Origin: Streptomyces sp. NBC_01237
Lineage (GTDB): Bacteria; Actinomycetota; Actinomycetes; Streptomycetales; Streptomycetaceae
NCBI RefSeq assembly: GCF_035917275.1
Contig: NZ_CP108508.1
Coordinates: 3,162,001-3,226,000, forward strand
Reading direction: 5' to 3'
DNA length: 64,000 bases
Part shown: piece by piece, positions 1-64,000 of the stretch
Layout of the letters: each line of letters begins with the position of its first letter
Position numbering within the stretch: the stretch's first letter is position 1
Position numbers and translations under genes: made by a program
The notes under the pieces: generated by a model
What the model saw: only the letters and a program-made list of their open reading frames with translations
Told to the model about the DNA's origin: nothing
Database searches by the model: none

Positions 1-549
1 GAACTGGAGCACCTCGGGTACCGGTTCCGCTGGTTCGTCCTGAACGCGGCCGACTTCGGCGTGCCGCAGGACCGCAAGCAGGGCGTGCTCGTCGCATTGA
101 AGGAGCCGTACTTCGACGCGTTCCACCCGCCGACACCCACGGCCGACAGTCATGTCCCGGTCGGCAGCGCGCTGCACCGTTCCATGGCCGCTCGTGGTTG
201 GTCCGGCGCGGACGCGTGGGCGGCACAGGCGCTGAGCGTCGCTCCCACCCTGGTGGGGGGATCGGACAAGCGGGGAGGCGCGGATCTGGGGCCCACGGGT
301 ACGAAGAAGGCATGGGCCCGCATGGGGGTGAACGGTGGGGCGCTGGCCGACGAGGTACCCGGACCGGACGACGACTCCACGGGAATGATCAAGCTCACGG
401 TCGAGCAGGCGGCCCTTCTGCAGGCTTTTCCCCCGAAATGGGAATTCGCCGGGAAGAAGACCGCGCGCTACCGGCAGATCGGCCACGCCTCTCCGCCGCC
501 CGTCGGGAACGCGCTGGGGCGGGCCATCGCGGCCGCCCTGGCCGCATGA
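1..549 (+). CDS. DNA (cytosine-5) methyltransferase, C-terminal part (5' end outside window)
   Basis: The frame is open from the first base and ends in TGA at 547-549, so this is the last 182 residues of a longer gene. Early residues match C5-methyltransferase motif VIII (NAADFGVPQDRKQ); the usual QxRxR is here QDRKQ, with the last Arg replaced by Gln. The end carries motif IX (EQAALLQAFPPKW) and motif X (YRQIGHASPPPVGNALG), the part that closes the AdoMet pocket. The catalytic Pro-Cys motif and motif I lie upstream, outside the window, so activity cannot be judged. It lies 70 bp ahead of a second, complete C5 methyltransferase in the same orientation, suggesting the two belong to one modification module. 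The family call is firm; the DNA target is unknown. Confidence 0.85.
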   Translation, partial: ELEHLGYRFRWFVLNAADFGVPQDRKQGVLVALKEPYFDAFHPPTPTADSHVPVGSALHRSMAARGWSGADAWAAQALSVAPTLVGGSDKRGGADLGPTGTKKAWARMGVNGGALADEVPGPDDDSTGMIKLTVEQAALLQAFPPKWEFAGKKTARYRQIGHASPPPVGNALGRAIAAALAA

Positions 550-606
550 TCCCGAGCGGGTCGATCGACCCCGAAGTGCTGGACGGAGTGCGGTTGAACG
601 CCGGCT

Positions 607-619
607 ACACTTTCACACC
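607..619 (+). promoter_or_regulatory. Possible -10 element of a leaderless transcript
   Basis: TACACT at 607-612 fits the actinomycete -10 pattern TAnnnT. It ends 7 bases before the ATG at 620, and no Shine-Dalgarno stretch lies between. Transcription starting the usual distance from this -10 would begin at or next to the ATG, giving a leaderless mRNA. No convincing -35 is seen, so this is tentative. Confidence 0.3.
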
Positions 620-1861
620 ATGACCCGCCCAGCACACCCCTCACTTCCGCCTGCGAAATTCGGGATCGTCGATCTCTTCGCCGGGCCCGGCGGTCTCGAC
701 ATCGCCGCCACGATCATGGAGGGCGAGGATGTGGCGAGCATCGGCGTCGAGTGGGACGACCCCACGCGTGCTACCCGTGACGCGGCCGGTCTGCTGACCA
801 CCGAGATCAAGGACGTCGCCGCGCTGGGCCCGTGCCACCCCTCGGTCGTCGAGGCGACGGTGCTCACCGGCGGGCCGCCCTGCCAGTCCTTCTCCGTCGC
901 GGGCAGCCGGAAGGGTCACAAGGCCCTGGACGATGTGCTGAGCCTGGCCACGCGGTTGGCCGACCACGAGGACTTCGCTTCTTTCGAGGCGGAGTGGAAA
1001 GCGGTCAAGGCCGAGACCGACCTCATGTCGGACGAGCGCACCGGGTTCGTGCTCCAGCCCCTGCGCTGGATCATGGAGGCCAAGCTCAAGCGCGGTCGCC
1101 CGTACGAAGTGGTCGTCCTGGAACAGGTACCCACCGTTCTGCAGGTGTGGAAGCACTACGTCAAAATCCTCAAGCGGACCGGATACGCAGCAGAAGCCCA
1201 TGTGCTGCACTCCGAGGATTTCGGTGTCCCGCAGGCCAGGCGACGAGCCGTGCTTATCGCACAGTACGACCCCGGGAACGAGAATCGAAAGGTCCACTTC
1301 CCGAAGCCGACGCACCAGAGGTACGTGAAGGGCGCCGAAAGGCTGACGTCGACGGACGCCCCCGGGGACGACGCCCTGTTCCTGCCCCTGCCCGACGACG
1401 AGGTTGACGAGCCCATCAAGCCCTGGGTGTCCATGGGGGACGTTCTCAGAGCGACCCGTCCCGACGACTTCGTCATGGTCTCCAACTACGGCTCCGGCGG
1501 CGACCCCAAGAACCGAGGACTGCGCACCTCCGACGAGCCCGCGCCGACGATCACCGGCAAGGTACGACGCAACCGTCTCTACCTGCTCAAGGGCGAGGCG
1601 GGTGCGAAGGAGGTCGGTGAGGAACTGGAACGGCTGTCGTTCGAAGAGGCCGGGCTCCTCCAGTCCTTCCCCGCCGCCTACCCCTGGCGATCCACCGACG
1701 TGGCCCAGCAGATCGGCAACGCCATCCCGCCCCGGCTCTCCCTCCACATCCTGAGCATGGCTCTCCTGCGCGAGAAGCCGAAGAAGGAGTGGTACGACGA
1801 GCTCAAGGACTGGAAACCGCAGCCCCCGTCCCCGGTCGAGAACGGGGACGACGACGTCTGA
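620..1861 (+). CDS. DNA (cytosine-5) methyltransferase, complete
   Basis: A 413-residue Dcm-type enzyme that would transfer a methyl group from AdoMet to C5 of cytosine in host DNA. Visible motifs are motif I FAGPGG (about 20-25), the catalytic motif IV PPCQS with nucleophile Cys88, motif VI as EQV (Glu168) rather than the usual ENV, motif VIII QARRR (205-209), and motifs IX/X near the end (LLQSFPAAYPW, QQIGNAIPPR). The stretch between motifs IV and VI is about 70 residues, longer than in small enzymes such as M.HhaI. The ATG at 620 has no ribosome-binding site and may be leaderless. Its stop is 17 bp from the stop of the converging operon. A C5 methyltransferase is the self-marking enzyme (DrmMII) of class 2 DISARM, so with the DrmA/DrmB-like genes to the right this may be the modification arm of the same locus. 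Confidence 0.93.
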   Translation: MTRPAHPSLPPAKFGIVDLFAGPGGLDIAATIMEGEDVASIGVEWDDPTRATRDAAGLLTTEIKDVAALGPCHPSVVEATVLTGGPPCQSFSVAGSRKGHKALDDVLSLATRLADHEDFASFEAEWKAVKAETDLMSDERTGFVLQPLRWIMEAKLKRGRPYEVVVLEQVPTVLQVWKHYVKILKRTGYAAEAHVLHSEDFGVPQARRRAVLIAQYDPGNENRKVHFPKPTHQRYVKGAERLTSTDAPGDDALFLPLPDDEVDEPIKPWVSMGDVLRATRPDDFVMVSNYGSGGDPKNRGLRTSDEPAPTITGKVRRNRLYLLKGEAGAKEVGEELERLSFEEAGLLQSFPAAYPWRSTDVAQQIGNAIPPRLSLHILSMALLREKPKKEWYDELKDWKPQPPSPVENGDDDV

Positions 1862-1878
1862 GGCCGTCGGCCCCGCCG

Positions 1879-2772
1879 TCACGTCTCGTCGACGGCCGCC
1901 TTTCCCCGCACGGGGGCCTCGACGAAGAGGCTCGCGAACAGGTCGGCCAGTGCGGCCACGGACGCCTCGGGGGCCTTCTCCTCGGCGGGACCTTCCGGGA
2001 GCGTCCTGCGCGGCACGGCTGCCGCCCACTCGCCCGCCTCGATCCACGCCCGTAGCGGCCGGCCGTCCCGTTCGGCGTCCGGGGCGATGAGGTCGTACAT
2101 GAGTGTGGCCGCAGACGCGTTGATCGCCTTCCCCAACGCGTTGATCTCCCGGCCGGTCCCCACTGTGGCGCGCTCGATCAGGCGCACCATCGCCTGTGCC
2201 GTCGGCCGATGATCGATCACGTCGAGCCTCAGCACGGTGTTGAACACGTCCTGGTGCGCACAGACGGTCTCGACCGGTGCGTAGTCGGAACCGTCGCGGA
2301 ACAGTTCGGCCGCCCACCACAGCCGGGCGAACGCCTGCGTGTACGCCGGTCCGCTGAACCGGGCGGCGGCCACCTTCGGCAGCTCGCCGCTGTCCTTCTT
2401 CGAATCGGACATGTGGCGCCAGACTACGTAGTCGGGGGCCACACCCAGCGCCAGGTAGTTCCAGAACCTCCGGTCCGCGGCCTCGCGTCGGCTGAGCCGC
2501 AGCGTCGCGTGGAGCCGAGGGGCCAACCAGGCGTCGGCCGCCGTCGGCTTCCCCTCACCGAAGACGTGCATGGCGTCGTCGACGAGATCGCGGACCGGCT
2601 CCAGCTCGGCACGGCTCGCTTCCGCGTACGGCAGAGGTTCGGTGACCTTGTTGAGCCCGATGGAGGGGACGTCCTCCTTCCCGGTGAGCAGGCCTTCACC
2701 GATGTATTGCGCGGCGTTGAGGTCCGCGAGAAGGGCCAGGCGCTCGGGCAGGTGGTTCGGCTTCTCGGTCAT
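1879..2772 (-). CDS. Uncharacterised protein (297 aa), last gene of the HTH-GHKL operon
   Basis: A soluble 297-residue protein with no signal peptide or membrane segment. The ATG at 2772 overlaps the upstream stop by 4 nt (ATGA), which argues for translational coupling and for this start over a longer open frame. The Trp/Arg-rich centre (RRFWNYLALGVAPDYVVWRH, about 104-123) and a downstream RFSG segment resemble, from memory, the DUF6339-type proteins found in actinobacterial defence-like neighbourhoods; that assignment is weak. No catalytic motif is recognised. The context (third gene after an HTH-GHKL ATPase, convergent with a C5 methyltransferase, next to DISARM-like helicases) suggests a role in DNA-targeted defence, but this is inference only. 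Confidence 0.75.
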   Translation of the reverse strand: MTEKPNHLPERLALLADLNAAQYIGEGLLTGKEDVPSIGLNKVTEPLPYAEASRAELEPVRDLVDDAMHVFGEGKPTAADAWLAPRLHATLRLSRREAADRRFWNYLALGVAPDYVVWRHMSDSKKDSGELPKVAAARFSGPAYTQAFARLWWAAELFRDGSDYAPVETVCAHQDVFNTVLRLDVIDHRPTAQAMVRLIERATVGTGREINALGKAINASAATLMYDLIAPDAERDGRPLRAWIEAGEWAAAVPRRTLPEGPAEEKAPEASVAALADLFASLFVEAPVRGKAAVDET

Positions 2773-3761
2773 GCGTCGGTCCCCCGGTGGATGCGTTCGA
2801 GGCCGCGGATGGTGGCGGTCAGAGCCTTGGGCACTTCCGCCCTGAGCGTCGCCGCGTAGTGGATGCGGGGTTGGAGGTCGGTCCACCCGTCCGTTCCGGT
2901 GCGTCGCCGGTGGACCTCACGCAGGGATTCCTCAAGGGGGCGGTCGGGCACGACGTCGGGCAGCATCTCGCGGAGCACCTCGCCCCGCCAGTCGCGCGGG
3001 AATAGCGGCGTTCCGTCGTCCTCGATCTCCAGATCACCGATGGCGGTGTGGAAGACGGCTGTCCACACGTCCGTGCACATCTGCGCGATCAGAAGATCCC
3101 GGACCAGATTGTCGACCGAGGTGCCGTTTCCAACGATGAGTTCGGTCATGCCTTCGAAATCGGTGTTCACATGTACAGCGGGGAGGTCACCGGATGTGTC
3201 GACGATCCACGGCACCTCCGGGAAGCGACGCAGCCATTCCGGCCCTTCCCGGAATCCGACCTCGTGGACTTCGAGTTCCCGCTGGCGAAGGGGCGCATCG
3301 GCCTTCAGGTCGATGATCCAGTCCTTGTCCGAGGTCGCGATCTCCCGTCCCGGCACGCCGTCGACCGTGGCGACCACGTGGAGAGACATCGTGGCCCGGT
3401 CCAGATGGTCCTCACGCCACAGATCCAGATGGCCCGTCCACTGGCGGCCCCCTTCCGGTCCAGGCTTCAGGGACGCCGTGATCCTCGTGTTGGTCGCACC
3501 CTCGCTCAGCACGGCGACGACCGCCACATCGGACCAGGGGCCGCCGGGCTCGGTCGCCCTGCCGGGCAGGGTGGCGGAAAGCTTCAGTCGGGCGCTCTCC
3601 CAGTCGTCCCGCCCGGCCACTCCCGGCGCGACCACCTGATCGACGGTCGAGAACGCGCTGGTGTCCAGCGGTTCCCGGAACTCGCCCGGGCCCCGCAGTT
3701 CGACAGCGTCGACCCGGAGCGACACGACACCGGGAAGTCGCTTGTACGGATAGACCCTCAT
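2769..3761 (-). CDS. Uncharacterised protein (330 aa), middle gene of the HTH-GHKL operon
   Basis: A 330-residue protein I do not recognise. The start at 3761 overlaps the stop of the upstream ATPase gene by 4 nt, and its own stop overlaps the next start by 4 nt, so all three are likely made in fixed ratio. The first two thirds look beta-rich (alternating hydrophobic residues, many Val and Asp); the last third has predicted helices, including a segment around NLVRDLLIAQMCTDVW. No cysteine cluster, Walker motif or signal peptide is seen. It may be the structural partner of the GHKL ATPase, by analogy with other GHKL-containing defence operons where small companion proteins follow the ATPase; this is unproven. 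Confidence 0.75.
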   Translation of the reverse strand: MRVYPYKRLPGVVSLRVDAVELRGPGEFREPLDTSAFSTVDQVVAPGVAGRDDWESARLKLSATLPGRATEPGGPWSDVAVVAVLSEGATNTRITASLKPGPEGGRQWTGHLDLWREDHLDRATMSLHVVATVDGVPGREIATSDKDWIIDLKADAPLRQRELEVHEVGFREGPEWLRRFPEVPWIVDTSGDLPAVHVNTDFEGMTELIVGNGTSVDNLVRDLLIAQMCTDVWTAVFHTAIGDLEIEDDGTPLFPRDWRGEVLREMLPDVVPDRPLEESLREVHRRRTGTDGWTDLQPRIHYAATLRAEVPKALTATIRGLERIHRGTDA

Positions 3762-5875
3762 GCCTGGCCCCCCTTGTCGGTGCGCAGCTCCACGACGAGT
3801 CCGCTGAACACGGCCCGTACCGGATGGGTGGATACGTCGGTGGTTCCCCGGAAGGTCGCGCTGCGTGCGCCGGGCGCGATGTGGATCGCCCCGTCGACCA
3901 CCTCGCAGTTGTGCACGGCGACGAGTTCGGACCAGCCCAGAACCGGTCGCGGCCCGGAGCGCACTTCCAGCTTCGCCACCGGGACGGGGTGCCAGGAGTC
4001 TCCTCCGAGAGGAACCTTGATCTCCCCCGTGACGCACCACGCGCCGTCGCCGTCGATCTGCGCGTCGAGCTCCTCCAGTGTCGGCGGACCCAGCGCCGTC
4101 ACGGGCCGGGCGACCTTGCGGCCTCCCACGGCGAGCCGTTTGCGCAGCCGCTCCGAACCGCCCTTGCGCTTCTTGGCGGGAAGCGCCACCAGATCGCGCA
4201 CGGCCTTGTTCGTCTCGGTGGTGAGAGCGCCGATGCGTCGGTACGCGGAGGGTGAGTAGAGCATCCGCAGCTCTTCCGTCTGTCCCCACTTGTCGTGCTC
4301 GGGCGGTTCCGCGGCACGAAGGAACGCCTCCGCCTCGTCGGCGAAGGGCGCGTCGTCACCCGCCGCCCGGCCCGCGAGGAGCACGGCCTGGAAGAGATTC
4401 GTTCCCACCGGCAGGTTGGGCACCCAACCGATCCTGACCGTCATGCGGTTGCCCCGCATGGTCGTCACCCGGTTCGGCTTCCCTTCGCCGTCCGCGGCCT
4501 CGGTCACCAGAACGACGGCCCGGTGCTCCCCGTCGCTCCGTCCCCCGCGCCCCGGCACCACCAGGGGCACGGTGGTCATGGCCACCTGTCCGGACTCCGT
4601 CAACCGCTCCACGGTCGTACCGTCCAGGAACGCCTGCAGCGCACGGGTCCGCGAAGGTTGGGTGTCGCGGGGGTCGACGCGTGCCTCCGCGATGATCTCC
4701 TCCCCGTTGCGGAGCGTCCGGACGGAGGCTTCCAGCAACGGTTGCCCGGTTCCTCCACCGGTCATGGCCGCCCAGAAGTTCCGGCCGAGTGCCTCCCGGA
4801 GACGGTGGTGCATGCGATGCACGCTGTCGCTGTCCTCGACGTCGCCGTTCTCTGTCGCGTCGGCGAGGCTCGCCACGTCGTGGGCCCCCACGATCAGGAA
4901 CGACGTCCCGGGCTCCGCGCTCTCCCTGGAGAGATGGAGCCGCTCGGCTCCGCCCTCGTCGGCCCACCACGAACGGGCGACGTTCGCATCGTCGGCGTCG
5001 GGATCCGGCCGACCGAACCAGGCCGGGCCGGCCCAGGGTGTTCCGTCCACCTCGCGCCAGGGCAGATCGAGTCGGCCGATGAGCCGCCGCTCGGTCCGTC
5101 CCTCGTGCGGTTCCGACAGCGTGGAGTTCATGAGCACCAGGCCGAGTCGGCTCGTCGCCCAGAGCGTCGCCTTGCCCAGTCCGTACGAGCCACCGGCACC
5201 ACGCACGGACTTGTGGCTGTCGAGCTGACGACGCACGACCGCGGCGAAGCGTCCGGTCTCGTAGTCGTCGCCGGTCAGACCGGAGGCGTTGTAGTCGTCG
5301 ATGCGCAGGAGGACCAGTCGGTCGCGCTCGTGCATGTCACGCAGCCCGGCGGCGATCGTCCGGCCGACCTTCTGGTCCTGTGCGGAAGCCGCCCGGTAGT
5401 GCGGAAGGAGGTCGTCCCAGCGAATCTCGTCCTTGAACCGGGCCAGGAACTTTCCGGTCAGTTCGTGCAGCGTGTACCGCACCCGCACGGGCCGGTCGAG
5501 ATCCAGGCGTTCGTCCAGGCTGTTCTGGGTGGCCTCGCGGGCCAGCACTCCGACATCGGCCCGGAACGCGAAGGCCGCCGCGTTGCCGAACTCGCGTCCC
5601 CCGTCCGCGTATCCGGGACGGTGGTACCAGGAGACCGGCAGGCCGGCCAGGGTATCGGCGGTGCGGGTGTGGATCGTCCCCAGATCCGTCCCCAGCGCTT
5701 CGGCGATCTTGACGATCGTCTCCTCGCGGGGAGTCGCCCGCCCGGTGATCCAGGCCGAGACGGCCGCTCGGGTCAGCCCGATCTCCTGAGCGAGATCGGC
5801 CTGGCTCATCTTCGACTGCTTCAGCTGTCGTGCGAGCCAGGGACCGAAGTCCATGCCGGTGTCCAACGTCACCAC
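3758..5875 (-). CDS. XRE helix-turn-helix fused to a GHKL-type ATPase (705 aa)
   Basis: First gene of the minus-strand operon. Residues about 11-66 form an XRE/Cro helix-turn-helix (MSQADLAQEIGLTRAAVSAW). A GHKL ATPase follows: an N-box-like AREATQNSLDE with Asn118, a G1-like RIDDYNASGLTG (191-202), and a glycine-rich lid GGSYGLGKATLW (228-239). This is the nucleotide fold of Hsp90, MutL and histidine kinases, but no phosphoacceptor domain is present. The remaining 450 residues are unassigned and contain a basic stretch near 600 (KKRKGGSERLRKRL). The start is GTG (5873-5875) with GAGGAG just before it; an ATG seven codons in is an alternative. DNA binding plus an ATP switch suggests a sensor or self-regulator. 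Two TTTGACA boxes lie just upstream. Confidence 0.8.
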   Translation of the reverse strand: MVTLDTGMDFGPWLARQLKQSKMSQADLAQEIGLTRAAVSAWITGRATPREETIVKIAEALGTDLGTIHTRTADTLAGLPVSWYHRPGYADGGREFGNAAAFAFRADVGVLAREATQNSLDERLDLDRPVRVRYTLHELTGKFLARFKDEIRWDDLLPHYRAASAQDQKVGRTIAAGLRDMHERDRLVLLRIDDYNASGLTGDDYETGRFAAVVRRQLDSHKSVRGAGGSYGLGKATLWATSRLGLVLMNSTLSEPHEGRTERRLIGRLDLPWREVDGTPWAGPAWFGRPDPDADDANVARSWWADEGGAERLHLSRESAEPGTSFLIVGAHDVASLADATENGDVEDSDSVHRMHHRLREALGRNFWAAMTGGGTGQPLLEASVRTLRNGEEIIAEARVDPRDTQPSRTRALQAFLDGTTVERLTESGQVAMTTVPLVVPGRGGRSDGEHRAVVLVTEAADGEGKPNRVTTMRGNRMTVRIGWVPNLPVGTNLFQAVLLAGRAAGDDAPFADEAEAFLRAAEPPEHDKWGQTEELRMLYSPSAYRRIGALTTETNKAVRDLVALPAKKRKGGSERLRKRLAVGGRKVARPVTALGPPTLEELDAQIDGDGAWCVTGEIKVPLGGDSWHPVPVAKLEVRSGPRPVLGWSELVAVHNCEVVDGAIHIAPGARSATFRGTTDVSTHPVRAVFSGLVVELRTDKGGQA

Positions 5876-5919
5876 TCCTCAGCTCCTGCGCTGCCCAGGG
5901 AACCAACCGTACACCCTCA

Positions 5920-5956
5920 TTTGACAACGACACGCGGGCGACAATCCTGTTTGACA
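5920..5956. promoter_or_regulatory. Paired TTTGACA boxes upstream of the HTH-GHKL operon
   Basis: TTTGACA occurs at 5920-5926 and again at 5950-5956, exactly 30 bp (about three helical turns) apart, 45-80 bp ahead of the GTG start of the HTH-GHKL gene. Identical spaced boxes next to an HTH gene suggest an autoregulatory operator. On the plus strand each box could also act as a -35 (TTGACA) for the divergent operon, though no good -10 follows. Confidence 0.4.
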
Positions 5957-6483
5957 TCACTCACGGGGCCCAGGAAGGTTCTCATCGCCCCATCGTTCAA
6001 ATACACCGATGCGTCACGTAGTCGAAGTAATGCGAGGAATAAACCCTGAGGCCGATATGCGACTCATGCCCGAAACGCACCGCTCCCGATGCGCGACAAA
6101 CGTACGACGAACACGCTTGCGGCAAACGGGAATAACCCTGTAGCGTCGATACGGGCGAAGCCTTGCCAGCCTCGATCGGCACCGAAAAACAGGGGCCTTC
6201 TTTTGCGTGCCCGGACACCAAAATCATGTCCGATCCGCAATTTCGGCCGAATCTTCGAAAACCCTTGCTCGATTCGATGGAACGGGGTTTGATTCACGCA
6301 ACATCCGTCACTGCGACGGCAACACCCTTCAACCGTCAGGAAGTTCCGTAACCCCATCCCGTCGTTCCGCAGAATTCACGCCCCTCTCCTCTCGTGTGTA
6401 TTCAGCCTCTCTGCACGTGCGCCATCTTCGATACCGTCCGATTCGATCACGTACAAAGAACACGAGAGCAAGGGTGAACAGTC
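5957..6483. other. Relatively AT-rich divergent intergenic region
   Basis: About 530 bp between the divergent operons has visibly lower GC (about 50-62% in sampled lines) than the coding DNA around it. Short open frames exist on both strands, but none has good codon bias or a clear ribosome-binding site. I see no convincing hairpin, tRNA or repeat beyond the TTTGACA pair at its left edge. It probably holds promoters for the two operons. Confidence 0.5.
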
Positions 6484-6831
6484 ATGCCCAAGGGTGAATT
6501 CCACCTCGTCGACGAATACGACTCCCTTCCGGACCCGCAGCTCCGGTCCGACTTCCTCGATGCCGTCGGCACGACGCGCCCCCGCATCGAGCACCTTCGG
6601 CGCCTCCGTGACGCCGAAGCCGCCCGTAACGCGGCGAAGGCTGCCGAGGAGTCGGAGTCGAACGGCTCCTCGACGCACGAACGTCGTCGGCAGTCGCGGC
6701 GTCGCCTTCGCCGCACGCCCCGTCACTCCGGGGTGAACGTCACCCGCCCGCCGAACAGGGGCGACATCCGGCGTATGCCCCCGCGTCGGCGTCGGCGCAT
6801 CGTGTTCGTCATCGTCATCGAACTGGACTGA
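6484..6831 (+). CDS. Small basic protein (115 aa), possible first gene of the helicase operon
   Basis: A 115-residue open frame starting ATG at 6484. The first 60 residues are amphipathic and charged (FHLVDEYDSLPD, then an Ala/Glu/Arg-rich helix); the second half is very rich in Arg, including five consecutive Arg before a hydrophobic VFVIVIELD end. A purine-rich AGAGCAAGGGTGA lies just upstream. It could be a nucleic-acid-binding accessory protein, but I know no homologue, and Arg-rich frames arise easily in high-GC DNA. It is separated from the next gene by about 115 bp containing a hairpin. Confidence 0.4.
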   Translation: MPKGEFHLVDEYDSLPDPQLRSDFLDAVGTTRPRIEHLRRLRDAEAARNAAKAAEESESNGSSTHERRRQSRRRLRRTPRHSGVNVTRPPNRGDIRRMPPRRRRRIVFVIVIELD

Positions 6832-6872
6832 CCGAACACACCGTCGGACTCCGCGTCTATCGTTCATCTGAC

Positions 6873-6901
6873 GGCCGGCCGCACCCCCGCAGCGGCCGGC
6901 C
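6873..6901 (+). terminator. Hairpin between the small gene and the helicase operon
   Basis: GGCCGGCCGC at 6873-6882 pairs with GCGGCCGGCC at 6892-6901 around a 9-nt loop. There is no U-tract. It may attenuate read-through from the small gene into the 1589-aa gene. Confidence 0.4.
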
Positions 6902-6948
6902 CCGGCTCCTCCCGGCGTTTCAGCTCACGGCCATGAAATGGGATCATT

Positions 6949-9900
6949 TTGAACCACCCAAACGTGACGGGCAGTTCGGGCGACTCGTCCGTCATCCAGA
7001 CAATCATCGAGCAGTCGACGCGCGTCCTGGAGACGTACCGAGTCGATCCGGGACTGATTCTGGAGCACGCCAACGGTGAGCGGCGGATCACCCAGGGCGG
7101 ATACGGCGACCGGCAGTTGTTCGAACTCGTCCAGAATGCGGCCGACGAGATCGCCGACTCCCCCGGTGGGAAGGTGCAGGTCGTTCTCACGAACACGCAC
7201 CTCTACTGCGCGAACGGAGGAACAGCGGTCACGCCGCAGGGCGCGGAGACCATTCTCCGGATGGGTGTGTCGAAGAAGCGCGGGGGCCAGATCGGACGAT
7301 TCGGGGTCGGCGTGAAGTCGATTCTGGCCGTCACCGACACTCCTCAGTTCTTCAGCACGTCCGGCTCGTTCGGATTCGACCGGGGATGGTCCTACGAGGA
7401 GATCAGGAAGGCGCGCGGCGGCGCGGCCGACGAGGAGTTCGAGGCGCCGGTCCTGCGGATGGCCCGTCCGCTGGACGTCGAGAAGGAGCGGGCGTCGGAC
7501 TCGGTGCTGGCCGGACTGCTGGACTGGGCCACCACCGTGGTGCGACTTCCCCTGCTGCCGGGGGCCGCGGAACGTCTCGGCCACGACATCCACACCTCCG
7601 CGAACAAGCCCGAGGTCCAGCGGGAGTTCCCCGCCCGGTTCCAGCTCTTCTCCCACCATGTGGGGACGGTGGTCCTGGAGGACCGTCGATCCATGCCGCA
7701 GGTCCGCCGTGAGATCACGGTCGAGCACGAGGGTTTCGTCCACACCATCCACGAGACGCGTACCGGCAAGCCGGATGCGCGGTCCACCTGGAAGGTCTTC
7801 GCCCACGCCCACCGCCCCACCGAGGTGGCCAGGGCCAGCGCGGGCGAGATGCACGACCGGGGGACGATCGACATCGCGTGGGCCGTTCCCGAGTACACCG
7901 GTGACACCGTGCTCACCGCTCCCAAGGGGCGTGGCCAGTTCTGGTCGTTCTTCCCGACCAAGTACCCGATGACCCTGGGCGGGATTCTCAACGGCGCCTG
8001 GAAGACGAACGAGGACAGACAGAACCTTCTGGACTCCAGCCCCTTCAACCAGGAGATCATCCAGGTCGCGGCGCGGCTGGTGGTCGAATCGCTTCCGCAG
8101 TTGGCTCCCGCCGAGGACCCGGGTGCCTATCTGCCCCTCCTGCCCGGCCGGCCCAGGGATTCGGAGACCCTGAACTGGGCGGACAAGTATCTGACCGAAC
8201 AGATCTGGAAGTTGACGGCCCAGCTTCCCTCCCTCCCCGATCAGGACGGTGTCCTGAGGATCCCCCGGGATCTGCGGATCCACCCGGCCCCGGTGAGGAA
8301 GGTCCCGCTCAAGCTCGAATGGCTCCGCATGTGGAACGCCCACCCCGGGCGCCCCTCGGACTGGATCCACCCCTCGGTGGAGGCCGCCGAGTTCCGCCCC
8401 GGCAAGGTGGGACACATCCTCGACGAGACCCGCCAGGGCCGGGCCACCGTCCGGGAATGGCTGGAGGCCCTGGTCACCGACGGCACGGCCGAGGCCTCCG
8501 CCGTCGCGATCCGTATCCTCGCCGCGATGATCCGTGAGGCGTCCCCGTTCGCGGCCGAGGCCCGAGCCGCTCGCATCGTGCTCACCGAGGAGAGCGGGAT
8601 GGTGCCCGCCGTCGTGGGCAAGGTCTTCCGCCGGGCCGTTCAGGACGGCCTTCGGGACGGGACGACGTATGTCGATCAGAAGCTGTCCGAGGATCAGTCC
8701 CTGATCAGCGATCTCAACGAGATCGGCATCCGCGAGGCGGACTCCCGAGGACGCTTCATCGGCGTCCTCGAACAGGGTTTTGACAACTACGGTCCGCAGG
8801 ACTGGGCACGTTTCTGGGAGCTGTTCCACAGCGCCGGCGGCAGTCAGGTCAGTGGAGAGGTCAGCGCCCGCGTCCCCGACCCGATGGCGACCCTGTACGT
8901 ACGGACGGTCGACGGTCGTTTCCACCCCATGCGGGACTGCCTGCTCCCGGGGGACGTGGTGCCCGGTGACGGAAGCCGGGACGGCTCGGTCGCCGTGGAC
9001 CTGCGGTTCCATTCCGACGACAGGATGGTCTTCCACGAGTTCGGCCTGCGCGCACTGCCGACGACCAGTCACCGCCCGACGGACGAGCAGTGGTACGAGG
9101 AGTACCGAACGGCCATGTACGAGAGCTACTGCCGGACGTTGAGCAGCAGCGCCGGTCGCCCTTCGTTCAACAGGCTCAAGTTGGAGGGCTCCCCCATCGG
9201 GGGGCCGCTGCACCTCCTGGAACGGCTGTCGGAGGAAGGCAGAGGTGCGTTCGTCAAGGCGCTGCCCGACGCGAGTGTCATCGACACCTGGACCATGCAG
9301 TTCGGCGTCCAGGTCTCCACACGCAAGACCGTCTACTCCCCCTTGCGGTGGATGCTCGCCCGACACGGCAGGGTGCCCACCTCGCAGGGTGTCGTGCCGC
9401 TCGCCGGCGCGGTGGGCCCGCAGCTCCGCGGCTACGCGGATGTCCTTCCCGTCGCGGACATCAGTGCGGAGAAGGCACGGAAGCTGCACCTTCCGACCGT
9501 GGTGGAGGACGTCCCCGCGAAGCAGTGGACCCGCCTGCTCGAACAGCTCGGCACCAGCGACGACGACACCTTCGTCGGTCGTACGTACGTGATGCTGACC
9601 CGCCTCGAAGTCGACTTCCCCGAGGGGGAACTCACCCGTTGCCGAGTCGGATCGGAGTGGTCCGCACGCGAGGACCACGAGATCGCCGTCGCGGCGACCG
9701 ACGCGGAGTACCGCGCGCTTCGCGCGGAACAGCTGCCCGCCCTGTTCGCCGGGAGCCCGGAGGACGCCGCGCTCCTGGTCAAGACGTGGGGCATGCTGCG
9801 CTACGCCGACGTGATCAGCAAGGAGATCCGGCATGTGGGGATCGGCGAGCCCACGCTCCTGCAGGACGAGTTCCCCACGCTCCGCCGGCGCATGGGGAAC

Positions 9901-11718
9901 TCCATCAACAACTACACACTGCAGCCGTGCTCCGAGCTGGAGGAGCTGATCCGAACTCCGCAAGGCACCCGGGCCACGTCTCTGAGCAGCGCCCTCCAGG
10001 GCACCACCGTCCTCGTCCTGGAACCCGAGGATCGACTGGCCGCCCTGGTGGCGGTGGATCGCGAACTGCGCTGGGGGCTGAAGGAAGCGGGGTGCCGAGC
10101 GGTTCTCGACGCGCAGGAACGGCAGGAGACCGATCAGCAGCTCCAGGCCGCCCTCCGCCGGGTCCGGGAGGCGGAGAGCGTCGAGGAGAAGCTGGAACTG
10201 CTCATCGGGGCGGACGCGTTGCGCGCGGGCCTGCCGCCGGGTCTGATGGAGAGCGAGCGAGCCGAACTCGGCGATGTCGATCCCTCGGCCCGTCGCATCG
10301 CGCGGATGGCGTACAACGCCCACGGTGACAGCGTCCTGCACATGCACACCCGCGATCTCCTGTCCGCCTACCCGAGCCATGCCCCGTCGGGCTTCACCGG
10401 CTCCTCGTCCGCGGTGAGGTTCGTGTCGGAGTTCGGCTTCCCCGACTCCTTCGCCGGCACCAGGACCCCCTCCCTGGCTCCGCGGGTCGAGGTTCCGGGC
10501 CCCACGGAGTTCCCCCGTCTGCACGACTACCAGGAACGCCTGGCCACGAAGGTCTTCGCGATGCTGGACCGGTTCACCCCGCAGCGTGGGATGCTGTCGC
10601 TGCCCACCGGCGCGGGCAAGACCCGGGTGGCGGCCGAAGCGGTCATTCGTTGGGTCAAGCAGATGGGCGAACTGGAAGGTCCCATTCTCTGGATCGCCCA
10701 GACCGAGGAACTCTGCGAACAGGCCGTTCAGAGCTGGAGTTTCGTCTGGTCGAAGGTGGGAGCCGAATCCCCGCTGACGATCAGCAGGCTGTGGACGACC
10801 AACGAGGCGGGGCCGGTCGGCGACCGACCTCATCTCGTGGTCGCGACGGACGCGAAGCTCCGCAACTGCCTGGGCGAGGACGCGTACGCCTGGCTCCGGC
10901 AGGCGTGTCTCGTGATCGTCGACGAGGCGCACGTGGCGATCTCTCCGCAGTACACGGAGATCCTCGCGCACCTCGGTCTCACCTCCCGCGAGACACGGCG
11001 TCACCTGCTCGGACTCACCGCCACCCCGTTCCGCAACACCAACGACGAGGAGACCCGGCGCCTGGTCCAGCGTTTCGGCGCCCAGCGACTCGACGACGGG
11101 ATCTTCGCCTCGGACGACGCGTACGCGGAGCTTCAGGAGCTCGGCATGCTGGCGAAGGTCACCCACCGCGAACTGCTCGGTGGGACGATCGAGTTGACCA
11201 ACGACGAGAAGCATCGGGCCGATCAGATGAGCCTGCTGTCGAAGGCCGCCGAGCAGCGTCTCGCCGACGACCACGACCGCAACAGGCGCATTCTCGAAGA
11301 GATCGAGGCCATGCCCGCCGACTGGCCGGTGCTGGTCTTCGCCACGTCCGTCGCTCACGCCAAGTTCCTCGCCGCGAAGCTCAAGGACCGGGGCATCACC
11401 GCCGTCTCCGTGGACTCCGCCACGGCGGCGGGCGAACGAAGGAGGAGCATCGACGACTTCCGCCGGGGTCGAGTGCGCGTGCTCACCAACTACGGTGTCC
11501 TGACGCAGGGGTTCGACGCGCCTGCCACCCGCGCCGTCGTCATCACCCGCCCCACCTACAGCCCGAACGTGTACCAGCAGATGATCGGTCGTGGTCTGCG
11601 CGGTCCCGGCAACGGAGGCAAGGAGACCTGCCTCATCCTGAACGTCCGGGACAACATCACCAACTACGACAAGGCGCTCGCCTTCACGCGGTTCGAGCAC
11701 CTGTGGAGGGCCAAGTGA
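6949..11718 (+). CDS. GHKL/sacsin-like ATPase fused to an SF2 DEAH helicase (1589 aa)
   Basis: A giant two-headed protein. The N-terminus has an Hsp90/sacsin-type nucleotide fold: QLFELVQNAADEI with Asn63, and a GRFGVGVKSIL lid near 116-126. The C-terminal 400 residues are an SF2 helicase: Walker A LPTGAGKT with Lys1224, DEAH at 1325-1328, a motif V-like LTQGFDAPATRA, and motif VI QMIGRGLRG near 1544-1552. About 1000 residues between them carry no motif I recognise. TTG at 6949 is taken as start; a GTG at 6964 is possible. Its stop overlaps the next start by 4 nt (GTGA). Fusion of an Hsp90-like ATPase to a translocase recalls other very large defence proteins, but I cannot name a family. It could be the sensor or motor of the DISARM-like locus. 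Confidence 0.85.
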   Translation: MNHPNVTGSSGDSSVIQTIIEQSTRVLETYRVDPGLILEHANGERRITQGGYGDRQLFELVQNAADEIADSPGGKVQVVLTNTHLYCANGGTAVTPQGAETILRMGVSKKRGGQIGRFGVGVKSILAVTDTPQFFSTSGSFGFDRGWSYEEIRKARGGAADEEFEAPVLRMARPLDVEKERASDSVLAGLLDWATTVVRLPLLPGAAERLGHDIHTSANKPEVQREFPARFQLFSHHVGTVVLEDRRSMPQVRREITVEHEGFVHTIHETRTGKPDARSTWKVFAHAHRPTEVARASAGEMHDRGTIDIAWAVPEYTGDTVLTAPKGRGQFWSFFPTKYPMTLGGILNGAWKTNEDRQNLLDSSPFNQEIIQVAARLVVESLPQLAPAEDPGAYLPLLPGRPRDSETLNWADKYLTEQIWKLTAQLPSLPDQDGVLRIPRDLRIHPAPVRKVPLKLEWLRMWNAHPGRPSDWIHPSVEAAEFRPGKVGHILDETRQGRATVREWLEALVTDGTAEASAVAIRILAAMIREASPFAAEARAARIVLTEESGMVPAVVGKVFRRAVQDGLRDGTTYVDQKLSEDQSLISDLNEIGIREADSRGRFIGVLEQGFDNYGPQDWARFWELFHSAGGSQVSGEVSARVPDPMATLYVRTVDGRFHPMRDCLLPGDVVPGDGSRDGSVAVDLRFHSDDRMVFHEFGLRALPTTSHRPTDEQWYEEYRTAMYESYCRTLSSSAGRPSFNRLKLEGSPIGGPLHLLERLSEEGRGAFVKALPDASVIDTWTMQFGVQVSTRKTVYSPLRWMLARHGRVPTSQGVVPLAGAVGPQLRGYADVLPVADISAEKARKLHLPTVVEDVPAKQWTRLLEQLGTSDDDTFVGRTYVMLTRLEVDFPEGELTRCRVGSEWSAREDHEIAVAATDAEYRALRAEQLPALFAGSPEDAALLVKTWGMLRYADVISKEIRHVGIGEPTLLQDEFPTLRRRMGNSINNYTLQPCSELEELIRTPQGTRATSLSSALQGTTVLVLEPEDRLAALVAVDRELRWGLKEAGCRAVLDAQERQETDQQLQAALRRVREAESVEEKLELLIGADALRAGLPPGLMESERAELGDVDPSARRIARMAYNAHGDSVLHMHTRDLLSAYPSHAPSGFTGSSSAVRFVSEFGFPDSFAGTRTPSLAPRVEVPGPTEFPRLHDYQERLATKVFAMLDRFTPQRGMLSLPTGAGKTRVAAEAVIRWVKQMGELEGPILWIAQTEELCEQAVQSWSFVWSKVGAESPLTISRLWTTNEAGPVGDRPHLVVATDAKLRNCLGEDAYAWLRQACLVIVDEAHVAISPQYTEILAHLGLTSRETRRHLLGLTATPFRNTNDEETRRLVQRFGAQRLDDGIFASDDAYAELQELGMLAKVTHRELLGGTIELTNDEKHRADQMSLLSKAAEQRLADDHDRNRRILEEIEAMPADWPVLVFATSVAHAKFLAAKLKDRGITAVSVDSATAAGERRRSIDDFRRGRVRVLTNYGVLTQGFDAPATRAVVITRPTYSPNVYQQMIGRGLRGPGNGGKETCLILNVRDNITNYDKALAFTRFEHLWRAK

Positions 11719-13628
11719 CCGACGCCTACCTCGACAGCCCGCCCCTCACCGAGGAGCAGCAGGCGGTGGTCGACCACCCCTGGGACACCAGGTTGTTGGT
11801 CACTGCGGGTGCAGGCGCCGGTAAGACACACACCCTGGTCCGCCGTCTCGACGCCCTCATGAGCGACGAGGACGAGGCTCTGGAGGCCGGTGAGATCCTG
11901 GTCCTCAGCTTCTCCAGGGCGGCGGTCCGGGAGCTGCGCGAGCGGATCGCCGCGCACGCCACCGAGGCTCGTCGGGTCAGGGTCCAGACCTTCGACTCAT
12001 GGGCGTACAGCGTGCTGCGGAGCGAGCAGCCGGACCGTGACTGGGGTGCTCTCCGTTTCGACGAGCGGATCAGGGAGACCACCGAGGCCATTCTGCGAGG
12101 AGCGGTGGAGGCGGGCGAGCAGGGCGCACCCGCCCATGTGGTGATCGACGAGGTCCAGGACCTCGTCGGTGATCGGCGGGACATGGTGGAGACCCTGCTG
12201 GACCGCTTCCAGGAGAGCTGCGGCTTCACCGTGGTGGGCGACGGGGCTCAGGCGATCTTCGGCTTCCAGGTGTCGGACGAGGATGCCCGTGCCGCCGAGA
12301 CGAACTACTTCTTCGACTGGTTGCGCGCCTCCTATCCGGACGACCTGGTGGAGCTGCATCTCTCCACCAACTTCCGGGCACGTACGGACGAGGCCCGCAC
12401 CGCGCTGGCTCTCGGCGGCGCGCTCCGGCAACTGCCGTCGGAGTCGGCGGAGTCCGATGCCGCCGGTGAGGACTATCACCGGAAGCTGACCGACCTGCTG
12501 CGTTCGTGCCCCGATTTCGGTGATCCGGGGGACCCGTTCACCGTCGAGTCGCTGCAGTCGTACCCGGGGACCTGCGCGATCCTCTGCAGGGACAATCGGC
12601 AGACGCTCGTGCTGTCCGACAAGCTGTTCTCGCTCGGGGTCCGCCACCGTGTGCAGCGAGCCCTCCAGGATCGGCCCGTTCCCGCCTGGGTCGCCTCCGT
12701 CCTGCGCGGAACGGGCACCACCACGTTGACCGAGGAACGCTTCCTGGCGCTGCTCTCCGCGAGCCCGGTGGCGCCGGTCGGGGACCGTGCGAGGATCTGG
12801 CGTTCCCTGCGGGGCGCCGCCCGTGCCCCCAGGGGGCTGATGGATGTGTCGGCCGTGCGACGGCTGGTCGCCGAGGGACGGTTCCCCGACGATCTGGCGG
12901 CCGTCGAACCCGCGGACCTGATCGTGTCGACCGTGCACCGTGCCAAGGGCCTGGAATTCGATCGGGTGATCGTGCTCGACCCCGCCCCGATGGCGGAGCT
13001 GCGCAAGCAGCACACCCATGTCGACCCTGCGGCCGAGGCGCGTTCGCTCTACGTCGCGATGACCCGCCCTCGGGACGACCTGTTCCGTATCGAGGCGCCG
13101 GACACGGCGCTGATCCGTCGTGACAGGTCGACCGACCGTTGGTACCTGGGGGGTTGGAAGTCGTACATCCGTGACGGCATCGCCGCCTCGGGGCGCGACG
13201 TGTGCCGGGAGCACCCGCCCGGAACGGACGGATTCTCCGACGACGCGGCGGCCGTGCAGGACTATGTGACGTCGGCGGTGTCCCCCGGAGACGCACTGGT
13301 TCTCCGGGCCCAGCACGAGCTGCCCGTGGCCGCCGACCAGAGCCCCCCGTACACCGTCCTCCACCGGGACCGTCCGATCGCGGTCGTCTCGGAGCGGTTC
13401 CGCAGGGATCTCCACGCCTCCCTGAAGATCAGCAGGACCTGGGACGTCAACTGGCCGGTGGAGATCGAGGGGTTCACGGTGGACTGTCTGGAGAGTGTCG
13501 CCGGAAGCGTCGCCTCCGGCGCCCGCGCGGGACTGGGGGATCACGGCATCTGGACGGTGCCCCGTATGACAGGACTCGGTCGGTACAGGCGAGCCGGGAA
13601 GACCGTGCAGGAAGGCGACGACGCATGA
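11715..13628 (+). CDS. UvrD/Rep-like SF1 helicase (637 aa)
   Basis: A superfamily 1 DNA helicase: Walker A TAGAGAGKTHT with Lys37, motif Ia-like ILVLSFSRAAVRELRERI, Walker B/motif II IDEVQD (Asp145), a VSTVHRAKGLEFDRVIVLD segment and motif VI YVAMTRPRDDL. It lacks a recognisable RecB-type nuclease motif; about 150 residues follow motif VI, ending in a Gly/Arg-rich tail. The GTG at 11715 overlaps the previous stop by 4 nt and is preferred to a much longer frame that runs through the upstream gene. Its stop overlaps the next ATG by 4 nt. It probably unwinds or translocates on DNA together with the flanking SF2 and DrmA-like proteins. Confidence 0.88.
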   Translation: MTDAYLDSPPLTEEQQAVVDHPWDTRLLVTAGAGAGKTHTLVRRLDALMSDEDEALEAGEILVLSFSRAAVRELRERIAAHATEARRVRVQTFDSWAYSVLRSEQPDRDWGALRFDERIRETTEAILRGAVEAGEQGAPAHVVIDEVQDLVGDRRDMVETLLDRFQESCGFTVVGDGAQAIFGFQVSDEDARAAETNYFFDWLRASYPDDLVELHLSTNFRARTDEARTALALGGALRQLPSESAESDAAGEDYHRKLTDLLRSCPDFGDPGDPFTVESLQSYPGTCAILCRDNRQTLVLSDKLFSLGVRHRVQRALQDRPVPAWVASVLRGTGTTTLTEERFLALLSASPVAPVGDRARIWRSLRGAARAPRGLMDVSAVRRLVAEGRFPDDLAAVEPADLIVSTVHRAKGLEFDRVIVLDPAPMAELRKQHTHVDPAAEARSLYVAMTRPRDDLFRIEAPDTALIRRDRSTDRWYLGGWKSYIRDGIAASGRDVCREHPPGTDGFSDDAAAVQDYVTSAVSPGDALVLRAQHELPVAADQSPPYTVLHRDRPIAVVSERFRRDLHASLKISRTWDVNWPVEIEGFTVDCLESVAGSVASGARAGLGDHGIWTVPRMTGLGRYRRAGKTVQEGDDA

Positions 13629-16600
13629 CCGACGACACGAACCCGCACTCCGCGCACTACGAGCTGCGTGACGGCCTTGTCGCACAGCTCCGCAGGGACC
13701 TGCTGGGCCCCGGATCACCCGACGAGGTCCTGACGCAGGACCCGCCGATCACCACCTATCCGATCGGGGTGTTGTTTCCGCGCGCCTCGGACGACGAAGC
13801 CGAGCGGGCACTCGGTGAGGACGCGGCCGAGAACGAGGGTCTGGACGACGCGCCGCTCGCGAGGAGGGGCAGGGACATCGAGGAGTCCGCGCCGGACCTC
13901 GGCGTCGCCCACGTCGGCGACCGGCGCCCCTCGTCCATGGGACTGACGTTCGCCGTCGACCCCTCCGTCTCGCGACGCCTCGTCGTGCGCACGGAAGCCG
14001 CCGTCTACGATCCGGTCGACGCCGAAGGACGTCCTGTCGCCGCCGAGCGCGCCCGGGCCCGCACCGTCTCGGAGCAGAAGGAGCACTGGCGCAGGCGCCC
14101 ACTGACCCTGCGCCCGGAGACCATCGACGTGTCCGTGCCCCGTCGGTATCGGATCGACGATCTGCACGCCGGTGTCGCCGTCGACGTCGTGGTCCGCCCC
14201 GTGGCTCCCGCGAGCGGGACCGTCACGGTGACGGTGACGTTGATCAACTCGCACCTCGTGGGGAAGAGGGCGCTGCAGGACGCCTTCTGCCTGTACCAGC
14301 CCCGCCTCACCGTCACGACGGAGTCCGGCGCCCGGGGCTTCGTCGAGCGCCCCTCCGAGCGGCGGGTGATCGACCCGGAGGTGGCGACGAGCAGGCTGCT
14401 GCACCGTCATGCCCCGACCTTCGCCGTGGGACACGGTTGCTCGGCCGCATGGGACTGGACCCCCGCGCCCATCGGCGAGCCCACCACGGAGCGCGCCGCC
14501 ATCGACACCGTACGGACCGAGTTCGTCCCGGCGCACGATGTGCTGCTGACAGATTCCAACCCCGACATCGACGATTCGGCCCTCACCATGCAGGGCCTGG
14601 CGACCAGGCCCGAGAGCGAGATCCTGGCCGCGCTCAACGATCTGACGGCCGCGTACGCCGATTGGATCGATCGCAAGGAGGCGGAGTCGGGCGCGTTTCG
14701 CGGCACCCCGCACGCGGCACCGGCCCGCACACAGATCGAGCACTGTCGTACGGCCCTCGCCCGGATGCGTCGCGGTATCCGGGTCCTCGGCACCGACAGC
14801 GACGCGATGCGGGCATTTCGGCTGGCCAATCGGGCGATGGCCCAGCAGCGCTCCCGCAGCGAGTGGGTGAAGAAGGGCAGGGAGGGTTCCCCCGATGAAT
14901 CCGTCGGGCGGTGGCGTCCGTTCCAGATCTCCTTCGTGCTCCTGTGCCTCGAAGGGATCGTGGACCCCGGGCACCCGGACCGTTCGGTCGCCGACCTGCT
15001 CTGGTTCCCCACCGGTGGTGGCAAGACCGAGGCGTACCTCGGCCTGATCGCCTTCACCACCTTCCTTCGGCGCATGCGGCTGAAGGAGCACGGAGGGGGT
15101 GTCACCGTCCTCATGCGCTACACGCTGCGGCTGCTCACCCTGCAGCAGTTCGAACGAGCCGCGGCTCTGATCTGCGCCATGGAGCGCATCCGCCTCGGCG
15201 ACGAGCGGACGCTGGGGACGGAACCCATCTCCATCGGCATGTGGGTCGGCCAGTCCGCCACCCCCAACAAACTGTCGGTGGCCGAGGAGAGCCTCGCCGA
15301 ACTGCGGAAGGAGAAGGAACTCCAGGAGAAGAACCCCGTCCAACTGCACGCGTGCCCGTGGTGCGGCACCCGCATGGACGCGCATCAGTACGAGGTCGAC
15401 GAGCCGGCGAAGCGCATGCACGTCCGATGCCCGGACACCTGGTGCGACTTCCACAACGGGCTCCCGGTCCATCTGATCGACGAAGCGGTCTACGACGCGC
15501 GGCCCACGCTGGTGATCGCCACCGTCGACAAGTTCGCCGCCATGCCGTGGCGGGAGCAGACGGCCGCGCTGTTCAACCGCGACCGCTCCGACGGAACCCC
15601 GCCTCCCGAGCTGATCGTCCAGGACGAGCTGCACCTCATCTCCGGTCCGCTCGGAACACTCACCGGTCTGTACGAGACGGCCGTGGACCTGCTGGCCGAC
15701 GAACCCAAGGTGATCGCCTCGACGGCGACGATCCGCCGTGCCTCGGACCAGGGCAGGAAGTTGTTCGCCCGCGAGGTGGCCCAGTTCCCGCCGGCGGGCA
15801 TCGACGCCCGCGACTCCTGGTTCGCCGTGGAGACGCCCAAGGAACGCAAGGCGAGCCGCCAGTACGTCGGTCTGCTCACCCCGAGCACGAGCCAGTCCAC
15901 TCTCCTCATCCGTACCTACGCCAACCTCCTGCACCGGGCGGCGAGGGCCGGGAGCACCGACGAGGTGCGTGACGCCTACTGGACGCTCGTCGGCTACTTC
16001 AACAGCCTTCGGCTGTTGGCCGCCGCCGAGCTGCAGGTCCACGACGATGTCGATGCCTACCTCGGCTACCTTGCCGAACGTGACGGCTGCGAGCAGCGAA
16101 AGATCGTGGAACAGACCGAGTTGACCAGTCGGGCGAACTCCAGTGAGGTACCCAAGCGGCTCAAGCAGGTCGAGCGACGGCTGCCGCATCCCGATGTCGT
16201 GGATGTCCTCCTGGCCACCAACATGATCTCGGTCGGTGTCGACGTGGACCGGCTCGGTCTGATGGCGGTCATGGGGCAGCCGCAGACCACGGCCGAGTAC
16301 ATCCAGGCGACCAGCCGGGTCGGTCGACGCCACCCGGGGCTGGTGGCCGTGATGCTCAACTCGAACCGCTCGCGCGACCGTTCGCACTACGAGAGCTTCC
16401 AGCACTTCCACTCGGCGCTGTACCGCGAGGTCGAGTCGACCAGCGTGACGCCCTTCTCCTCCCGCTCCCGTGAACGCGGTCTGCACGCCGTGGTGGTCGC
16501 GCTCGCCCGGATCCTGATCCCCGCGGCCCGCCCCGACGACGGTGCCGGACGGATCGACGAGTTCCGCGACGAACTGAACCGGATCGTCAGGACTGCGCTC

Positions 16601-16849
16601 CTGGACCGGGTCCAGGCGGTCGACCCGGACGAGTACGCGGCGACGGCCGCCGCGTTCGACGAGTTCGTCGAGTGGTGGGCCGAGGAGGCCGAGCTCCATG
16701 GCGGGCTCACCTACGAGCCCAGGCGGGGCCGGAGGACACCGTCCCTGCTGTGCGCGTTCGACGACGACAACGAGGGTGCGTGGCCCACCCTGTGGAGCCT
16801 GCGCGATGTCGACGCCGAGTCCGCTCTCTTCATGGAGGCAACCCGATGA
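13625..16849 (+). CDS. drmA-like: DrmA-like helicase of a DISARM-type system (1074 aa)
   Basis: Resembles DISARM DrmA: a long N-terminal region (about 440 residues) before a helicase core with the characteristic WFPTGGGKTEAYLG Walker A (Lys467) and a DELH Walker B (667-670). A zinc-knuckle-like insert lies between these: CPWC at 577-580 and CPDTWC at 602-607. The C-terminal lobe has NMISVGVDVDR and motif VI QATSRVGRRHPG (about 894-905). In DISARM, DrmA works with DrmB to bind unmethylated or phage DNA ends. The start overlaps the preceding gene by 4 nt and its stop overlaps drmB by 4 nt, so DrmA and DrmB are translationally coupled. Family membership is a motif-level call; the exact subtype needs a profile search. 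Confidence 0.87.
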   Translation: MTDDTNPHSAHYELRDGLVAQLRRDLLGPGSPDEVLTQDPPITTYPIGVLFPRASDDEAERALGEDAAENEGLDDAPLARRGRDIEESAPDLGVAHVGDRRPSSMGLTFAVDPSVSRRLVVRTEAAVYDPVDAEGRPVAAERARARTVSEQKEHWRRRPLTLRPETIDVSVPRRYRIDDLHAGVAVDVVVRPVAPASGTVTVTVTLINSHLVGKRALQDAFCLYQPRLTVTTESGARGFVERPSERRVIDPEVATSRLLHRHAPTFAVGHGCSAAWDWTPAPIGEPTTERAAIDTVRTEFVPAHDVLLTDSNPDIDDSALTMQGLATRPESEILAALNDLTAAYADWIDRKEAESGAFRGTPHAAPARTQIEHCRTALARMRRGIRVLGTDSDAMRAFRLANRAMAQQRSRSEWVKKGREGSPDESVGRWRPFQISFVLLCLEGIVDPGHPDRSVADLLWFPTGGGKTEAYLGLIAFTTFLRRMRLKEHGGGVTVLMRYTLRLLTLQQFERAAALICAMERIRLGDERTLGTEPISIGMWVGQSATPNKLSVAEESLAELRKEKELQEKNPVQLHACPWCGTRMDAHQYEVDEPAKRMHVRCPDTWCDFHNGLPVHLIDEAVYDARPTLVIATVDKFAAMPWREQTAALFNRDRSDGTPPPELIVQDELHLISGPLGTLTGLYETAVDLLADEPKVIASTATIRRASDQGRKLFAREVAQFPPAGIDARDSWFAVETPKERKASRQYVGLLTPSTSQSTLLIRTYANLLHRAARAGSTDEVRDAYWTLVGYFNSLRLLAAAELQVHDDVDAYLGYLAERDGCEQRKIVEQTELTSRANSSEVPKRLKQVERRLPHPDVVDVLLATNMISVGVDVDRLGLMAVMGQPQTTAEYIQATSRVGRRHPGLVAVMLNSNRSRDRSHYESFQHFHSALYREVESTSVTPFSSRSRERGLHAVVVALARILIPAARPDDGAGRIDEFRDELNRIVRTALLDRVQAVDPDEYAATAAAFDEFVEWWAEEAELHGGLTYEPRRGRRTPSLLCAFDDDNEGAWPTLWSLRDVDAESALFMEATR

Positions 16850-18690
16850 CCCCTCCCCACTCCCGGCGCCGCCGGGCCGGTGCGCCCGAACGCAGCTATC
16901 CCCGTCGGGGCTCCGTCCGCCGGGCGCAGATGATCACGACGTACGGTGTCGGTTCGCTCGTCGCCGTCGACAACGAGTCGTTCATAGTGACCGGCATCGA
17001 CTCGTGGAACATCAGTGAGGCACCGACGATCTACGAGCACCGCCTGGCCCGGGTGCTCGGCGTGAAGTCGTTCCGCCTGCCTCCCGCATCGGACGACACG
17101 AGCAGGGACGGCGTGCACGTCCGCCGCTTCCCCCTGTGGCACTCGTGCCCGTCCTGCCACACCCTGCAGCATGTGCGACTGTTCAACTCCCCGCCGGGGA
17201 AGAACGAATGCGGTGACTGCGAGGAGGACCTCGTCCCCTCGCGTTTCGTCATGGCGTGCGCGAAGGGCCACATCGACGATTTTCCGTACTGGAAGTGGGC
17301 GCACCGCAAGAACCGGCAGGAAGGCGAATCCGGTCTCTGCGGTGGCCGGATGCGGCTGCGGACCACCGGCAGGACGGCTTCGCTCCGCTCGATCCTGATC
17401 TCCTGCACCTGCGGTATCCCGGAGGTGTCCATGGAGGGCGCCTTCCGGAGCACCGCCTTGTCCGACCTGAAGGTGTTCTGCGGCGGTAAGCGCCCCTGGC
17501 TGAAGGACGCTCCGACGGATTCCTGCTCGGAGCGGCCGCGGACGCTCCAGCGCGGTTCGTCCGTCGCCTGGCAGCCCATCGTGCGGACGGCGCTGTCGAT
17601 CCCCCCGTGGAGCGACGGGCACTTCACCCGGCTCGCCCCGCACATGGACGACCTGCGCAACATGTACGAGGACGGAGACACATCCGGCATCAGGGGCTTC
17701 CTCAAGGCATTCACGCTCAGGGAGCCGTACGAGTTCTCGGCCGAGAGGGTCATCGCCCTCCTCGAAGCGGAGAACCACGAGGATGTGGCACCCGACCAGG
17801 AACAGATCAAGGACGACGCCTACACGGCGCTTCGAAAGCAGGAGTACGAACGGCTGATCGCGGGCCGCGCCGAGAGCGAGACCGACCACGAGGACCAGTT
17901 CGTCTGCGAGCCGCCGCGATCGTCCGCGTCCGTCCTGGCTCCCTACGGCCTGGAAGGCCCGATGCTGGTCAAACGTCTGCGGGAGGTCCGTGCGCTCAAG
18001 GCGTTCTCGCGGGTCGACACACCCGAGACACGCACGGACGTCCAGGAGGCCGCGCTGTCCCTCGTCGACATGGACTGGCTGCCCGCCATGGAGGTCCAGG
18101 GCGAAGGCGTCTTCCTGCGGCTCGACGAGCAGCGGCTGGACTCCTGGGCACGGAGCGTCGCGGTCGCGGCCAGAGTGGACCGAATCCGGGCCAACCACCA
18201 GCGCATGATGCGGGAACGCGCCCAGGCACCGGCGGATGTTCCCGAGTCGCCGGCCACCCCGCGCATGGTTCTCCTGCACACGTTGGCGCACGCGCTGATC
18301 AATGAGTGGAGCCTGGACGGCGGCTACCCCGCAGCGTCCCTGCGCGAGCGTCTGTACGCGGACGACTCCATGGCGGGAATCCTCGTCGCCACGGCGACGA
18401 GCGATTCCGCCGGCAGCCTCGGCGGCCTGGTCGCCCAGGGCGAACCGGACCACCTTGCCCTCTCCCTGCGGTCGGCACTCGTCCGGGCCCAGTGGTGTTC
18501 GGCCGATCCGCTCTGCGTGGAGTCCGAGGCGAGCGGCGTCGGAGGCATCAACCTGGCGGCCTGCCACGCCTGCGTCCTCCTGCCCGAAACCAGCTGCGAA
18601 CACAACAACGGCCTGCTCGACCGGGCGTTGTTGATCGGCACCCCGGAGGATCCGTCCATCGGGTTCTTCGGCGAGGCGCTGCGGTCCTGA
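16846..18690 (+). CDS. drmB-like: DrmB-like DUF1998 protein (614 aa)
   Basis: Matches the DrmB pattern. The N-terminus has RRGSVRRAQMITTYGVGSL (about 20-38), followed by a zinc ribbon CPSC (101-104) and CGDC (122-125) and the CAKGHIDDFPY segment. The C-terminal DUF1998 domain starts around LLHTLAHALINEWSLDGGY and ends with cysteines in ACHACVLLPETSC and an NNGLLDRALLIG end. DrmB is the non-helicase partner that clamps DrmA on DNA in DISARM. It is the last gene of the operon; the stop lies 8 bp from the stop of a converging gene. No phospholipase-D (drmC) gene follows, which is unusual because drmABC is the conserved DISARM core. Confidence 0.88.
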   Translation: MTPPHSRRRRAGAPERSYPRRGSVRRAQMITTYGVGSLVAVDNESFIVTGIDSWNISEAPTIYEHRLARVLGVKSFRLPPASDDTSRDGVHVRRFPLWHSCPSCHTLQHVRLFNSPPGKNECGDCEEDLVPSRFVMACAKGHIDDFPYWKWAHRKNRQEGESGLCGGRMRLRTTGRTASLRSILISCTCGIPEVSMEGAFRSTALSDLKVFCGGKRPWLKDAPTDSCSERPRTLQRGSSVAWQPIVRTALSIPPWSDGHFTRLAPHMDDLRNMYEDGDTSGIRGFLKAFTLREPYEFSAERVIALLEAENHEDVAPDQEQIKDDAYTALRKQEYERLIAGRAESETDHEDQFVCEPPRSSASVLAPYGLEGPMLVKRLREVRALKAFSRVDTPETRTDVQEAALSLVDMDWLPAMEVQGEGVFLRLDEQRLDSWARSVAVAARVDRIRANHQRMMRERAQAPADVPESPATPRMVLLHTLAHALINEWSLDGGYPAASLRERLYADDSMAGILVATATSDSAGSLGGLVAQGEPDHLALSLRSALVRAQWCSADPLCVESEASGVGGINLAACHACVLLPETSCEHNNGLLDRALLIGTPEDPSIGFFGEALRS

Positions 18691-18698
18691 CCGCACGC

Positions 18699-19374
18699 TC
18701 ACACGGCTTCGCCCAGCTCGGCCTCGAAGTGCGTCTGCGCACGGTCCAGAGCGCTGTCCGGGTCGCAGCCGTGGGCGCGCAGCCAGTGGAGGAGGTCCGC
18801 GATGAGGCCGATCGCGGACTCCTGGGCCGCCGCCACCCCGAGTCGCCCGTACGACAGGCCGTCCGGCCTCACCGCCATGCCCAACAGCCCGAGCAGCGCC
18901 TCGGCCTTGGCGACCTGGGGGCCATCGGCATGGTCGATCGACGAGCGCAGGCCGGTGGCCAGCTCGCACCAGGTGATCTTGGAGTCGTCACGGAGGAGAA
19001 CGCCCCATCGCTCGGCGACGGCGTCGATCAGGGCCAGCCCCCGCCCCTGCACCGCTCCGTCCCCCGCCGAGCAGAGGACAGGGAGCACCCGCGTATCGGG
19101 GTCACTCACTTCGATGCGCAAGCGGCTGCCGTTCATCGAGACGGTCAGGCGCGCCGGGGTACCCGCCCCCCACATGCTTGATGACGTTCGCCGCCAATTC
19201 CGAAACGCAGAGTTGGGCGTCCCTGATCACCGGAACCAGGCCCCACAGTCCCAAGTGCAGGCGAATCACTCGGCGCAGGCCGGCCAGCTCTTCGGGCTCC
19301 GCCAAGAAGGGCAGGTCCCACGCCTTACGAACCACACCGAAGCGACAGCCGTCCATCCCGATCACTACTCCCAT
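18699..19374 (-). pseudogene. Frameshifted anti-sigma-type ATP-binding protein
   Basis: Two overlapping frames together make one HATPase_c protein of the RsbW-like type common in Streptomyces. The first part (from ATG 19374) has the N-box region RDAQLCVSELAANVIKHVG. The second part continues with GTPARLTVSMNGSRLRIEVSD and GRGLALIDAVAERWGV. The frame changes at a run of six C on the plus strand (19166-19171); one base fewer would restore a continuous protein. It is therefore either a recent indel in a homopolymer or a sequencing error. Such proteins usually bind ATP and partner regulators; only the second frame would be expressed from the internal ATG at about 19175. Confidence 0.7.
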
Positions 19375-19652
19375 GACACCGCGGGCACCTGGGGTGTCCC
19401 GCCCAAAAGAGGGATTTCGACACGTCCCGAAGCAGGCGCAATCGCCTCCGGGCACAGCGTCCGGTCCGGGTTCCACGGCGGCCCCGAGTCGCGAGGACGT
19501 GTACCGGCCGATGGAGAACGTCACACTCCGGGAGGTGAATCCCCTGGACGCTCCCCACGCACGCAACACTAGAGCCACCGAGAGTGATCAACCAGGCACG
19601 AGACGATGCACTTGGGTCGACGTATCGTCAGAACTGCATCGCAGTCGTGCAG

Positions 19653-20894
19653 TTAGGCGAAGACGCCCAGGTGAGCGCCTACCTCCCGCATCTCCGTCGT
19701 GAGCGTCCGGCGCTTCTTCGTGATCTCCTCGAAGGTGATCGCGGCCGACGACTGGTGACGGAACCACTCGGGCGCCACGGCGTCGAGTCGGGCCAGCTCC
19801 TCCATGGCGCCTGTCGGGTCACCGGTGCGGACCTGAGCACGAGCCAGGTCGAGGTAGTAACGATTTCCGTCGTTGCTGCTCGGCTTCCCGAGCCGTTTCC
19901 AGCTCTTGGGCTGAAGGCTCTCCTCCTCGCCCGACTTACGGACGACCGATCGCGCGTCCCCGGCGATCATGGAGTCCTCAAGTTCTTTCATCGCCGCCGT
20001 GACGGGACCGAACATCGACCAGTGACGGAGCAGGTTCCGGTGCGTCACACCCACGGCCTTGGCCGCCGTACCGGCAGCCCGGCGAAGCGTCCTGGCCTCT
20101 TCTGGACGGTTGTTCCGTGCGGCCGCCGCAGCGGCCTCCATGGCCAGACCTCCCCACGTCGCGTACTCGTCGGGCGAGGCTCCTTTGATCTTCGGCTCCA
20201 CAAGGTCCATGGTCGCGACGGCGATGTCCTCGGCCTCGTCGTAGCGCTCGGTACGCATGAGCATCCAGCACATACCGCCGACCCCGGACGCGGCCGTCAG
20301 CGGGGCCTCGGCCTCCCGTGCGTCCGCGATGGATTCCCGAATGGCACTGTGCGCAAGGTCGTACTGGCGGATCTGCGTCAGGTAGCGGCCGACCAGTTGC
20401 AGCGCTTCCGATCGAGCCACCAGGGCGTCGATGCGGTCCTGGCCCGAGTCGTAGTACGCGCCGGCCTCGCTCACCGCGCGAATCAGGGCGGGCAGATCGG
20501 CGGCGATGCTCTTGTAGCTGTCGCCGAAGTACAGCACCGCATGGTCGTGAGTCATGCGTCGCAGACGACGGAGATCCGGTTCCTCACCGGTCGGCGCACG
20601 CGGGGGAAGGAGGCCCATCGCGGGTGTGAGCGCGATGCGCAGTTCCCGAAGATTCAAGCTGTTCGGATCGTCGTGCTTGACGGGCTCCGGTGTTCCGGCC
20701 GCCATCAGGTCCGACGTCTTGACCCCCAAGGTTCTGGCGATCTGGTGCAGCGTCTCCATCCGCACACCGTCGGCGCCCTGCTCGATCCGTCGGATGGGGC
20801 CGACCGAGAGTCCCGACCGATGCGCGAGCTGCTCCTGGCTGAGGCCGCTCGCCCGCCGGTATTTCCTCAGGTTGTCCGCGAGTTCGTCCGACAT
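19653..20894 (-). CDS. XRE helix-turn-helix regulator with TPR-like C-terminus (413 aa)
   Basis: Residues 5-62 form an XRE helix-turn-helix (LSQEQLAHRSGLSVGPIRRIEQG). The rest is helical with TPR-like pairs, for example YDLAHSAIRESIADAREAEAP and YDEAEDIAVATMDLVEP, ending in LDLARAQVRTGDPTGAMEELARLD. This is the architecture of many Streptomyces regulators that sense a small molecule or peptide. The ATG at 20894 follows a purine-rich AAGGGTGG; a longer frame upstream has no support. It sits alone, divergent from a P-loop kinase gene. Target genes are not evident. Confidence 0.85.
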   Translation of the reverse strand: MSDELADNLRKYRRASGLSQEQLAHRSGLSVGPIRRIEQGADGVRMETLHQIARTLGVKTSDLMAAGTPEPVKHDDPNSLNLRELRIALTPAMGLLPPRAPTGEEPDLRRLRRMTHDHAVLYFGDSYKSIAADLPALIRAVSEAGAYYDSGQDRIDALVARSEALQLVGRYLTQIRQYDLAHSAIRESIADAREAEAPLTAASGVGGMCWMLMRTERYDEAEDIAVATMDLVEPKIKGASPDEYATWGGLAMEAAAAAARNNRPEEARTLRRAAGTAAKAVGVTHRNLLRHWSMFGPVTAAMKELEDSMIAGDARSVVRKSGEEESLQPKSWKRLGKPSSNDGNRYYLDLARAQVRTGDPTGAMEELARLDAVAPEWFRHQSSAAITFEEITKKRRTLTTEMREVGAHLGVFA

Positions 20895-21147
20895 ACGACA
20901 CCACCCTTCGCCAACCAGCGTACGACTCGGGCCCGGAGGCAAAGGTCGCTCCAATCCCCCCGCGGCGCCCGACCGCAGCTGGGGAGCGCGACAGTCGGAC
21001 ATGCGCATGGCTCAAAGGGGTGAGCCGAACGCGCCCGAGGATGACTACGGGGCGGCAAGGGTGTTCTGGTGTGGAGGGGATCGGCCGCACGCTGCCTCCG
21101 AAGGTAGCCCCGTAACCCGCCGCCCTCCCCCTGAGCGAAAGGTCCGC

Positions 21148-21696
21148 ATGGGCACCGAACTGAGTTCCGCAGTCGTCCTGATCACCGGTGTGATGGCTTC
21201 GGGGAAGTCGACCGTGGCCGGCCTCCTGGCCGAGCGGCTGCCTCGGGCCGCGCATGTGCGCGGTGACGTCTTCCGCCGGATGCTCACCTCCGGGCGGGAG
21301 GAAGTGATGCCGGAAGAGACCGCGGAGGCCAGGTCCCAACTTGAGCTCCGCTATCGCCTTTCCGCGCTCGTGGCCGACGAGTACGCGCGCGACGGGTGGA
21401 CCGCGGTCGTCCAGGACATCGTCCTCGGGAAAGACCTGGACCACTACATCGCCCGGGTGCGCACGCGTCCCCTGTACGTCATCGTGCTGGCCCCCTCCAC
21501 CACGGCCGTGCGGAGCAGGGAGACCGGGCGCGCGAAGACCGGATACGGCCCCTGGACGGTCGACGCCCTCGACGGCATCCTCCGTGCGGAGACACCACGC
21601 ATCGGTCTCTGGCTGGACACGTCGGAGCAGACCCCGGAACAGACGGTCTCGGAGATCCTCGACAACTTGCCCGCCGCCCGTATCCAGACCGGCTGA
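21148..21696 (+). CDS. P-loop kinase / AAA_33-type phosphotransferase (182 aa)
   Basis: A small P-loop protein with Walker A GVMASGKS (about 13-20) after a hydrophobic strand and an adjacent helix. Downstream segments RGDVFRRM and an Arg-rich lid (RSRETGRAKTGYGPW) resemble chloramphenicol-phosphotransferase and shikimate-kinase-like enzymes that phosphorylate small hydroxylated molecules. The substrate cannot be read from sequence. The ATG at 21148 follows GCGAAAGG. It is close to, and in line with, a GNAT acetyltransferase gene, so both could modify small compounds such as drugs. Confidence 0.8.
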   Translation: MGTELSSAVVLITGVMASGKSTVAGLLAERLPRAAHVRGDVFRRMLTSGREEVMPEETAEARSQLELRYRLSALVADEYARDGWTAVVQDIVLGKDLDHYIARVRTRPLYVIVLAPSTTAVRSRETGRAKTGYGPWTVDALDGILRAETPRIGLWLDTSEQTPEQTVSEILDNLPAARIQTG

Positions 21697-21767
21697 CTGG
21701 CTCGCTCTGTGCGACGTGCCGCGGAATCCGATGGTGCGACGCGGCTCGCGGGGTCGAGAATCACCCG

Positions 21768-22295
21768 ATGCATGAAGTGAAGCTCTCCGACGGGTTCATC
21801 ACGCTGTCCCCCCTGCGCCTGGACGACGTGGAGGCGCACCTCGCGGGGGAGGACGAACTGCTCGTTCGTTGGCTCAACGGCGGTCCCGGGACGCGCGAGG
21901 GCGTCGAGGCGTACGTCCGGCACTGCCAGGACCAGTGGGACACCACCGGGCCGCTGCGCGCCTTCGGCATCCGGGTGGGCGCCGATGAGGAACTCGCGGG
22001 GACGGTCGACTTGCGGTTCACGGGCGAGGGTCTGGCTCCCGGGCAGGTGAACGTCGCGTACGGCCTCTATCCGTCCTGGAGAGGACGCGGCCTGGCCACC
22101 CGCGCCGTCCTCCTGGTGACCCAGTACGCGGCGGCTGAGGGCGGGGCGGAAGCGGTGATCCAGGTGGAGCCGGAGAACCCCGGATCTGCGGCGGTCGCAC
22201 GGCGGGCGGCGTTCACCCCCGACGGGCAGATGCTCACGAAGGACGGCACAACGCTCGACCGGTACGTCCGGGCCCTGCGCGCCGAGACCGAGTGA
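21768..22295 (+). CDS. GNAT-family N-acetyltransferase (175 aa)
   Basis: RimJ/RimL-like GNAT fold: the N-terminal strand LSPLRLDDVEAHLAGEDE, the acetyl-CoA pyrophosphate-binding loop YPSWRGRGLATRAV (Q/RxxGxG/A form) at about 105-118, and the later EPENPGSAAVARRAAF segment typical of this subgroup. It would acetylate an amine on a protein N-terminus or small molecule; the substrate is unknown. The start ATG at 21768 lies 71 bp after the kinase stop, in the same direction. Confidence 0.87.
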   Translation: MHEVKLSDGFITLSPLRLDDVEAHLAGEDELLVRWLNGGPGTREGVEAYVRHCQDQWDTTGPLRAFGIRVGADEELAGTVDLRFTGEGLAPGQVNVAYGLYPSWRGRGLATRAVLLVTQYAAAEGGAEAVIQVEPENPGSAAVARRAAFTPDGQMLTKDGTTLDRYVRALRAETE

Positions 22296-22387
22296 CACCC
22301 GTCCCTGAACTGCGCGTACCACGCCACCTCCCCTGACAGGGTGTGAGTCCGGTTCGATTGCCACCGGACTCCGGAGAGGAAGAGTGC

Positions 22388-23524
22388 GTGAGTGACGACG
22401 GCATGCTGAGGCGGCGGCTCGCCGGCCGGTTGGTGAGCGGCGGGCATCTGCGTACGCGGCCCTGGCGTGAAGCCGTTGAGGCGGTTCCCCGGCATGAGTT
22501 TCTGCGGGGCGGCTTCTTCGACCGCATCGACGGCACGGGTCCCACCGCCTGGGCGCCGGTGATGTCGTACGAGCCCGGCTGGCTGGAGCGATGCTACGAG
22601 GACGAATCCCTGGTTACACAGATCGCGGGCACCATCGCGCCGGGAGATCTGCGGGGCGAGATCATGCGGGCCCCGACGTCCTCCAGCACCATGCCCAGCC
22701 TGGTCGTGCGGATGCTCGAAGACCTCGATGTCGCGGACGGTCAGCGTGTACTGGAGATCGGCACCGGCACCGGCTACTCCACCGCCCTGCTGTGCCATCG
22801 GCTCGGGGACGGTCTGGTGACCACGGTCGAGGTCGACGACGGTGTGTCCGCTCGTGCCGGGGCCGCACTCGGGAGCTGTGGCCTGTTCCCGCATCGGGTT
22901 GTCGGTGACGGCCTCGCGGGGCACACGGGGCGCGCTCCCTACGACCGGGTGATCGCCACATGTGGCGTGGTCACCCTGCCGTACAGCTGGATCGAGCAGA
23001 CCCGGCCCGGAGGATCGGTCCTCGCCACCGTGGGCGGATGGATGTACTCCTCCGAACTCGCGCGGCTCACCGTGCACGATGACGGCACCGCCTCCGGCCG
23101 TTTCCTCGGCGGCGGGGTCTCCTTCATGCTCGCCCGCCCCCAGACTCCGCCTCCACTCGGGGTGCTCCCCGATCTCGACCGGGGAGACGAGCGACGAGCG
23201 GCCATCGGGGCTGACGTTCTCGACGACTGGGATACGCGCTTCGTCGCCCAGCTCGCCGCCCCTCGCGCCCAGCGCGTCCGCCTCGACCGCGACGGCCGTA
23301 CGGAGCATGTGCTGCTCGATGTCGAGGCAGGTTCGTGGGCTGTTCTTAGGGCAGATGGCAACGTCGGCTGGACCGCGCGCCAGGGTGGGCCGGACCGTCT
23401 CTGGGACGCGGTGGAAGATCACGTCACTCGCTGGCGCAGCGATGGCTCACCGTCGTTGGACCGGTTCGAGATCACCGTGGCACCGAGTCGGCAATCGATT
23501 ACCTGGCCAAGTGAACCGGAGTGA
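22388..23524 (+). CDS. Protein-L-isoaspartate-methyltransferase-like enzyme, TgmC type (378 aa)
   Basis: An AdoMet methyltransferase with motif I VLEIGTGTGYSTALL and a PCMT-like layout: a substrate loop APTSSSTMPSLVVRML before motif I, and RVIATCGVVTLPYSW and RPGGSVLATVGGWMY after it. A C-terminal extension of about 130 residues is typical of the methyltransferase of ATP-grasp RiPP (TgmABC-like) systems, which methylates Asp/isoAsp of a precursor peptide. GTG at 22388 is chosen because GGAGAGGAAG stands just upstream. No ATP-grasp ligase and no precursor gene is seen nearby, so it appears orphaned. A general PIMT repair enzyme is the alternative. Confidence 0.75.
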   Translation: MSDDGMLRRRLAGRLVSGGHLRTRPWREAVEAVPRHEFLRGGFFDRIDGTGPTAWAPVMSYEPGWLERCYEDESLVTQIAGTIAPGDLRGEIMRAPTSSSTMPSLVVRMLEDLDVADGQRVLEIGTGTGYSTALLCHRLGDGLVTTVEVDDGVSARAGAALGSCGLFPHRVVGDGLAGHTGRAPYDRVIATCGVVTLPYSWIEQTRPGGSVLATVGGWMYSSELARLTVHDDGTASGRFLGGGVSFMLARPQTPPPLGVLPDLDRGDERRAAIGADVLDDWDTRFVAQLAAPRAQRVRLDRDGRTEHVLLDVEAGSWAVLRADGNVGWTARQGGPDRLWDAVEDHVTRWRSDGSPSLDRFEITVAPSRQSITWPSEPE

Positions 23525-23549
23525 GGGGTACTTAGATGCTCGGAAGTGA

Positions 23550-23873
23550 CGCGTTCGGACAGCGCTTCGACTGCTGCGCTCACCCCTGACCGACTATCTG
23601 CGCTACGAACTGGTCGCCTATCTCGGCAATACCAGGGCCGGGGAGTCCACCGGCGTCATCGACTTGAGGGAACAGCCCCCACCGGGACTGCCCGACCACG
23701 ACTTCTGGCTGTTCGACAACCGGGAGGCGTACCGAATGCACTACACCCCCAACGGCGCCTTCATCGGGGGTGAACGAGTTCCCGCCCGCGATCTCGTCCG
23801 ATACCAGAACTACCGTGAGCGCGCTCTGGCCGCCGCTGTGCCGTTCATGGACTACTGGGAGCGGCAGCACTGA
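23550..23873 (+). pseudogene. 5'-truncated DUF6879-family gene
   Basis: From 23550 an open frame without a good start codon reads RSPLTDYLRYELVAYLG, then PPPGLPDHDFWLFDN and AVPFMDYWERQH. This is the C-terminal half of the DUF6879 proteins frequent in Streptomyces regulatory loci. The N-terminal half is missing; a stop codon (23547-23549) lies just upstream in frame. A TTG at 23664 could give a 69-residue fragment. It begins 25 bp after the methyltransferase stop, so a deletion may have joined the two genes. Confidence 0.6.
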
Positions 23874-24021
23874 CCAACGGGGTCGGTCGGGGAACTCTGT
23901 GACGCTTCGGGACGCAGCCAAGCTCACAGGCGGCCTCGTGGTCCACCGAGCTTCCGTGCCGCCCGCCCCTCGAAAATCACTGGCCCAGTGGTGGGGCAGG
24001 CTGCATATGATCACTGCAAGG

Positions 24022-24094
24022 CGGGGTCGTAGCACAGAGGTAGTGCGCCTACACAGCATGGAGGAGGACGCCGGTTCGAATCCGGTCGCCCCGC
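24022..24094 (+). tRNA. tRNA-like sequence with irregular anticodon arm
   Basis: A near-cloverleaf: acceptor 24022-24028 pairs with 24087-24093 except for one C-C mismatch, the D stem is GCAC/GTGC, a 5-nt variable loop follows, and a perfect T-arm carries the TTCGAAT loop (24070-24086). The anticodon stem has an A-G mismatch and the loop ACAGCAT lacks the invariant U33; read literally the anticodon would be AGC. It may be a decayed or atypical tRNA gene. Three instead of two bases separate the acceptor and D stems. Confidence 0.4.
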
Positions 24095-24401
24095 CCCTTC
24101 AATCTTTGGAACCGCGGTTCGTCCGCCCGTCTTCGAGGAAGCCGACGGAACAGCGTCCCGCCGCAGCAGTCGTGCGGCAGCCGGCAAGGGGCCCGCAGCA
24201 GCGAGGCCAGGGCGAACACGGGGCCCCCGTATGCGGTCGCCGCGCCCTGGAGAGCCCAGGCGCCGCAGTGGACGGACAACCGGACGCCCGCACGGCCCCT
24301 GTTCGACCGCGCGTTACCGAGCAAGGCCCCGACGCACACCGCCTCCGCAGCGACTCCGTGCACCGGGCTCGACAGGATCGGGCACCAGGGCGCCGTAGAC
24401 C
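24095..24401. other. Gene-free stretch after the tRNA-like sequence
   Basis: About 300 bp with no open frame of credible codon use, no clear hairpin and no repeat. The frames present are Arg/Pro-rich shadows. The stretch could be decayed coding DNA, but I see nothing identifiable. Confidence 0.45.
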
Positions 24402-25496
24402 TCACACGAGTGACCCCGGCGGCAAGCCCTCGGCGGCTCTGACCGTGGCGAAGCGTTCGCGCCAGGGGGTGCCCTCGGGGAAGTGGTGGGTGTCCGTGTC
24501 CTGGAGCCAGTTCTCGTACGCCGTCGCCCGGCGGCATTCGGGGCAGGACGTCTCGTCGCCCAGTGGCCGGAAGAGGTGTTCATCTCCGTAGCCGTCGCAC
24601 GTGATCAGCTCGCGGACCGGCGGGGACGCCGTGATGGGCGCTGTGATGGGCGGTGCGGGTGGCGTGGGTGGTGTCTGTGGGGGTTCCGGGCACTTCTGGG
24701 CCAGGCGGTAGCGGAGAAAGCCGACCGCGGAACGTACGCCGCCCTCCGGGCGCTCGGCCAGTAACGCCTGACGCAGGTCCGCCTCGCCCAGGCCCCGCTC
24801 CAGCCACTTCACCGCCTCCACCGCCAGCGCACGGGCCTCACGCACCCCCAGGTGCAGCTCCCGGCGCGTATGGCGCAGCGAGAGCAGGATCTGTTCCGCG
24901 CGGGCCAGTTGAGCCGGGCTGGAGGAGGGCGGCGCACAGGACGGTGCGGGAGGCTGCGGCTCTGCCACCACAGCTGCCGCTTCCGCCGTTGTCGCCGCTT
25001 CCGCTTCGGAGGGTGGGTGGGTAGTGGTCTTATCTCTGTTGTCTTCTACCGGTTGATAGCCACCGGCCGTCCGGGGAGTCGGCTCACCGACGGTCGGAAT
25101 CCGCACAGTCGGCGGAGCAGGCACAACAGGCGAAGGCAGTGAGGCGGACGGTGCGGGAGCCGTCGTCAGCCTCGCGCGTACGGTCCTGGCCTCGGCCTCC
25201 GTCAGCGGGGTGTTCGTGAACAGCTGCTCCGTGTACCAGCGGCCACCGGCACCCTGGCCGCTCCACTCATGCACAAAACCCTGCGCTACCAGCTGCTTCT
25301 TCGCCCTCTGGTACGCATGCCCCTTCATCCCCAGCTGGTCGGCCAACTCGCCCAACGGGCGGCCCGTGGCCGACTCCGGCAGACCCTGGACATACAGCAG
25401 AAGGACCTTCGCATCACTGTTCAACCGCCGCTCACGCACGACGTCGTTCGATGCCTTCGTATAGCCCGAAGAGGGCGCGATAACATGACGCAGCAT
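24402..25496 (-). CDS. Helix-turn-helix DNA-binding protein, replication-initiator-like N-terminus (364 aa)
   Basis: The N-terminal 90 residues resemble the winged-helix domain of plasmid replication or conjugation control proteins: LNSDAKVLLLYVQGLPESATG, then GELADQLGMKGHAYQRAKKQLVAQGFV as the HTH. A long Pro/Ala/Thr-rich linker (about 110-200) leads to a helical segment and a C-terminal zinc-like motif (CDGYGDEHLF, then CPEC). Similar proteins are widespread in Streptomyces chromosomes but have no assigned function known to me. ATG at 25496. The gene upstream, in the same direction, is another uncharacterised protein. Confidence 0.8.
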   Translation of the reverse strand: MLRHVIAPSSGYTKASNDVVRERRLNSDAKVLLLYVQGLPESATGRPLGELADQLGMKGHAYQRAKKQLVAQGFVHEWSGQGAGGRWYTEQLFTNTPLTEAEARTVRARLTTAPAPSASLPSPVVPAPPTVRIPTVGEPTPRTAGGYQPVEDNRDKTTTHPPSEAEAATTAEAAAVVAEPQPPAPSCAPPSSSPAQLARAEQILLSLRHTRRELHLGVREARALAVEAVKWLERGLGEADLRQALLAERPEGGVRSAVGFLRYRLAQKCPEPPQTPPTPPAPPITAPITASPPVRELITCDGYGDEHLFRPLGDETSCPECRRATAYENWLQDTDTHHFPEGTPWRERFATVRAAEGLPPGSLV

Positions 25497-25648
25497 TTCC
25501 GGTTGCCTCTCAGCGGCACTGGTGGTGTAGGCCCTCGGTCGGTGTTACAGCACCGTCGGGGGCCGCTCCATGCATATAGGTGCGCACGGAGGGTGATTGC
25601 CTCGTCACCGTACCGCACTCGCTCCATCTCCCACCACACGAAAGGGAC

Positions 25649-26047
25649 TTACGCCAGCCAGAGCGAGCCGTGCCGGTGGTTCGCCGGAGGGATCTCCACC
25701 GTCTCAGCCGCTTCGACGCCGATGCCGCCGCCCGCGTCCGCGTCCGCGTTCATCAGGCCCCGGAGCCGTCCCACCTGCGTACGGAGCCGTTGCCTGGCCC
25801 GGCGCTCCTCGTGTGCCGACCACCGAGCCACCCCGCCGTCCCTGTTGTGCCGGGGGAAGCAGTAGACCCGCACCTCGCGGCGCACCGCGCTCGGCCGTGG
25901 CCTGCGGGACTCTTTGACCGCTTCGGTGAGGCTTCGGCGGCTGTAGCGCAGATCGCGTACGACCACGCAGTGCCACGGGCTGCCCGGGAGGCCGTCGTAC
26001 GTCTTCCGGGTCTGCGACGGGGGGTAGTGGTGGGCCGTGTGCGCCAA
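25649..26047 (-). CDS. Uncharacterised basic protein (132 aa)
   Basis: A 132-residue Arg/His-rich protein with SQTRKTYDGLPGSPWH near the start and HEERRARQRLRTQVGRLRGL (a basic helix) in the second half, ending NHRHGSLWLA. I have a general memory of Streptomyces homologues ending in the same HRHGSLWLA pattern beside HTH genes. The TTG start at 26047 is supported by GGAG six bases upstream; no other start lies nearby. Function unknown; it probably works with, or is regulated with, the HTH gene 150 bp downstream. Confidence 0.65.
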   Translation of the reverse strand: MAHTAHHYPPSQTRKTYDGLPGSPWHCVVVRDLRYSRRSLTEAVKESRRPRPSAVRREVRVYCFPRHNRDGGVARWSAHEERRARQRLRTQVGRLRGLMNADADAGGGIGVEAAETVEIPPANHRHGSLWLA

Positions 26048-26120
26048 GTTGGGCTCCGGGGAGGCGGGGGGCGGGTGGGGCGCGGGCGTTGTCGCCGCTG
26101 CCAGGGGGTGCTGGTTGCCG

Positions 26121-26744
26121 TCAGGCCGTATAGCCGTTCTCCGACAGGATCTTGTCGATACGGGCGCGGTGCGCCGCCTCCCACTCGTCCAGGGATTCGG
26201 CCGCCTCCTTCGCCAGTTTCGCCCGTGCGTCGCGCAGTACCTCGTCCCGGCGGGCGTGAGGGGTCACCACGACGCCCTCCTCGTCGGCCACCACAATGTC
26301 GCCGGGGTTCACGGTCGTGCCGCCGCAGCGCACCGGGGTGTTGAGCGGTTCCACCGCCTTCTTCGTACCGGGGATGGGGATGACGCCCAACGCGAAGACC
26401 GGGAAGCCCAGTTCGCGCACCTCGGACAGGTCGCGGATCACGCCGTCGAGCACGAACGCCGCGATCCCCCGGCGGTGCGCGACCGCGCACACGTTCCCGC
26501 CGGCCAGCGCATAGTCCATGTCGCCCGACTCCACGACGATGACCGAGCCGGGCTCCGCGCGGTGGATCGCCGCGTGCAGCATCAGGTTGTCGCCGGGAGG
26601 GCAGCGCACCGTGAAGGCCGGGCCGGCCACGCGGGGCACCGGCGACCAGAGGGGGCGTATGCCGGCGTCCATGACCTGCTCGCGCCCCAGAAGGTCGGCG
26701 AGGGTGGTCGTGGGGATGTCCTCGAAGCCGGAGTCCTCGTGCAT
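26121..26744 (-). CDS. RraA-like / 4-hydroxy-4-methyl-2-oxoglutarate aldolase family protein (207 aa)
   Basis: The RraA fold is indicated by GPAFTVRCPPGDNLMLHAAI, PGSVIVVESGD and the metal/substrate signature AFVLDGVIRDLSEVRELGFPVFA (about 115-137), with the conserved Asp-x-x-x-Arg-Asp found in class II HMG/CHA aldolases. True RNase E inhibitors (RraA) share the fold but lack the full set, so an aldolase or oxaloacetate decarboxylase role is more likely here. It has an extra helical C-terminal tail of about 40 residues. ATG at 26744. No catabolic genes are nearby, so the substrate is open. Confidence 0.82.
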   Translation of the reverse strand: MHEDSGFEDIPTTTLADLLGREQVMDAGIRPLWSPVPRVAGPAFTVRCPPGDNLMLHAAIHRAEPGSVIVVESGDMDYALAGGNVCAVAHRRGIAAFVLDGVIRDLSEVRELGFPVFALGVIPIPGTKKAVEPLNTPVRCGGTTVNPGDIVVADEEGVVVTPHARRDEVLRDARAKLAKEAAESLDEWEAAHRARIDKILSENGYTA

Positions 26745-26885
26745 GTACGCCCTTCGTCCGGGGCCCTCCGCGTCCGCGCGGGGGCCTGTAGCCGTCAGCC
26801 CGTCGTCAGCTCATTGTGCTTGCAGGACCTGACGCTTGTCCGTAGCGGCTGGTCAACAGCGCCCACCGATCGACAGCGTGGAACG

Positions 26886-27362
26886 ATGGCCACCATGTCC
26901 GGTCAAGTCTGGGTGTCCCTCATATCGTTGGGCGGCGTCGCACTCGGTGGCGCGCTGTCCTTCCTCGTACAGTTCGCGACGCAGCGGTCGGCCGAGCGGA
27001 CGGAGCAGCGGCGGCAGCGGACCGAACTGTCCGAGGCCCGGCGTGCGGAGCGGCTCGCGCTGCTGGAGCGGTTCATCGAGGCGGGGGGCGAGGCGGAGCT
27101 CGCGGCCTTCAGGCGGCCGCACGAGTGGGACGAAACGACCCCCTGGTTCCTCACGACCCGGGAATCCATGAACAGACTCTGGGTCGTGGAACGGCTGATC
27201 CGTGTCCAGTTCCCGCCGGCCGTGCACGACGCGGCACGCACGTACTCCCTCGACCTCAACCGGACCGTGTGGGAGGGCCTGCCCGACGGAGAGAGCCTGC
27301 GCGACTACCTGGAGGACAACCGGCTGGCCTTTCTCGACGCGGCCCGAGCGGTCATGGGATAG
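26886..27362 (+). CDS. Small membrane-anchored protein (158 aa)
   Basis: One N-terminal transmembrane segment (VWVSLISLGGVALGGALSFL, about 8-27) is followed by a strongly charged helix rich in Arg/Glu (about 30-60), then a helical cytoplasmic domain. I do not recognise a family beyond similar short actinobacterial proteins of unknown function. Two ATGs (26886 and 26895) are possible; neither has a strong ribosome-binding site. It stands alone between the RraA-like and ArsR genes. Confidence 0.7.
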   Translation: MATMSGQVWVSLISLGGVALGGALSFLVQFATQRSAERTEQRRQRTELSEARRAERLALLERFIEAGGEAELAAFRRPHEWDETTPWFLTTRESMNRLWVVERLIRVQFPPAVHDAARTYSLDLNRTVWEGLPDGESLRDYLEDNRLAFLDAARAVMG

Positions 27363-27481
27363 CCACCGCAGGCCGCGAAGGCCCTCCGCCCCGACGGCCC
27401 ACAGCGGCCCGCCCCCGCTGCCCCCGCTGCCCCCTCGCCCGCCGCCGTCGCCGTCGCCGACGATTTGACTTGCGCCTACAT

Positions 27482-27497
27482 ATCCAGAAAGCTAGAT
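27482..27497. promoter_or_regulatory. Predicted ArsR operator upstream of the arsR-like gene
   Basis: ATCCA-N6-TAGAT at 27482-27497 differs by one base from the perfect inverted repeat ATCTA-N6-TAGAT in front of the downstream exporter gene. A TTGACT at 27465-27470 could be a -35. It lies about 64 bp upstream of the regulator start. Confidence 0.5.
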
Positions 27498-27560
27498 GCG
27501 TAGCCTGGGAGGGAACAGAAGACCCGAAGGCAGCCCCCAAGGATTCACAGAGAGGCCCCC

Positions 27561-27872
27561 ATGGACCCGCTGGCCGTGCACAAGGCCCTCGCCAACCCCG
27601 CCCGCCTGCAGTTCATGCAGTGGCTGCGCGACCCCGAGAAGTACTTCGACGAGGACTCGTACACACAGCAGGGACTGGGCTTCCACATCGGCGTATGCGT
27701 GGGTGACATCCAGAAGCGGGCCGGGCTCGCGCAGTCCGTGGTGTCCGGCTACCTCCAGACCCTCAGGGACGCGGGCCTCCTGACCTCGGAGCGCGTCGGC
27801 AAGTGGACGTACTACCGCCGCAACGAGCCGGTGATCGCCGAGTTCGCCGCCCAGGTGCGCGACGAGCTGTAG
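27561..27872 (+). CDS. ArsR/SmtB-family transcriptional regulator (103 aa)
   Basis: A winged-helix repressor of 103 residues: the N-terminal helix DPLAVHKALANPARLQFMQWL, recognition region VGDIQKRAGLAQSVVSGYLQTLRDAGLL, and wing TSERVGKWTYYRRNE. There is no CxC metal motif like that of classical ArsR; one Cys (CVGDI) remains, so it may sense a redox or drug signal. ATG at 27561 with AGAGAGG just upstream. It precedes an MFS exporter by about 110 bp, and matching inverted repeats lie before both genes, a normal repressor-exporter layout. Confidence 0.88.
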   Translation: MDPLAVHKALANPARLQFMQWLRDPEKYFDEDSYTQQGLGFHIGVCVGDIQKRAGLAQSVVSGYLQTLRDAGLLTSERVGKWTYYRRNEPVIAEFAAQVRDEL

Positions 27873-27949
27873 TCACCCCGCCCCACCTCCGAGCGTGACC
27901 GCCGAGAGCCGAGTCCCGCGCCCCGCACGGCGCACCCACGACCAAACGT

Positions 27950-27965
27950 ATCTACTTTTCTAGAT
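27950..27965. promoter_or_regulatory. Predicted ArsR operator upstream of the MFS gene
   Basis: A perfect inverted repeat, ATCTA (27950-27954), spacer CTTTTC, TAGAT (27961-27965), ends 16 bp before the exporter start codon. The arm sequence and spacing match the imperfect copy ahead of the ArsR gene, so the same protein probably binds both. Confidence 0.6.
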
Positions 27966-27981
27966 TTAAAGAAAGATCACC

Positions 27982-29220
27982 ATGAGAAAAACCTCCGCCG
28001 CCGTCCTGGTGCTCGCCCTGGGCGTGTTCGGGATCATCACCACCGAGATGGGCATCGTCGGGGTACTCCCCCGGCTCTCCGCCGAACTCGGCGTCCCGCC
28101 CTCCACCGCCGGCTGGCTCGTCGGGGCGTTCGCCCTGGTGATCGCCGTGACCGGGCCCTTCACCACGCTGCTCGCCTCCGGGATCGACCGCAAGAAGGTC
28201 CTCGCCGCCTCGATCGCGGTGTTCGCCCTCTCCAACGCCGTCTACGCGCTCACCACCCAGTACGAGGTGATGCTCGCCTTCCGCATCATTCCGGCCGTCT
28301 TCCACCCGGTGTTCTTCTCGGTCGCGCTGGCCACGGCCGCGCGCATGGTCGTGACGAAGGACGGCGAGGACGGTGAGGACGCGAAGGCCGCCACCCGGGC
28401 GACGACGACCGTCTTCGCCGGTGTCACCGTCGGGTTCGCCTTCGGGGTACCGCTGACCTCGTACCTCGCCGAACACCTCTCGCTCCCCGCCGCGTTCTGG
28501 TTCGGCGCGCTCGTCAATCTGATCGCGTTCCTGGGCATCCTGCGCCTGCTCCCGAGCCTTCCGGTCGGACAACGCGTCTCGTACGGATCCCAGTTGAGCG
28601 TGCTCAGGCAGCCCCGGATGTGGCTGACCATCACGTCCGTCGTCCTGATCTTCGCGGCGATGTTCTCCGTCTACGGCTACTTCGCCGAGTACCTGGGCCA
28701 GGTCACCGACATGGACGGCTCCTGGGTCAGCGCCATGCTGATGGCGTTCGGCATCGTGATGATCCTCGGCAACTTCGCCTTCGGCAGCCTGCTCCAGCGG
28801 AACCTCGTCCGCACCGCCCTCGCCTATCCGGCCCTCTGCCTGCTGGTCTACGTACTCGTGTACGCGATCGGGCCACGGTTCGTCCCGATGGTCCTGGGCG
28901 TCCTGGTCTGGGGAGCCGTGCACTCCGGTGGGCTCATCGTCACCCAGAGCTGGCTGGGAAGGGACGCGCGGGACGCACCCGAGTTCGGCAACAGCCTCTT
29001 CATCTCCTTCTCCAATCTCGGCATCACCCTCGGCACCGCGGCCGGCGGGTGGGTCCTGTCCGCCGCGGGAGCCCGTCGGCTGCCGTGGGTCGGAGCCGGG
29101 TTCGCCGTCGCCGCGCTGGTCGTCATGCTGGTCCGGCTGAGCCTGGACCGTGCCGGTCGGAGGATCCCGCAGTCCGGGGAGGTGGCCGCCTCTCACGCTG
29201 CCGTTCGCGCGGCCGGCTGA
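27982..29220 (+). CDS. MFS transporter, drug/sugar exporter type (412 aa)
   Basis: A 12-helix major-facilitator protein of the AraJ/YdhP kind. The first helix is AAVLVLALGVFGIITTEMGIVG; motif A between helices 2 and 3 appears as SGIDRKKVLAASI; ASIAVFALSNAVYALTTQYEVML and later helices follow, ending in a short Arg-rich cytoplasmic tail. It should export a small compound using the proton gradient. ATG at 27982 with AAAGAAAG upstream. The ArsR gene and the operator in front point to induction by its substrate. The FMN reductase downstream may be co-expressed. Confidence 0.87.
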   Translation: MRKTSAAVLVLALGVFGIITTEMGIVGVLPRLSAELGVPPSTAGWLVGAFALVIAVTGPFTTLLASGIDRKKVLAASIAVFALSNAVYALTTQYEVMLAFRIIPAVFHPVFFSVALATAARMVVTKDGEDGEDAKAATRATTTVFAGVTVGFAFGVPLTSYLAEHLSLPAAFWFGALVNLIAFLGILRLLPSLPVGQRVSYGSQLSVLRQPRMWLTITSVVLIFAAMFSVYGYFAEYLGQVTDMDGSWVSAMLMAFGIVMILGNFAFGSLLQRNLVRTALAYPALCLLVYVLVYAIGPRFVPMVLGVLVWGAVHSGGLIVTQSWLGRDARDAPEFGNSLFISFSNLGITLGTAAGGWVLSAAGARRLPWVGAGFAVAALVVMLVRLSLDRAGRRIPQSGEVAASHAAVRAAG

Positions 29221-29278
29221 CGGCCGTACCCGTCGGGGCGGAGCGGAACAGTCCGGTGCCGCTCGGAGTTGAGCGGTT

Positions 29279-29830
29279 ATGCCAACACCACGCGTGATTC
29301 TCCTGCTGTCCGGAAGCGTGCGGGCCGGGTCCTCCAACGAGACCGTGCTGCGCACCGCCCAGGACGTGGCGCCCACCACCGTACGTACCGTCCTCTACGA
29401 CGGACTCGGGGATCTGCCGCACTTCAACCCCGACGACGACACCGATCCGCTGCCGAAGCCGGTGTCCGAGCTCCGGGCCGCGATCGCCGCCGCCGACGCC
29501 CTGCTGATCTGCTCCCCGGAGTACGCGGGGACGCTCCCCGGGTCGTTCAAGAACCTGCTGGACTGGACCGTCGGCGGCACCGAGATCGGCGACAAGCCCG
29601 CCGCCTGGCTGAACGCCGCCGCTCCCGGTCGCGGGGAGGGCGCCTCGGCGACGCTCCGTACCGTGCTCGGCTACACCGGCGCGGCCATCGTGGACGCCGC
29701 CTGCGTACGGGTCGCCCTCGACCGGAACACCGTCGGCGCGGACGGGATCAGCACCGATCCGGAGCTCCGCCGACAGGTGGCGGCGGCGCTCGACACCCTG
29801 CTGGACGCGGCCGGCCAGGCGGCATCGTAG
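29279..29830 (+). CDS. NADPH-dependent FMN reductase family protein (183 aa)
   Basis: Flavodoxin-like fold: the phosphate loop LLSGSVRAGSSNETVL (about 9-24), then ADALLICSPEYAGTLPGSFKNLLDWTVGG, the signature region of the NAD(P)H-dependent FMN reductase/quinone reductase family, which contacts the flavin. It would reduce quinones, azo compounds or free FMN. ATG at 29279, 58 bp after the MFS stop, with GGAG 10 bp upstream. The TAG stop (29828-29830) lies inside the first copy of a short repeat array. Confidence 0.88.
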   Translation: MPTPRVILLLSGSVRAGSSNETVLRTAQDVAPTTVRTVLYDGLGDLPHFNPDDDTDPLPKPVSELRAAIAAADALLICSPEYAGTLPGSFKNLLDWTVGGTEIGDKPAAWLNAAAPGRGEGASATLRTVLGYTGAAIVDAACVRVALDRNTVGADGISTDPELRRQVAAALDTLLDAAGQAAS

Positions 29831-29934
29831 GCCCGGCAGCGCCGTAGATCCGGCATCGTAGGCCCGGCGTCCTAGGCCCGGCAGCGCCGTAAACCGGCAC
29901 CGTAGATCCGGCATCGTAGATCCGGCGTCCCAGT
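29818..29934. repeat. Degenerate 14-17-bp repeat array
   Basis: About eight consecutive units of the form CGGCATCGTAGGCC, with variants such as CGGCAGCGCCGTAGATC, CGGCGTCCTAGGCC and CGGCACCGTAGATC. The first unit supplies the stop codon of the FMN reductase. The array fills most of the gap to the blaB stop and resembles a decaying minisatellite. Confidence 0.7.
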
Positions 29935-30006
29935 GCGGTCCCTCCGGACTACGGGGCGTCGCTCCCCGTACGGTGCCCCGGTCGTCGGCGTCGGTGGCGT
30001 GGGGCC

Positions 30007-30954
30007 TCAGTCGGTGGCGCCCCGGCCGGTGGCGCCCCGGCCGGGGGTGCGCAGGGCGTCCACGGCGATGCGGGCCGCCGTACCGATGACGGCGTCGGCC
30101 GCCGGGAGGGTGGCGGCGGGGCTGGCGGCGCGGGTGAAGACCGCGACGGCGTAACGGCCCCCGTCGGGGTACTCGACGACGCCGACCTCGTTGCGGACCG
30201 TCGGCGCGCTGCCGGTCTTTCCGGCGACCAGTACGTCATCGAAGGGGAAGCCCGACGCCAGCCGGTGGGGCCACACCTGGAGGCCGAGCAGACGGCGGAT
30301 GGCGGCGCCGTGCTCCGGGGTGCAGGCCTCGTCGCGCCAGATCGCGCCGAGCAGACGGGTCATGTCGCGCGGGGTGCTGCGGTTGGTGCGCGCGGGGTCC
30401 ACGGCGCGCAGGCGGGCGACGACCTGGGGGTCGGCCAGGGCCTGCGGGCCGCCGTTCCCGGCGTCCTCCCTGATGGTCGCGAGGAACTCCCGGAACGTCT
30501 GGGTCGCGTGGGTACGGGTGAGGCCCAGCCGCCGTGTGGTGTCGTTGACGGCGTCCAGGCCGACGCGTTCCAGCAGGAGGTCGGCCGCCGTGTTGTCGCT
30601 GACGGCCACCATCAGGTACGCCGCGTCGCGCAGGGAGACCCGGGCCGCGTCGAGCATCGCGGCGAGACCGGTGGGCCCCGCCGTACGGCCCTCCCGCGGG
30701 CACTCGGTCTGCTCGGTCAGAACCAGCCGCCCGGCCTCCGCCTGCTGGTGGAGCGCGACGAGCAGGCAGAGCTTGTGGACGCTGGCCGTGACGACCGGCC
30801 GGTCCGCGCCCGCGTCGATCTGGGCGCCGGAGTCGATGTCCACGGCGTGCAGCCAGCCGGTGACCCCGGCTTCGGCGAAAGCCGCGCGGATACGGTCGCC
30901 GGCCTGCGGGTGGGCCTGGGGGCCGGGGTGGTGTCGCGTGCGGGGATCGGTCAT
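30007..30954 (-). CDS. blaB: BlaB-like regulatory serine hydrolase without signal peptide (315 aa)
   Basis: Carries the three penicillin-recognising motifs SVHK (Ser58, Lys61), SDN (119-121) and KTG (246-248), yet has no signal peptide, so it should be cytoplasmic. This fits BlaB of Streptomyces cacaoi, a protein with these motifs that controls beta-lactamase expression rather than degrading drug in the periplasm. Its ATG (30952-30954) overlaps the stop of the LysR gene by 4 nt (ATGA), matching the blaA-blaB operon, and blaL lies divergently. A genuine cytoplasmic class A-like hydrolase is the alternative. Confidence 0.82.
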   Translation of the reverse strand: MTDPRTRHHPGPQAHPQAGDRIRAAFAEAGVTGWLHAVDIDSGAQIDAGADRPVVTASVHKLCLLVALHQQAEAGRLVLTEQTECPREGRTAGPTGLAAMLDAARVSLRDAAYLMVAVSDNTAADLLLERVGLDAVNDTTRRLGLTRTHATQTFREFLATIREDAGNGGPQALADPQVVARLRAVDPARTNRSTPRDMTRLLGAIWRDEACTPEHGAAIRRLLGLQVWPHRLASGFPFDDVLVAGKTGSAPTVRNEVGVVEYPDGGRYAVAVFTRAASPAATLPAADAVIGTAARIAVDALRTPGRGATGRGATD

Positions 30955-31907
30955 ATCCAGTACTCCGCCGCCGGGCGCAGATGCAGCGGGCCGGAGGTCA
31001 GGTCGGGGCCGGGAGCGGCCGTACGGGCCAGGGCATCGGTGACCGTATCGGCGAAGGCGCGGACGGCGGCGTCGCCGCGCCCCCGGGACCAGGCCGCGGA
31101 GTGGCGCAGGGCCAGCGGGGCGCCGCTCAGCGGGCGCCAGGTGAGGTCGGGGTCCCGGGCGTGGTGGGCGTCGCGCGTGCTGAAGGTGACGGCGCGCCAG
31201 GACAGGAGCAGGCCCCGCGTGAAGCTGGGGCCCTGGCCGTACCGGACGGCGGTGGGGGTGTAGCCGTGGCGGGCGCAGGTGGTCAGGAGGTCGTCGTGCA
31301 CGGCCGGGGCCTGGGCACGGGGGAAGAGGATCAGGTCGTATCCGGTGAGCGCGGAGAGGGCAACCGTCTCGCGGCGCGCCACGGGGGCGTCGTGCGGCAG
31401 CAGGACGCCCAGTTCATGGCGCAGGACGGGGCCCAGTTCCAGCCCGGACACATCGCTGGGGTGGCGGATGAGCCCGACGTCCAGGTCGTGCGAGGCCAGC
31501 CGGGCGAGCTGCTCGGCGGTCGACAGTTCGTGCAGTTCCAGCTCCACACCGCTCTGGCGCTCCTGGAAGCCGGCCAGGGCCCCCGCCACGGTCTCACCGG
31601 TGATGTCGGGCGGCAGCGCGGCGCGCAGGAGCCCGCTGTGGCCGTCCTGGATGCGGCGGGCCGTGGCCATCAACGCCTCGGACTGGTCCAGCAGCCGGCG
31701 CGCCTCGTCCAGCAGGAGCGTGCCGCCCTTGGTGATCGTCACCTGGCGGCTGGAGCGCTCGAAGAGGCGTACGCCCAGTTCCCGTTCCAGCCGCTGGATG
31801 CGCTGGGACAGCGGCGGCTGGGCCATGTCGAGACGCTGGGCGGCGCGGCCGAAATGTAACTCTTCCGCTACAGCGACGAAGCACCGCAAGTGCCGTATCA
31901 GGTCCAC
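30951..31907 (-). CDS. blaA: BlaA-like LysR-family regulator of beta-lactamase (318 aa)
   Basis: LysR-type regulator: an N-terminal winged HTH (AVAEELHFGRAAQRLDMAQP, then PLSQRIQRLERELGVRLFER), a linker helix, and an effector-binding domain from about residue 90 (AALPPDITGETVAGALAGFQ). GTG at 31907 gives the usual LysR start (DLIRHLRCFVAVAE); a TTG three codons earlier is possible. It is divergent from the beta-lactamase and overlaps blaB downstream, as in S. cacaoi, where BlaA activates blaL. A nested palindrome starts 13 bp upstream of the start codon, suitable for autoregulation. Confidence 0.87.
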   Translation of the reverse strand: MDLIRHLRCFVAVAEELHFGRAAQRLDMAQPPLSQRIQRLERELGVRLFERSSRQVTITKGGTLLLDEARRLLDQSEALMATARRIQDGHSGLLRAALPPDITGETVAGALAGFQERQSGVELELHELSTAEQLARLASHDLDVGLIRHPSDVSGLELGPVLRHELGVLLPHDAPVARRETVALSALTGYDLILFPRAQAPAVHDDLLTTCARHGYTPTAVRYGQGPSFTRGLLLSWRAVTFSTRDAHHARDPDLTWRPLSGAPLALRHSAAWSRGRGDAAVRAFADTVTDALARTAAPGPDLTSGPLHLRPAAEYWI

Positions 31908-31919
31908 GACCAGCAACGA

Positions 31920-31949
31920 TATCGCGGATCAATCGATCCGGGAGCGATA
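31920..31949. promoter_or_regulatory. Nested inverted repeat next to the blaA start (LysR operator candidate)
   Basis: TATCGC (31920-31925) and GCGATA (31944-31949) form an outer dyad with an 18-bp interior. CGGATC (31925-31930) and GATCCG (31935-31940) form an inner dyad with a 4-bp spacer. Position and symmetry suit LysR-type autorepression of blaA and activation across the divergent gap. Confidence 0.5.
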
Positions 31950-31988
31950 GCGGTCTTGGACCTCATGGCAACGGGGCTGTTTCTCTCC

Positions 31989-32068
31989 GGTCATGCCCGT
32001 CGCAGTTCATGACCGCCTTCGTTCATGACCGCCGTCGGTCATGACCGTCCTCGTTCATGACCGTCGCG
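31989..32068. repeat. Five tandem 16-bp repeats upstream of blaL
   Basis: Five contiguous 16-bp units (31989, 32005, 32021, 32037 and 32053) share the consensus GKTCATGACCGYCNTC. The core TCATGA is palindromic, and in the fourth unit GGTCATGACC is a perfect 10-bp palindrome. The periodicity is exact with no indels. The array sits 97 bp upstream of the blaL start and could be an operator array or a duplicated spacer. Confidence 0.8.
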
Positions 32069-32086
32069 CGTTTCTGCCGATGTGCT

Positions 32087-32151
32087 CCACGAACGACACG
32101 ACGAACCGACCGACGACGAACGCCTGACGAACGACCCGACGAACGAACGGA
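32087..32151. repeat. GACGAAC-rich leader of blaL
   Basis: The untranslated region just before blaL repeats the heptamer GACGAAC or close variants about five times, with unusually A/C/G-biased, nearly T-free sequence. It ends in ACGGAGAG, the likely ribosome-binding site. Such a leader would have little RNA structure; whether it has any other role is unknown. Confidence 0.5.
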
Positions 32152-32164
32152 GAGCCGCCCACCC

Positions 32165-33121
32165 ATGCGTACCCGTATCTCACGCCGCGCCGCACTCACC
32201 GGACTGACCGGCCTTACCGCCACCCTCCCCCTCATGGGCTGCGGAACGACGACGTCCGATGCCGCGCCCGATGCCACGCCACGACCCCCATCGGGTTCCG
32301 GCTCCGGTTCCGGCTCCCCGGCCCCCGCCCCCGACAAGCGCCGGACGGACCGCGCGTTCGCCGCACTGGAGCGGAAGTTCGACGCCCGGCTGGGCGTCTA
32401 CGCGCTCGACACCGGCAACGGTCTGTTCGTCACCCACCGGTCCGACGAACGCTTCGCCTACGCGTCCACCTGCAAGGCGCTGCTCGCCGGCGCCGTACTG
32501 GACAGGAATTCCCTGAAGGGACTCGGCCGGCGCGTACGGATCGGCCGCGACGTCCCCGTCGGACACTCACCCGTCACGGAAAAGGCCGTCGGCTCCGAGC
32601 TCACCCTGCGGGAACTGTGCGACGCCGCCGTCCGATACAGCGACAACGGCGCGGCCAACCTCCTCTTCCGCGAACTCGGCGGCCCCAGGGGCCTACAGAG
32701 CGCCCTCGTCGCCATCGGTGACCGCGTCACCCGGTGCGACCGCTACGAGGTCGCCCTCAGCGACGCCGTCCCCGGCGACGTCCGTGACACCAGCACGGCG
32801 CGCGCCCTCGCCACCGACCTGCGCGCCTACGTCCTGGACGACGCGCTGCCCGTCGGCAAACGGGCCGTGCTGACCGACTGGCTCAAGCGCAACACCACCG
32901 GTGACACGACCATCCGGGCCGGTGCCCCGGCCGGCTGGCAGGTCGGCGACAAGACCGGCAGCGGCGGGTACGGCACGCGCAACGACATCGCGATCGTCTG
33001 GCCCCCGGACGCCGCGCCGATCACCATCGCCGTCCTCTCCCGCCGCGACACCCGCGACGCCGAGGCGGATGACGCCCTCATCGCCGGGGCCGCAGAGGTC
33101 GCCCTCAACGCCCTGGCCTGA
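32165..33121 (+). CDS. blaL: Class A beta-lactamase, Tat-exported lipoprotein (318 aa)
   Basis: A secreted serine beta-lactamase that hydrolyses penicillins and related drugs. The signal has a twin-arginine motif (SRRAAL) and a lipobox LMGC with Cys26, so the enzyme should be Tat-exported and lipid-anchored; a Gly/Ser/Pro linker follows. Active-site motifs are STCK (Ser101, Lys104), SDN (159-161), an EVALS segment in the Glu166 omega-loop position, and KTGSG near the end. ATG at 32165, after CGGAGAG. It is divergent from blaA-blaB, the pair that controls blaL in S. cacaoi, and a five-unit repeat array lies in the shared control region. Confidence 0.93.
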
Positions 33122-33182
33122 GTCCGGCCGGACCGCGCCCCCGGCTTCCCGCGCGGTTACGTCATCGGGCGCCCGGTGACGC

Positions 33183-33785
33183 CTACGGCCCCTCGGCGGT
33201 CAGATAGCGCTGGACCGTGGGGGCCAGCCAGTCCATGACCTCCTCGCGGGTCATCGCGACGGCGACCGGGAAGCGCAGCACATAGCGGGTCAGCGCCATA
33301 CCGAGCATCTGGGAGGAGACCAGGGCGGCGCGGGCGGGGGCCGTGGCCGGGGCCGGGCAGATCCGGACGGCCAGCGGCAGCAGCTGCTGCTTGAAGATCT
33401 CCTGCATGCGCTCCGCGCCCGCCGGGTTGGTCACCCCGACCCTGAGCAGTGCGGTCAGAACTCCGTTCTGCTCCCAGAGGTCGACGAAGTGGCCCACGAG
33501 CCTGCGTCCCATCTCCGCCGTGGGGACCGCCGTCAGGTCGGGGAGGCGCAGATCGACCGCGCAGGCCGCCGCGAAGAGCTTCTCCTTGTTGCCGTAGTAG
33601 CGCATCACCATCGAGGGGTCGATACGGGCGTCCTTGGCGATCGCCCTGATGGTGGCCCGCTCGTAACCGTCGGCCGCGAAGCGTTCGAGTGCCGCGGTGA
33701 GGATGGTCGCGCGGGTGGCGTCGGAACGGCGGGACTGCGGCTCCTGCGGCCCCCGCGTCGGGTCCTGCTTCACGTCTCGGCTCAT
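33183..33785 (-). CDS. TetR-family regulator of the adjacent monooxygenase (200 aa)
   Basis: TetR repressor: an N-terminal HTH (ILTAALERFAADGYERATIR, AIAKDARIDPSMVMRYYGNK) at about 25-70, and an all-helical ligand domain with a Pro/Ala-rich segment. ATG at 33785; longer in-frame starts run into the divergent promoter. The intergenic region contains three copies of a CAACAAGCGT box overlapping a near-consensus promoter for the divergent monooxygenase, the classic TetR arrangement in which the substrate relieves repression. Confidence 0.9.
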   Translation of the reverse strand: MSRDVKQDPTRGPQEPQSRRSDATRATILTAALERFAADGYERATIRAIAKDARIDPSMVMRYYGNKEKLFAAACAVDLRLPDLTAVPTAEMGRRLVGHFVDLWEQNGVLTALLRVGVTNPAGAERMQEIFKQQLLPLAVRICPAPATAPARAALVSSQMLGMALTRYVLRFPVAVAMTREEVMDWLAPTVQRYLTAEGP

Positions 33786-33815
33786 GCCGACAAACGTATG
33801 CCAACAGACGTAGGC

Positions 33816-33883
33816 CAACAAGCGTTGACAGTCCAGAACGGCAGCTCTACGTTGACAACAAGCGTTGACCAACAAGCGTGGGC
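33816..33883. promoter_or_regulatory. Three CAACAAGCGT operator copies plus promoter
   Basis: CAACAAGCGTTGAC occurs at 33816-33829 and 33856-33869, with a third partial copy (CAACAAGCGTGGGC) at 33870-33883. A near-consensus promoter runs through them on the plus strand: -35 TTGACA 33825-33830, 17-bp spacer, -10 TACGTT 33848-33853. The first copy overlaps the -35 and the others fall at the start of transcription, so TetR binding should block RNA polymerase. Confidence 0.7.
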
Positions 33884-33897
33884 TTCGGGAGGCCATC

Positions 33898-35244
33898 ATG
33901 GACGGCACCGTCACCATCGTTGGATCAGGACCCACCGGACTGCTGCTCGCGGGTGATCTCGCCGCCGCGGGTGTGTCCGTCACCGTCATCGAGAAGCGCC
34001 CCGCGGGCATCAGCAACCTGACCCGCGCCTTCGGCGTGCACGCCCGCACCATGGAACAGCTCGACGCGAGGGGCCTCGCCGACCCACTCGTCACGATCGG
34101 CCACAAGATCACCGAGCTTCGCCTCCTCGGCTCGCTCGCGATCGACCTCTCCGGACTCCGCACCCGCTTCCCGTACCTCCTGACCACCCCGCAGTACGAG
34201 GTGGAGAACCTTCTGCTGCGCCGCGCCGTCGAGCACGGAGCCACCTTCCGCCACGGAGCACGGGTCACCGGTGTCTCGCAGGACGGTGAGGGCGTCACGG
34301 TCGAGTTCACCGGCGAGGACGGGACGGCCGAAACCCTCCGGTCCGCCTACGCGGTGGGCGCGGACGGCACCCGCAGCGCCGTCCGCGAGTCGCTCGGGCT
34401 GCCCTTCCCCGGACACTCCGTGATCAAGTCGATCGTCCTCGCCGACGTGAGGCTGACCGGGGAGCCGGAGCCGACGGTGGCGGTCAGCCGGTCGGGGCGG
34501 TCCTTCGCCTTCACCATGCCCTTCGGCGACGGCTACTGGCGCGTGGGCGGCTGGGACCGTACGCACGGCGACATGGCCGACGCCGAGCCCGTCGATCCGG
34601 AAGAACTGCGCGGGATCCTCCAGCGCGTCTTCGGCACCGACTTCGGCATGCACGACGCCCGTTGGATGTCCCGGTTCCACAGCGACGAACGGCAGGTCGC
34701 GCGGTACCGGGTCGGCCGCGTACTGCTCGCGGGGGACGCCGCGCACACCCACTCCCCCGTGGGCGGCCAGGGCATGAACACCGGGCTCCAGGACGCGGCG
34801 AACCTGGGATGGAAGCTCGCCGCCGTCATCAACGGGCAGGAGCCGGAAGGGCTGTTGGACACCTACCACACGGAACGGCACCCGATCGGCAGGGAGGTGA
34901 TCCGCAGCAGCGGCACGATGCTGCGCTTCGCCATGGCGCAGACCCCGGCCCTGCGCGGACTGCGCACCGTCGCCGCCTTCGCCGTCGGCCACCTGCCCCT
35001 CGCCAACCGCCGCCTGCTGGGCACACTGTCCGGGATCGGCCTCACCTACGGACCGGGAGTCAGGCGCGTGCCCGATGTCCGGCTCCAGGAGGGCCGGCTG
35101 TACGAGGCGCTGCGCGCGGGGACGTTCGTCCGTGTCGTGCCGCGCGGCCGGGTGGAGCCGGGCGACGAGCGCACCACCGTCGTCCACTGGGCGAGCGACC
35201 GGCAGGACACGCTCCTGGTCCGCCCGGACGGTTATACCGCCTGA
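33898..35244 (+). CDS. FAD-dependent aromatic hydroxylase / monooxygenase (448 aa)
   Basis: Group A flavoprotein monooxygenase: the N-terminal Rossmann motif VGSGPTGLLLAGDLAAAG and the ADP-ribose Glu-Lys-Arg end (VIEKRPAG), the central GADGTRSAVRESLGLPFPG (DG motif), and GDAAHTHSPVGGQGMNTGLQD (GD motif). It resembles enzymes that hydroxylate rifamycins, tetracyclines or polyketide intermediates; at 448 residues it is slightly shorter than the typical 500-550. ATG at 33898 has a good CGGGAGG site; an in-frame ATG 33 bp upstream is less likely. Under divergent TetR control. Antibiotic modification or aromatic catabolism are both possible. Confidence 0.87.
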   Translation: MDGTVTIVGSGPTGLLLAGDLAAAGVSVTVIEKRPAGISNLTRAFGVHARTMEQLDARGLADPLVTIGHKITELRLLGSLAIDLSGLRTRFPYLLTTPQYEVENLLLRRAVEHGATFRHGARVTGVSQDGEGVTVEFTGEDGTAETLRSAYAVGADGTRSAVRESLGLPFPGHSVIKSIVLADVRLTGEPEPTVAVSRSGRSFAFTMPFGDGYWRVGGWDRTHGDMADAEPVDPEELRGILQRVFGTDFGMHDARWMSRFHSDERQVARYRVGRVLLAGDAAHTHSPVGGQGMNTGLQDAANLGWKLAAVINGQEPEGLLDTYHTERHPIGREVIRSSGTMLRFAMAQTPALRGLRTVAAFAVGHLPLANRRLLGTLSGIGLTYGPGVRRVPDVRLQEGRLYEALRAGTFVRVVPRGRVEPGDERTTVVHWASDRQDTLLVRPDGYTA

Positions 35245-35256
35245 GGAGGCGTCCCT

Positions 35257-35288
35257 GTCCGGAGCGCTGCGGCCATCGCGCTCCGGAC
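35257..35288 (+). terminator. Terminator after the monooxygenase gene
   Basis: GTCCGGAGCGC (35257-35267) pairs perfectly with GCGCTCCGGAC (35278-35288) around a 10-nt loop, 13 bp after the stop codon. No U-run, as usual for Streptomyces hairpin terminators. Confidence 0.7.
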
Positions 35289-35306
35289 ACGGACGAGTTG
35301 GACGAC

Positions 35307-35396
35307 GGTGGTGCTGGTGTTGCTGGTGGTGCTGGTGTTGCTGGTGGCACCGACAGCGCTGGTGGTGCCGGTGGTGCCGACAGCTCTGGTGGTGCC
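35307..35396. repeat. GGT/GCT low-complexity repeats
   Basis: An 18-bp unit GGTGGTGCTGGTGTTGCT is repeated exactly at 35307-35324 and 35325-35342. A near-duplicate of about 25 bp beginning CCGACAGC follows (about 35350 and 35377). The stretch lies between a terminator and the end of the next minus-strand gene. It would read as Gly/Ala/Val or Thr repeats, but no gene is supported. Confidence 0.65.
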
Positions 35397-35414
35397 GGTG
35401 CGAGAGCGTGCCCA

Positions 35415-35822
35415 TCAGGCGGCGTCGAGAGCCCCGGTGATCTTGCGGGTCATCTCGGCCAGGGTGGGGCTGGGCGCGCCCTTGTGTGCCACGGTGGCCG
35501 CCTCGACGGCGACGATGACCGCGCTGCGGAAGTTGTCGGCCTCCGCCGGGTCCTCCTTCTTGAGCAGGCTCATCCCCTCCGTCAGGGCCGGCAGCACCTC
35601 GTCGGCGATGGCGGCCACGGACTTGCCGTTCAGCTTCACGCCCTTCGACTTCTCCGCGAGCACGTGCCCGACCGGGCCGGTCGCGGAGTACAGGGCGATG
35701 CTGCCGCGCGTGGCGGCCTTGTGGGGCGAACCGGCGGCGTCGGCGGCGGCCAGCAGTGCGACGGCGCCGTACGCGGCGGTGCGCAGGGTGTTCTTGTCCT
35801 GGTCGGTCAGGGTGATGGACAT
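35415..35822 (-). CDS. Uncharacterised helical protein (135 aa)
   Basis: A 135-residue Ala/Lys-rich, probably all-helical soluble protein beginning with a Ser-Ile-Thr-Leu segment and TDQDKNTLRTAAYGAVALLA. I do not know its family beyond similar conserved hypothetical proteins in actinomycetes. ATG at 35822 with AGGAGCACCCC upstream, a good site. Three phased TGGCGCC palindromes about 90-145 bp upstream suggest tight regulation by a dimeric repressor not encoded next to it. Confidence 0.8.
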   Translation of the reverse strand: MSITLTDQDKNTLRTAAYGAVALLAAADAAGSPHKAATRGSIALYSATGPVGHVLAEKSKGVKLNGKSVAAIADEVLPALTEGMSLLKKEDPAEADNFRSAVIVAVEAATVAHKGAPSPTLAEMTRKITGALDAA

Positions 35823-35913
35823 GGTGGGGTGCTCCTCTGAATCTGCTTCGGTTTCTGGTCTTCGCGGTGGTGGTTGACCACCCCCGCTTCCGTGACACCA
35901 TCATGGCACATCA

Positions 35914-35966
35914 ATGGCGCCATGACGAGTCATTCGCGGCGCCATGCATGGCGTGAGTGGCGCCAC
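35914..35966. promoter_or_regulatory. Three phased GGCGCC-centred palindromes
   Basis: ATGGCGCCAT (35914-35923), CGCCATGCATGGCG (35940-35953, preceded by CGGCGCCA at 35937-35944) and GTGGCGCCAC (35957-35966) are all perfect palindromes. Their TGGCGCCA-type cores begin at 35915, 35937 and 35958, 21-22 bp apart, that is two helical turns. The array looks like a cooperative operator for the 135-aa gene on the minus strand. Confidence 0.6.
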
Positions 35967-36055
35967 GATGTGACTCCGACGAAGGAAACCGCAGATCAGT
36001 GGCGCTTTTTCTATGGCACCACCGTGGTCAAATTTTCCGTGAACCCCATGGGCCC

Positions 36056-37069
36056 TCAGACGTTCAGCTGTGCCACGGCCCCCGTCAGCCCCTCCCATGC
36101 CTGTGCGGTGTCCGGTGTCGCGGCGTGCGGGGCGCGGAACACGTCGAGGCAGGCGGCCACGTCGTCGAAGGCCCAGCGGAGCGCGTAATAGGTGAGCCGG
36201 TCCCGGTCGGGGCGGTGGCCGGTCAGCTCCTCGTAGCGGGCGAGGTCGTCCGGGTCCGGGGAGCAGAGCCAGAGGTCACGCTCGGGCACCGCGAGGGCGA
36301 CCGTGTCCCAGTCGACCAGCAGGTTCCGCCCGCCCGGGTCCAGGACGTTGCCCGGATGCGGTTCGCCGTGCGTCACGACCGGGGTCGGTGCCTGCCGGAT
36401 CAGGCGCGCGGTCCGCTCGTCGAACTCCCCGAGCCGGTGGCGGAGACCGCGGGCGCTGTCCGTCAGCAGCGCGCGGCAGCGTTCGGCGTACGGGCCGCTG
36501 TCCGGCGCGAAGGCGTCCAACGGCTCGCGCAGAGCCGCTTCCAGCGGGGCGCGGTCCGGAAGTCCCGGCCGGTGCACCGGCGTCGCAGCGGGCGTGGGAG
36601 TGCGGTGCAGCACGGCCAGCCGCTCCACGAGCAGGCGGCGGTGCTCCGGCGGCAGTTCCCGCCCGAAGCGGCCCGCGGACGCGTCCAGGTACGGAAAGAC
36701 GCTCACCGCGTACCGGTCCCCGAGCCGGCGCACGGTGGCACCGGAGGAGGCCGTGGAGGAGGCACCGGAGGAGGCCGTCCGCAGAGGTGCGACGACGAAG
36801 TCCAGACCGGCGTCCGCGTTCAGTGCGGCGGCCGTGTCCATCGCCCGGCGCAGCCCCTCCCGGGCCGCTTCCACACCCGCGCCGCAGTACGGCTTGTGCG
36901 CCAGGTCGGCCACCGTCACGAACCAGCGCCGCCCGTCGGCGGTCCGCGCGGTCCAGTGGTGATCGCCGAAGCCGACGGGCGCGTACGTCAGTGACGCGGG
37001 GTCCACTTCCCAGGCGGCGAGGGTGTCAGCGAGGGCGGATAAGTCGAGATCCATGGGCTGGTCCTTCAT
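36056..37069 (-). CDS. Aminoglycoside-phosphotransferase-family protein (337 aa)
   Basis: APH/ChoK-like kinase fold. The C-terminal catalytic pieces are visible: VVTHGEPHPGNVL (catalytic loop HGxxHxxN, usually HGDLHPGN; here Glu replaces Asp) and LLVDWDTVALAVPERDL (Mg2+-binding DxD-like Asp). The N-lobe has YAPVGFGDHHWTARTADG as a nucleotide-binding strand. It would phosphorylate a small hydroxylated molecule. The Asp-to-Glu change in the catalytic loop is noteworthy, though such variants occur in uncharacterised members. Start 37069; an ATG five codons in is also possible. Monocistronic. Confidence 0.82.
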   Translation of the reverse strand: MKDQPMDLDLSALADTLAAWEVDPASLTYAPVGFGDHHWTARTADGRRWFVTVADLAHKPYCGAGVEAAREGLRRAMDTAAALNADAGLDFVVAPLRTASSGASSTASSGATVRRLGDRYAVSVFPYLDASAGRFGRELPPEHRRLLVERLAVLHRTPTPAATPVHRPGLPDRAPLEAALREPLDAFAPDSGPYAERCRALLTDSARGLRHRLGEFDERTARLIRQAPTPVVTHGEPHPGNVLDPGGRNLLVDWDTVALAVPERDLWLCSPDPDDLARYEELTGHRPDRDRLTYYALRWAFDDVAACLDVFRAPHAATPDTAQAWEGLTGAVAQLNV

Positions 37070-37226
37070 GCCGGCACCCTAACGAAGCCGCCGGAGCGCC
37101 CCTCCCGTGTCCGCGTTAGCCTCGGTGGCGAGACCTGACGACGGCTCGGCGGCCCCGACGGCCCCGACGGCGAGAGCCGGGGGCCGGAGGCCGGGAGTCG
37201 AGAACACGAGAGCGAAGGTGGCGGCA

Positions 37227-37529
37227 ATGGCGAAGGTTCCGGCAGCGGCAGTGGCTGCGAGCGGACTTGTCGGGGGTTACGGCGTCGCCCGGTGGACCAA
37301 GAAGCGGCCGCTGGGCGGGGTCGCGCTCGCCGCCGCCGGGTCCCTCGCCGCGTACGAGTGGAACCGGCAGGCGGGCCCCCGCGCGGCGGCCGGGCTGACC
37401 GTCGCGTACGTCGCCGCGTTCGCCGGATCGCACCCGCTCGCCAAGAAGGTCGGCGCCTGGCCCGCCGTGTTCGCCGTCGCGGGCGGCGTGGCCGCCGCGT
37501 CCTGGGCGGTCACCCGCCGCGCCGCCTGA
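37227..37529 (+). CDS. Small multi-helix membrane protein (100 aa)
   Basis: A 100-residue Ala/Gly-rich protein with about three hydrophobic segments (AVAASGLVGGYGVARW, VALAAAGSLAAYEW, AVFAVAGGVAAASWAV) and a few Lys/Arg between them. No family recognised. ATG at 37227 following GCGAAGGTGGCGGCA; an earlier in-frame start is possible. It ends 18 bp before a 26-bp perfect palindrome. Confidence 0.65.
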   Translation: MAKVPAAAVAASGLVGGYGVARWTKKRPLGGVALAAAGSLAAYEWNRQAGPRAAAGLTVAYVAAFAGSHPLAKKVGAWPAVFAVAGGVAAASWAVTRRAA

Positions 37530-37546
37530 GAAACGCACCACCCGCG

Positions 37547-37572
37547 GGGCCTCTCGTCCGGACGAGAGGCCC
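37547..37572. terminator. 26-bp perfect palindrome, probable bidirectional terminator
   Basis: GGGCCTCTCGTCC (37547-37559) is followed directly by its exact complement GGACGAGAGGCCC (37560-37572) with no spacer. It lies between two convergent genes and could stop transcription from both sides. Confidence 0.65.
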
Positions 37573-37623
37573 TGCTCCGGTTCCTGGTGCGGACGAGAGC
37601 TCTCGCCCCCGGAGGAGAGGTCT

Positions 37624-37715
37624 CGTCCGGGGGCGAGAAGTCCCGGTCCGGACGAGAAGTCCCGGTCCGGACGCGAGGCCCCGGTCCGGACGCGAGGCCC
37701 TGGTCCGGGGCCGGC
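37624..37715. repeat. 19-bp tandem repeats derived from the palindrome arm
   Basis: Units GGTCCGGACGMGARGYCCC stand at 37645-37663, 37664-37682 and 37683-37701, with a degenerate copy before (from 37624) and after (from 37702). The core GTCCGGACGAGA repeats half of the adjacent 26-bp palindrome. The array touches the DUF445 stop codon at 37718. Confidence 0.7.
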
Positions 37716-37717
37716 CC

Positions 37718-39148
37718 CTACCCCCCCAGTGCCCGCGACACCGTGTAGATGACCAGCCCCGCCAACGCGCCCACCACCGTGCCGTTGATCCGGATGAACT
37801 GCAGGTCACGGCCGATGTGCGCCTCGATCTTCTTCGAGGTCTGGTCCGCGTCCCAGCCCGCCACCGTGTCGCTGATCAGTGAGGTGATCTCCGCGCGGTA
37901 CGTCGTGACGACATACGCCGCCGCGTCCTCCAGCCAGCCGTCCAGCTTGGCCTGCAGACGCTCGTCCGTCGCCAGCCGGGCGCCCAGCGACATCAGCGAG
38001 GCGCGGGCCCGCAGCCGCAGTTCGCTCTGCTCGTCCTCCGCAGCCGCCATGATCATCGTGCGTACGGAGGACCAGGCCGACGCGATGACGTCCTGGACCT
38101 CACGGCGGCCCAGCACCTCCGACTTCAGCCGCTCCACCCTGGCCCGGGTGTCGGAGTCCGTCTGGAGATCCGCCGCGAAATCCGTCAGGAACGTGTCGAT
38201 CGAGCCGCGCGCCGGGTGCCCCGGCATGTCGCGCATCTCCGTGACGAAGCGCAGCAGCTCCTTGTAGACCCGCTCCCCCACCCGCTTGTCCACGAAGCGC
38301 GGCGTCCACCCCGGCGCCCCGCCCTGCACCGCGTCCATCACCGAGTCGCCGTGCTCCACCAGCCAGTCGTGCGCCCGTACGCAGACGAGGTCCACGACCC
38401 TGCGGTGCCCCCCGTCCGCGACGACCTTCTCCAGCATCTTGCCGAGTCCGGGGCCGACCTCCACCGCGTCCGCCCGCCGGGTGATCGCCTCGCCGACCAC
38501 CGCCTGGACGTCGGAGTCCCGCAGGACGGTCAGCGCACCGCGCAGCGCGGTCGCCAGCTCGGCGGTGACCCGGTCGGCGTGATCCGGCTCCGCGAGCCAG
38601 GCACCCACCCGCCGGCCGACGCCCAGAGCGTGAATTCGGTCACGAACGACCCCTGAGGAGAGAAAGTTTTCCCCCACGAAGGAACCAAGTGACGCTCCGA
38701 GCTGATCCTTCTTGGTGGGAATGATGGCGGTGTGCGGGATGGGCAGGCCGAGCGGGCGCCGGAAGAGCGCCGTGACGGCGAACCAGTCCGCCAGCGCGCC
38801 CACCATTCCCGCTTCGGCGGCCGCCGCGACGTAGCCCGGCCAGCCGCCCACACCCGCGTTCTTCGCCCAGGTGGCGAGGACGTACACGAGCGCGACGAGC
38901 AGAAGGAGACCCGTGGCGGTGGTCTTCATACGGCGTACTCCGCGCCGCTTCTCCTCGTCGGCCGCGGTGTACGCGAACGAGGCGAGCGGCGAGGCCGCCC
39001 GGCGCCCGGAACCGGACCCGTCGTCCGGGTCCGGCGGCGTGCCGGACCCGCCCTCCGCGCGCCCCTGCCCCTCCGGGACCTGCCGGTCCTGTGGGCCCTC
39101 CACTGACTTCTGCACCGCGTCCTGCTCTCCGGCTCCGGCCCGTTCCAT
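37718..39148 (-). CDS. DUF445-family membrane-associated protein (476 aa)
   Basis: After a variable acidic/Gly N-terminus of about 75 residues comes an N-terminal membrane helix (GLLLLVALVYVLATW) and the DUF445 signature AEAGMVGALADWFAVTALFRRPLGLPIPHTAIIP, here in outline. Long amphipathic helices follow, and a C-terminal hydrophobic segment INGTVVGALAGLVIYTVSRAL ends the protein. DUF445 proteins are widespread and poorly understood; some are linked to cell-envelope functions. ATG at 39148 is chosen for the charged N-terminus; shorter starts near the helix are possible. Divergent from the SGNH hydrolase. Confidence 0.85.
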   Translation of the reverse strand: MERAGAGEQDAVQKSVEGPQDRQVPEGQGRAEGGSGTPPDPDDGSGSGRRAASPLASFAYTAADEEKRRGVRRMKTTATGLLLLVALVYVLATWAKNAGVGGWPGYVAAAAEAGMVGALADWFAVTALFRRPLGLPIPHTAIIPTKKDQLGASLGSFVGENFLSSGVVRDRIHALGVGRRVGAWLAEPDHADRVTAELATALRGALTVLRDSDVQAVVGEAITRRADAVEVGPGLGKMLEKVVADGGHRRVVDLVCVRAHDWLVEHGDSVMDAVQGGAPGWTPRFVDKRVGERVYKELLRFVTEMRDMPGHPARGSIDTFLTDFAADLQTDSDTRARVERLKSEVLGRREVQDVIASAWSSVRTMIMAAAEDEQSELRLRARASLMSLGARLATDERLQAKLDGWLEDAAAYVVTTYRAEITSLISDTVAGWDADQTSKKIEAHIGRDLQFIRINGTVVGALAGLVIYTVSRALGG

Positions 39149-39290
39149 CCGCTCCACCCGTCCGCGTACGCATCGCCCCCGCGCCGTACGCATTGTCCTT
39201 ACCTCACCTACTCCCGGGCCGCACGTCGAGTTCCCCGCGGCCTGTCGCATCATGGGACCAGCCCGATCAGCACAAGGAGAAACACCGCAC

Positions 39291-40538
39291 ATGCCCAGGC
39301 GCCAGGGGTATGCCCTGCTCATCGCCCTTGTGGCGGGCACCGCCGCACTCGCCGCCGCCGTGGCCTTCGGCACGACGCTGCTCTCCGGCCCGCGGCCCCC
39401 GGCCCCGTTCACCGGCGCCGAGGCGCACGCGGCGGCCCGCAGTCCCGCCGCCCCGGCCCACTCCGGCGGCAACTGGGTCGCCACCTGGACCAGCGCACCC
39501 GTCAGCGCCGAGCCGCGTACCGCGCACGGTTTCCCGGGACGCACCATCCGCAACACCGTGCACACCAGCGTCGGCGGTGACGCGGCCCGCATCACCCTCT
39601 CCAACCTCTTCGGCGCGGCTCCCCTGGTGGTCGACCAGGCCACCGTCAACACCCGTCCGGTGACCTTCAAGGGCGCGCCCCGTGTCACCGTCGCCGCGGG
39701 CGGACAGGTCGTCAGCGACCCCGTCGTGGTGCCCGTCGCCGCCGACACCGACCTGCTGGTCACGCTGCGCACCCCGCACGGGGGCGGTCCCGTCACCTTC
39801 CACCCGAACGCGCACCAGACGTCCTACCTGGCCGACGAGCACGGCACCTGGAGCACCACCCGGTGGCGCTACCTCACCGCCGTGGACGTCCGCAACGAGC
39901 GCGCGCCCGGCACCGTCGTCGTCATCGGCGACTCGATCACCGCGGGCAGCGGCTCCACCACCGACGCCAACGCCCGCTGGCCCGATGTCCTCGCCGACCG
40001 GCTGCGCGGCACGTACGGCGTCGCCAACCAGGGCATAGCCGGGAACCGGCTGCTGCGCGACGGCCTCACCGGCATCAGCGGCCAGGGCGGAACGGGCCGC
40101 TTCGAACGCGACGTCCTCTCGGTCGCCGGAGTGAAGACCGTGTTCGTCGCGCTCGGCATCAACGACGTGCAGCAGGCCCCGCAGGAGACGGACCCACAGC
40201 GCATCCTGGACGGCTTCCGCGCCCTCACCGAGCGGGCGCACGCCCGCGGGCTGCGGGTCGTCGGGGCGACGCTGACCCCGTACGAGGGGTACGCCACCTG
40301 GACGCCCGCGCGCAACGCCGTACGGCTGGCCGTCAACGAGCGGATCAGGGCGGGCGGGATCTTCGACGCGTACGTCGACTTCGACCGGGCGGTACGCGAC
40401 CCGTACGCGCCCAACCGGCTCCTCCCGTCGTACGACTCCGGCGACCATCTGCACCTCAACGACGACGGCTACCGCACCCTCGGCCGGCACATCGACCTCA
40501 AGTCCCTGGTCGGCGCCCCGAAGTCCGACACGTTCTGA
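39291..40538 (+). CDS. Secreted SGNH/GDSL hydrolase (415 aa)
   Basis: An N-terminal signal anchor (GYALLIALVAGTAALAAAVAF) suggests export. A beta-rich domain (about 55-190) precedes the SGNH hydrolase core: block I VVVIGDSITAGSG with nucleophile Ser215, block III ALGINDVQQ (Asn), and block V SGDHLHLNDDGY (Asp and His). It is an esterase or lipase acting on an extracellular ester, possibly polysaccharide acetyl groups or lipids. ATG at 39291 with AAGGAG about 12 bp upstream. A long GC hairpin follows the stop. Confidence 0.9.
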   Translation: MPRRQGYALLIALVAGTAALAAAVAFGTTLLSGPRPPAPFTGAEAHAAARSPAAPAHSGGNWVATWTSAPVSAEPRTAHGFPGRTIRNTVHTSVGGDAARITLSNLFGAAPLVVDQATVNTRPVTFKGAPRVTVAAGGQVVSDPVVVPVAADTDLLVTLRTPHGGGPVTFHPNAHQTSYLADEHGTWSTTRWRYLTAVDVRNERAPGTVVVIGDSITAGSGSTTDANARWPDVLADRLRGTYGVANQGIAGNRLLRDGLTGISGQGGTGRFERDVLSVAGVKTVFVALGINDVQQAPQETDPQRILDGFRALTERAHARGLRVVGATLTPYEGYATWTPARNAVRLAVNERIRAGGIFDAYVDFDRAVRDPYAPNRLLPSYDSGDHLHLNDDGYRTLGRHIDLKSLVGAPKSDTF

Positions 40539-40593
40539 CGCCGCCCCGGTGCGGGGCGACGTCGGCGCGGGACGTCCCCCGCGCGGGGCGAAC

Positions 40594-40641
40594 CCCCCGT
40601 GCCGGACGGCTCCGGTCCGTCGGGAGTGTCCGGCACGGGGG
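40594..40641. terminator. Hairpin between convergent genes
   Basis: CCCCCGTGCCGGAC (40594-40607) pairs with GTCCGGCACGGGGG (40628-40641), a 14-bp perfect stem with a 20-nt loop, placed between the converging SGNH hydrolase and DUF1707 genes. Confidence 0.7.
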
Positions 40642-40647
40642 CAGGGC

Positions 40648-41367
40648 TCAGCCCAGTTCCTTGCGGCCGTCGCCCTCGTCCGGCTTCCCCAGCGCGTTCC
40701 GCTCCCGGTCCCGCGCCAGCTCCGCGTCCCGGAGCCGCTGCCGTTCCGCCTTGGTCCGCTTGCGGTCCACGCCGACACCGCCCATCAGCGCGAAGCCGGT
40801 GATCCGCACCTGCGGGGCGTCCGGTGCGGGTGCGCCCTCCTCGTTCGAGCCCTCGCCGAAGCCGCCCATGATGCCGATGCCCTTGACCTCGACGTTCAGC
40901 TCCGGCGGCGCCGTCACATGCATGCCGCCCATGACCGTGAAGCAGCGGATGACCACCTCGCGGTCCTCGAAGTTCGCCTCGCGCAGATCGATCTCACCGC
41001 CGCCCCACATCGCGAACGCCGTGAACTTCCGGCCCACCGTCCAGTGACCCTTCCGGGTGAACCCGCTCCAGAACGCGAAGGCCCCCGTGGAGGTGGCGGG
41101 GCCCCCGATCCGCGACGGCCAGCTCCCCGGCCTGCCCGGCACCGGGGGCGTCGGCGCACCGGGCGGCGCGACCACGGTGCCCGGTGCCGGGAGATCCCGG
41201 ACGATCGGCTCCAACTCCCCATGCGTACGGGCCTTGTAGGTCGCGTCGAGGCGCTGCTCGAACTCGTCCATGTCCAGCCGGCCCTCGGCCACCGCCTCAC
41301 GCAGCAGCTCGGCGATGCGCTCACGCTCGGCGTCGGAGGCACGCATTTCCGGAAGTTCACTTGTCAT
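40648..41367 (-). CDS. DUF1707 / LiaF-like protein (239 aa)
   Basis: The N-terminal DUF1707 domain, MRASDAERERIAELLREAV, then EGRLDMDEFEQRLDATYKA and GELEPIVRDLP (about 8-60), is frequent in actinobacterial membrane-linked proteins. The C-terminal half has the beta-rich pattern of LiaF/DUF2154 (EIDLREANFEDREVVIRCF and MGGMHVTAPPEL). A Pro/Gly linker connects them. No membrane segment is obvious, so it may be a soluble envelope-stress-type adaptor. ATG at 41367. It follows the ABC-exporter operon in the same direction, but a gap of about 85 bp separates them. Confidence 0.85.
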   Translation of the reverse strand: MTSELPEMRASDAERERIAELLREAVAEGRLDMDEFEQRLDATYKARTHGELEPIVRDLPAPGTVVAPPGAPTPPVPGRPGSWPSRIGGPATSTGAFAFWSGFTRKGHWTVGRKFTAFAMWGGGEIDLREANFEDREVVIRCFTVMGGMHVTAPPELNVEVKGIGIMGGFGEGSNEEGAPAPDAPQVRITGFALMGGVGVDRKRTKAERQRLRDAELARDRERNALGKPDEGDGRKELG

Positions 41368-41453
41368 ACCGCGCAGCCTATTGAACGCACCGGCTCCCGT
41401 CACAGACGAGCGCGCCCACGCCCGCGCGCCGCGGCCGGAACGCGCCCGCTCCG

Positions 41454-42512
41454 CTACGGGGCCGACGCGTACATCTTCGCGATCACGGCCTCGATGTCCG
41501 GCTCCCGCACCGACAGGTCGACCAGCGGATACTCCGCCGCGATCCGTGCCACCAGCGGGGCCGCCGACACCGACGCCGGGAAGGACAGCCACTGCCGGGG
41601 CCCCTCCACCTTCACCACCCGGACCCCCGAGCCCGGCCCCCCGGCCGCCGCACCCGCTCCGGGGCCCGTGCCCGAGTCCAGGTCGATCGGCGGGAGTTCA
41701 CGCTCCAGATCGACCACCAGCGTGCGCTCGCTCTCCCCCACCTCGTGGAGCCCGGCGAGCGCCCCGTCATACATCAGCCGCCCGTGGTCGATCACCATGA
41801 CCCGCTTGCACAGCTGCTCGATATCGGTCAGATCGTGCGTGGTGAGCAGAACGGTCGTGGACCGCTCCTCGTTCAGGTCCCGCAGGAACTGCCGGACCTT
41901 GGCCTTCGAGATCACATCGAGCCCGATCGTCGGCTCGTCCAGATACAGCACCTCCGGATCGTGCAGCAGCGCCGCCGCGATGTCCCCGCGCATCCGCTGA
42001 CCCAGCGAGAGCTGACGTACCGGTACCTCCAACAGCTCGCCCAGGTCCAGGAGTTCGACACAGCGGTCCAGGTTCTCCCGGAAGCGGCGGTCGGGAATCC
42101 GGTACATCCGGTGCATCAGCCGGTACGAGTCCCGCAACGGCAGGTCCCACCACAGCGTCGTCCGCTGCCCGAACACCACCCCGATCCGGTGCGCCAGCCG
42201 CGTACGCTCCCGGGACGGATCGATGCCCGCGACCCGCAGGCTGCCGCCGCTCGGGGTGAGAATCCCCGTCAGCATCTTGATCGTGGTCGACTTGCCGGCC
42301 CCGTTCGGGCCGATGTACCCGACCATCTCGCCGCGCGGCACCCGGAAGCTGATGCCGTCGACCGCCCGCACCTCGTGCCGCTCCCGGCGCAGGAAGCCCG
42401 TTCTGCGGCGTACGTCGAAGACCTTCTCGACCCCGTCGAGCACGATGAAATCCGCGTCCGCGCCGGTGCCGCCCCTACCGATTCCGGTACCCGTGTCCGT
42501 ATCCGTACCCAT
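41454..42512 (-). CDS. ABC transporter ATP-binding protein, COG4586 type (352 aa)
   Basis: ATPase of an ABC-2 exporter: Walker A YIGPNGAGKSTTIKML, Q-loop VVFGQRTTLWWDL, signature LSLGQRMRGDIAAALL, Walker B VLYLDEPTIGLDV, and H-loop TTHDLTDIE. The variant signature LSLGQRMRG and the TLWWDL region are typical of the COG4586 group that pairs with two COG4587/COG3694 permeases, as here. A C-terminal accessory domain extends beyond 250. The start is uncertain: ATG 42512 is used, GTG 42524 is an alternative. It is the third gene of the operon, about 40 bp after the permease. The cargo is unknown. Confidence 0.88.
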   Translation of the reverse strand: MGTDTDTGTGIGRGGTGADADFIVLDGVEKVFDVRRRTGFLRRERHEVRAVDGISFRVPRGEMVGYIGPNGAGKSTTIKMLTGILTPSGGSLRVAGIDPSRERTRLAHRIGVVFGQRTTLWWDLPLRDSYRLMHRMYRIPDRRFRENLDRCVELLDLGELLEVPVRQLSLGQRMRGDIAAALLHDPEVLYLDEPTIGLDVISKAKVRQFLRDLNEERSTTVLLTTHDLTDIEQLCKRVMVIDHGRLMYDGALAGLHEVGESERTLVVDLERELPPIDLDSGTGPGAGAAAGGPGSGVRVVKVEGPRQWLSFPASVSAAPLVARIAAEYPLVDLSVREPDIEAVIAKMYASAP

Positions 42513-42550
42513 GTCCCGCGTCACCCTCTCGCCGTCCTCACGTCCGCCGG

Positions 42551-43459
42551 TCAATTTCCCGTGCTCCGGTACGCGCGCAGCCCCGCCCGCCACGCGAGAC
42601 CCGCCGGCACCCAGCACAGCGCCGCCACCACCGGGGGCAGGAACGCCACCCACTGCGGCAGGTCCAACGGGTAGTCCCGGCCCAGCACATACAGCGCGGG
42701 CAGCCAGCTGACGAAGGCCAGCGGCACCACGAACGTCACCCCGCGCACCAGATCCTTCGCGAAGATCGACGGCGGGTACTGGAGCAGCGTCGTCCCGCCG
42801 TACGTGAAGGAGTTCTGCACCTCGGAGGCGTCCTGCGCGAAGAACTGGAACGCCGCCCCCGCCACGAACACCGCCCCGAAGACCGCCGCCCCGCTCAGCA
42901 CCATCAGCGGCAGCATCAGCACCTTCAGCGGTGTCCACGCGATGTCCAGCGACACCAGCGCGTACCCGAGCACCAGCAGCCCCTGGGTGACCCGCCCCAG
43001 CCTGCGCAGCGCGAACCGGTCGGCCGCCACCTGCGCCAGCACCGGGACCGGGCGCACCAGCAGGGTGTCCAGCGTCCCGTCCCGCACCCGCCTGCCCAGC
43101 CGGTCCATCGACCCCAGCACCAGATCGGACAGCCCGAACGCGGTCCCCGACACCCCGTACAGCAGGGCGATCTCGGGCAGCGAATAGCCGCCCAGCGAGT
43201 CGACGTGGGAGAACATCAGCATGATCGCGACGAAGTCGAAGGCCGTCGCCGCGAAGTTCCCGAACGTCGTCATGACGAACGAGGCCCGGTACGCCATCGT
43301 CGAGCGCAGCCACATCGCCACGATCAGCCCGTACGCCCGGAACCCCTCGACCACCCGGGACCGCTCCCCGAACGCGATCGGGGGCGACTCCCGCGGCACC
43401 TCGTCCAGCCCCCTGCCCGGCTCTCCCCCCGCGTCCGCGGCCACCACCGTCTCAACCAC
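42551..43459 (-). CDS. ABC-2 type permease, ABC2_membrane_6 family (302 aa)
   Basis: An integral membrane protein with about six helices, including SFVMTTFGNFAATAFDFVAI and VFGAVFVAGAAFQFFAQDAS. A cytoplasmic loop GLSDLVLGSMDRLGRRVRDG and DTLLVRPVPVLAQVAADRF is a hallmark of COG3694-type permeases. GTG at 43459 overlaps the stop of the preceding permease by 8 nt. It works as half of the membrane channel with its partner and the ATPase downstream. Confidence 0.85.
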   Translation of the reverse strand: MVETVVAADAGGEPGRGLDEVPRESPPIAFGERSRVVEGFRAYGLIVAMWLRSTMAYRASFVMTTFGNFAATAFDFVAIMLMFSHVDSLGGYSLPEIALLYGVSGTAFGLSDLVLGSMDRLGRRVRDGTLDTLLVRPVPVLAQVAADRFALRRLGRVTQGLLVLGYALVSLDIAWTPLKVLMLPLMVLSGAAVFGAVFVAGAAFQFFAQDASEVQNSFTYGGTTLLQYPPSIFAKDLVRGVTFVVPLAFVSWLPALYVLGRDYPLDLPQWVAFLPPVVAALCWVPAGLAWRAGLRAYRSTGN

Positions 43460-44252
43460 CCTGAACCACCACCCTCCTGGTCGCCACGCCCTGAAGGAGC
43501 CGCCCCGCCAGCAGCAGCGCCACCGCCCAGCCCGCCTGGAAGGCGTACGCCCGCACCAGCCCCCACCCCTCGTGCTTCCCGAGGAGCACATCGGCCGGCA
43601 CCTGGAGCAGCGACGACCACGGCAGCGCCCGCGCCACCTCGCCCAGCGCCCCGGGGAACAGATTCAGCGGCAGCAGCATCCCGGAGAAGAACAGCCCCGC
43701 CAGCCAGGTGATCTGCATCGCGCCCGCCCCGTCCATCAGCCAGAAAGCCGACAGCGCGACCACGTAGCGCACCGCGAAACTGACCACCACACCGAGCGCC
43801 ACCGAGACGAGGAACGCCAGCCATGTCCACGCCGAGCCGGGCAGCGCCAGATCGAAGGCGAACGCGCCGAGCGCCATCGGGATGATGCCGCGCCCCAGCA
43901 GGTGGAACGCCGCCCGGCCCAGATCCCCCGCCAGCCACCACAGCTGGAGGTCGGCCGGCCGGTAGAGATCCACGGCGATGTCGCCGGTACGGATCCGCTC
44001 CATCAGCTCGTCCTCGAAGCCGCCGCCCATCATGGCGCAGGTCATCAGCAACGCCTGCCCCAGCCACACATAGGTCAGCGCCTGCGCGGTGTCGTAGCCG
44101 CCGAGCTGCGGACGCTCGTCCCACAGCGCCGTATAGGTGTACGCCATGATGAAGCCGAAGACGGTGTTGGTGAACACGCCCGCCGCCGTCGCCATCCGGT
44201 ACGTGGCATGGCGCCGGAATCCACCGGCCGCCACCACTGCGTAGAGCCGCAC
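43452..44252 (-). CDS. ABC-2 type permease, partner subunit (266 aa)
   Basis: First gene of the three-gene exporter operon. About six hydrophobic segments: TNTVFGFIMAYTYTALW, ALTYVWLGQALLMTCAMM, AWTWLAFLVSVALGVVVSF and others. The loop DELMERIRTGDIAVDLYRPADLQ matches the LVRP-type loop of the sister permease, so the two form a heterodimer. GTG at 44252 is chosen because AGGGGGCGAC lies just before it; an upstream ATG (44312) would add an unlikely Gly/Arg tail. The shared promoter should lie in the 190-bp gap divergent from the PBP gene. Confidence 0.85.
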   Translation of the reverse strand: MRLYAVVAAGGFRRHATYRMATAAGVFTNTVFGFIMAYTYTALWDERPQLGGYDTAQALTYVWLGQALLMTCAMMGGGFEDELMERIRTGDIAVDLYRPADLQLWWLAGDLGRAAFHLLGRGIIPMALGAFAFDLALPGSAWTWLAFLVSVALGVVVSFAVRYVVALSAFWLMDGAGAMQITWLAGLFFSGMLLPLNLFPGALGEVARALPWSSLLQVPADVLLGKHEGWGLVRAYAFQAGWAVALLLAGRLLQGVATRRVVVQGG

Positions 44253-44441
44253 GTCGCCCCCTTCCCCCCACCCCGGCCGGGCCCCCGACCCGGCCCCGAC
44301 ACCAAAGCGCACGACCCTAGTGCACGCCGGGCGGCCACCGCGAGCGGTTATCCGGGACCCTCATTGAAGGATGATCCGAAGATTTCCCGGCGAAACGGGC
44401 ACTATGGGAGAACTGACCGCGGCCGAGGAGTCTCCACCGAT

Positions 44442-46826
44442 ATGAGCGACGACCCACAGAACTGGGCCCCGCGGGACCACACGGACGCCGCGGCCACCCC
44501 CGACGACGGAAGTGGTGCGCCGGGCGCGAAGGGAAAGAAGGGGCGCAAGAAGCGCCCCAGGAGGACCGGCTGGCGCCGCCTCGTCCCCACGTGGCGCATG
44601 GTCCTGGGCACCGTACTCGGCATCGCCCTGCTGCTCGTCGGCGGCTTCATCGCCGGATACCAGCTCGTCGACATCCCGGCCGCCAACGCCAGCGCCACCG
44701 CACAGTCCAACGTCTACCTCTACCAGGACGGCAGCGTCATCGCGCGTGACGGCGAGATCAACCGGGAGAAGGTCCAGCTCTCCCAGGTCCCCCTCACCGT
44801 CCAGCACGCCGTGCTCGCCGCCGAGGACCGCGACTTCTACTCCGAGCGCGCCGTGGACGTGAAGGCCATGGTCCGCGCCGCCTGGAACACCCTGACCGGC
44901 AAGGGCAAGCAGGGCGGTTCGACCATCACCCAGCAGTACGTCAAGAACTACTACCTCGGCCAGGAACAGACCGTCGTCCGCAAGGCCAAGGAGTTCTTCA
45001 TCGCGGTCAAGCTCAATCGCGAGGAGAGCAAGGACCAGATCTTCGAGGGCTACCTCAACACCAGCTACTTCGGCCGCAACGCCTACGGCATCCAGGCCGC
45101 CGCGCAGGCGTACTACGGCAAGAACGTCGAGGACCTCAGCACCGGCGAGGGCGCCTACCTCGCCTCGCTGCTGAACGCGCCCAGCGCGTACGACGTCGTC
45201 GTCCACCCCGAGAACAAGGCCGCCGCCCTCGGCCGCTGGAACTACGTCCTGGACGGCATGGTCAAGGAGCAGTGGCTCGGCACCGCGGAGCGCGCCGCGA
45301 CGAAGTTCCCCGTCCCCGGCAAGGCCAAGCCGGCCACCGGGCTCTCCGGGCAGCGCGGCTACCTCGTCCAGGCGGTCGAGGACTACCTCACCGGCAACGG
45401 GATCATCGACGAGACGACCCTCGCCACCGGCGGCTACCGGATCACCACCACACTGGAGAAGAAGAAGCAGAACGCCCTCGTCAAGGCCGTCGACACCCAG
45501 GTGATGTCCAGGACGAGCGACGACCGGGAGGCCGACCGCAACGTCCGCGTCGGCGGCGCCTCCATCACACCCGGCACCGGTGAGGTCGTCGCCATGTACG
45601 GCGGCATCGACTACACGAAGCAGTACGTCAACAACGCCACCCGCCGCGACTACCAGGTCGGCTCCACTTTCAAGCCATTCGTCTTCACCTCCGCCGTCGC
45701 CAACGACTCCACCACGCGGGACGGCCGGCGGATCACCCCCAACACGATCTACGACGGCACCAACAAGCGCACCGTCCAGGGCCCCGGCGGCTCCACCGGA
45801 TACGCCCCGGCCAACGAGGACGACGTCAGCTACGGCCCCGTCACCGTCCGGACCGCCACGGACAAGTCCATCAACGCCGTCTACGCACAGATGGCCCAGG
45901 ACGTCGGCCCCGGCAAGGTCAAGGACACCGCCGTCGCCCTCGGCATCCCCGCGAACACCCCCGACCTCACCGCGTCGCCCTCCATCGCGCTCGGCCCCGC
46001 CACCGCCAGCGTCCTGGACATGACCGAGGCGTACGCCACCCTCGCCAACCACGGCCGGCACGGCGCGTACACCCTCGTCGAGAAGGTCAGCAAGGACGGC
46101 GCGGACGTCGCCCTCCCCGGCCGGAAGACCAAGCAGACCGTCACCCGCGAGGCCGCCGACACCACCACCTCGATCCTGCGCAGCGTCGTCGACGGCGGCA
46201 CCGGCACCGCAGCCCAAGCCGCGGGCCGCCCCGCCGCGGGCAAGACCGGCACCGCCGAGGAGGACAAGGCCGCCTGGTTCGCCGGGTACACCCCCGACCT
46301 CGCGACCGTCATCGCGGTCATGGGCCAGGACCCCGACACCGGCGTACAGAAACCGCTCTACGGAGCGCTCGGACTGCCCCGCGTCAACGGGGGCGGCGCT
46401 CCCGCCCAGACCTGGGCCGCCTACACGGCCGCCGCCCTGCGCTCCTCCGACGTACAGGACTTCGACCTCGAACTGGAAGACGGCGCGGACGAATCCGCAC
46501 CGCCCACCACGGAGGAACCCGGATCCAGCGCACCGGCCGAACCGAGCGACACCCCCTCCGGCCCGCCCCCGTCCAGCCCCTCCAGCACGGCCCCCACCAC
46601 CCCCGGCCCGACCGAGGGCGCGACGGACACCGGCGGGCAGACCGACGGCGGTACGGACACGGGCGGCACCGACGGCGGGACCACCGGAGGGACGGACGGC
46701 GGCGCGGACACCGGCGGCGGCAACGGAGGCAACGGCGGCGCGGCGGACGGGGGGACCGACACCGCGGGCGGCGACGGCGGCGGCTTCACCGAAGGCGCCC
46801 GCGGCCCCCGCCCACGCGACCGGTGA
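44442..46826 (+). CDS. Class A penicillin-binding protein, bifunctional (794 aa)
   Basis: Makes cell-wall peptidoglycan outside the membrane. A short cytoplasmic Lys/Arg-rich head and one membrane helix (about 53-75) are followed by the GT51 glycosyltransferase (catalytic Glu128 in AAEDRDFYSE; GGSTITQQYVKN; YLNTSYFGRNAYG). Then comes the transpeptidase: STFK (Ser408, Lys411), SIN (476-478) and KTG (601-603). The tail is Pro/Thr/Ser- then Gly/Thr/Asp-rich, about 140 residues, probably disordered in the wall. ATG at 44442 with GAGGAG upstream. The stop codon lies in the loop of a 22-bp stem-loop. Confidence 0.93.
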   Translation: MSDDPQNWAPRDHTDAAATPDDGSGAPGAKGKKGRKKRPRRTGWRRLVPTWRMVLGTVLGIALLLVGGFIAGYQLVDIPAANASATAQSNVYLYQDGSVIARDGEINREKVQLSQVPLTVQHAVLAAEDRDFYSERAVDVKAMVRAAWNTLTGKGKQGGSTITQQYVKNYYLGQEQTVVRKAKEFFIAVKLNREESKDQIFEGYLNTSYFGRNAYGIQAAAQAYYGKNVEDLSTGEGAYLASLLNAPSAYDVVVHPENKAAALGRWNYVLDGMVKEQWLGTAERAATKFPVPGKAKPATGLSGQRGYLVQAVEDYLTGNGIIDETTLATGGYRITTTLEKKKQNALVKAVDTQVMSRTSDDREADRNVRVGGASITPGTGEVVAMYGGIDYTKQYVNNATRRDYQVGSTFKPFVFTSAVANDSTTRDGRRITPNTIYDGTNKRTVQGPGGSTGYAPANEDDVSYGPVTVRTATDKSINAVYAQMAQDVGPGKVKDTAVALGIPANTPDLTASPSIALGPATASVLDMTEAYATLANHGRHGAYTLVEKVSKDGADVALPGRKTKQTVTREAADTTTSILRSVVDGGTGTAAQAAGRPAAGKTGTAEEDKAAWFAGYTPDLATVIAVMGQDPDTGVQKPLYGALGLPRVNGGGAPAQTWAAYTAAALRSSDVQDFDLELEDGADESAPPTTEEPGSSAPAEPSDTPSGPPPSSPSSTAPTTPGPTEGATDTGGQTDGGTDTGGTDGGTTGGTDGGADTGGGNGGNGGAADGGTDTAGGDGGGFTEGARGPRPRDR

Positions 46827-46855
46827 CCGGATGGCGTGGGCGGGGGCCGCGGGCG
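46796..46855 (+). terminator. 22-bp stem-loop spanning the PBP stop codon
   Basis: The arm at 46796-46817 pairs perfectly for 22 bp with 46834-46855, with a 16-nt loop that holds the TGA stop (46824-46826). The 5' arm encodes the Pro/Arg-rich end of the protein. It is probably the transcription terminator and separates the convergent SMR gene (stop at 46891). Confidence 0.75.
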
Positions 46856-46890
46856 TGCGAACGGTGACCGGTCGGAGCGCGGTGACCGGA

Positions 46891-47211
46891 TCAGTGTCCG
46901 GAGGTCGCCTTCAGGCCCACCACGGCGATCAGCAGCAGACACACGAAGAAGATCCGCGCGGCGGTCGCCGGTTCGTTCAGGACCAGCATGCCGACCACCG
47001 CGGCTCCGGCCGCACCGATACCGACCCACACGCCGTACGCCGTACCGATCGGGAGCGTCTTCGCCGCCTGGGACAGCAGCGCCATGCTCGCCACGATCCC
47101 GAGGCCGGTGAACACACTCGGCCACAGCCGGGTGAACCCCTCGGTGTACTTCATCCCGATCGCCCAGCCCACTTCGAGCAGACCGGCGACAATCAACAGA
47201 ACCCAGGCCAT
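46891..47211 (-). CDS. Small multidrug resistance (SMR) transporter, SugE/Gdx-like (106 aa)
   Basis: A four-helix SMR protein: WVLLIVAGLLEVGWAIGMKY contains the essential membrane Glu (Glu13), followed by KYTEGFTRLWPSVFTGLG and GTAYGVWVGIGAAGAAVVGM. The WAIGMKYTEGF and GTAYGVW segments are closer to the SugE/Gdx (guanidinium exporter) branch than to EmrE. It exports a small cation in exchange for protons as a dimer. ATG at 47211. I looked for a guanidine riboswitch upstream and did not find a convincing one. Confidence 0.9.
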   Translation of the reverse strand: MAWVLLIVAGLLEVGWAIGMKYTEGFTRLWPSVFTGLGIVASMALLSQAAKTLPIGTAYGVWVGIGAAGAAVVGMLVLNEPATAARIFFVCLLLIAVVGLKATSGH

Positions 47212-47319
47212 GACGGCACCTCCGACGAAAACTCGTGAACAACACGGGTGCGTCGTCTTTGCCAGCCCGGTACGGCGCGTCTCGTCGGGGTCCCCCCACC
47301 GTAGCAAAGAACGGGCAAA

Positions 47320-47347
47320 GGGCCCGGTGACACCGGTCACCAGGCCC
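47320..47347 (-). terminator. Terminator after the GroES-like gene
   Basis: GGGCCCGGTGAC (47320-47331) pairs with GTCACCAGGCCC (47336-47347), 12 bp with one G-T pair and a 4-nt loop. Reading on the minus strand it is followed by TTTGCCCGTTCTTT, a U-rich tail, so it should terminate the GroES-like gene that ends at 47399. Confidence 0.75.
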
Positions 47348-47398
47348 TTCCCCACAGCTCACACCACGGCGCGGGACGGAACACGCAACGAAACGCGG

Positions 47399-47740
47399 CT
47401 ACAGATACAACCCGGTCGAATCCACCGAGCCCTCGAACCGGTCCGCGGCCACCGCGTGCAGATCACGCTCCCGCATCAGCACGTACGCCACGCCCCGCAC
47501 CTCGACCTCGGCACGGTCCTCGGGGTCGTACAGCACCCGGTCCCGGGGCTCGACCGTCCGCACGTTCTGACCGACGGCGACCACCACGGCCCAGGCGAGC
47601 CGCCGGCCCACCGCGGCCGTGGCCGGAATCAGGATGCCGCCGCCGGAACGCCGCTCGCCCTCGGGCGTATCGCTCCGTACCAGCACGCGGTCGTGCAGCA
47701 TACGGATGGGCAGCTTGTCGTCGTGGGTGTCGTCGCTCAC
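47399..47740 (-). CDS. GroES-like co-chaperonin family protein (113 aa)
   Basis: A Cpn10 fold is suggested by IRMLHDRVLVRSDTPEGERR and GGGILIPATA at the start, AVVVAVGQNVRTVEPRDRVLYDPED in the middle and a C-terminal hydrophobic edge. It is longer and more divergent than the housekeeping GroES (about 97-102 residues), and no groEL is adjacent, so it is probably a paralogue of unknown role. GTG start at 47740. Confidence 0.85.
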   Translation of the reverse strand: MSDDTHDDKLPIRMLHDRVLVRSDTPEGERRSGGGILIPATAAVGRRLAWAVVVAVGQNVRTVEPRDRVLYDPEDRAEVEVRGVAYVLMRERDLHAVAADRFEGSVDSTGLYL

Positions 47741-47794
47741 GACCCGAAACCTACCTGCCCCGCCCTGATCCGTACGCCTCCGGGGTGCGACCGG

Positions 47795-48115
47795 TCACTT
47801 CTTCCCGCGCCGCGCCGACAGGGTGAGCAGGCCCACCACGCCGACCACCAGCAGCGCCGCCGGGATCACCCGCTCCAGACGCGGAGCACCGTCCTCCGAC
47901 ACGAACTGGGCCTTCACGTCCGACACCGAACGGTTCACCGCGACGAACGCACGGCCGGCCGTCCGGTCCACCGTCTGGGCGACCTTGGCCTTCGCGTCGC
48001 CGATGATCGTCTTCGGGTGCACCCGCACCCCGATCTCATCGAGCACCACCGCGAGCTGCTCGCGCCTGCTGATGATGTCCGCCTCGATCTGCGCAGGGCT
48101 CCTGGCATCCGACAC
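47795..48115 (-). CDS. DUF3618 membrane-anchored protein (106 aa)
   Basis: The N-terminal DUF3618 motif (SPAQIEADIISRREQLAVVL, then DEIGVRVHPKTIIGDAKAKV) is followed by a C-terminal membrane helix (VIPAALLVVGVVGLLTL) and a basic end. Members are small actinobacterial proteins often found with envelope or stress genes; the function is unknown. GTG at 48115 after GGAGGCGCA. It is divergent from bcp. Confidence 0.87.
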   Translation of the reverse strand: MSDARSPAQIEADIISRREQLAVVLDEIGVRVHPKTIIGDAKAKVAQTVDRTAGRAFVAVNRSVSDVKAQFVSEDGAPRLERVIPAALLVVGVVGLLTLSARRGKK

Positions 48116-48243
48116 TGCGCCGCCTCCGTGGTCCTCGTCCGGTAAACCGTCATCGACAGTCTGTCAGCTCGACCGCCCGCACACCCGGCGGCACCCCTAT
48201 TACGCTCGGTCCCATACACCCCACGTGCCACCTGAGGAGAACC

Positions 48244-48711
48244 ATGAGCGAGCGACTCCAGCCCGGCGACACCGCCCCCGCCTTCACCCTCCCCGACGCC
48301 GACGGCAACGGGATCTCGCTCGCGGACCACAAGGGCCGCAAGGTCATCGTGTACTTCTACCCGGCCGCCCTCACGCCCGGCTGCACCAAGCAGGCCTGCG
48401 ACTTCACCGACAACCTGGACCTTCTGGCCACCGCCGGATACGACGTCATCGGCGTCTCCCCCGACAAGCCGGAGAAGCTCGCCAAGTTCCGGGAGAAGGA
48501 GAACCTGAAGGTCACGCTGGTCGGCGACCCGTCCAAGGAGACCCTTGAGGCGTACGGCGCCTTCGGCGAGAAGAAGCTCTACGGCAAAGTGGTGACGGGC
48601 GTCATCCGTTCGACCGTCGTGGTCGACGAGGAGGGCAAGGTGGAGCACGCCTTCTACAACGTCAAGGCGACCGGCCATGTCGCCAAGATCATCAAGGACC
48701 TCGGTATCTGA
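48244..48711 (+). CDS. bcp: Thioredoxin-dependent peroxiredoxin (Bcp/PrxQ) (155 aa)
   Basis: Reduces hydrogen peroxide and lipid peroxides using thioredoxin. PrxQ signature: FTLPDADGNGISLADHKGRK, then YPAALTPGCTKQAC with peroxidatic Cys47 and resolving Cys52 five residues later, as in bacterial Bcp. VIGVSPDKPEKLAKFREKEN and KVVTGVIRSTVVVDEEGKV complete the fold. Length 155 is typical. ATG at 48244 with TGAGGAGA upstream. Confidence 0.95.
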   Translation: MSERLQPGDTAPAFTLPDADGNGISLADHKGRKVIVYFYPAALTPGCTKQACDFTDNLDLLATAGYDVIGVSPDKPEKLAKFREKENLKVTLVGDPSKETLEAYGAFGEKKLYGKVVTGVIRSTVVVDEEGKVEHAFYNVKATGHVAKIIKDLGI

Positions 48712-48748
48712 GCCGCGCGTCCCCGCCGGCCCGGCTGCCCGGACACCG

Positions 48749-48786
48749 ACGGCCCCGGCAGTCCGAGCACCGGCAGCCGGGGCCGT
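48749..48786 (+). terminator. Terminator after bcp
   Basis: ACGGCCCCGGC (48749-48759) pairs with GCCGGGGCCGT (48776-48786), 11 bp around a 16-nt loop, about 38 bp after the bcp stop. Confidence 0.65.
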
Positions 48787-48910
48787 TCCGGGTCTCCTCC
48801 ATGGCCGAAAATATGTGAGGGACATCGCAATCGGTCCCTGATTCGGTTTGCAGCCGCCATGCCCGCGCAGAAGCCTTTCCTGGAACACCCTCCGAGGAAA
48901 GGACCCGGCC

Positions 48911-50407
48911 ATGGCGGCCTCCGACCCCCACCAGGCGGCCGACCCCGAAGCGGTCAAACGCCATCCCGCGCTGTTCCGGGCCATCCGGAAGCGTCAGAAT
49001 CCCAAGCTGCGCCGGACCGACATCACGGTCACCGACGACCAGGCGGTCAAGCGTGCGGTGAAGGCGGCCTCGCTCGGGAACGCCATGGAGTGGTTCGACT
49101 TCGGTATCTACTCCTACCTGGCCGTCACCATCGGGCATGTCTTCTTCCCGTCCGGGAACGACACCACCCAGCTGCTTTCCTCGTTCGCGACCTTCGCCGT
49201 GGCCTTCCTCGTTCGGCCACTCGGGGGAATGTTCTTCGGTCCCATGGGCGACAAGGTCGGCCGGAAAAAGGTCCTCGCCCTCACCATGATCCTGATGGCG
49301 GTCGGCACCTTCGCCATCGGCCTCATCCCCTCCCACGGCACGATCGGCATCTGGGCCCCCGCCCTGCTGATCTTCTTCCGGATGCTCCAGGGCTTCTCCA
49401 CGGGCGGTGAGTACGGCGGCGCGTCCACCTTCATCGCCGAGTACGCCCCCGACAAGCGCCGCGGTTTCTTCGGCAGCTTCCTGGAGTTCGGCACCCTCGC
49501 CGGATACGTCGGCGCCGCGGGTCTGGTGACCGCGCTCTACGCGCTCCTGGACACCGGCCAGATGGAGTCCTGGGGCTGGCGCATCCCGTTCCTGGTCGCG
49601 GGCCCCCTCGGCCTGGTCGGCCTCTATCTGCGGCTGCGCCTCGACGAGACCCCGGCCTTCCAGAAGCTGGAGGGCGGCACCGCCCACGCGACCGAGGCCG
49701 CCGACGGCGTCGAGTCCACCGCCAAGGGCGATCTCGCCAAGATCTTCCGCGAGTACTGGCCGACGCTGATCCTCTGCATCTGTCTGGTCGGCGCGTACAA
49801 CATCACCGACTACATGCTGCTGTCGTACATGCCGACGTACCTCTCCGACGAACTCGGCTACAGCGAGACCCACGGCCTGCTGATCCTGCTCGCCGTCATG
49901 GTCTTCCTGATGCTGATCATCAGCCAGGTCGGCAAGCTCTCCGACCGCTTCGGCCGCAAGCCGCTGCTGATGGCGGGCATGCTCGGCTTCCTCGTCCTGT
50001 CGCTTCCGGCGTTCCTGCTGATCCGCCAGGGCAGCATCCCCGCCATCACGATCGGCATGCTGATGCTGGGCCTGTCCCTGGTCTGCATGCTCGGCACGAT
50101 GTCCGCCGCACTGCCCGCGCTCTTCCCCACCAACGTCCGCTACGGCTCCCTCTCGGTGGGCTACAACCTCTCCGCGTCGATCTTCGGCGGCACCACCCCC
50201 CTGGTGATCACCGCGCTGATCAGCTGGACCGGCTCGAACCTGATGCCCGCGTACTACGCGATGGCGGCCGCCCTGGTCGGTGTGATCGCCGTGGCCTGTA
50301 TGAAGGAAACGGCCAACAAGCCCCTGGCCGGCTCCCCGCCCTCGGTGGAGACGGACGAGGAGGCCGCGGAAATCTGCGCGGCCCAGACACCGGAACCCAA
50401 GTTCTGA
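48911..50407 (+). CDS. MFS transporter of the metabolite:H+ symporter type, ProP-like (498 aa)
   Basis: A 12-helix MHS-family symporter: LGNAMEWFDFGIYSYLA (first helix, typical of ProP/KgtP), DKVGRKKVLALTMILMAVG (motif A), and FRMLQGFSTGGEYGGASTFI. The family imports compatible solutes or organic acids with protons. An unusual N-terminal extension of about 50 residues precedes the first helix. ATG at 48911 after GAGGAAAGGA. It lacks the C-terminal coiled coil of E. coli ProP, so osmosensing cannot be assumed. Confidence 0.88.
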   Translation: MAASDPHQAADPEAVKRHPALFRAIRKRQNPKLRRTDITVTDDQAVKRAVKAASLGNAMEWFDFGIYSYLAVTIGHVFFPSGNDTTQLLSSFATFAVAFLVRPLGGMFFGPMGDKVGRKKVLALTMILMAVGTFAIGLIPSHGTIGIWAPALLIFFRMLQGFSTGGEYGGASTFIAEYAPDKRRGFFGSFLEFGTLAGYVGAAGLVTALYALLDTGQMESWGWRIPFLVAGPLGLVGLYLRLRLDETPAFQKLEGGTAHATEAADGVESTAKGDLAKIFREYWPTLILCICLVGAYNITDYMLLSYMPTYLSDELGYSETHGLLILLAVMVFLMLIISQVGKLSDRFGRKPLLMAGMLGFLVLSLPAFLLIRQGSIPAITIGMLMLGLSLVCMLGTMSAALPALFPTNVRYGSLSVGYNLSASIFGGTTPLVITALISWTGSNLMPAYYAMAAALVGVIAVACMKETANKPLAGSPPSVETDEEAAEICAAQTPEPKF

Positions 50408-50441
50408 TCGGCCTCGCGGCGAGTACCATGGCAGGCGGCCG

Positions 50442-50525
50442 GCGGCGGTGGTGCAGAGGTGACACAGCAGACTTAGGATCTGTGGCCCGTGAAACGGCTT
50501 GAGGGTTCGAATCCCTTCCGCCGCA
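50442..50525 (+). tRNA. tRNA-Leu (anticodon TAG)
   Basis: A complete class II tRNA: acceptor GCGGCGG (50442-50448) pairs with CCGCCGC (50518-50524) plus discriminator A; the anticodon loop is CTTAGGA (anticodon UAG, reads CUA); it has the long variable arm of leucine tRNAs and a GGTTCGAATC T-arm. No CCA is encoded. Confidence 0.95.
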
Positions 50526-50533
50526 CAGAACGG

Positions 50534-50569
50534 ACGGCCTGCGCATCGAAGGACCGATGCGCAGGCCGT
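50534..50569. terminator. Terminator after tRNA-Leu, shared with rdgB
   Basis: ACGGCCTGCGCATCG (50534-50548) pairs with CGATGCGCAGGCCGT (50555-50569), 15 bp with a 6-nt loop, followed by TTTCCG on the plus strand. It serves the tRNA and probably also rdgB, which ends at 50586. Confidence 0.8.
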
Positions 50570-50585
50570 TTCCGTGTCTGCGGGC

Positions 50586-51188
50586 TCAGCCCACCAGCTC
50601 CCGTACCACCGGCACCAGCGCCCGGAACGCCTTGCCCCGGTGGCTGATGGCGTTCTTCTCCGCCGGGGTGAGCTCCGCGCAGGTACGCCTCTCGCCCTCG
50701 GGCTGGAGGATCGGGTCGTAGCCGAAGCCGTTCGTCCCCGACGGGGTGTGGCGCAGGGTGCCCAGGAGGCGGCCCTCGACCACGCGTTCCGTGCCGTCGG
50801 GAAGGGCCAGGGCCGCGGCACAGGCGAAGTGGGCGGCGCGGTGCTCGCCGTCGATGTCGGCGAGTTGTGCCAGGAGCAGGTCCAGGTTGGCCCGGTCGTC
50901 GCCGTGGGTCCCGGACCAGCGGGCCGAGAAGATGCCGGGGGCGCCGCCGAGGACGTCGACGCAGAGGCCGGAGTCGTCGGCGACGGCCGGGTGGCCGGTG
51001 GCCCTGGCCAGGGCGTGGGCCTTCAGGAGGGCGTTCTCGGCGAAGGTGACGCCGGTTTCCTTGACGTCGGGGATGTCGGGGTACGCGTCCGCGCCGACGA
51101 GATCGTGGGCCAGGCCCGCGTCGGCGAGGATCGCGTGGAGTTCGGTGATTTTCCCGGCGTTGCGGGTGGCGAGGATCAGGCGGGTCAT
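50586..51188 (-). CDS. rdgB: dITP/XTP pyrophosphatase (RdgB/HAM1) (200 aa)
   Basis: Hydrolyses non-canonical purine triphosphates (ITP, dITP, XTP) to monophosphates, keeping them out of DNA and RNA. HAM1 signature: LILATRNAGKITELHAIL at the N-terminus, VTFAENALLKAHALA, ADDSGLCVDVLGGAPGIFSARW in the middle and GFGYDPILQPEG later. ATG at 51188. It is third in line after rph and a lipoprotein gene; rph-rdgB linkage is common in actinobacteria. Confidence 0.95.
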   Translation of the reverse strand: MTRLILATRNAGKITELHAILADAGLAHDLVGADAYPDIPDVKETGVTFAENALLKAHALARATGHPAVADDSGLCVDVLGGAPGIFSARWSGTHGDDRANLDLLLAQLADIDGEHRAAHFACAAALALPDGTERVVEGRLLGTLRHTPSGTNGFGYDPILQPEGERRTCAELTPAEKNAISHRGKAFRALVPVVRELVG

Positions 51189-51237
51189 GCCCCGATTATC
51201 GCCGTGCGCGGCCGGGGTCCCGGCCGGGGCATGGGCG

Positions 51238-51627
51238 CTACGACGTGCAGACCTTGCCGATCTCGGTGGCGGCGTCGGTGACCGGGGTGATGTCCGGGGT
51301 GGCGTCGCCCTTCTCGATGGAGGCGCGGACGTTGCCGACGCCGTCCTGGAGATCGTCGACGGCCTTTCCGAGGTCGGCGTTGTCGGTGGTGTCGCCGAGG
51401 TTCTTCAGTTCCTTGTCGATCTCGTCCAGCGCCTCGGACGCCTGCGTCGGGTCCTCGGAGGCGTTGGAGATGGCCTGCTGGAGGTTGTTCACGCTGGTGG
51501 CGATGGCGTCGGCGGTACGGACGCAGTCGATGGCCTTGTCGACGGCGCCGCAGCCGGCCGCGGCGGTGAGGGTCAGCAGGGCGGCGGTGACGGCTATTGC
51601 GGTGCGGTGGTGGCGGCGCGAGGCCAT
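51238..51627 (-). CDS. Putative secreted lipoprotein (129 aa)
   Basis: The signal peptide (RRHHRTAIAVTAALLTLTAA) ends at a lipobox-like AAGC, so the mature protein would be lipid-anchored. The rest is an Asp/Glu-rich helical domain. Two further Cys occur (CVRTADA, KVCTS). Family unknown. ATG at 51627 with GGGGAGGGA upstream. It lies between rph and rdgB in the same direction. Confidence 0.8.
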   Translation of the reverse strand: MASRRHHRTAIAVTAALLTLTAAAGCGAVDKAIDCVRTADAIATSVNNLQQAISNASEDPTQASEALDEIDKELKNLGDTTDNADLGKAVDDLQDGVGNVRASIEKGDATPDITPVTDAATEIGKVCTS

Positions 51628-51734
51628 GATGCGGTCCCTCCCCGGGGGGCGATACGTGGACGGGCGCACGGTTCGACCCGTGCGCCCGTGAACGTAACGA
51701 CGCCATGTGGTGCGTACTTGGTTGCTTCTTTACC

Positions 51735-51777
51735 CGGGGAGGGTGCCGGCCGGTCCTACTCGGGGAGGGTGCCGGCC
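51735..51777. repeat. 17-bp direct repeat at the rph 3' end
   Basis: CGGGGAGGGTGCCGGCC occurs at 51735-51751 and 51761-51777, 26 bp apart. The right copy codes for the last residues of RNase PH and the left copy lies just past its stop, so the 3' end of rph is partly duplicated. Confidence 0.7.
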
Positions 51778-52493
51778 AGTGCCTGGTTCTGGAGCGCGGC
51801 GAGGTCCACGCAGCCCGCGGTGGCGAGGTCGAGGAGGGCGCCCAGTTCCGTGCGGTCGAACGGTGCGGCCTCCGCCGTGCCCTGGACCTCGACGAAGCGG
51901 CCGTCGCCGGTGCAGACGACGTTCATGTCGGTGTCGGCGCGGACGTCCTCCTCGTAACAGAGGTCGAGGAGCGGGATGCCGTCGACGATGCCGACGCTGA
52001 TCGCGGCGACGGTGTCGGTGAGCGGCTTGCGGCCGTGCTTGATGATCTTCTTGCCCTGGGCCCAGGCGACGGCGTCGGCGAGGGCGACATAGGCGCCGGT
52101 GATCGCGGCGGTGCGGGTGCCGCCGTCGGCCTGGAGGACGTCGCAGTCCAGGACGATGGTGTTCTCGCCGAGTGCCTTGTAGTCGATGACGGCGCGCAGC
52201 GAGCGGCCGATGAGACGGCTGATCTCGTGGGTGCGGCCGCCGATCTTGCCGCGGACCGCTTCGCGGTCGCCGCGGGTGTTGGTGGAGCGGGGCAGCATGG
52301 AGTACTCGGCGGTGACCCAGCCTTCGCCGCTGCCCTTGCGCCAGCGCGGGACACCTTCGGTGACGGAGGCGGTGCAGAAGACCTTGGTGTCGCCGAAGGA
52401 GATGAGGACTGAGCCTTCGGCGTGCTTGCTCCAGCCGCGTTCGATGGTGACGGGGCGGAGCTGTTCGGGGGTGCGGCCGTCGATGCGAGACAT
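51756..52493 (-). CDS. rph: Ribonuclease PH (245 aa)
   Basis: A phosphorolytic 3'-5' exoribonuclease that trims tRNA 3' ends and other RNAs. Standard features: [19 protein letters not shown] at the start, [49 protein letters not shown] (phosphate-binding Arg) and [20 protein letters not shown]. Full length for the family. ATG at 52493. Followed by the lipoprotein and rdgB. Confidence 0.96.
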
Positions 52494-52573
52494 GGCGTCG
52501 ACTTTATCCGCTGGCGGCGGGGCTCCGTTCGGGTGTGAAGAACCCGCGCGGGCGGGGCCGTGCGCGGGAGCGG

Positions 52574-52609
52574 CGCAGGCCCCGCTCCTCGGGAGGAGCG
52601 GGGCCTGCG
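52574..52609 (-). terminator. Terminator after nagF
   Basis: GCAGGCCCCGCTCC (52575-52588) pairs with GGAGCGGGGCCTGC (52595-52608), extended by one pair on the outside and two inside, with almost no loop. It lies between nagF (stop 52732) and rph (start 52493), both on the minus strand. Confidence 0.75.
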
Positions 52610-52731
52610 GGCCGCGGACCCGGGTGGTCAGGGGTGGGGCCGTCGCGCGGTCGTGCGGGGGGCCGTCGAGCGGTGAACCGTGGGCCTTCGAACCGCCTGC
52701 CGTCGGGTCAGCGGGTCAGCGGGTCAGCGGG

Positions 52732-52965
52732 TCACATCATGTCTTCGATGTCGGCGGCGATCGGGTCCGCGTCGGTCCCGATGACGACCTGGATCGCGGT
52801 GCCCATCTTCACGACGCCGTGCGCACCGGCCGCCTTGAGAGCGGCCTCGTCGACCTTGCTGGGGTCGTGGACCTCGGTGCGAAGGCGAGTGATGCAGCCT
52901 TCGATCTCGTCGATGTTCTCGATACCGCCGAGCCCGGCGACGATCTTCTCAGCCTTGCTGGCCAT
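52732..52965 (-). CDS. nagF: PTS EIIB component for N-acetylglucosamine (77 aa)
   Basis: A single-domain EIIB of the glucose/GlcNAc class. SKAEKIVAGLGGIENIDEIE leads to EGCITRLR, whose Cys takes the phosphoryl group from EIIA(Crr) and passes it to sugar bound by NagE; KAAGAHGVVKMGTAIQVVIG follows. In S. coelicolor the EIIB gene nagF lies next to nagE1 and nagE2, as here. ATG at 52965 after GGGAGAAGG. It is divergent from nagE1 with a DasR operator in the shared gap. A short GGGTCAGC repeat follows the stop. Confidence 0.92.
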   Translation of the reverse strand: MASKAEKIVAGLGGIENIDEIEGCITRLRTEVHDPSKVDEAALKAAGAHGVVKMGTAIQVVIGTDADPIAADIEDMM

Positions 52966-53129
52966 GTCCTTCTCCCTGGATTTCGCGTGCTTCGCGGCGC
53001 CCACCAATAGGTCCGCTTCGTCACGTTAACGCACGGTTGGCCCATCTTCGCGGGCGAGTAACCGAACTATCCCAAAGGATGACGATCACCGGCGCCCTGC
53101 CCTCCGGGCGGGCTCCGCACCGTAACGCA

Positions 53130-53145
53130 ACTGGTCTACACCAGT
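53130..53145. promoter_or_regulatory. DasR operator (dre) between nagF and nagE1
   Basis: ACTGGTCTACACCAGT is an almost perfect palindrome matching the DasR-responsive element of streptomycetes, bound by the GntR repressor DasR unless glucosamine-6-phosphate is present. At 165 bp from nagF and 43 bp from nagE1 it can control both. Confidence 0.9.
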
Positions 53146-53187
53146 TTGCAACGACCGCCAAACGTGGCTTGTTCCGGGAGGATGCCG

Positions 53188-54447
53188 ATGAGTGCGAGCG
53201 CGGCTGCGGTACCGCAGCGAAAGTGGTGGAACGGACCGATCCAGGGCCTCCAGAAGGTGGGGCGGAGCCTACAGCTGCCGGTGGCCGTCCTCCCGGCGGC
53301 GGGTCTGCTGGTCAGTCTCGGCAACCTGTTCAGCTCGTATCTGCACGGCGCCTTCTGGGACAAGACGTCCAAGGTCATGCTCAACGGCGGCAACGCCATC
53401 CTGGACGGCACCACCGGCCTGCCCCTCCTCTTCTGCATCGGTGTGGCCATCGGCTTCGCGAAGAAGGCGGACGGCTCGACGGCACTGGCCGCCGTGGTCG
53501 GCTTCCTCGTCTACCGGGGTGTGCTCGGCGCCTTCCCCGTCGACGACTCGGTGACCGAGGCGCTGCCCAACGGCACTCCGCAGAACCCGGGCGTACTCGG
53601 CGGCATCCTCATCGGCCTGCTCACCGCCGTGGTCTGGCAGCGGTACCACCGCACCAAGCTGGTGGACTGGCTGGGCTTCTTCAACGGCCGCCGCCTGGTG
53701 CCGATCCTGATGGCGTTCCTCTGCGTGATCCTGGGCGTGCTGTTCGGCCTGCTGTGGCAGCCGGTCGGCGACGCGCTGACCTCGTTCTCCAAGCAGCTGA
53801 TCAACCTCGGCGCATGGGGCGCGGCCATCTTCGGCTTCGCGAACCGCCTGTTGATCCCGATCGGCATGCACCAGTTCCTGAACACCTTCTTCTGGTTCCA
53901 GGCGGGCGAGTACACCGGCCCGGACGGCGCGACGGTGCAGGGCGACATCTCCCGCTTCTTCGCCGGGGACCCGTCGGCCGGACAGTTCACCTCGGGCTTC
54001 TTCCCGATCATGATGTTCGGCCTCCCGGCGGCAGCACTGGCCATCGCGCACACCGCGCGGCCGGAGCGGCGCAAGGAGGTGGCGGGCCTGATGCTGTCCG
54101 TGGCACTGACCTCCTTCGTCACGGGTGTCACCGAGCCACTGGAGTTCTCGTTCATGTTCGTGGCGCCGTTGCTGTACGGCGTGCACGCGGTCCTCACCGG
54201 CGTCTCGATGGGCGTCACCTGGGCACTGGGGGTCCATGCGGGATTCAGCTTCTCCGCGGGCCTGATCGACTACGTGGTCAACTGGCATCTGGACACGAAA
54301 CCGTGGCTGATCATCCCGATCGGACTGTGCTTCGCGGTGATCTACTACGTCATCTTCCGGTTCGCGATCACCAAGTTCAATCTTCAGACCCCAGGGCGCG
54401 AACCCGAGGAAGTGGAGCAGGAGATCGAGAAGGATCTCACCAAGTAG
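53188..54447 (+). CDS. nagE1: PTS EIIC permease for GlcNAc-type sugars (419 aa)
   Basis: Membrane channel that phosphorylates sugar during uptake. EIIC features: LPVAVLPAAGLLVSLGNLF (first helix), IGFAKKADGSTALAAVVGFL, LLIPIGMHQFLNTFFWFQAGEY (substrate-binding region), GFFPIMMFGLPAAALAIAHTA and FVTGVTEPLEFSFMF with the conserved Glu. Start ATG 53188 is used because GGGAGG is 6 bp before it; an ATG two codons earlier abuts the site. There is no fused EIIA or EIIB, consistent with the separate NagF. Confidence 0.9.
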   Translation: MSASAAAVPQRKWWNGPIQGLQKVGRSLQLPVAVLPAAGLLVSLGNLFSSYLHGAFWDKTSKVMLNGGNAILDGTTGLPLLFCIGVAIGFAKKADGSTALAAVVGFLVYRGVLGAFPVDDSVTEALPNGTPQNPGVLGGILIGLLTAVVWQRYHRTKLVDWLGFFNGRRLVPILMAFLCVILGVLFGLLWQPVGDALTSFSKQLINLGAWGAAIFGFANRLLIPIGMHQFLNTFFWFQAGEYTGPDGATVQGDISRFFAGDPSAGQFTSGFFPIMMFGLPAAALAIAHTARPERRKEVAGLMLSVALTSFVTGVTEPLEFSFMFVAPLLYGVHAVLTGVSMGVTWALGVHAGFSFSAGLIDYVVNWHLDTKPWLIIPIGLCFAVIYYVIFRFAITKFNLQTPGREPEEVEQEIEKDLTK

Positions 54448-54481
54448 CACCCTCTCTACGGGACTTCGGTCCCGGTCACGC

Positions 54482-54513
54482 AAGGCCCTCGGACCATCCG
54501 GTCCGGGGGCCTT
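54482..54513 (+). terminator. Terminator after nagE1
   Basis: AAGGCCCTCGGACC (54482-54495) pairs with GGTCCGGGGGCCTT (54500-54513) with one T-G pair and an ATCC loop, followed by CGTCATG. Confidence 0.75.
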
Positions 54514-54597
54514 CGTCATGTCACCGAAAGTGCCCGATCTGCTACTGCGAAGAAGTGGCAAATTGCAGGTTCCTTATCTAACCCTCACCGTGCTAAA

Positions 54598-54630
54598 ACT
54601 GGTCTACACCACTGAGTGGTCCAGACCACG
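54598..54630. promoter_or_regulatory. Double DasR operator upstream of nagE2
   Basis: Two dre sites stand one base apart: ACTGGTCTACACCACT (54598-54613) and AGTGGTCCAGACCACG (54615-54630). They lie 80-110 bp before nagE2. The second is the weaker match. Confidence 0.85.
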
Positions 54631-54710
54631 TGGCCGTCTGCCGCGTTACTTCGAGTCGCCGCCTCCCTTCATCAATGACCTGGGCGGCACATGCCCCATG
54701 GAGGAAGTTG

Positions 54711-55976
<1,266 letters not shown>

Positions 55977-55991
55977 ACCTCAGCCGTACGC

Positions 55992-56034
55992 CGAAGCCCC
56001 CGCCCTCCCCTTGCTCGGGAGGGCGGGGGCTTCG
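55992..56034 (+). terminator. Strong terminator after nagE2
   Basis: An 18-bp perfect stem: 55992-56009 pairs with 56017-56034, with loop CTTGCTC, starting 16 bp after the nagE2 stop. Confidence 0.85.
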
Positions 56035-56108
56035 CCGCGTTCCGCCCGCCCCAGGTGGTCGGGCGGGACCGGTCGGGGGGTCGGGAGAGGCCGGGCGGGG
56101 GCGGCCGG

Positions 56109-56591
56109 TCAGGCGGGGACGGTCAGGCGGTAGATCTGCCGGGAACCGCCCTCCGGGCCCGGGTCGGTGGCCTCACCGGCGCGGAAGCCGAGGTTCTCGT
56201 AGAAGGCGCGGGCCCCGCTGTCGACGGCACCGGGATGATCGGCCCCGAAGGTGACCACTTCGACCGTGCCGGGCCCCGTGACGAACCGGCGGGTCGCGTC
56301 CGCCATCAGGGCCCGGCCGACGCCCGTCCCGCGGGCCTGCTCGGCGATGACGAGCCAGTGGACGTGGTACGTCGGGGCCTCGGCGCCGAAGAGAAGGCCA
56401 CCGAGGAGTTCCGTGCCGGGACCCACGTCCGTCGTGGCGGTGGCGACGAGGGCCGACGACGCACGGATGTGCCGCTCCACGGCGGCCCGGAATCCGGCGT
56501 CCCGGACCATCGGGCCGAACCAGTGCTCGACCTGGGACGCCAGGCCGAGAAATCCGTCGAGGTCCTGTTCCCGCGCGATTCTGACGATCAT
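56109..56591 (-). CDS. GNAT-family N-acetyltransferase (160 aa)
   Basis: GNAT with an N-terminal MIVRIAREQDLDGFLGL strand-helix, acetyl-CoA loop EQARGTGVGRALMADATRRF (R/Q-x-x-G-x-G/A form), and a late FYENLGFRAGEATDP segment. Substrate unknown. ATG at 56591. It follows the MBL hydrolase gene on the same strand with a 43-bp gap, so the two may be co-transcribed. Confidence 0.87.
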   Translation of the reverse strand: MIVRIAREQDLDGFLGLASQVEHWFGPMVRDAGFRAAVERHIRASSALVATATTDVGPGTELLGGLLFGAEAPTYHVHWLVIAEQARGTGVGRALMADATRRFVTGPGTVEVVTFGADHPGAVDSGARAFYENLGFRAGEATDPGPEGGSRQIYRLTVPA

Positions 56592-56634
56592 CCCGGCAGT
56601 CTGGCAGTCACCCGTCCGGGCGCGCCCACCGCTC

Positions 56635-57387
56635 TCAGATCTCGTAGACCGCGCCGGGCGCGGCCAGCTCCACGGGCCCCCGGTAGACGGCGCGGGCGTC
56701 GGCCATGTTGCGCGCGGCGTCGGTCCACGGCGGGATGTGCGTGAGGACGAGGCGTCCCGCCCGTGCGCGTGCGGCGCACTCACCGGCCTCGCGGCCGTTG
56801 AGGTGGAGGTCCGGGATGTCCTCCTTGCCGTGGACGAACGACGCCTCGCAGAGGAACAGGTCCGCGCCCTCGGCGAGTTCGTCCAGGGCCTCGCAGGTGC
56901 CCGTGTCACCGGAGTAGGTGAGGGTGCGACCGCCGTGCTCGACCCGGATGCCGAAGGTCTCGACGGGGTGGCAGACCTTCTCCGTACGGATCGAGAAGGG
57001 GCCGATCTCGAAGGTGCCCGACTTGAGCGTGTGGAAGTCGAACACCTCGCTCATCGCCCGGTCGGACGGGGTGTCCGCGTGGGCGGTGATCAGGCGTTGT
57101 TCGGTGCCGTCGGGGCCGTAGACCGGGATCGGGGCGGGGCGGCCGCCGTCGTGCCGGTAGTAGCGCACGACGAAGTAGGCGCACATGTCGATGCAGTGAT
57201 CGGCATGGAGGTGACTGAGAAAGATCGCGTCGAGGTCGTAGAGACCGACGTGGCGCTGCAACTCGCCGAGGGCGCCGTTGCCCATGTCGAGCAGCAGCCG
57301 GAAGCCGTCGGCCTCTACGAGGTAGCTGGAGCATGCCGAACCCGCGGACGGGAAGGAGCCTGAGCAGCCGACGACGGTGAGCTTCAT
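56635..57387 (-). CDS. MBL-fold metallo-hydrolase, RNase Z-like (250 aa)
   Basis: A metallo-beta-lactamase fold hydrolase binding two Zn: the SHLHADHCIDM motif (HxHxDH), an Asp/His-bearing LTYSGDTGTCEALDE, CEASFVHG, and THIPPWTD near the end. The N-terminus LTVVGCSGSFPSAGSACSSYLV is typical of a group related to tRNase Z and cyclic nucleotide phosphodiesterases in actinobacteria. ATG at 57387 with GGAGG about 11 bp upstream. The substrate is not predictable. Confidence 0.9.
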   Translation of the reverse strand: MKLTVVGCSGSFPSAGSACSSYLVEADGFRLLLDMGNGALGELQRHVGLYDLDAIFLSHLHADHCIDMCAYFVVRYYRHDGGRPAPIPVYGPDGTEQRLITAHADTPSDRAMSEVFDFHTLKSGTFEIGPFSIRTEKVCHPVETFGIRVEHGGRTLTYSGDTGTCEALDELAEGADLFLCEASFVHGKEDIPDLHLNGREAGECAARARAGRLVLTHIPPWTDAARNMADARAVYRGPVELAAPGAVYEI

Positions 57388-57587
57388 GGAACGTGAACCT
57401 CCGAGACGTGGGAACGGGGAGGGTTCGTGCGGTTCGTACGGTTCGTTGAGCGTAAGGCGCGAAACAGCTGGTCGCTCCTCTGCGGCCTGCCGTTGTGGGG
57501 GAACTCACCTGCTCTGTCACCGGTTCGATGGAAGGCCCCTGCGGGCCGGGGCCGTGCGTGCCGCGCGGGCGCCGGTACGGTCGGGGG

Positions 57588-58112
57588 ATGAACACGACCT
57601 GGTGGGTGGCGCTGGTCGCCGTGGTTCTGCTCGCGCTCGTCGCCGCGGTGGTGGACGGGAGGGGCCGGTCGGGTCGTCGGCCCCGGCGGCGGGACCGCGG
57701 GGCCGGTCGCGAGGCCGGACGCGCGGCCGGCCGTGGGCCGGAGCGGCCCGGCGGGCGGACCCGGCCGCCGGGGAAACCGTCGGCGCTGGGGCGCGGGGGC
57801 GGTCGTACGCCGCGGCCGGGCGAGATCTGGTGGGCCGAGGTGCCGTACGAGGACGGGCCCGGGGCGAAGGACCGGCCGTGCCTGGTCCTGTCGGTACGGG
57901 GTGACCGGGCCGTCGTCGCCAAGATCACCAGCAAGCATCACGTGGAGCGGCCCGGGGTGATCGCGCTGCCGCCGGGGACGGTGGGCGATGCGCGGGGGCG
58001 GCAGAGCTTCCTGGAGACGGATGAGCTGCGGGATGTGGCGGTGCGGGGGTTTCGGCGGCGGGTGGGTGGGGTTGATCCGGGGGTGTGGGAGCGGGTGCGG
58101 GGGCTGGGGTGA
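57588..58112 (+). CDS. PemK/MazF-like protein with N-terminal membrane anchor (174 aa)
   Basis: The N-terminus holds one membrane helix (TTWWVALVAVVLLALVAAVV) followed by an Arg/Gly/Pro-rich linker (about 25-75). The C-terminal domain RPGEIWWAEVPYEDGPGAKD, RPCLVLSVRGDRAVVAKITS is the PemK/MazF (CcdB-like) endoribonuclease fold. No antitoxin gene is adjacent, and membrane anchoring is unusual for a free toxin, so it may have another role. ATG at 57588 follows CGGGGG. Confidence 0.85.
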   Translation: MNTTWWVALVAVVLLALVAAVVDGRGRSGRRPRRRDRGAGREAGRAAGRGPERPGGRTRPPGKPSALGRGGGRTPRPGEIWWAEVPYEDGPGAKDRPCLVLSVRGDRAVVAKITSKHHVERPGVIALPPGTVGDARGRQSFLETDELRDVAVRGFRRRVGGVDPGVWERVRGLG

Positions 58113-58139
58113 CGGGGGTGGGGCGGGTGGGGGCGCCTG

Positions 58140-58275
58140 CGGCGCGCCTGTTCCCTGCCCGCCCCTTCCCGAAACCGGTGGCTCCGCCCCCGGGGCCCCC
58201 TTTTGTCCTCAATCGCCGGACGGGCTGGATGGTTGCCCGGCGGGCTGGTGATGGAGGTGGCCCGACGGGCTTGAG
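58140..58275. repeat. Streptomyces dispersed intergenic repeat
   Basis: A block containing CCGCCCCTTCCCGAAACC-like, GTGGCTCCGCCCCCGGGGCC-like and TCCTCAATCGCCGGACGGGC elements. These words recur, with small variations, between genes across Streptomyces chromosomes. Here ACGGGCT/GGCGGGCT motifs repeat three times towards the cysM stop. It probably includes terminator-like hairpins. Confidence 0.6.
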
Positions 58276-58281
58276 TGAGCT

Positions 58282-59510
<1,229 letters not shown>

Positions 59511-59634
59511 GGCGTGGGCTCCTGTCGAATGCGGAGAGGTGGCGTGGGGCGCGCGTTTCTGCCCCCGCGCAGGGGGTGGGGCGTGTGGGTGGCGCTCGGA
59601 CCGCGGCTCAGGCCGTGCGGCTCACGGGCAGGCT

Positions 59635-59736
59635 TCAGCCGGGACAGATCGCGCTGGACAGCCTGCACAGGTCGACGTGCAGCCGCGCGACGAGCAGCGC
59701 GCCCGGCGTCTTGATGCTCACGTCATGGGGAACCAT
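59635..59736 (-). CDS. Cysteine-containing leader peptide of the cysO-cysM operon (33 aa)
   Basis: A 33-residue reading frame from ATG 59736 to TGA 59635, 124 bp upstream of cysO. It contains ARLHVDLCRLSSAIC, the conserved pattern of the short leader peptides found before sulfur and cysteine genes in Streptomyces. The two Cys codons could sense charged tRNA-Cys and set an attenuation or translation switch. A small CCCCC-GCGCA-GGGGG hairpin (59562-59576) lies between it and cysO. Confidence 0.8.
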   Translation of the reverse strand: MVPHDVSIKTPGALLVARLHVDLCRLSSAICPG

Positions 59737-59780
59737 GCGGTCATCGTATCGATTCCCGGCCGGGAATCCCGAGTGTGATC

Positions 59781-60593
59781 TCACATGGTGGAAGACAAGC
59801 GTTCACCATGCGGAACGACGGGGGTGCCCGGGAGATAGACGACCGTCGGGGCGCCCGTCGTGGGGTGGGTGGTGACCTCGGCCGTCACTCCGTACACCTC
59901 GGCCAGCAGCTCGGGTGTGAGGACCTCGGCCGGGGTGCCCGAGGCGACGACCCGGCCGGTCCGGAGCACATAGAGCCGGTCGCAGTAGTACGCGGCGAGG
60001 TTGAGGTCGTGCAGGGCGAGGAGGTTCGTCGTGCCGAGTTCGCGGACCAGGGACAGGATCTCCAGCTGGTAGCGGATGTCCAGGTGGTTGGTGGGCTCGT
60101 CCAGGACGATGAGCGACGGCTCCTGGACGAGGGTCCGGGCGACCAGTGCGCGCTGGCGTTCGCCGCCGGAGAGGGAGGCGAAGGCGCGGGGTGCGAGGCC
60201 GGCGATCCCGACCCGGTCGAGGGCCCGGGTGACCAGCTCGGCGTCGGCGGCGGTATCCGCTTCCCAGAACCGTTTGTGCGGAGCCCGGCCCATGGCCACG
60301 ACCTGGGAGACGGTCAGCTCGAAACCGGCCTGGCCGTCCTGGGGGACGGTGGCGATGCGGCGGGCGCGGGCCTTGACGGGGAGGGTGGCGAGGTCGTCGC
60401 CGTCCAGCAGCACCCGGCCGTGGGTGGGGCGCAGGGTTCCGTACACGCAGCGCAGGAGGGTCGTCTTGCCGCTGCCGTTCGGGCCGACGAGGCCGACCGT
60501 CTCACCGTCGGCGGCGGTCAGGTCGACGGCGTCGACCAGGTGACGGCCGCCGCCGGTCCCGTACGAGAGGCCCTCGGTGCGCAGGGTGGTCAT
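59781..60593 (-). CDS. ABC transporter ATPase, BtuD/FecE-like (270 aa)
   Basis: ATPase of a corrinoid/siderophore-type importer: Walker A LVGPNGSGKTTLLRCVYG, ASLSGGERQRALVARTL (signature), IVLDEPTNHLDI (Walker B), ALHDLNLAAYYCDRL (H-loop). It resembles the TIGR group labelled F420-0 ABC transporter ATPase, but the whole operon sits behind a cobalamin riboswitch. Its ATG overlaps the permease stop by 4 nt. Confidence 0.9.
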   Translation of the reverse strand: MTTLRTEGLSYGTGGGRHLVDAVDLTAADGETVGLVGPNGSGKTTLLRCVYGTLRPTHGRVLLDGDDLATLPVKARARRIATVPQDGQAGFELTVSQVVAMGRAPHKRFWEADTAADAELVTRALDRVGIAGLAPRAFASLSGGERQRALVARTLVQEPSLIVLDEPTNHLDIRYQLEILSLVRELGTTNLLALHDLNLAAYYCDRLYVLRTGRVVASGTPAEVLTPELLAEVYGVTAEVTTHPTTGAPTVVYLPGTPVVPHGERLSSTM

Positions 60594-61633
60594 GCGGGGG
60601 CTCCTTCGGGGCGGCGGCGGAGCATCCAGAGGAAGAACGGGCCGCCGGTCAGGGCGGTGAGGACGCCGACCGGGATGTCCTGGGGCGCGGCGACCGTGCG
60701 GGCCGCCAGGTCGGCCAGGACCAGGAAGAGCGCGCCGCCGAGCGCGGCCACCGGGAGCAGGGCGCGGTGTCCGGCGCCGACGGCCATCCGGGCCATGTGC
60801 GGGACCATCAGGCCGACGAAGCCGATCGCTCCGCTGTACGCGACGAGGGCGCCGGTGAGCAGCGAGGCGAGGACGAAGACCCCGGCCCGGAAGCGTGCCG
60901 TGTCGAGGCCGAGGACGGTGGCGCCCTCCTCGCCGACGAGCAGCAGGTCGAGCGGGCGGGCGAGGGTGAGGAGCAGGGCCGTACCGGCGACGAGGACGGC
61001 CGACGGCAGCGCGAGCATGTCCCAGCGGGCGGCGCCGAGACCGCCGAGGGTCCAGTAGAGGACTTCCTGGAGGTGGTCGGCGCGGGCCGAGGTGACCAGG
61101 ATGAGGCTGGTGAGGGCGGACAGGATGTAGGAGACGGCGACTCCGGCGAGGACGAGCCGGTTGGTGGTGAGGCCGGATCCGCCGCGGGCCAGCGTGTAGA
61201 CGAGCAGCAGTGAGGCGAGTGCGCCCACGAAGGCGGCGGCGGGGATGGTGACGGTGGTGGCGATGCCCGCGCCGACGCCGAGGACGATCACGAGGACCGC
61301 TCCGGTGGAGGCGCCGGAGGAGACGCCGAGGAGGAACGGGTCGGCGAGCGGGTTGCGTACGAGCGCCTGGAGGACGGTGCCGATCACGGCGAGTCCGGCG
61401 CCGACGATGATGCCGAGCAGGACCCGGGGCAGCCGGACGTCGAGGACGATCGTGCGGAACGGGCCCGGTCCGGCCCGCCCGGTCAGGATGTCCAGGACCT
61501 GGCCGGGCGGGATGCGGACGGAGCCGAGGGCGAGCGCGGCGAGTACGGCTGCGCAGAGGACGACGGCGAGGACGCCGGTGACCAGGGTGTAGCGCAGCAG
61601 CCGCCGCGGGGCGGCGGGGGTGCGGCAGCTCAC
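60590..61633 (-). CDS. ABC transporter permease, BtuC/FecCD family (347 aa)
   Basis: FecCD-type permease with about ten helices. LALGSVRIPPGQVLDIL, RLPRVLLGIIVGAGLAVIG, QALVRNPLADPFLLGVSSGA and SGAIGFVGLMVPHMARM are diagnostic of the BtuC/FhuB family that moves B12, haem or siderophores. GTG start at 61633 overlaps the binding-protein stop by 4 nt (GTGA). Confidence 0.93.
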   Translation of the reverse strand: MSCRTPAAPRRLLRYTLVTGVLAVVLCAAVLAALALGSVRIPPGQVLDILTGRAGPGPFRTIVLDVRLPRVLLGIIVGAGLAVIGTVLQALVRNPLADPFLLGVSSGASTGAVLVIVLGVGAGIATTVTIPAAAFVGALASLLLVYTLARGGSGLTTNRLVLAGVAVSYILSALTSLILVTSARADHLQEVLYWTLGGLGAARWDMLALPSAVLVAGTALLLTLARPLDLLLVGEEGATVLGLDTARFRAGVFVLASLLTGALVAYSGAIGFVGLMVPHMARMAVGAGHRALLPVAALGGALFLVLADLAARTVAAPQDIPVGVLTALTGGPFFLWMLRRRPEGAPA

Positions 61634-62658
61634 GGCGCGGTGGTCGCCTCGCCGGGCGTGCCTTCGGGTATCTCCGGGTGCAGCTGGGCGGCGAGCTTGC
61701 CGACCGCGGCGGGGGCGCGGACGCCGAGGACCGCGTCGGAGAGCGGGAGGACGGCGAACCGCTTGTTCTTGATCGCGGGGACGTCGGCGAGCGCCGGGTC
61801 GTCCAGGAGGCGCTTCTTCTTCTGGGCGACGGTGGTGGCGCCGTAGTCGTAGATGACGATGACGTCGGGCTTGCGGGCGACGACGTTCTCCCAGGAGGCG
61901 TCGCCGAATGCCTTGTCGAGGTCGGCGAAGACGTTGCGGCCGCCGGCCCGGGTGATCAGCTCGTTGCCGATGCCCTTGCCGCCCGCGGTGAAGGCCGTCT
62001 TGTCGCCGCTGTCGTAGACGAAGACGGAGACCGGCTCCACGGACGTGAGCTTCTTCGCCGTGGCGGCGTTGGTGGCCTTGGCCTCGTCGATCCAGGTTTC
62101 GGCGCGGCGGCTGACGCCGAAGGTGTGGCCGACCTCGCGGACCTCCTCGTAGAGGGCGTCCATCGCGGTGTCGCCCTTGGAGCAGTACTCCGTGTTGAGC
62201 CGGGTGTCGATGCCGGACTTCTTGAGCGCCTCGCGGCTGCGGCCGTCGCCCGCGGCGAACGCGGTGGCGTATCCGCCGTAGACGAAGTCGGGGTCGGCGG
62301 CGAGGAGCTGCTCGTACGAGGGGTACTCCTTGGCCAGGACGGGGACGGCCTCGTACTGGCTCTCGTACGTGGGCAGGACCTTGTCGTCGAGGTAGGCGGT
62401 GCCGACCAGGGACTTGGCGAGGCCCAGTTCCAGCATCACTTCGGTGACGTGCTGGTTCATGGTGACGGCGCGCTTCGGCGGTGCCTTGTACGTCGTGGTG
62501 ACACCGCAGTTGGTGACGGTGTACGGGAAGCCCGCGGACGACGCGGCTCCCTTGGCCGGGTCCTTGGAGCCGTTGTCGGCGTCCGTGGCGGAGCAGGCGG
62601 TGAGGGCGAGCGGGAGCAGCACGGCGGCGGCTGTGAGCGCGGGGGTGCGCCGGAACAT
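61630..62658 (-). CDS. Lipoprotein substrate-binding protein of the B12-type importer (342 aa)
   Basis: A periplasmic-binding-protein-like lipoprotein: signal plus lipobox LTACS, then the TonB/PBP fold KRAVTMNQHVTEVMLELGLA with DPDFVYGGYATAF and KPDVIVIYDYGA. It binds the ligand outside the membrane and passes it to the permease. The family name in some profiles is F420-0 binding protein; the cobalamin riboswitch just upstream points to a corrinoid or precursor instead. ATG at 62658 with GGAGAGG about 7 bp upstream. First of a three-gene operon. Confidence 0.88.
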   Translation of the reverse strand: MFRRTPALTAAAVLLPLALTACSATDADNGSKDPAKGAASSAGFPYTVTNCGVTTTYKAPPKRAVTMNQHVTEVMLELGLAKSLVGTAYLDDKVLPTYESQYEAVPVLAKEYPSYEQLLAADPDFVYGGYATAFAAGDGRSREALKKSGIDTRLNTEYCSKGDTAMDALYEEVREVGHTFGVSRRAETWIDEAKATNAATAKKLTSVEPVSVFVYDSGDKTAFTAGGKGIGNELITRAGGRNVFADLDKAFGDASWENVVARKPDVIVIYDYGATTVAQKKKRLLDDPALADVPAIKNKRFAVLPLSDAVLGVRAPAAVGKLAAQLHPEIPEGTPGEATTAP

Positions 62659-62706
62659 GGCGGGGCCTCTCCGGGGGATTTCCGCGTCCCCTGGTCGGTG
62701 CGAGAA

Positions 62707-62814
62707 GGCGGCAGGCCAGTTCCTGACTGCCGAGCCCCGGTCCTCGTGGACGGGGGTTCGGTCACAGTGGCGGGACCGTGCCGGACTCTCACCGGCTTCC
62801 TGGGTCCTGCCGCC
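62707..62814 (-). promoter_or_regulatory. Cobalamin riboswitch
   Basis: Closed by a 9-bp stem (62707-62715 with 62806-62814). Reading on the minus strand it has GGAAGCCGGTGAGAGTCC, then GGTCCCGCCACTGTGACC (the B12 box) and a later CAGGAACTGGCC. At 108 nt it is a compact class. It ends about 50 nt before the binding-protein gene, so it likely shuts the importer off when cobalamin is plentiful. Confidence 0.9.
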
Positions 62815-62924
62815 TCGTTGGGTCTGGGTGCAGTGTGCCAGACGCGGTCGCGGCCCCGGTAAGGCGACCCTCAGTAGGGTCAGCGAGTCACGGGGTCATC
62901 GGGTCGCGGGTGTCGGCGACTGGC

Positions 62925-62971
62925 GGGCGCCGGCAGGGTGCGGGCGCCGGCAGGGTGCGGGCGCCGGTAGG
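62925..62971. repeat. 17-bp tandem repeats
   Basis: GGGCGCCGGCAGGGTGC stands at 62925-62941 and 62942-62958 exactly, with a third partial copy from 62959. The array fills the space between the riboswitch region and the mec stop codon. Confidence 0.75.
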
Positions 62972-62980
62972 CCGTGGGCG

Positions 62981-63403
62981 TCAGTAGGCCTCGACGACCT
63001 TGACGTCCTCCTCCGTGATCTCGCCGTCCACGATGCGGTACGAGCGGAACTGGAACGGGCCCGCCTCGTCGGTGTCCGCGGTGGAGACGAGGACGTAGTG
63101 GGCGCCGGGTTCGTTGGCGTACGTGACGTCGGTGCGGGAGGGGTACGCCTCGGTCGCCGTGTGCGAGTGGTAGACGATCACGGGCTCCTCGTCGCGGTCG
63201 TCCATCTCGCGGTAGAGCTTGAGGAGGTCCGCCGAGTCGAACTCGTAGAACGTGGGCGAGCGGGCGGCGTTGAGCATGGGGATGAACCGTTCGGCGCGTC
63301 CCGTTCCGGCCGGTCCCGCGACGACTCCGCACGCCTCGTCGGGGTGGTCGGCGCGGGAGTGGGCGACGATCTGGTCGAACAGCGCCTGGGTGATGGTCAG
63401 CAT
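62981..63403 (-). CDS. mec: JAMM metalloprotease Mec (CysO-cysteine hydrolase) (140 aa)
   Basis: A MPN/JAMM zinc protease. ADHPDEACGVVAG supplies the conserved Glu (Glu23), and HSHTATEAYPSRTD (His79, His81, Ser89, Asp92) is the JAMM motif. In M. tuberculosis Mec cleaves CysO-cysteine to release cysteine, and related QbsD trims carrier-protein tails. Here CysO ends GGMR, so Mec could have both tasks. ATG at 63403, in preference to an upstream in-frame ATG. Separated from cysO by the B12-importer operon. Confidence 0.92.
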   Translation of the reverse strand: MLTITQALFDQIVAHSRADHPDEACGVVAGPAGTGRAERFIPMLNAARSPTFYEFDSADLLKLYREMDDRDEEPVIVYHSHTATEAYPSRTDVTYANEPGAHYVLVSTADTDEAGPFQFRSYRIVDGEITEEDVKVVEAY

Positions 63404-63420
63404 GGCGTCCAGGATAAGCA

Positions 63421-63461
63421 GCGGGCCCGTCCGTACCGAGGAGTGGTACGGACGGGCCCGC
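63421..63461 (-). terminator. Terminator of the amino-acid permease gene
   Basis: A 17-bp perfect stem, 63421-63437 with 63445-63461, and loop GAGGAGT, beginning 23 bp past the permease stop at 63485. Confidence 0.85.
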
Positions 63462-63484
63462 ATACTGGACGCCCGGGCGGCAGG

Positions 63485-64000
63485 TCACTTCTTGGTGAAG
63501 GCCGTGTTCTCCGGGTTGCGGGCCTTGAGCATCAGGTAGGAGACGCCGAGGATCAGGGCCCAGACCGGTGCGCAGTACAGCGAGATGCGGGCTTCCTTGT
63601 CGATGGCCATCATCACGATGACCATGCCGATGAAGGCGAGCGCGAACACGCTGGTGTACGGGGATCCGGGGGCCCTGAACGTGGACTGCGGGAGCACACC
63701 CCGGTCGGCCAGGAAGCGGAAGCGGAGCTGGCTGAACAGGATCATGATCCAGGCCCACATGCCGGAGATGGTCGCGAAGGAGACGACGTAGTTGAACGCC
63801 TGCCCCGGCCACTGGTAGTTGATCCACACGCCGACGAGCATCAGCGCGGCCGAGAAGGTGGTGCCGATGAACGGCAGGCCGTTCTTCGTGAGCTTGGTGA
63901 AGGCCCGCGGGCCCTGCCCGTTGAGGGCGAGGTCACGCAGCATGCGGCCGGTGGAGTACATGCCGGAGTTGCAGGAGGAGAGCGCCGCGGTCAGGACGAC
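63485..64000 (-). CDS. Amino-acid permease of the APC family, C-terminal part (5' end outside window)
   Basis: The frame is open to the window edge; 171 residues plus stop are present. Hydrophobic helices VSFATISGMWAWIMILFSQL, SVFALAFIGMVIVMMAID and LYCAPVWALILGVSYLML, and the cytoplasmic RPFRAPGSPY-type motif (here STFRAPGSPYTS) and NGQGPRAFTKLTKNGLP loop, match the GABA/asparagine/proline permease group of the APC superfamily. The substrate cannot be fixed from this part. Confidence 0.9.
   Translation of the reverse strand, partial: VVLTAALSSCNSGMYSTGRMLRDLALNGQGPRAFTKLTKNGLPFIGTTFSAALMLVGVWINYQWPGQAFNYVVSFATISGMWAWIMILFSQLRFRFLADRGVLPQSTFRAPGSPYTSVFALAFIGMVIVMMAIDKEARISLYCAPVWALILGVSYLMLKARNPENTAFTKK

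Follow-up and report, generated by a model that had tools for sequence, protein, structure and literature searches.

DISARM is divided into class 1, with DrmD and DrmMI, and class 2, with DrmE and DrmMII, and its DrmAB pair binds DNA with a 5' overhang. To our knowledge, the mechanism of DISARM is unsettled with regard to motor partners, nuclease and control, and we know of no link between DrmAB and the PADLOC candidate system PDC-M33. Passages of one report describe DrmC as non-essential in DISARM and often missing (PMC9142583). ARMADA, BRIGADE and TALON are portrayed in passages of another report as a YprA-family helicase together with a methylase or an SF1 helicase; there, ARMADA (Bell et al. 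2025) carries YprA fused with an OB-CON-DUF1998 part, plus BrxHII and PglX, and a GajB-like helicase belongs to ARMADA type II (PMC12458937).

Here, a locus of Streptomyces sp. NBC_01237 is described in which a gene quartet with DrmA and DrmB is one arm of a larger two-way cassette common to many soil bacteria. The window, i.e. the whole stretch of DNA analysed, comprises 64,000 nucleotides of contig NZ_CP108508.1, and its features are collected in Table 1.

Table 1. Features of the cassette and its surroundings (positions within the window)
Feature	Position	Strand	Basis
C5 DNA methyltransferase 1 (MTase1), 317 aa	-404 (outside window)..549; L149:15596-16549	+	TIGR00675 dcm
C5 DNA methyltransferase 2 (MTase2), 413 aa	620..1861	+	PF00145 92.2 bits (cut-off 22)
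DUF6339 protein, 297 aa, trio gene 3	1879..2772	-	PF19866 52.7 bits (cut-off 23.2)
U331, 330 aa, unclassified, trio gene 2	2769..3761	-	Ig-like N-terminal beta sandwich
HTH-GHKL-like protein, 705 aa, trio gene 1	3758..5875	-	HTH_3 and GHKL-type boxes by eye
Operator-like TTTGACA half-site pair	5920..5956 (5920-5926, 5950-5956)	.	half-site enrichment in divergent gap
Small basic ORF, 115 aa	6484..6831	+	no family match; present in 4/79 loci
GHKL_SF2 giant, 1589 aa	6949..11718	+	sacsin/GHKL ATPase and SF2 helicase profiles
UvrD/GajB-like SF1 helicase, 637 aa, C-terminal part unclassified	11715..13628	+	profiles and alignment
DrmA, 1074 aa	13625..16849	+	NF038325; PDB 7s9v_A
DrmB, 614 aa, MZB Zn-binding domain	16846..18690	+	NF038324; PDB 7s9v_B
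Right edge of 24.2-kb block absent from G166	18661..18690	.	blastn collinearity

Organisation of the locus

Four plus-strand genes at 6949-18690 were confirmed, coding for a sacsin/GHKL-SF2 fusion (the giant, GHKL_SF2), a UvrD-like SF1 helicase, DrmA and DrmB. They start with TTG, GTG, ATG and ATG, respectively, and their reading frames are backed by codon-position GC. An earlier note on this DNA had proposed a run of four genes coupled by 4-nt overlaps, which is borne out by the coordinates and the three overlaps (GTGA at 11715-11718, ATGA at 13625-13628 and ATGA at 16846-16849). The four genes are real, but the limits given for the locus were too narrow, as the conserved unit exceeds four genes: outside them lie a conserved divergent operon (1879-5875, minus strand), called the trio here, and two C5 methyltransferase genes. 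The small basic ORF is kept in close relatives only, and its status as a gene is doubtful.

DrmA scored 1019.7 bits against the DISARM_DrmAS equivalog NF038325 (cut-off 950) and matched PDB 7s9v_A with an E value of 8.5e-174; in alignment, an acidic stretch of the protein (approximately aa 53-104) coincides with the DrmA trigger loop. DrmB reached 473.3 bits against NF038324, DrmB_fam (cut-off 240), an E value of 1.2e-76 against PDB 7s9v_B and 30.1 bits for its MZB domain (cut-off 24.2). Having passed the curated profiles, the two end genes can keep the DrmA and DrmB names of the earlier note, which was also right about the missing drmC: no PLD (DrmC-like) gene lies nearby, and the one PLD model used, PLDc_2 (PF13091), has a single match in the genome, approximately 1.7 Mb from the quartet. 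Neither DrmD nor DrmE was seen at the locus. That the locus would lack a methyltransferase was rejected: of the 79 loci surveyed, 76 have a C5 methyltransferase gene in the vicinity of the quartet. MTase1 scored 118.5 bits against TIGR00675 (cut-off 100.65), its in-window part matching PF00145, and MTase2 reached 720.3 bits with the PADLOC profile MTase_II (PDLC03374) compared with 66.1 bits for the best DrmMII profile. A Vsr mismatch endonuclease was detected in 63 of the 79 loci.

The giant consists of a sacsin/GHKL ATPase (approximately aa 40-450), an unclassified middle part and a RadD/ResIII-like SF2 helicase (approximately aa 1190-1569). Its N-terminal domain reached 65.5 bits with the sacsin-type ATP-binding model NF047352 (cut-off 50) but stayed below the cut-off of the Pfam sacsin model, and ResIII, DEAD and Helicase_C all exceeded theirs in the helicase part. 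The motif residues of ATPase and helicase are invariant in 13 sequences with identities down to 31%. A nuclease in the middle part was considered and rejected, as the profile gave no PDB match beyond chance and W, P, G and L make up most of the invariant residues, among which no D-ExK pattern was seen by eye. Likewise, none of the nine core genes of the cassette could be identified as coding for a nuclease. The SF1 gene matches UvrD-helicase with 93.9 bits (cut-off 23).

Recurrence across genomes

A scan queried with the giant yielded 79 distinct loci from the best 80 of 431 relatives, and the counts therefore describe close and middle relatives. The quartet order is present in 76 of these 79 named-genome loci from 15 genera, which is beyond chance, and all three 4-nt overlaps are retained in 53 of the 76. 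Of these giant-selected loci, 78 have the SF1 gene behind the giant and 74 contain the divergent trio. A GHKL_SF2 homologue of 67% identity is also listed for S. venezuelae ATCC 10712. Two contigs (L207 and L247) stop before the quartet order is complete, and L266 is a true exception, with no UvrD in the 2.5 kb downstream of the giant and a fused YprA-type helicase (DEAD, Helicase_C, MZB) plus an SF1 helicase upstream of it. Single slots also vary: a NERD-helicase can stand in for UvrD, HTH-GHKL can carry a sigma fusion, methylases are exchanged, and one locus swaps the DrmAB slot for a fused YprA-type helicase.

Distances between GHKL_SF2 proteins correlate with those of UvrD, DrmA and DrmB at r 0.97, with those of the trio at r 0.86-0.92, and with those of MTase1, MTase2 and Vsr at r 0.75, 0.66 and 0.56, respectively. 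Among 150 Streptomyces genomes, 24 have GHKL_SF2, and HTH-GHKL is present in 22 of these 24 versus nine of the 126 others (p 4e-17). No trio accompanies the quartet in L258 and L268, for both of which 10 kb of upstream sequence is available, in G240 or in the sister loci of 33% identity. The trio lacks adjacent DrmAB in six of nine genus genomes without GHKL_SF2; in two of these, G189 and G244, the contig stops a short way further on, and DrmA of G244 is encoded on other contigs. Plasmid-borne copies were absent from 72,556 plasmid records at E <= 1e-100.

In a DrmA tree of 61 hand-chosen rows, with SH-aLRT as the sole support measure, all 26 sampled DrmA sequences from quartets fall into a single branch, and canonical class 1 DISARM (L199) lies outside it. 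The survey thus agrees with the earlier note that two proteins foreign to the described DISARM, the giant and the SF1 helicase, are linked to DrmA and DrmB, here repeatedly, and that the quartet DrmA are a distinct branch. The gene order is not unique to this genome.

The divergent trio and the shared promoter region

HTH-GHKL starts with a Cro/CI-type HTH (HTH_3 52 bits, cut-off 23), and its aa 108-251 match PDC-M33A of PADLOC with 70.6 bits. Its GHKL boxes, read by eye, are invariant in alignment A6, and the GHKL name was retained on these motifs. Profiles gave no support: Pfam HATPase did not match, a PDB profile search found the HTH plus one weak other match only, profile-profile comparison with the GHKL part of the giant aligned the first box alone (E 0.026), and that with MORC found nothing. 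U331 has an Ig-like sandwich in its N half with a middling Z. The DUF6339 protein matches PDC-M33C with 33.5 bits, and its AF2 model is helical (pLDDT 79.8), with no match at E <= 0.001 in a fold search. U331 and the DUF6339 protein were also considered as nucleases and rejected, neither having a PDB sequence match.

The divergent gap contains repeated half sites. In 75 gaps, TTTGAC/GTCAAA occurs 125 times compared with 26.8 expected, and 44 of the 75 have at least two. Because these repeated TTTGACA sites adjoin the start of HTH-GHKL, and because all three sibling loci have HTH-GHKL fused to sigma-70 regions, this protein is probably the switch of the cassette.

Replacement of the block and avoidance of predicted type IV enzymes

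In a genome of the same species (G166), a whole block of 24.2 kb is absent, its left edge lying at -5564, outside the window, and a predicted type IV restriction enzyme (mREase) is encoded at the site. The flanks of G166 are collinear on both sides with 94-96% identity (blastn), and the difference looks like a replacement between the flanks. In the 150 Streptomyces genomes, mREase homologues were found in none of 33 carriers compared with 43 of 117 others (p 4e-6), three partial or divergent homologues being set aside; of 31 genomes that have other DrmA, 14 possess one. This pattern agrees with methylation of the host genome in carriers. One and the same flank gene occurs in 10 of 21 mREase loci (G166 and 20 others, chosen from 45 matching genomes mostly at the top of the list) versus 31 of 79 cassette loci. 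Competition for one chromosomal site may thus explain part of the avoidance but was rejected as its whole cause. A limit set by DNA methylation on the coexistence of defences is suggested by the near-absence of the predicted type IV enzyme from carriers.

Proposed function

The explanation held to be somewhat probable is that the cassette is a 5mC-linked, restriction-modification-like phage defence that moves as one block and uses the quartet as effector. It is based on the constancy of quartet order, trio and C5 methyltransferase in the surveyed loci, on GHKL_SF2 distances that track those of UvrD, DrmA, DrmB and the trio, on the replacement of the whole block in G166 and on the match of DrmAB to a solved DNA-binding core. 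The joint occurrence of GHKL_SF2 and HTH-GHKL in Streptomyces, the absence of mREase homologues from carriers, the enriched half sites and the sigma-70 fusions also speak for it. Against it speak the separability of trio and quartet, the other partners of the giant in L266, the lack of an identified nuclease, the incomplete presence of Vsr and the part that site competition may have in the avoidance. The two C5 methyltransferases, in most loci with Vsr, would mark host DNA and repair 5mC deamination. As effector arm, DrmAB would load on exposed single-stranded phage DNA, where the GHKL-SF2 ATPase-translocase and the SF1 helicase would join it to unwind or dismantle the phage DNA. The trio would control the quartet through HTH-GHKL, which would bind TTTGACA half sites in the promoter region common to both arms and possibly act as an ATP-dependent switch; the missing profile support for its ATPase has to be set against this. 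Tentatively, the locus might also be understood as a promoter-gated DISARM, in which the HTH-GHKL ATP switch represses the divergent operon via TTTGACA sites and releases it on infection, a sigma-fused form in one lineage recruits RNA polymerase, DrmAB is the DNA loader, a sacsin-type clamp-translocase is the main motor and exchangeable 5mC methylases mark self.

It is rather doubtful that two independent defences, a PDC-M33-like one of C5 methylase, HTH-GHKL, U331 and DUF6339 and a DISARM-like quartet, lie side by side and are co-mobilised without a joint function. This would agree with trios that have no DrmAB next to them, with the few quartet loci that have no trio, and with the separate names that PADLOC gives to trio genes, but the head-to-head layout is fixed in 74 of 79 loci across genera, the trio tracks the quartet more closely than the methyltransferases do, and in a sibling variant the same trio is retained in head-to-head position, facing a DrmAB arm of another kind. 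That DrmAB and a cytosine methylase work as plain DISARM, with the giant and the SF1 helicase as accessories in place of DrmD, DrmE and DrmC, appears unlikely. DrmA and DrmB pass their family cut-offs, C5 methyltransferases are present, and DrmC is called non-essential in passages of PMC9142583; however, DrmD and DrmE were no more seen than DrmC, MTase2 is nearer to the type II profile than to DrmMII, DrmA branches apart from class 1 and the SF1 gene is nearly constant behind the giant, by which the loci were chosen.

A complex for DNA repair or chromosome maintenance is very improbable, even if components resembling RadD, UvrD and MutL/GHKL, together with Vsr, call repair to mind, given the patchy presence in Streptomyces, the replacement of the block in G166 at a site with another restriction enzyme, the identity of DrmA and DrmB, and methyltransferases that are inherited more loosely. 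The natural swaps of single slots can be used to test which part of the cassette senses, controls and destroys.

Comparison with known defence systems

No name for the combination of the four proteins was seen in PADLOC 2.0.0, in NCBIfam 20.0 or in the main text of the open-access papers searched, so that it does not appear to be catalogued already. Membership of the MZA system is not supported, with MzaB at 128.8 bits (cut-off 850) and MzaC at 252.2 bits (cut-off 1500). Towards PDC-M33, the likeness consists of partial matches of HTH-GHKL and the DUF6339 protein. In ARMADA, BRIGADE and TALON, as far as the cited passages go, YprA is one fused chain with BrxHII and PglX (PMC12458937), whereas DrmA and DrmB of the cassette are separate genes, no PglX is among the profile families shown, and BrxHI and BrxHII profiles match the helicase part of the giant weakly (18.7 bits or less). 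The cassette resembles these systems in combining a YprA-family helicase with a methylase or an SF1 helicase, and in the exceptional locus L266 the giant has a fused YprA-type helicase and an SF1 gene as neighbours.

With DISARM, the cassette shares a DNA methyltransferase in the locus as well as DrmA and DrmB, which were recognised with curated profiles and by comparison with the solved DrmAB of Serratia. It differs in that no DrmC, DrmD or DrmE was seen, that its DrmA forms a separate branch, and that it has two C5 methyltransferases, often with Vsr, of which MTase2 scores far lower on DrmMII than on type II. In addition, it has the GHKL-SF2 giant, the SF1 helicase and the divergent trio; its layout, fixed and widespread, places two further motors and a probable switch alongside DrmAB.

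Gene order, families and co-inheritance

The four genes that the earlier note had described as a quartet joined by 4-nt overlaps were confirmed at the coordinates it gave; the window is part of a 10.19-Mb Streptomyces genome. Profile searches showed that the first gene product (GHKL_SF2, the giant) combines an SF2 helicase with a sacsin-type GHKL domain, and identified the second as a UvrD-type SF1 helicase. The end genes are DrmA and DrmB, as had been proposed, both above the curated NCBIfam cut-offs; their matches to the solved DrmAB of Serratia have E-values of 8.5e-174 (DrmA) and 1.2e-76 (DrmB). An acidic stretch of DrmA (about residues 53-104) aligns at the position of the Serratia trigger loop (176-232, according to excerpts of PMC9142583). 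The suggestion of a distinct branch of the DrmAB family is also supported, for DrmA: in a tree of 61 DrmA sequences, 26 quartet DrmA from many families lie on one side of a branch with an SH-aLRT of 99, separate from the canonical class 1 DISARM locus L199 (DrmD and DrmMI by PADLOC).

When pairwise distances of GHKL_SF2 were correlated with those of other genes in the loci, r was 0.97 for UvrD, DrmA and DrmB, and 0.92, 0.88 and 0.86 for the divergent trio, HTH-GHKL, U331 and DUF6339. Values were lower for MTase1 (0.75), MTase2 (0.66) and Vsr (0.56). For every pair, 0 of 300 permutations were equally high; species kinship is ignored here, and the informative part is the contrast among genes of the same loci. 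The pattern is consistent with control and effector genes forming a stable unit, and with a freer exchange of the methylases.

Coordinates of features in the window and in related loci
Feature	Coordinates	Remark
Window in host genome	G000:C1:3162001-3226000	
G166 replacement protein (mREase)	L191:12630-15815 = G166:C23:413629-416814	same chromosomal site as cassette
Sigma-70 regions 2-4/HTH-GHKL-like ORFs	L186:5904-9530, L187:6031-9627, L188:6008-10945	head-to-head with DrmAB operon
Separate sigma-70 gene	L195:7375-8943	
Half-site pair	window 5920 and 5950	gap of the window
Arginine-rich ORF	window 6484-6831	
Large protein left of block	window -9011 to -5610	L149
1201-aa ORF	window 43221-46826	
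Rhodococcoides locus	L266:883-16451	
Proteins directly after DrmB	L265:19466-21619, L267:21664-23760	

Block exchange and avoidance

G166, a genome of the same species, is collinear with the window genome at 94-96% identity up to window position -5564 and again from 18661. The intervening 24.2 kb, which begin shortly ahead of MORC and finish with DrmB, are replaced in G166 by a stretch of about 4.3 kb that encodes a single protein of 1061 aa, labelled by PADLOC as a type IV methyl-directed restriction enzyme (mREase; 1555 bits) and containing the Pfam domains PLDc_2, SF2 and DUF3427. Left of the block lies a large protein with, as read by eye, a caspase-like peptidase and a C-terminal von Willebrand-like part. 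Elsewhere, at 42000-48000, a strong AT skew (0.25-0.29) extends over a 1201-aa ORF.

Homologues of mREase (E <= 1e-100) were present in 46 of 150 genomes searched. Of the 33 genomes that carry GHKL_SF2, HTH-GHKL or both, one had a homologue (G176, partial), versus 45 of 117 others (p 2.7e-5, kinship ignored); after removal of three partial or divergent homologues (G154, G176, G283) the counts were 0/33 versus 43/117 (p 4.4e-6, again ignoring kinship). No depletion was found where DrmA is of another kind and the module is absent (14/31 genomes). Read simply, a cassette that would write 5mC does not coexist with an enzyme predicted, by its PADLOC label, to attack modified DNA. Competition for the site may explain part of the avoidance, since some of the cassettes and some of the mREase genes have a flank gene in common: the same gene adjoins the cassette in 31 of 79 loci (the best of a larger set of relatives) and mREase in 10 of 21 inspected.

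Divergent gap and probable control

The sequence that separates HTH-GHKL from the quartet was analysed in 75 gaps, the window's included, with expectations from dinucleotide resampling; related loci are not independent in these counts. TTTGAC/GTCAAA half sites numbered 125 (26.8 expected), with at least two in 44 of the 75 gaps (4 expected), and 109 of the 125 are no more than 100 bases away from the end of the HTH-GHKL match. Recurrent spacings (+- 18, -+ 11 and ++ 30/31) point to a candidate three-half-site operator; because TTGACA is also a -35 box, some half sites may be promoters. The window's gap also holds a small arginine-rich ORF, found in 4/79 loci, all close relatives, and possibly there by chance.

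In three sibling loci with a different DrmAB arm (G218, G233, G235), sigma-70 regions 2 to 4 precede HTH-GHKL within a single open frame. Regions 2 and 4 exceeded the Pfam cut-off in all three and the HTH is weak; the opposite arm is again DrmAB, and in G218 it was confirmed to include a NERD-SF1 helicase. In L195, a separate sigma-70 gene (522 aa) directly precedes DrmA-DrmB, so a link between DrmAB and a sigma factor seems to exist in further Streptomyces loci as well. Half sites, sigma-70 fusions and the L195 gene together support a putative action of HTH-GHKL at a promoter. Its three GHKL motif boxes, read by eye, are invariant in 15 sequences and were not confirmed as a GHKL ATPase by profile searches; this predicted identity rests on the boxes.

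Proposed mechanism

DrmAB is described in excerpts of PMC9142583 as autoinhibited and loading on 5'-overhang single-stranded DNA, and for MORC-type GHKL ATPases with SF2 helicases, DNA looping or remodelling in restriction systems has been proposed (PMC2292703). The analysis itself establishes the gene composition and order, the joint inheritance, the exchange of the block and the recurring half sites. Beyond that, the trio may turn on the quartet arm, which would target phage DNA as it enters or replicates; DrmAB would serve as loader, and GHKL_SF2 and the UvrD-like SF1 helicase as additional motors. Self would be marked by 5mC.

Comparison with known systems

The MZA system has a relative of the sigma-fused HTH-GHKL-like protein, MzaA. 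A Rhodococcoides locus (L266) combines the same kinds of motors differently: the giant comes after two other helicases, a fused YprA-type one (MZB) and one of SF1, and before a 542-aa protein, unclassified, in which an EAK stretch looks nuclease-like by eye. In L265 and L267, the protein directly after DrmB carries an additional domain at its N-terminus that looks RelE-like by eye, as in ArmD of ARMADA; in L265, the one locus checked, it is a UvrD helicase by Pfam.

All component families are known, and DrmA and DrmB place the cassette beside DISARM, but no DrmC, DrmD or DrmE was seen in it, and it has a recurring giant, SF1 partner and trio. The main text of a 2025 YprA survey (PMC12458937) contains neither GHKL nor sacsin and names UvrD only for ArmD. 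Its Figure 1 legend refers to a DISARM-like clade with many uncharacterised DISARM-like classes, and the cassette looks like one of these.
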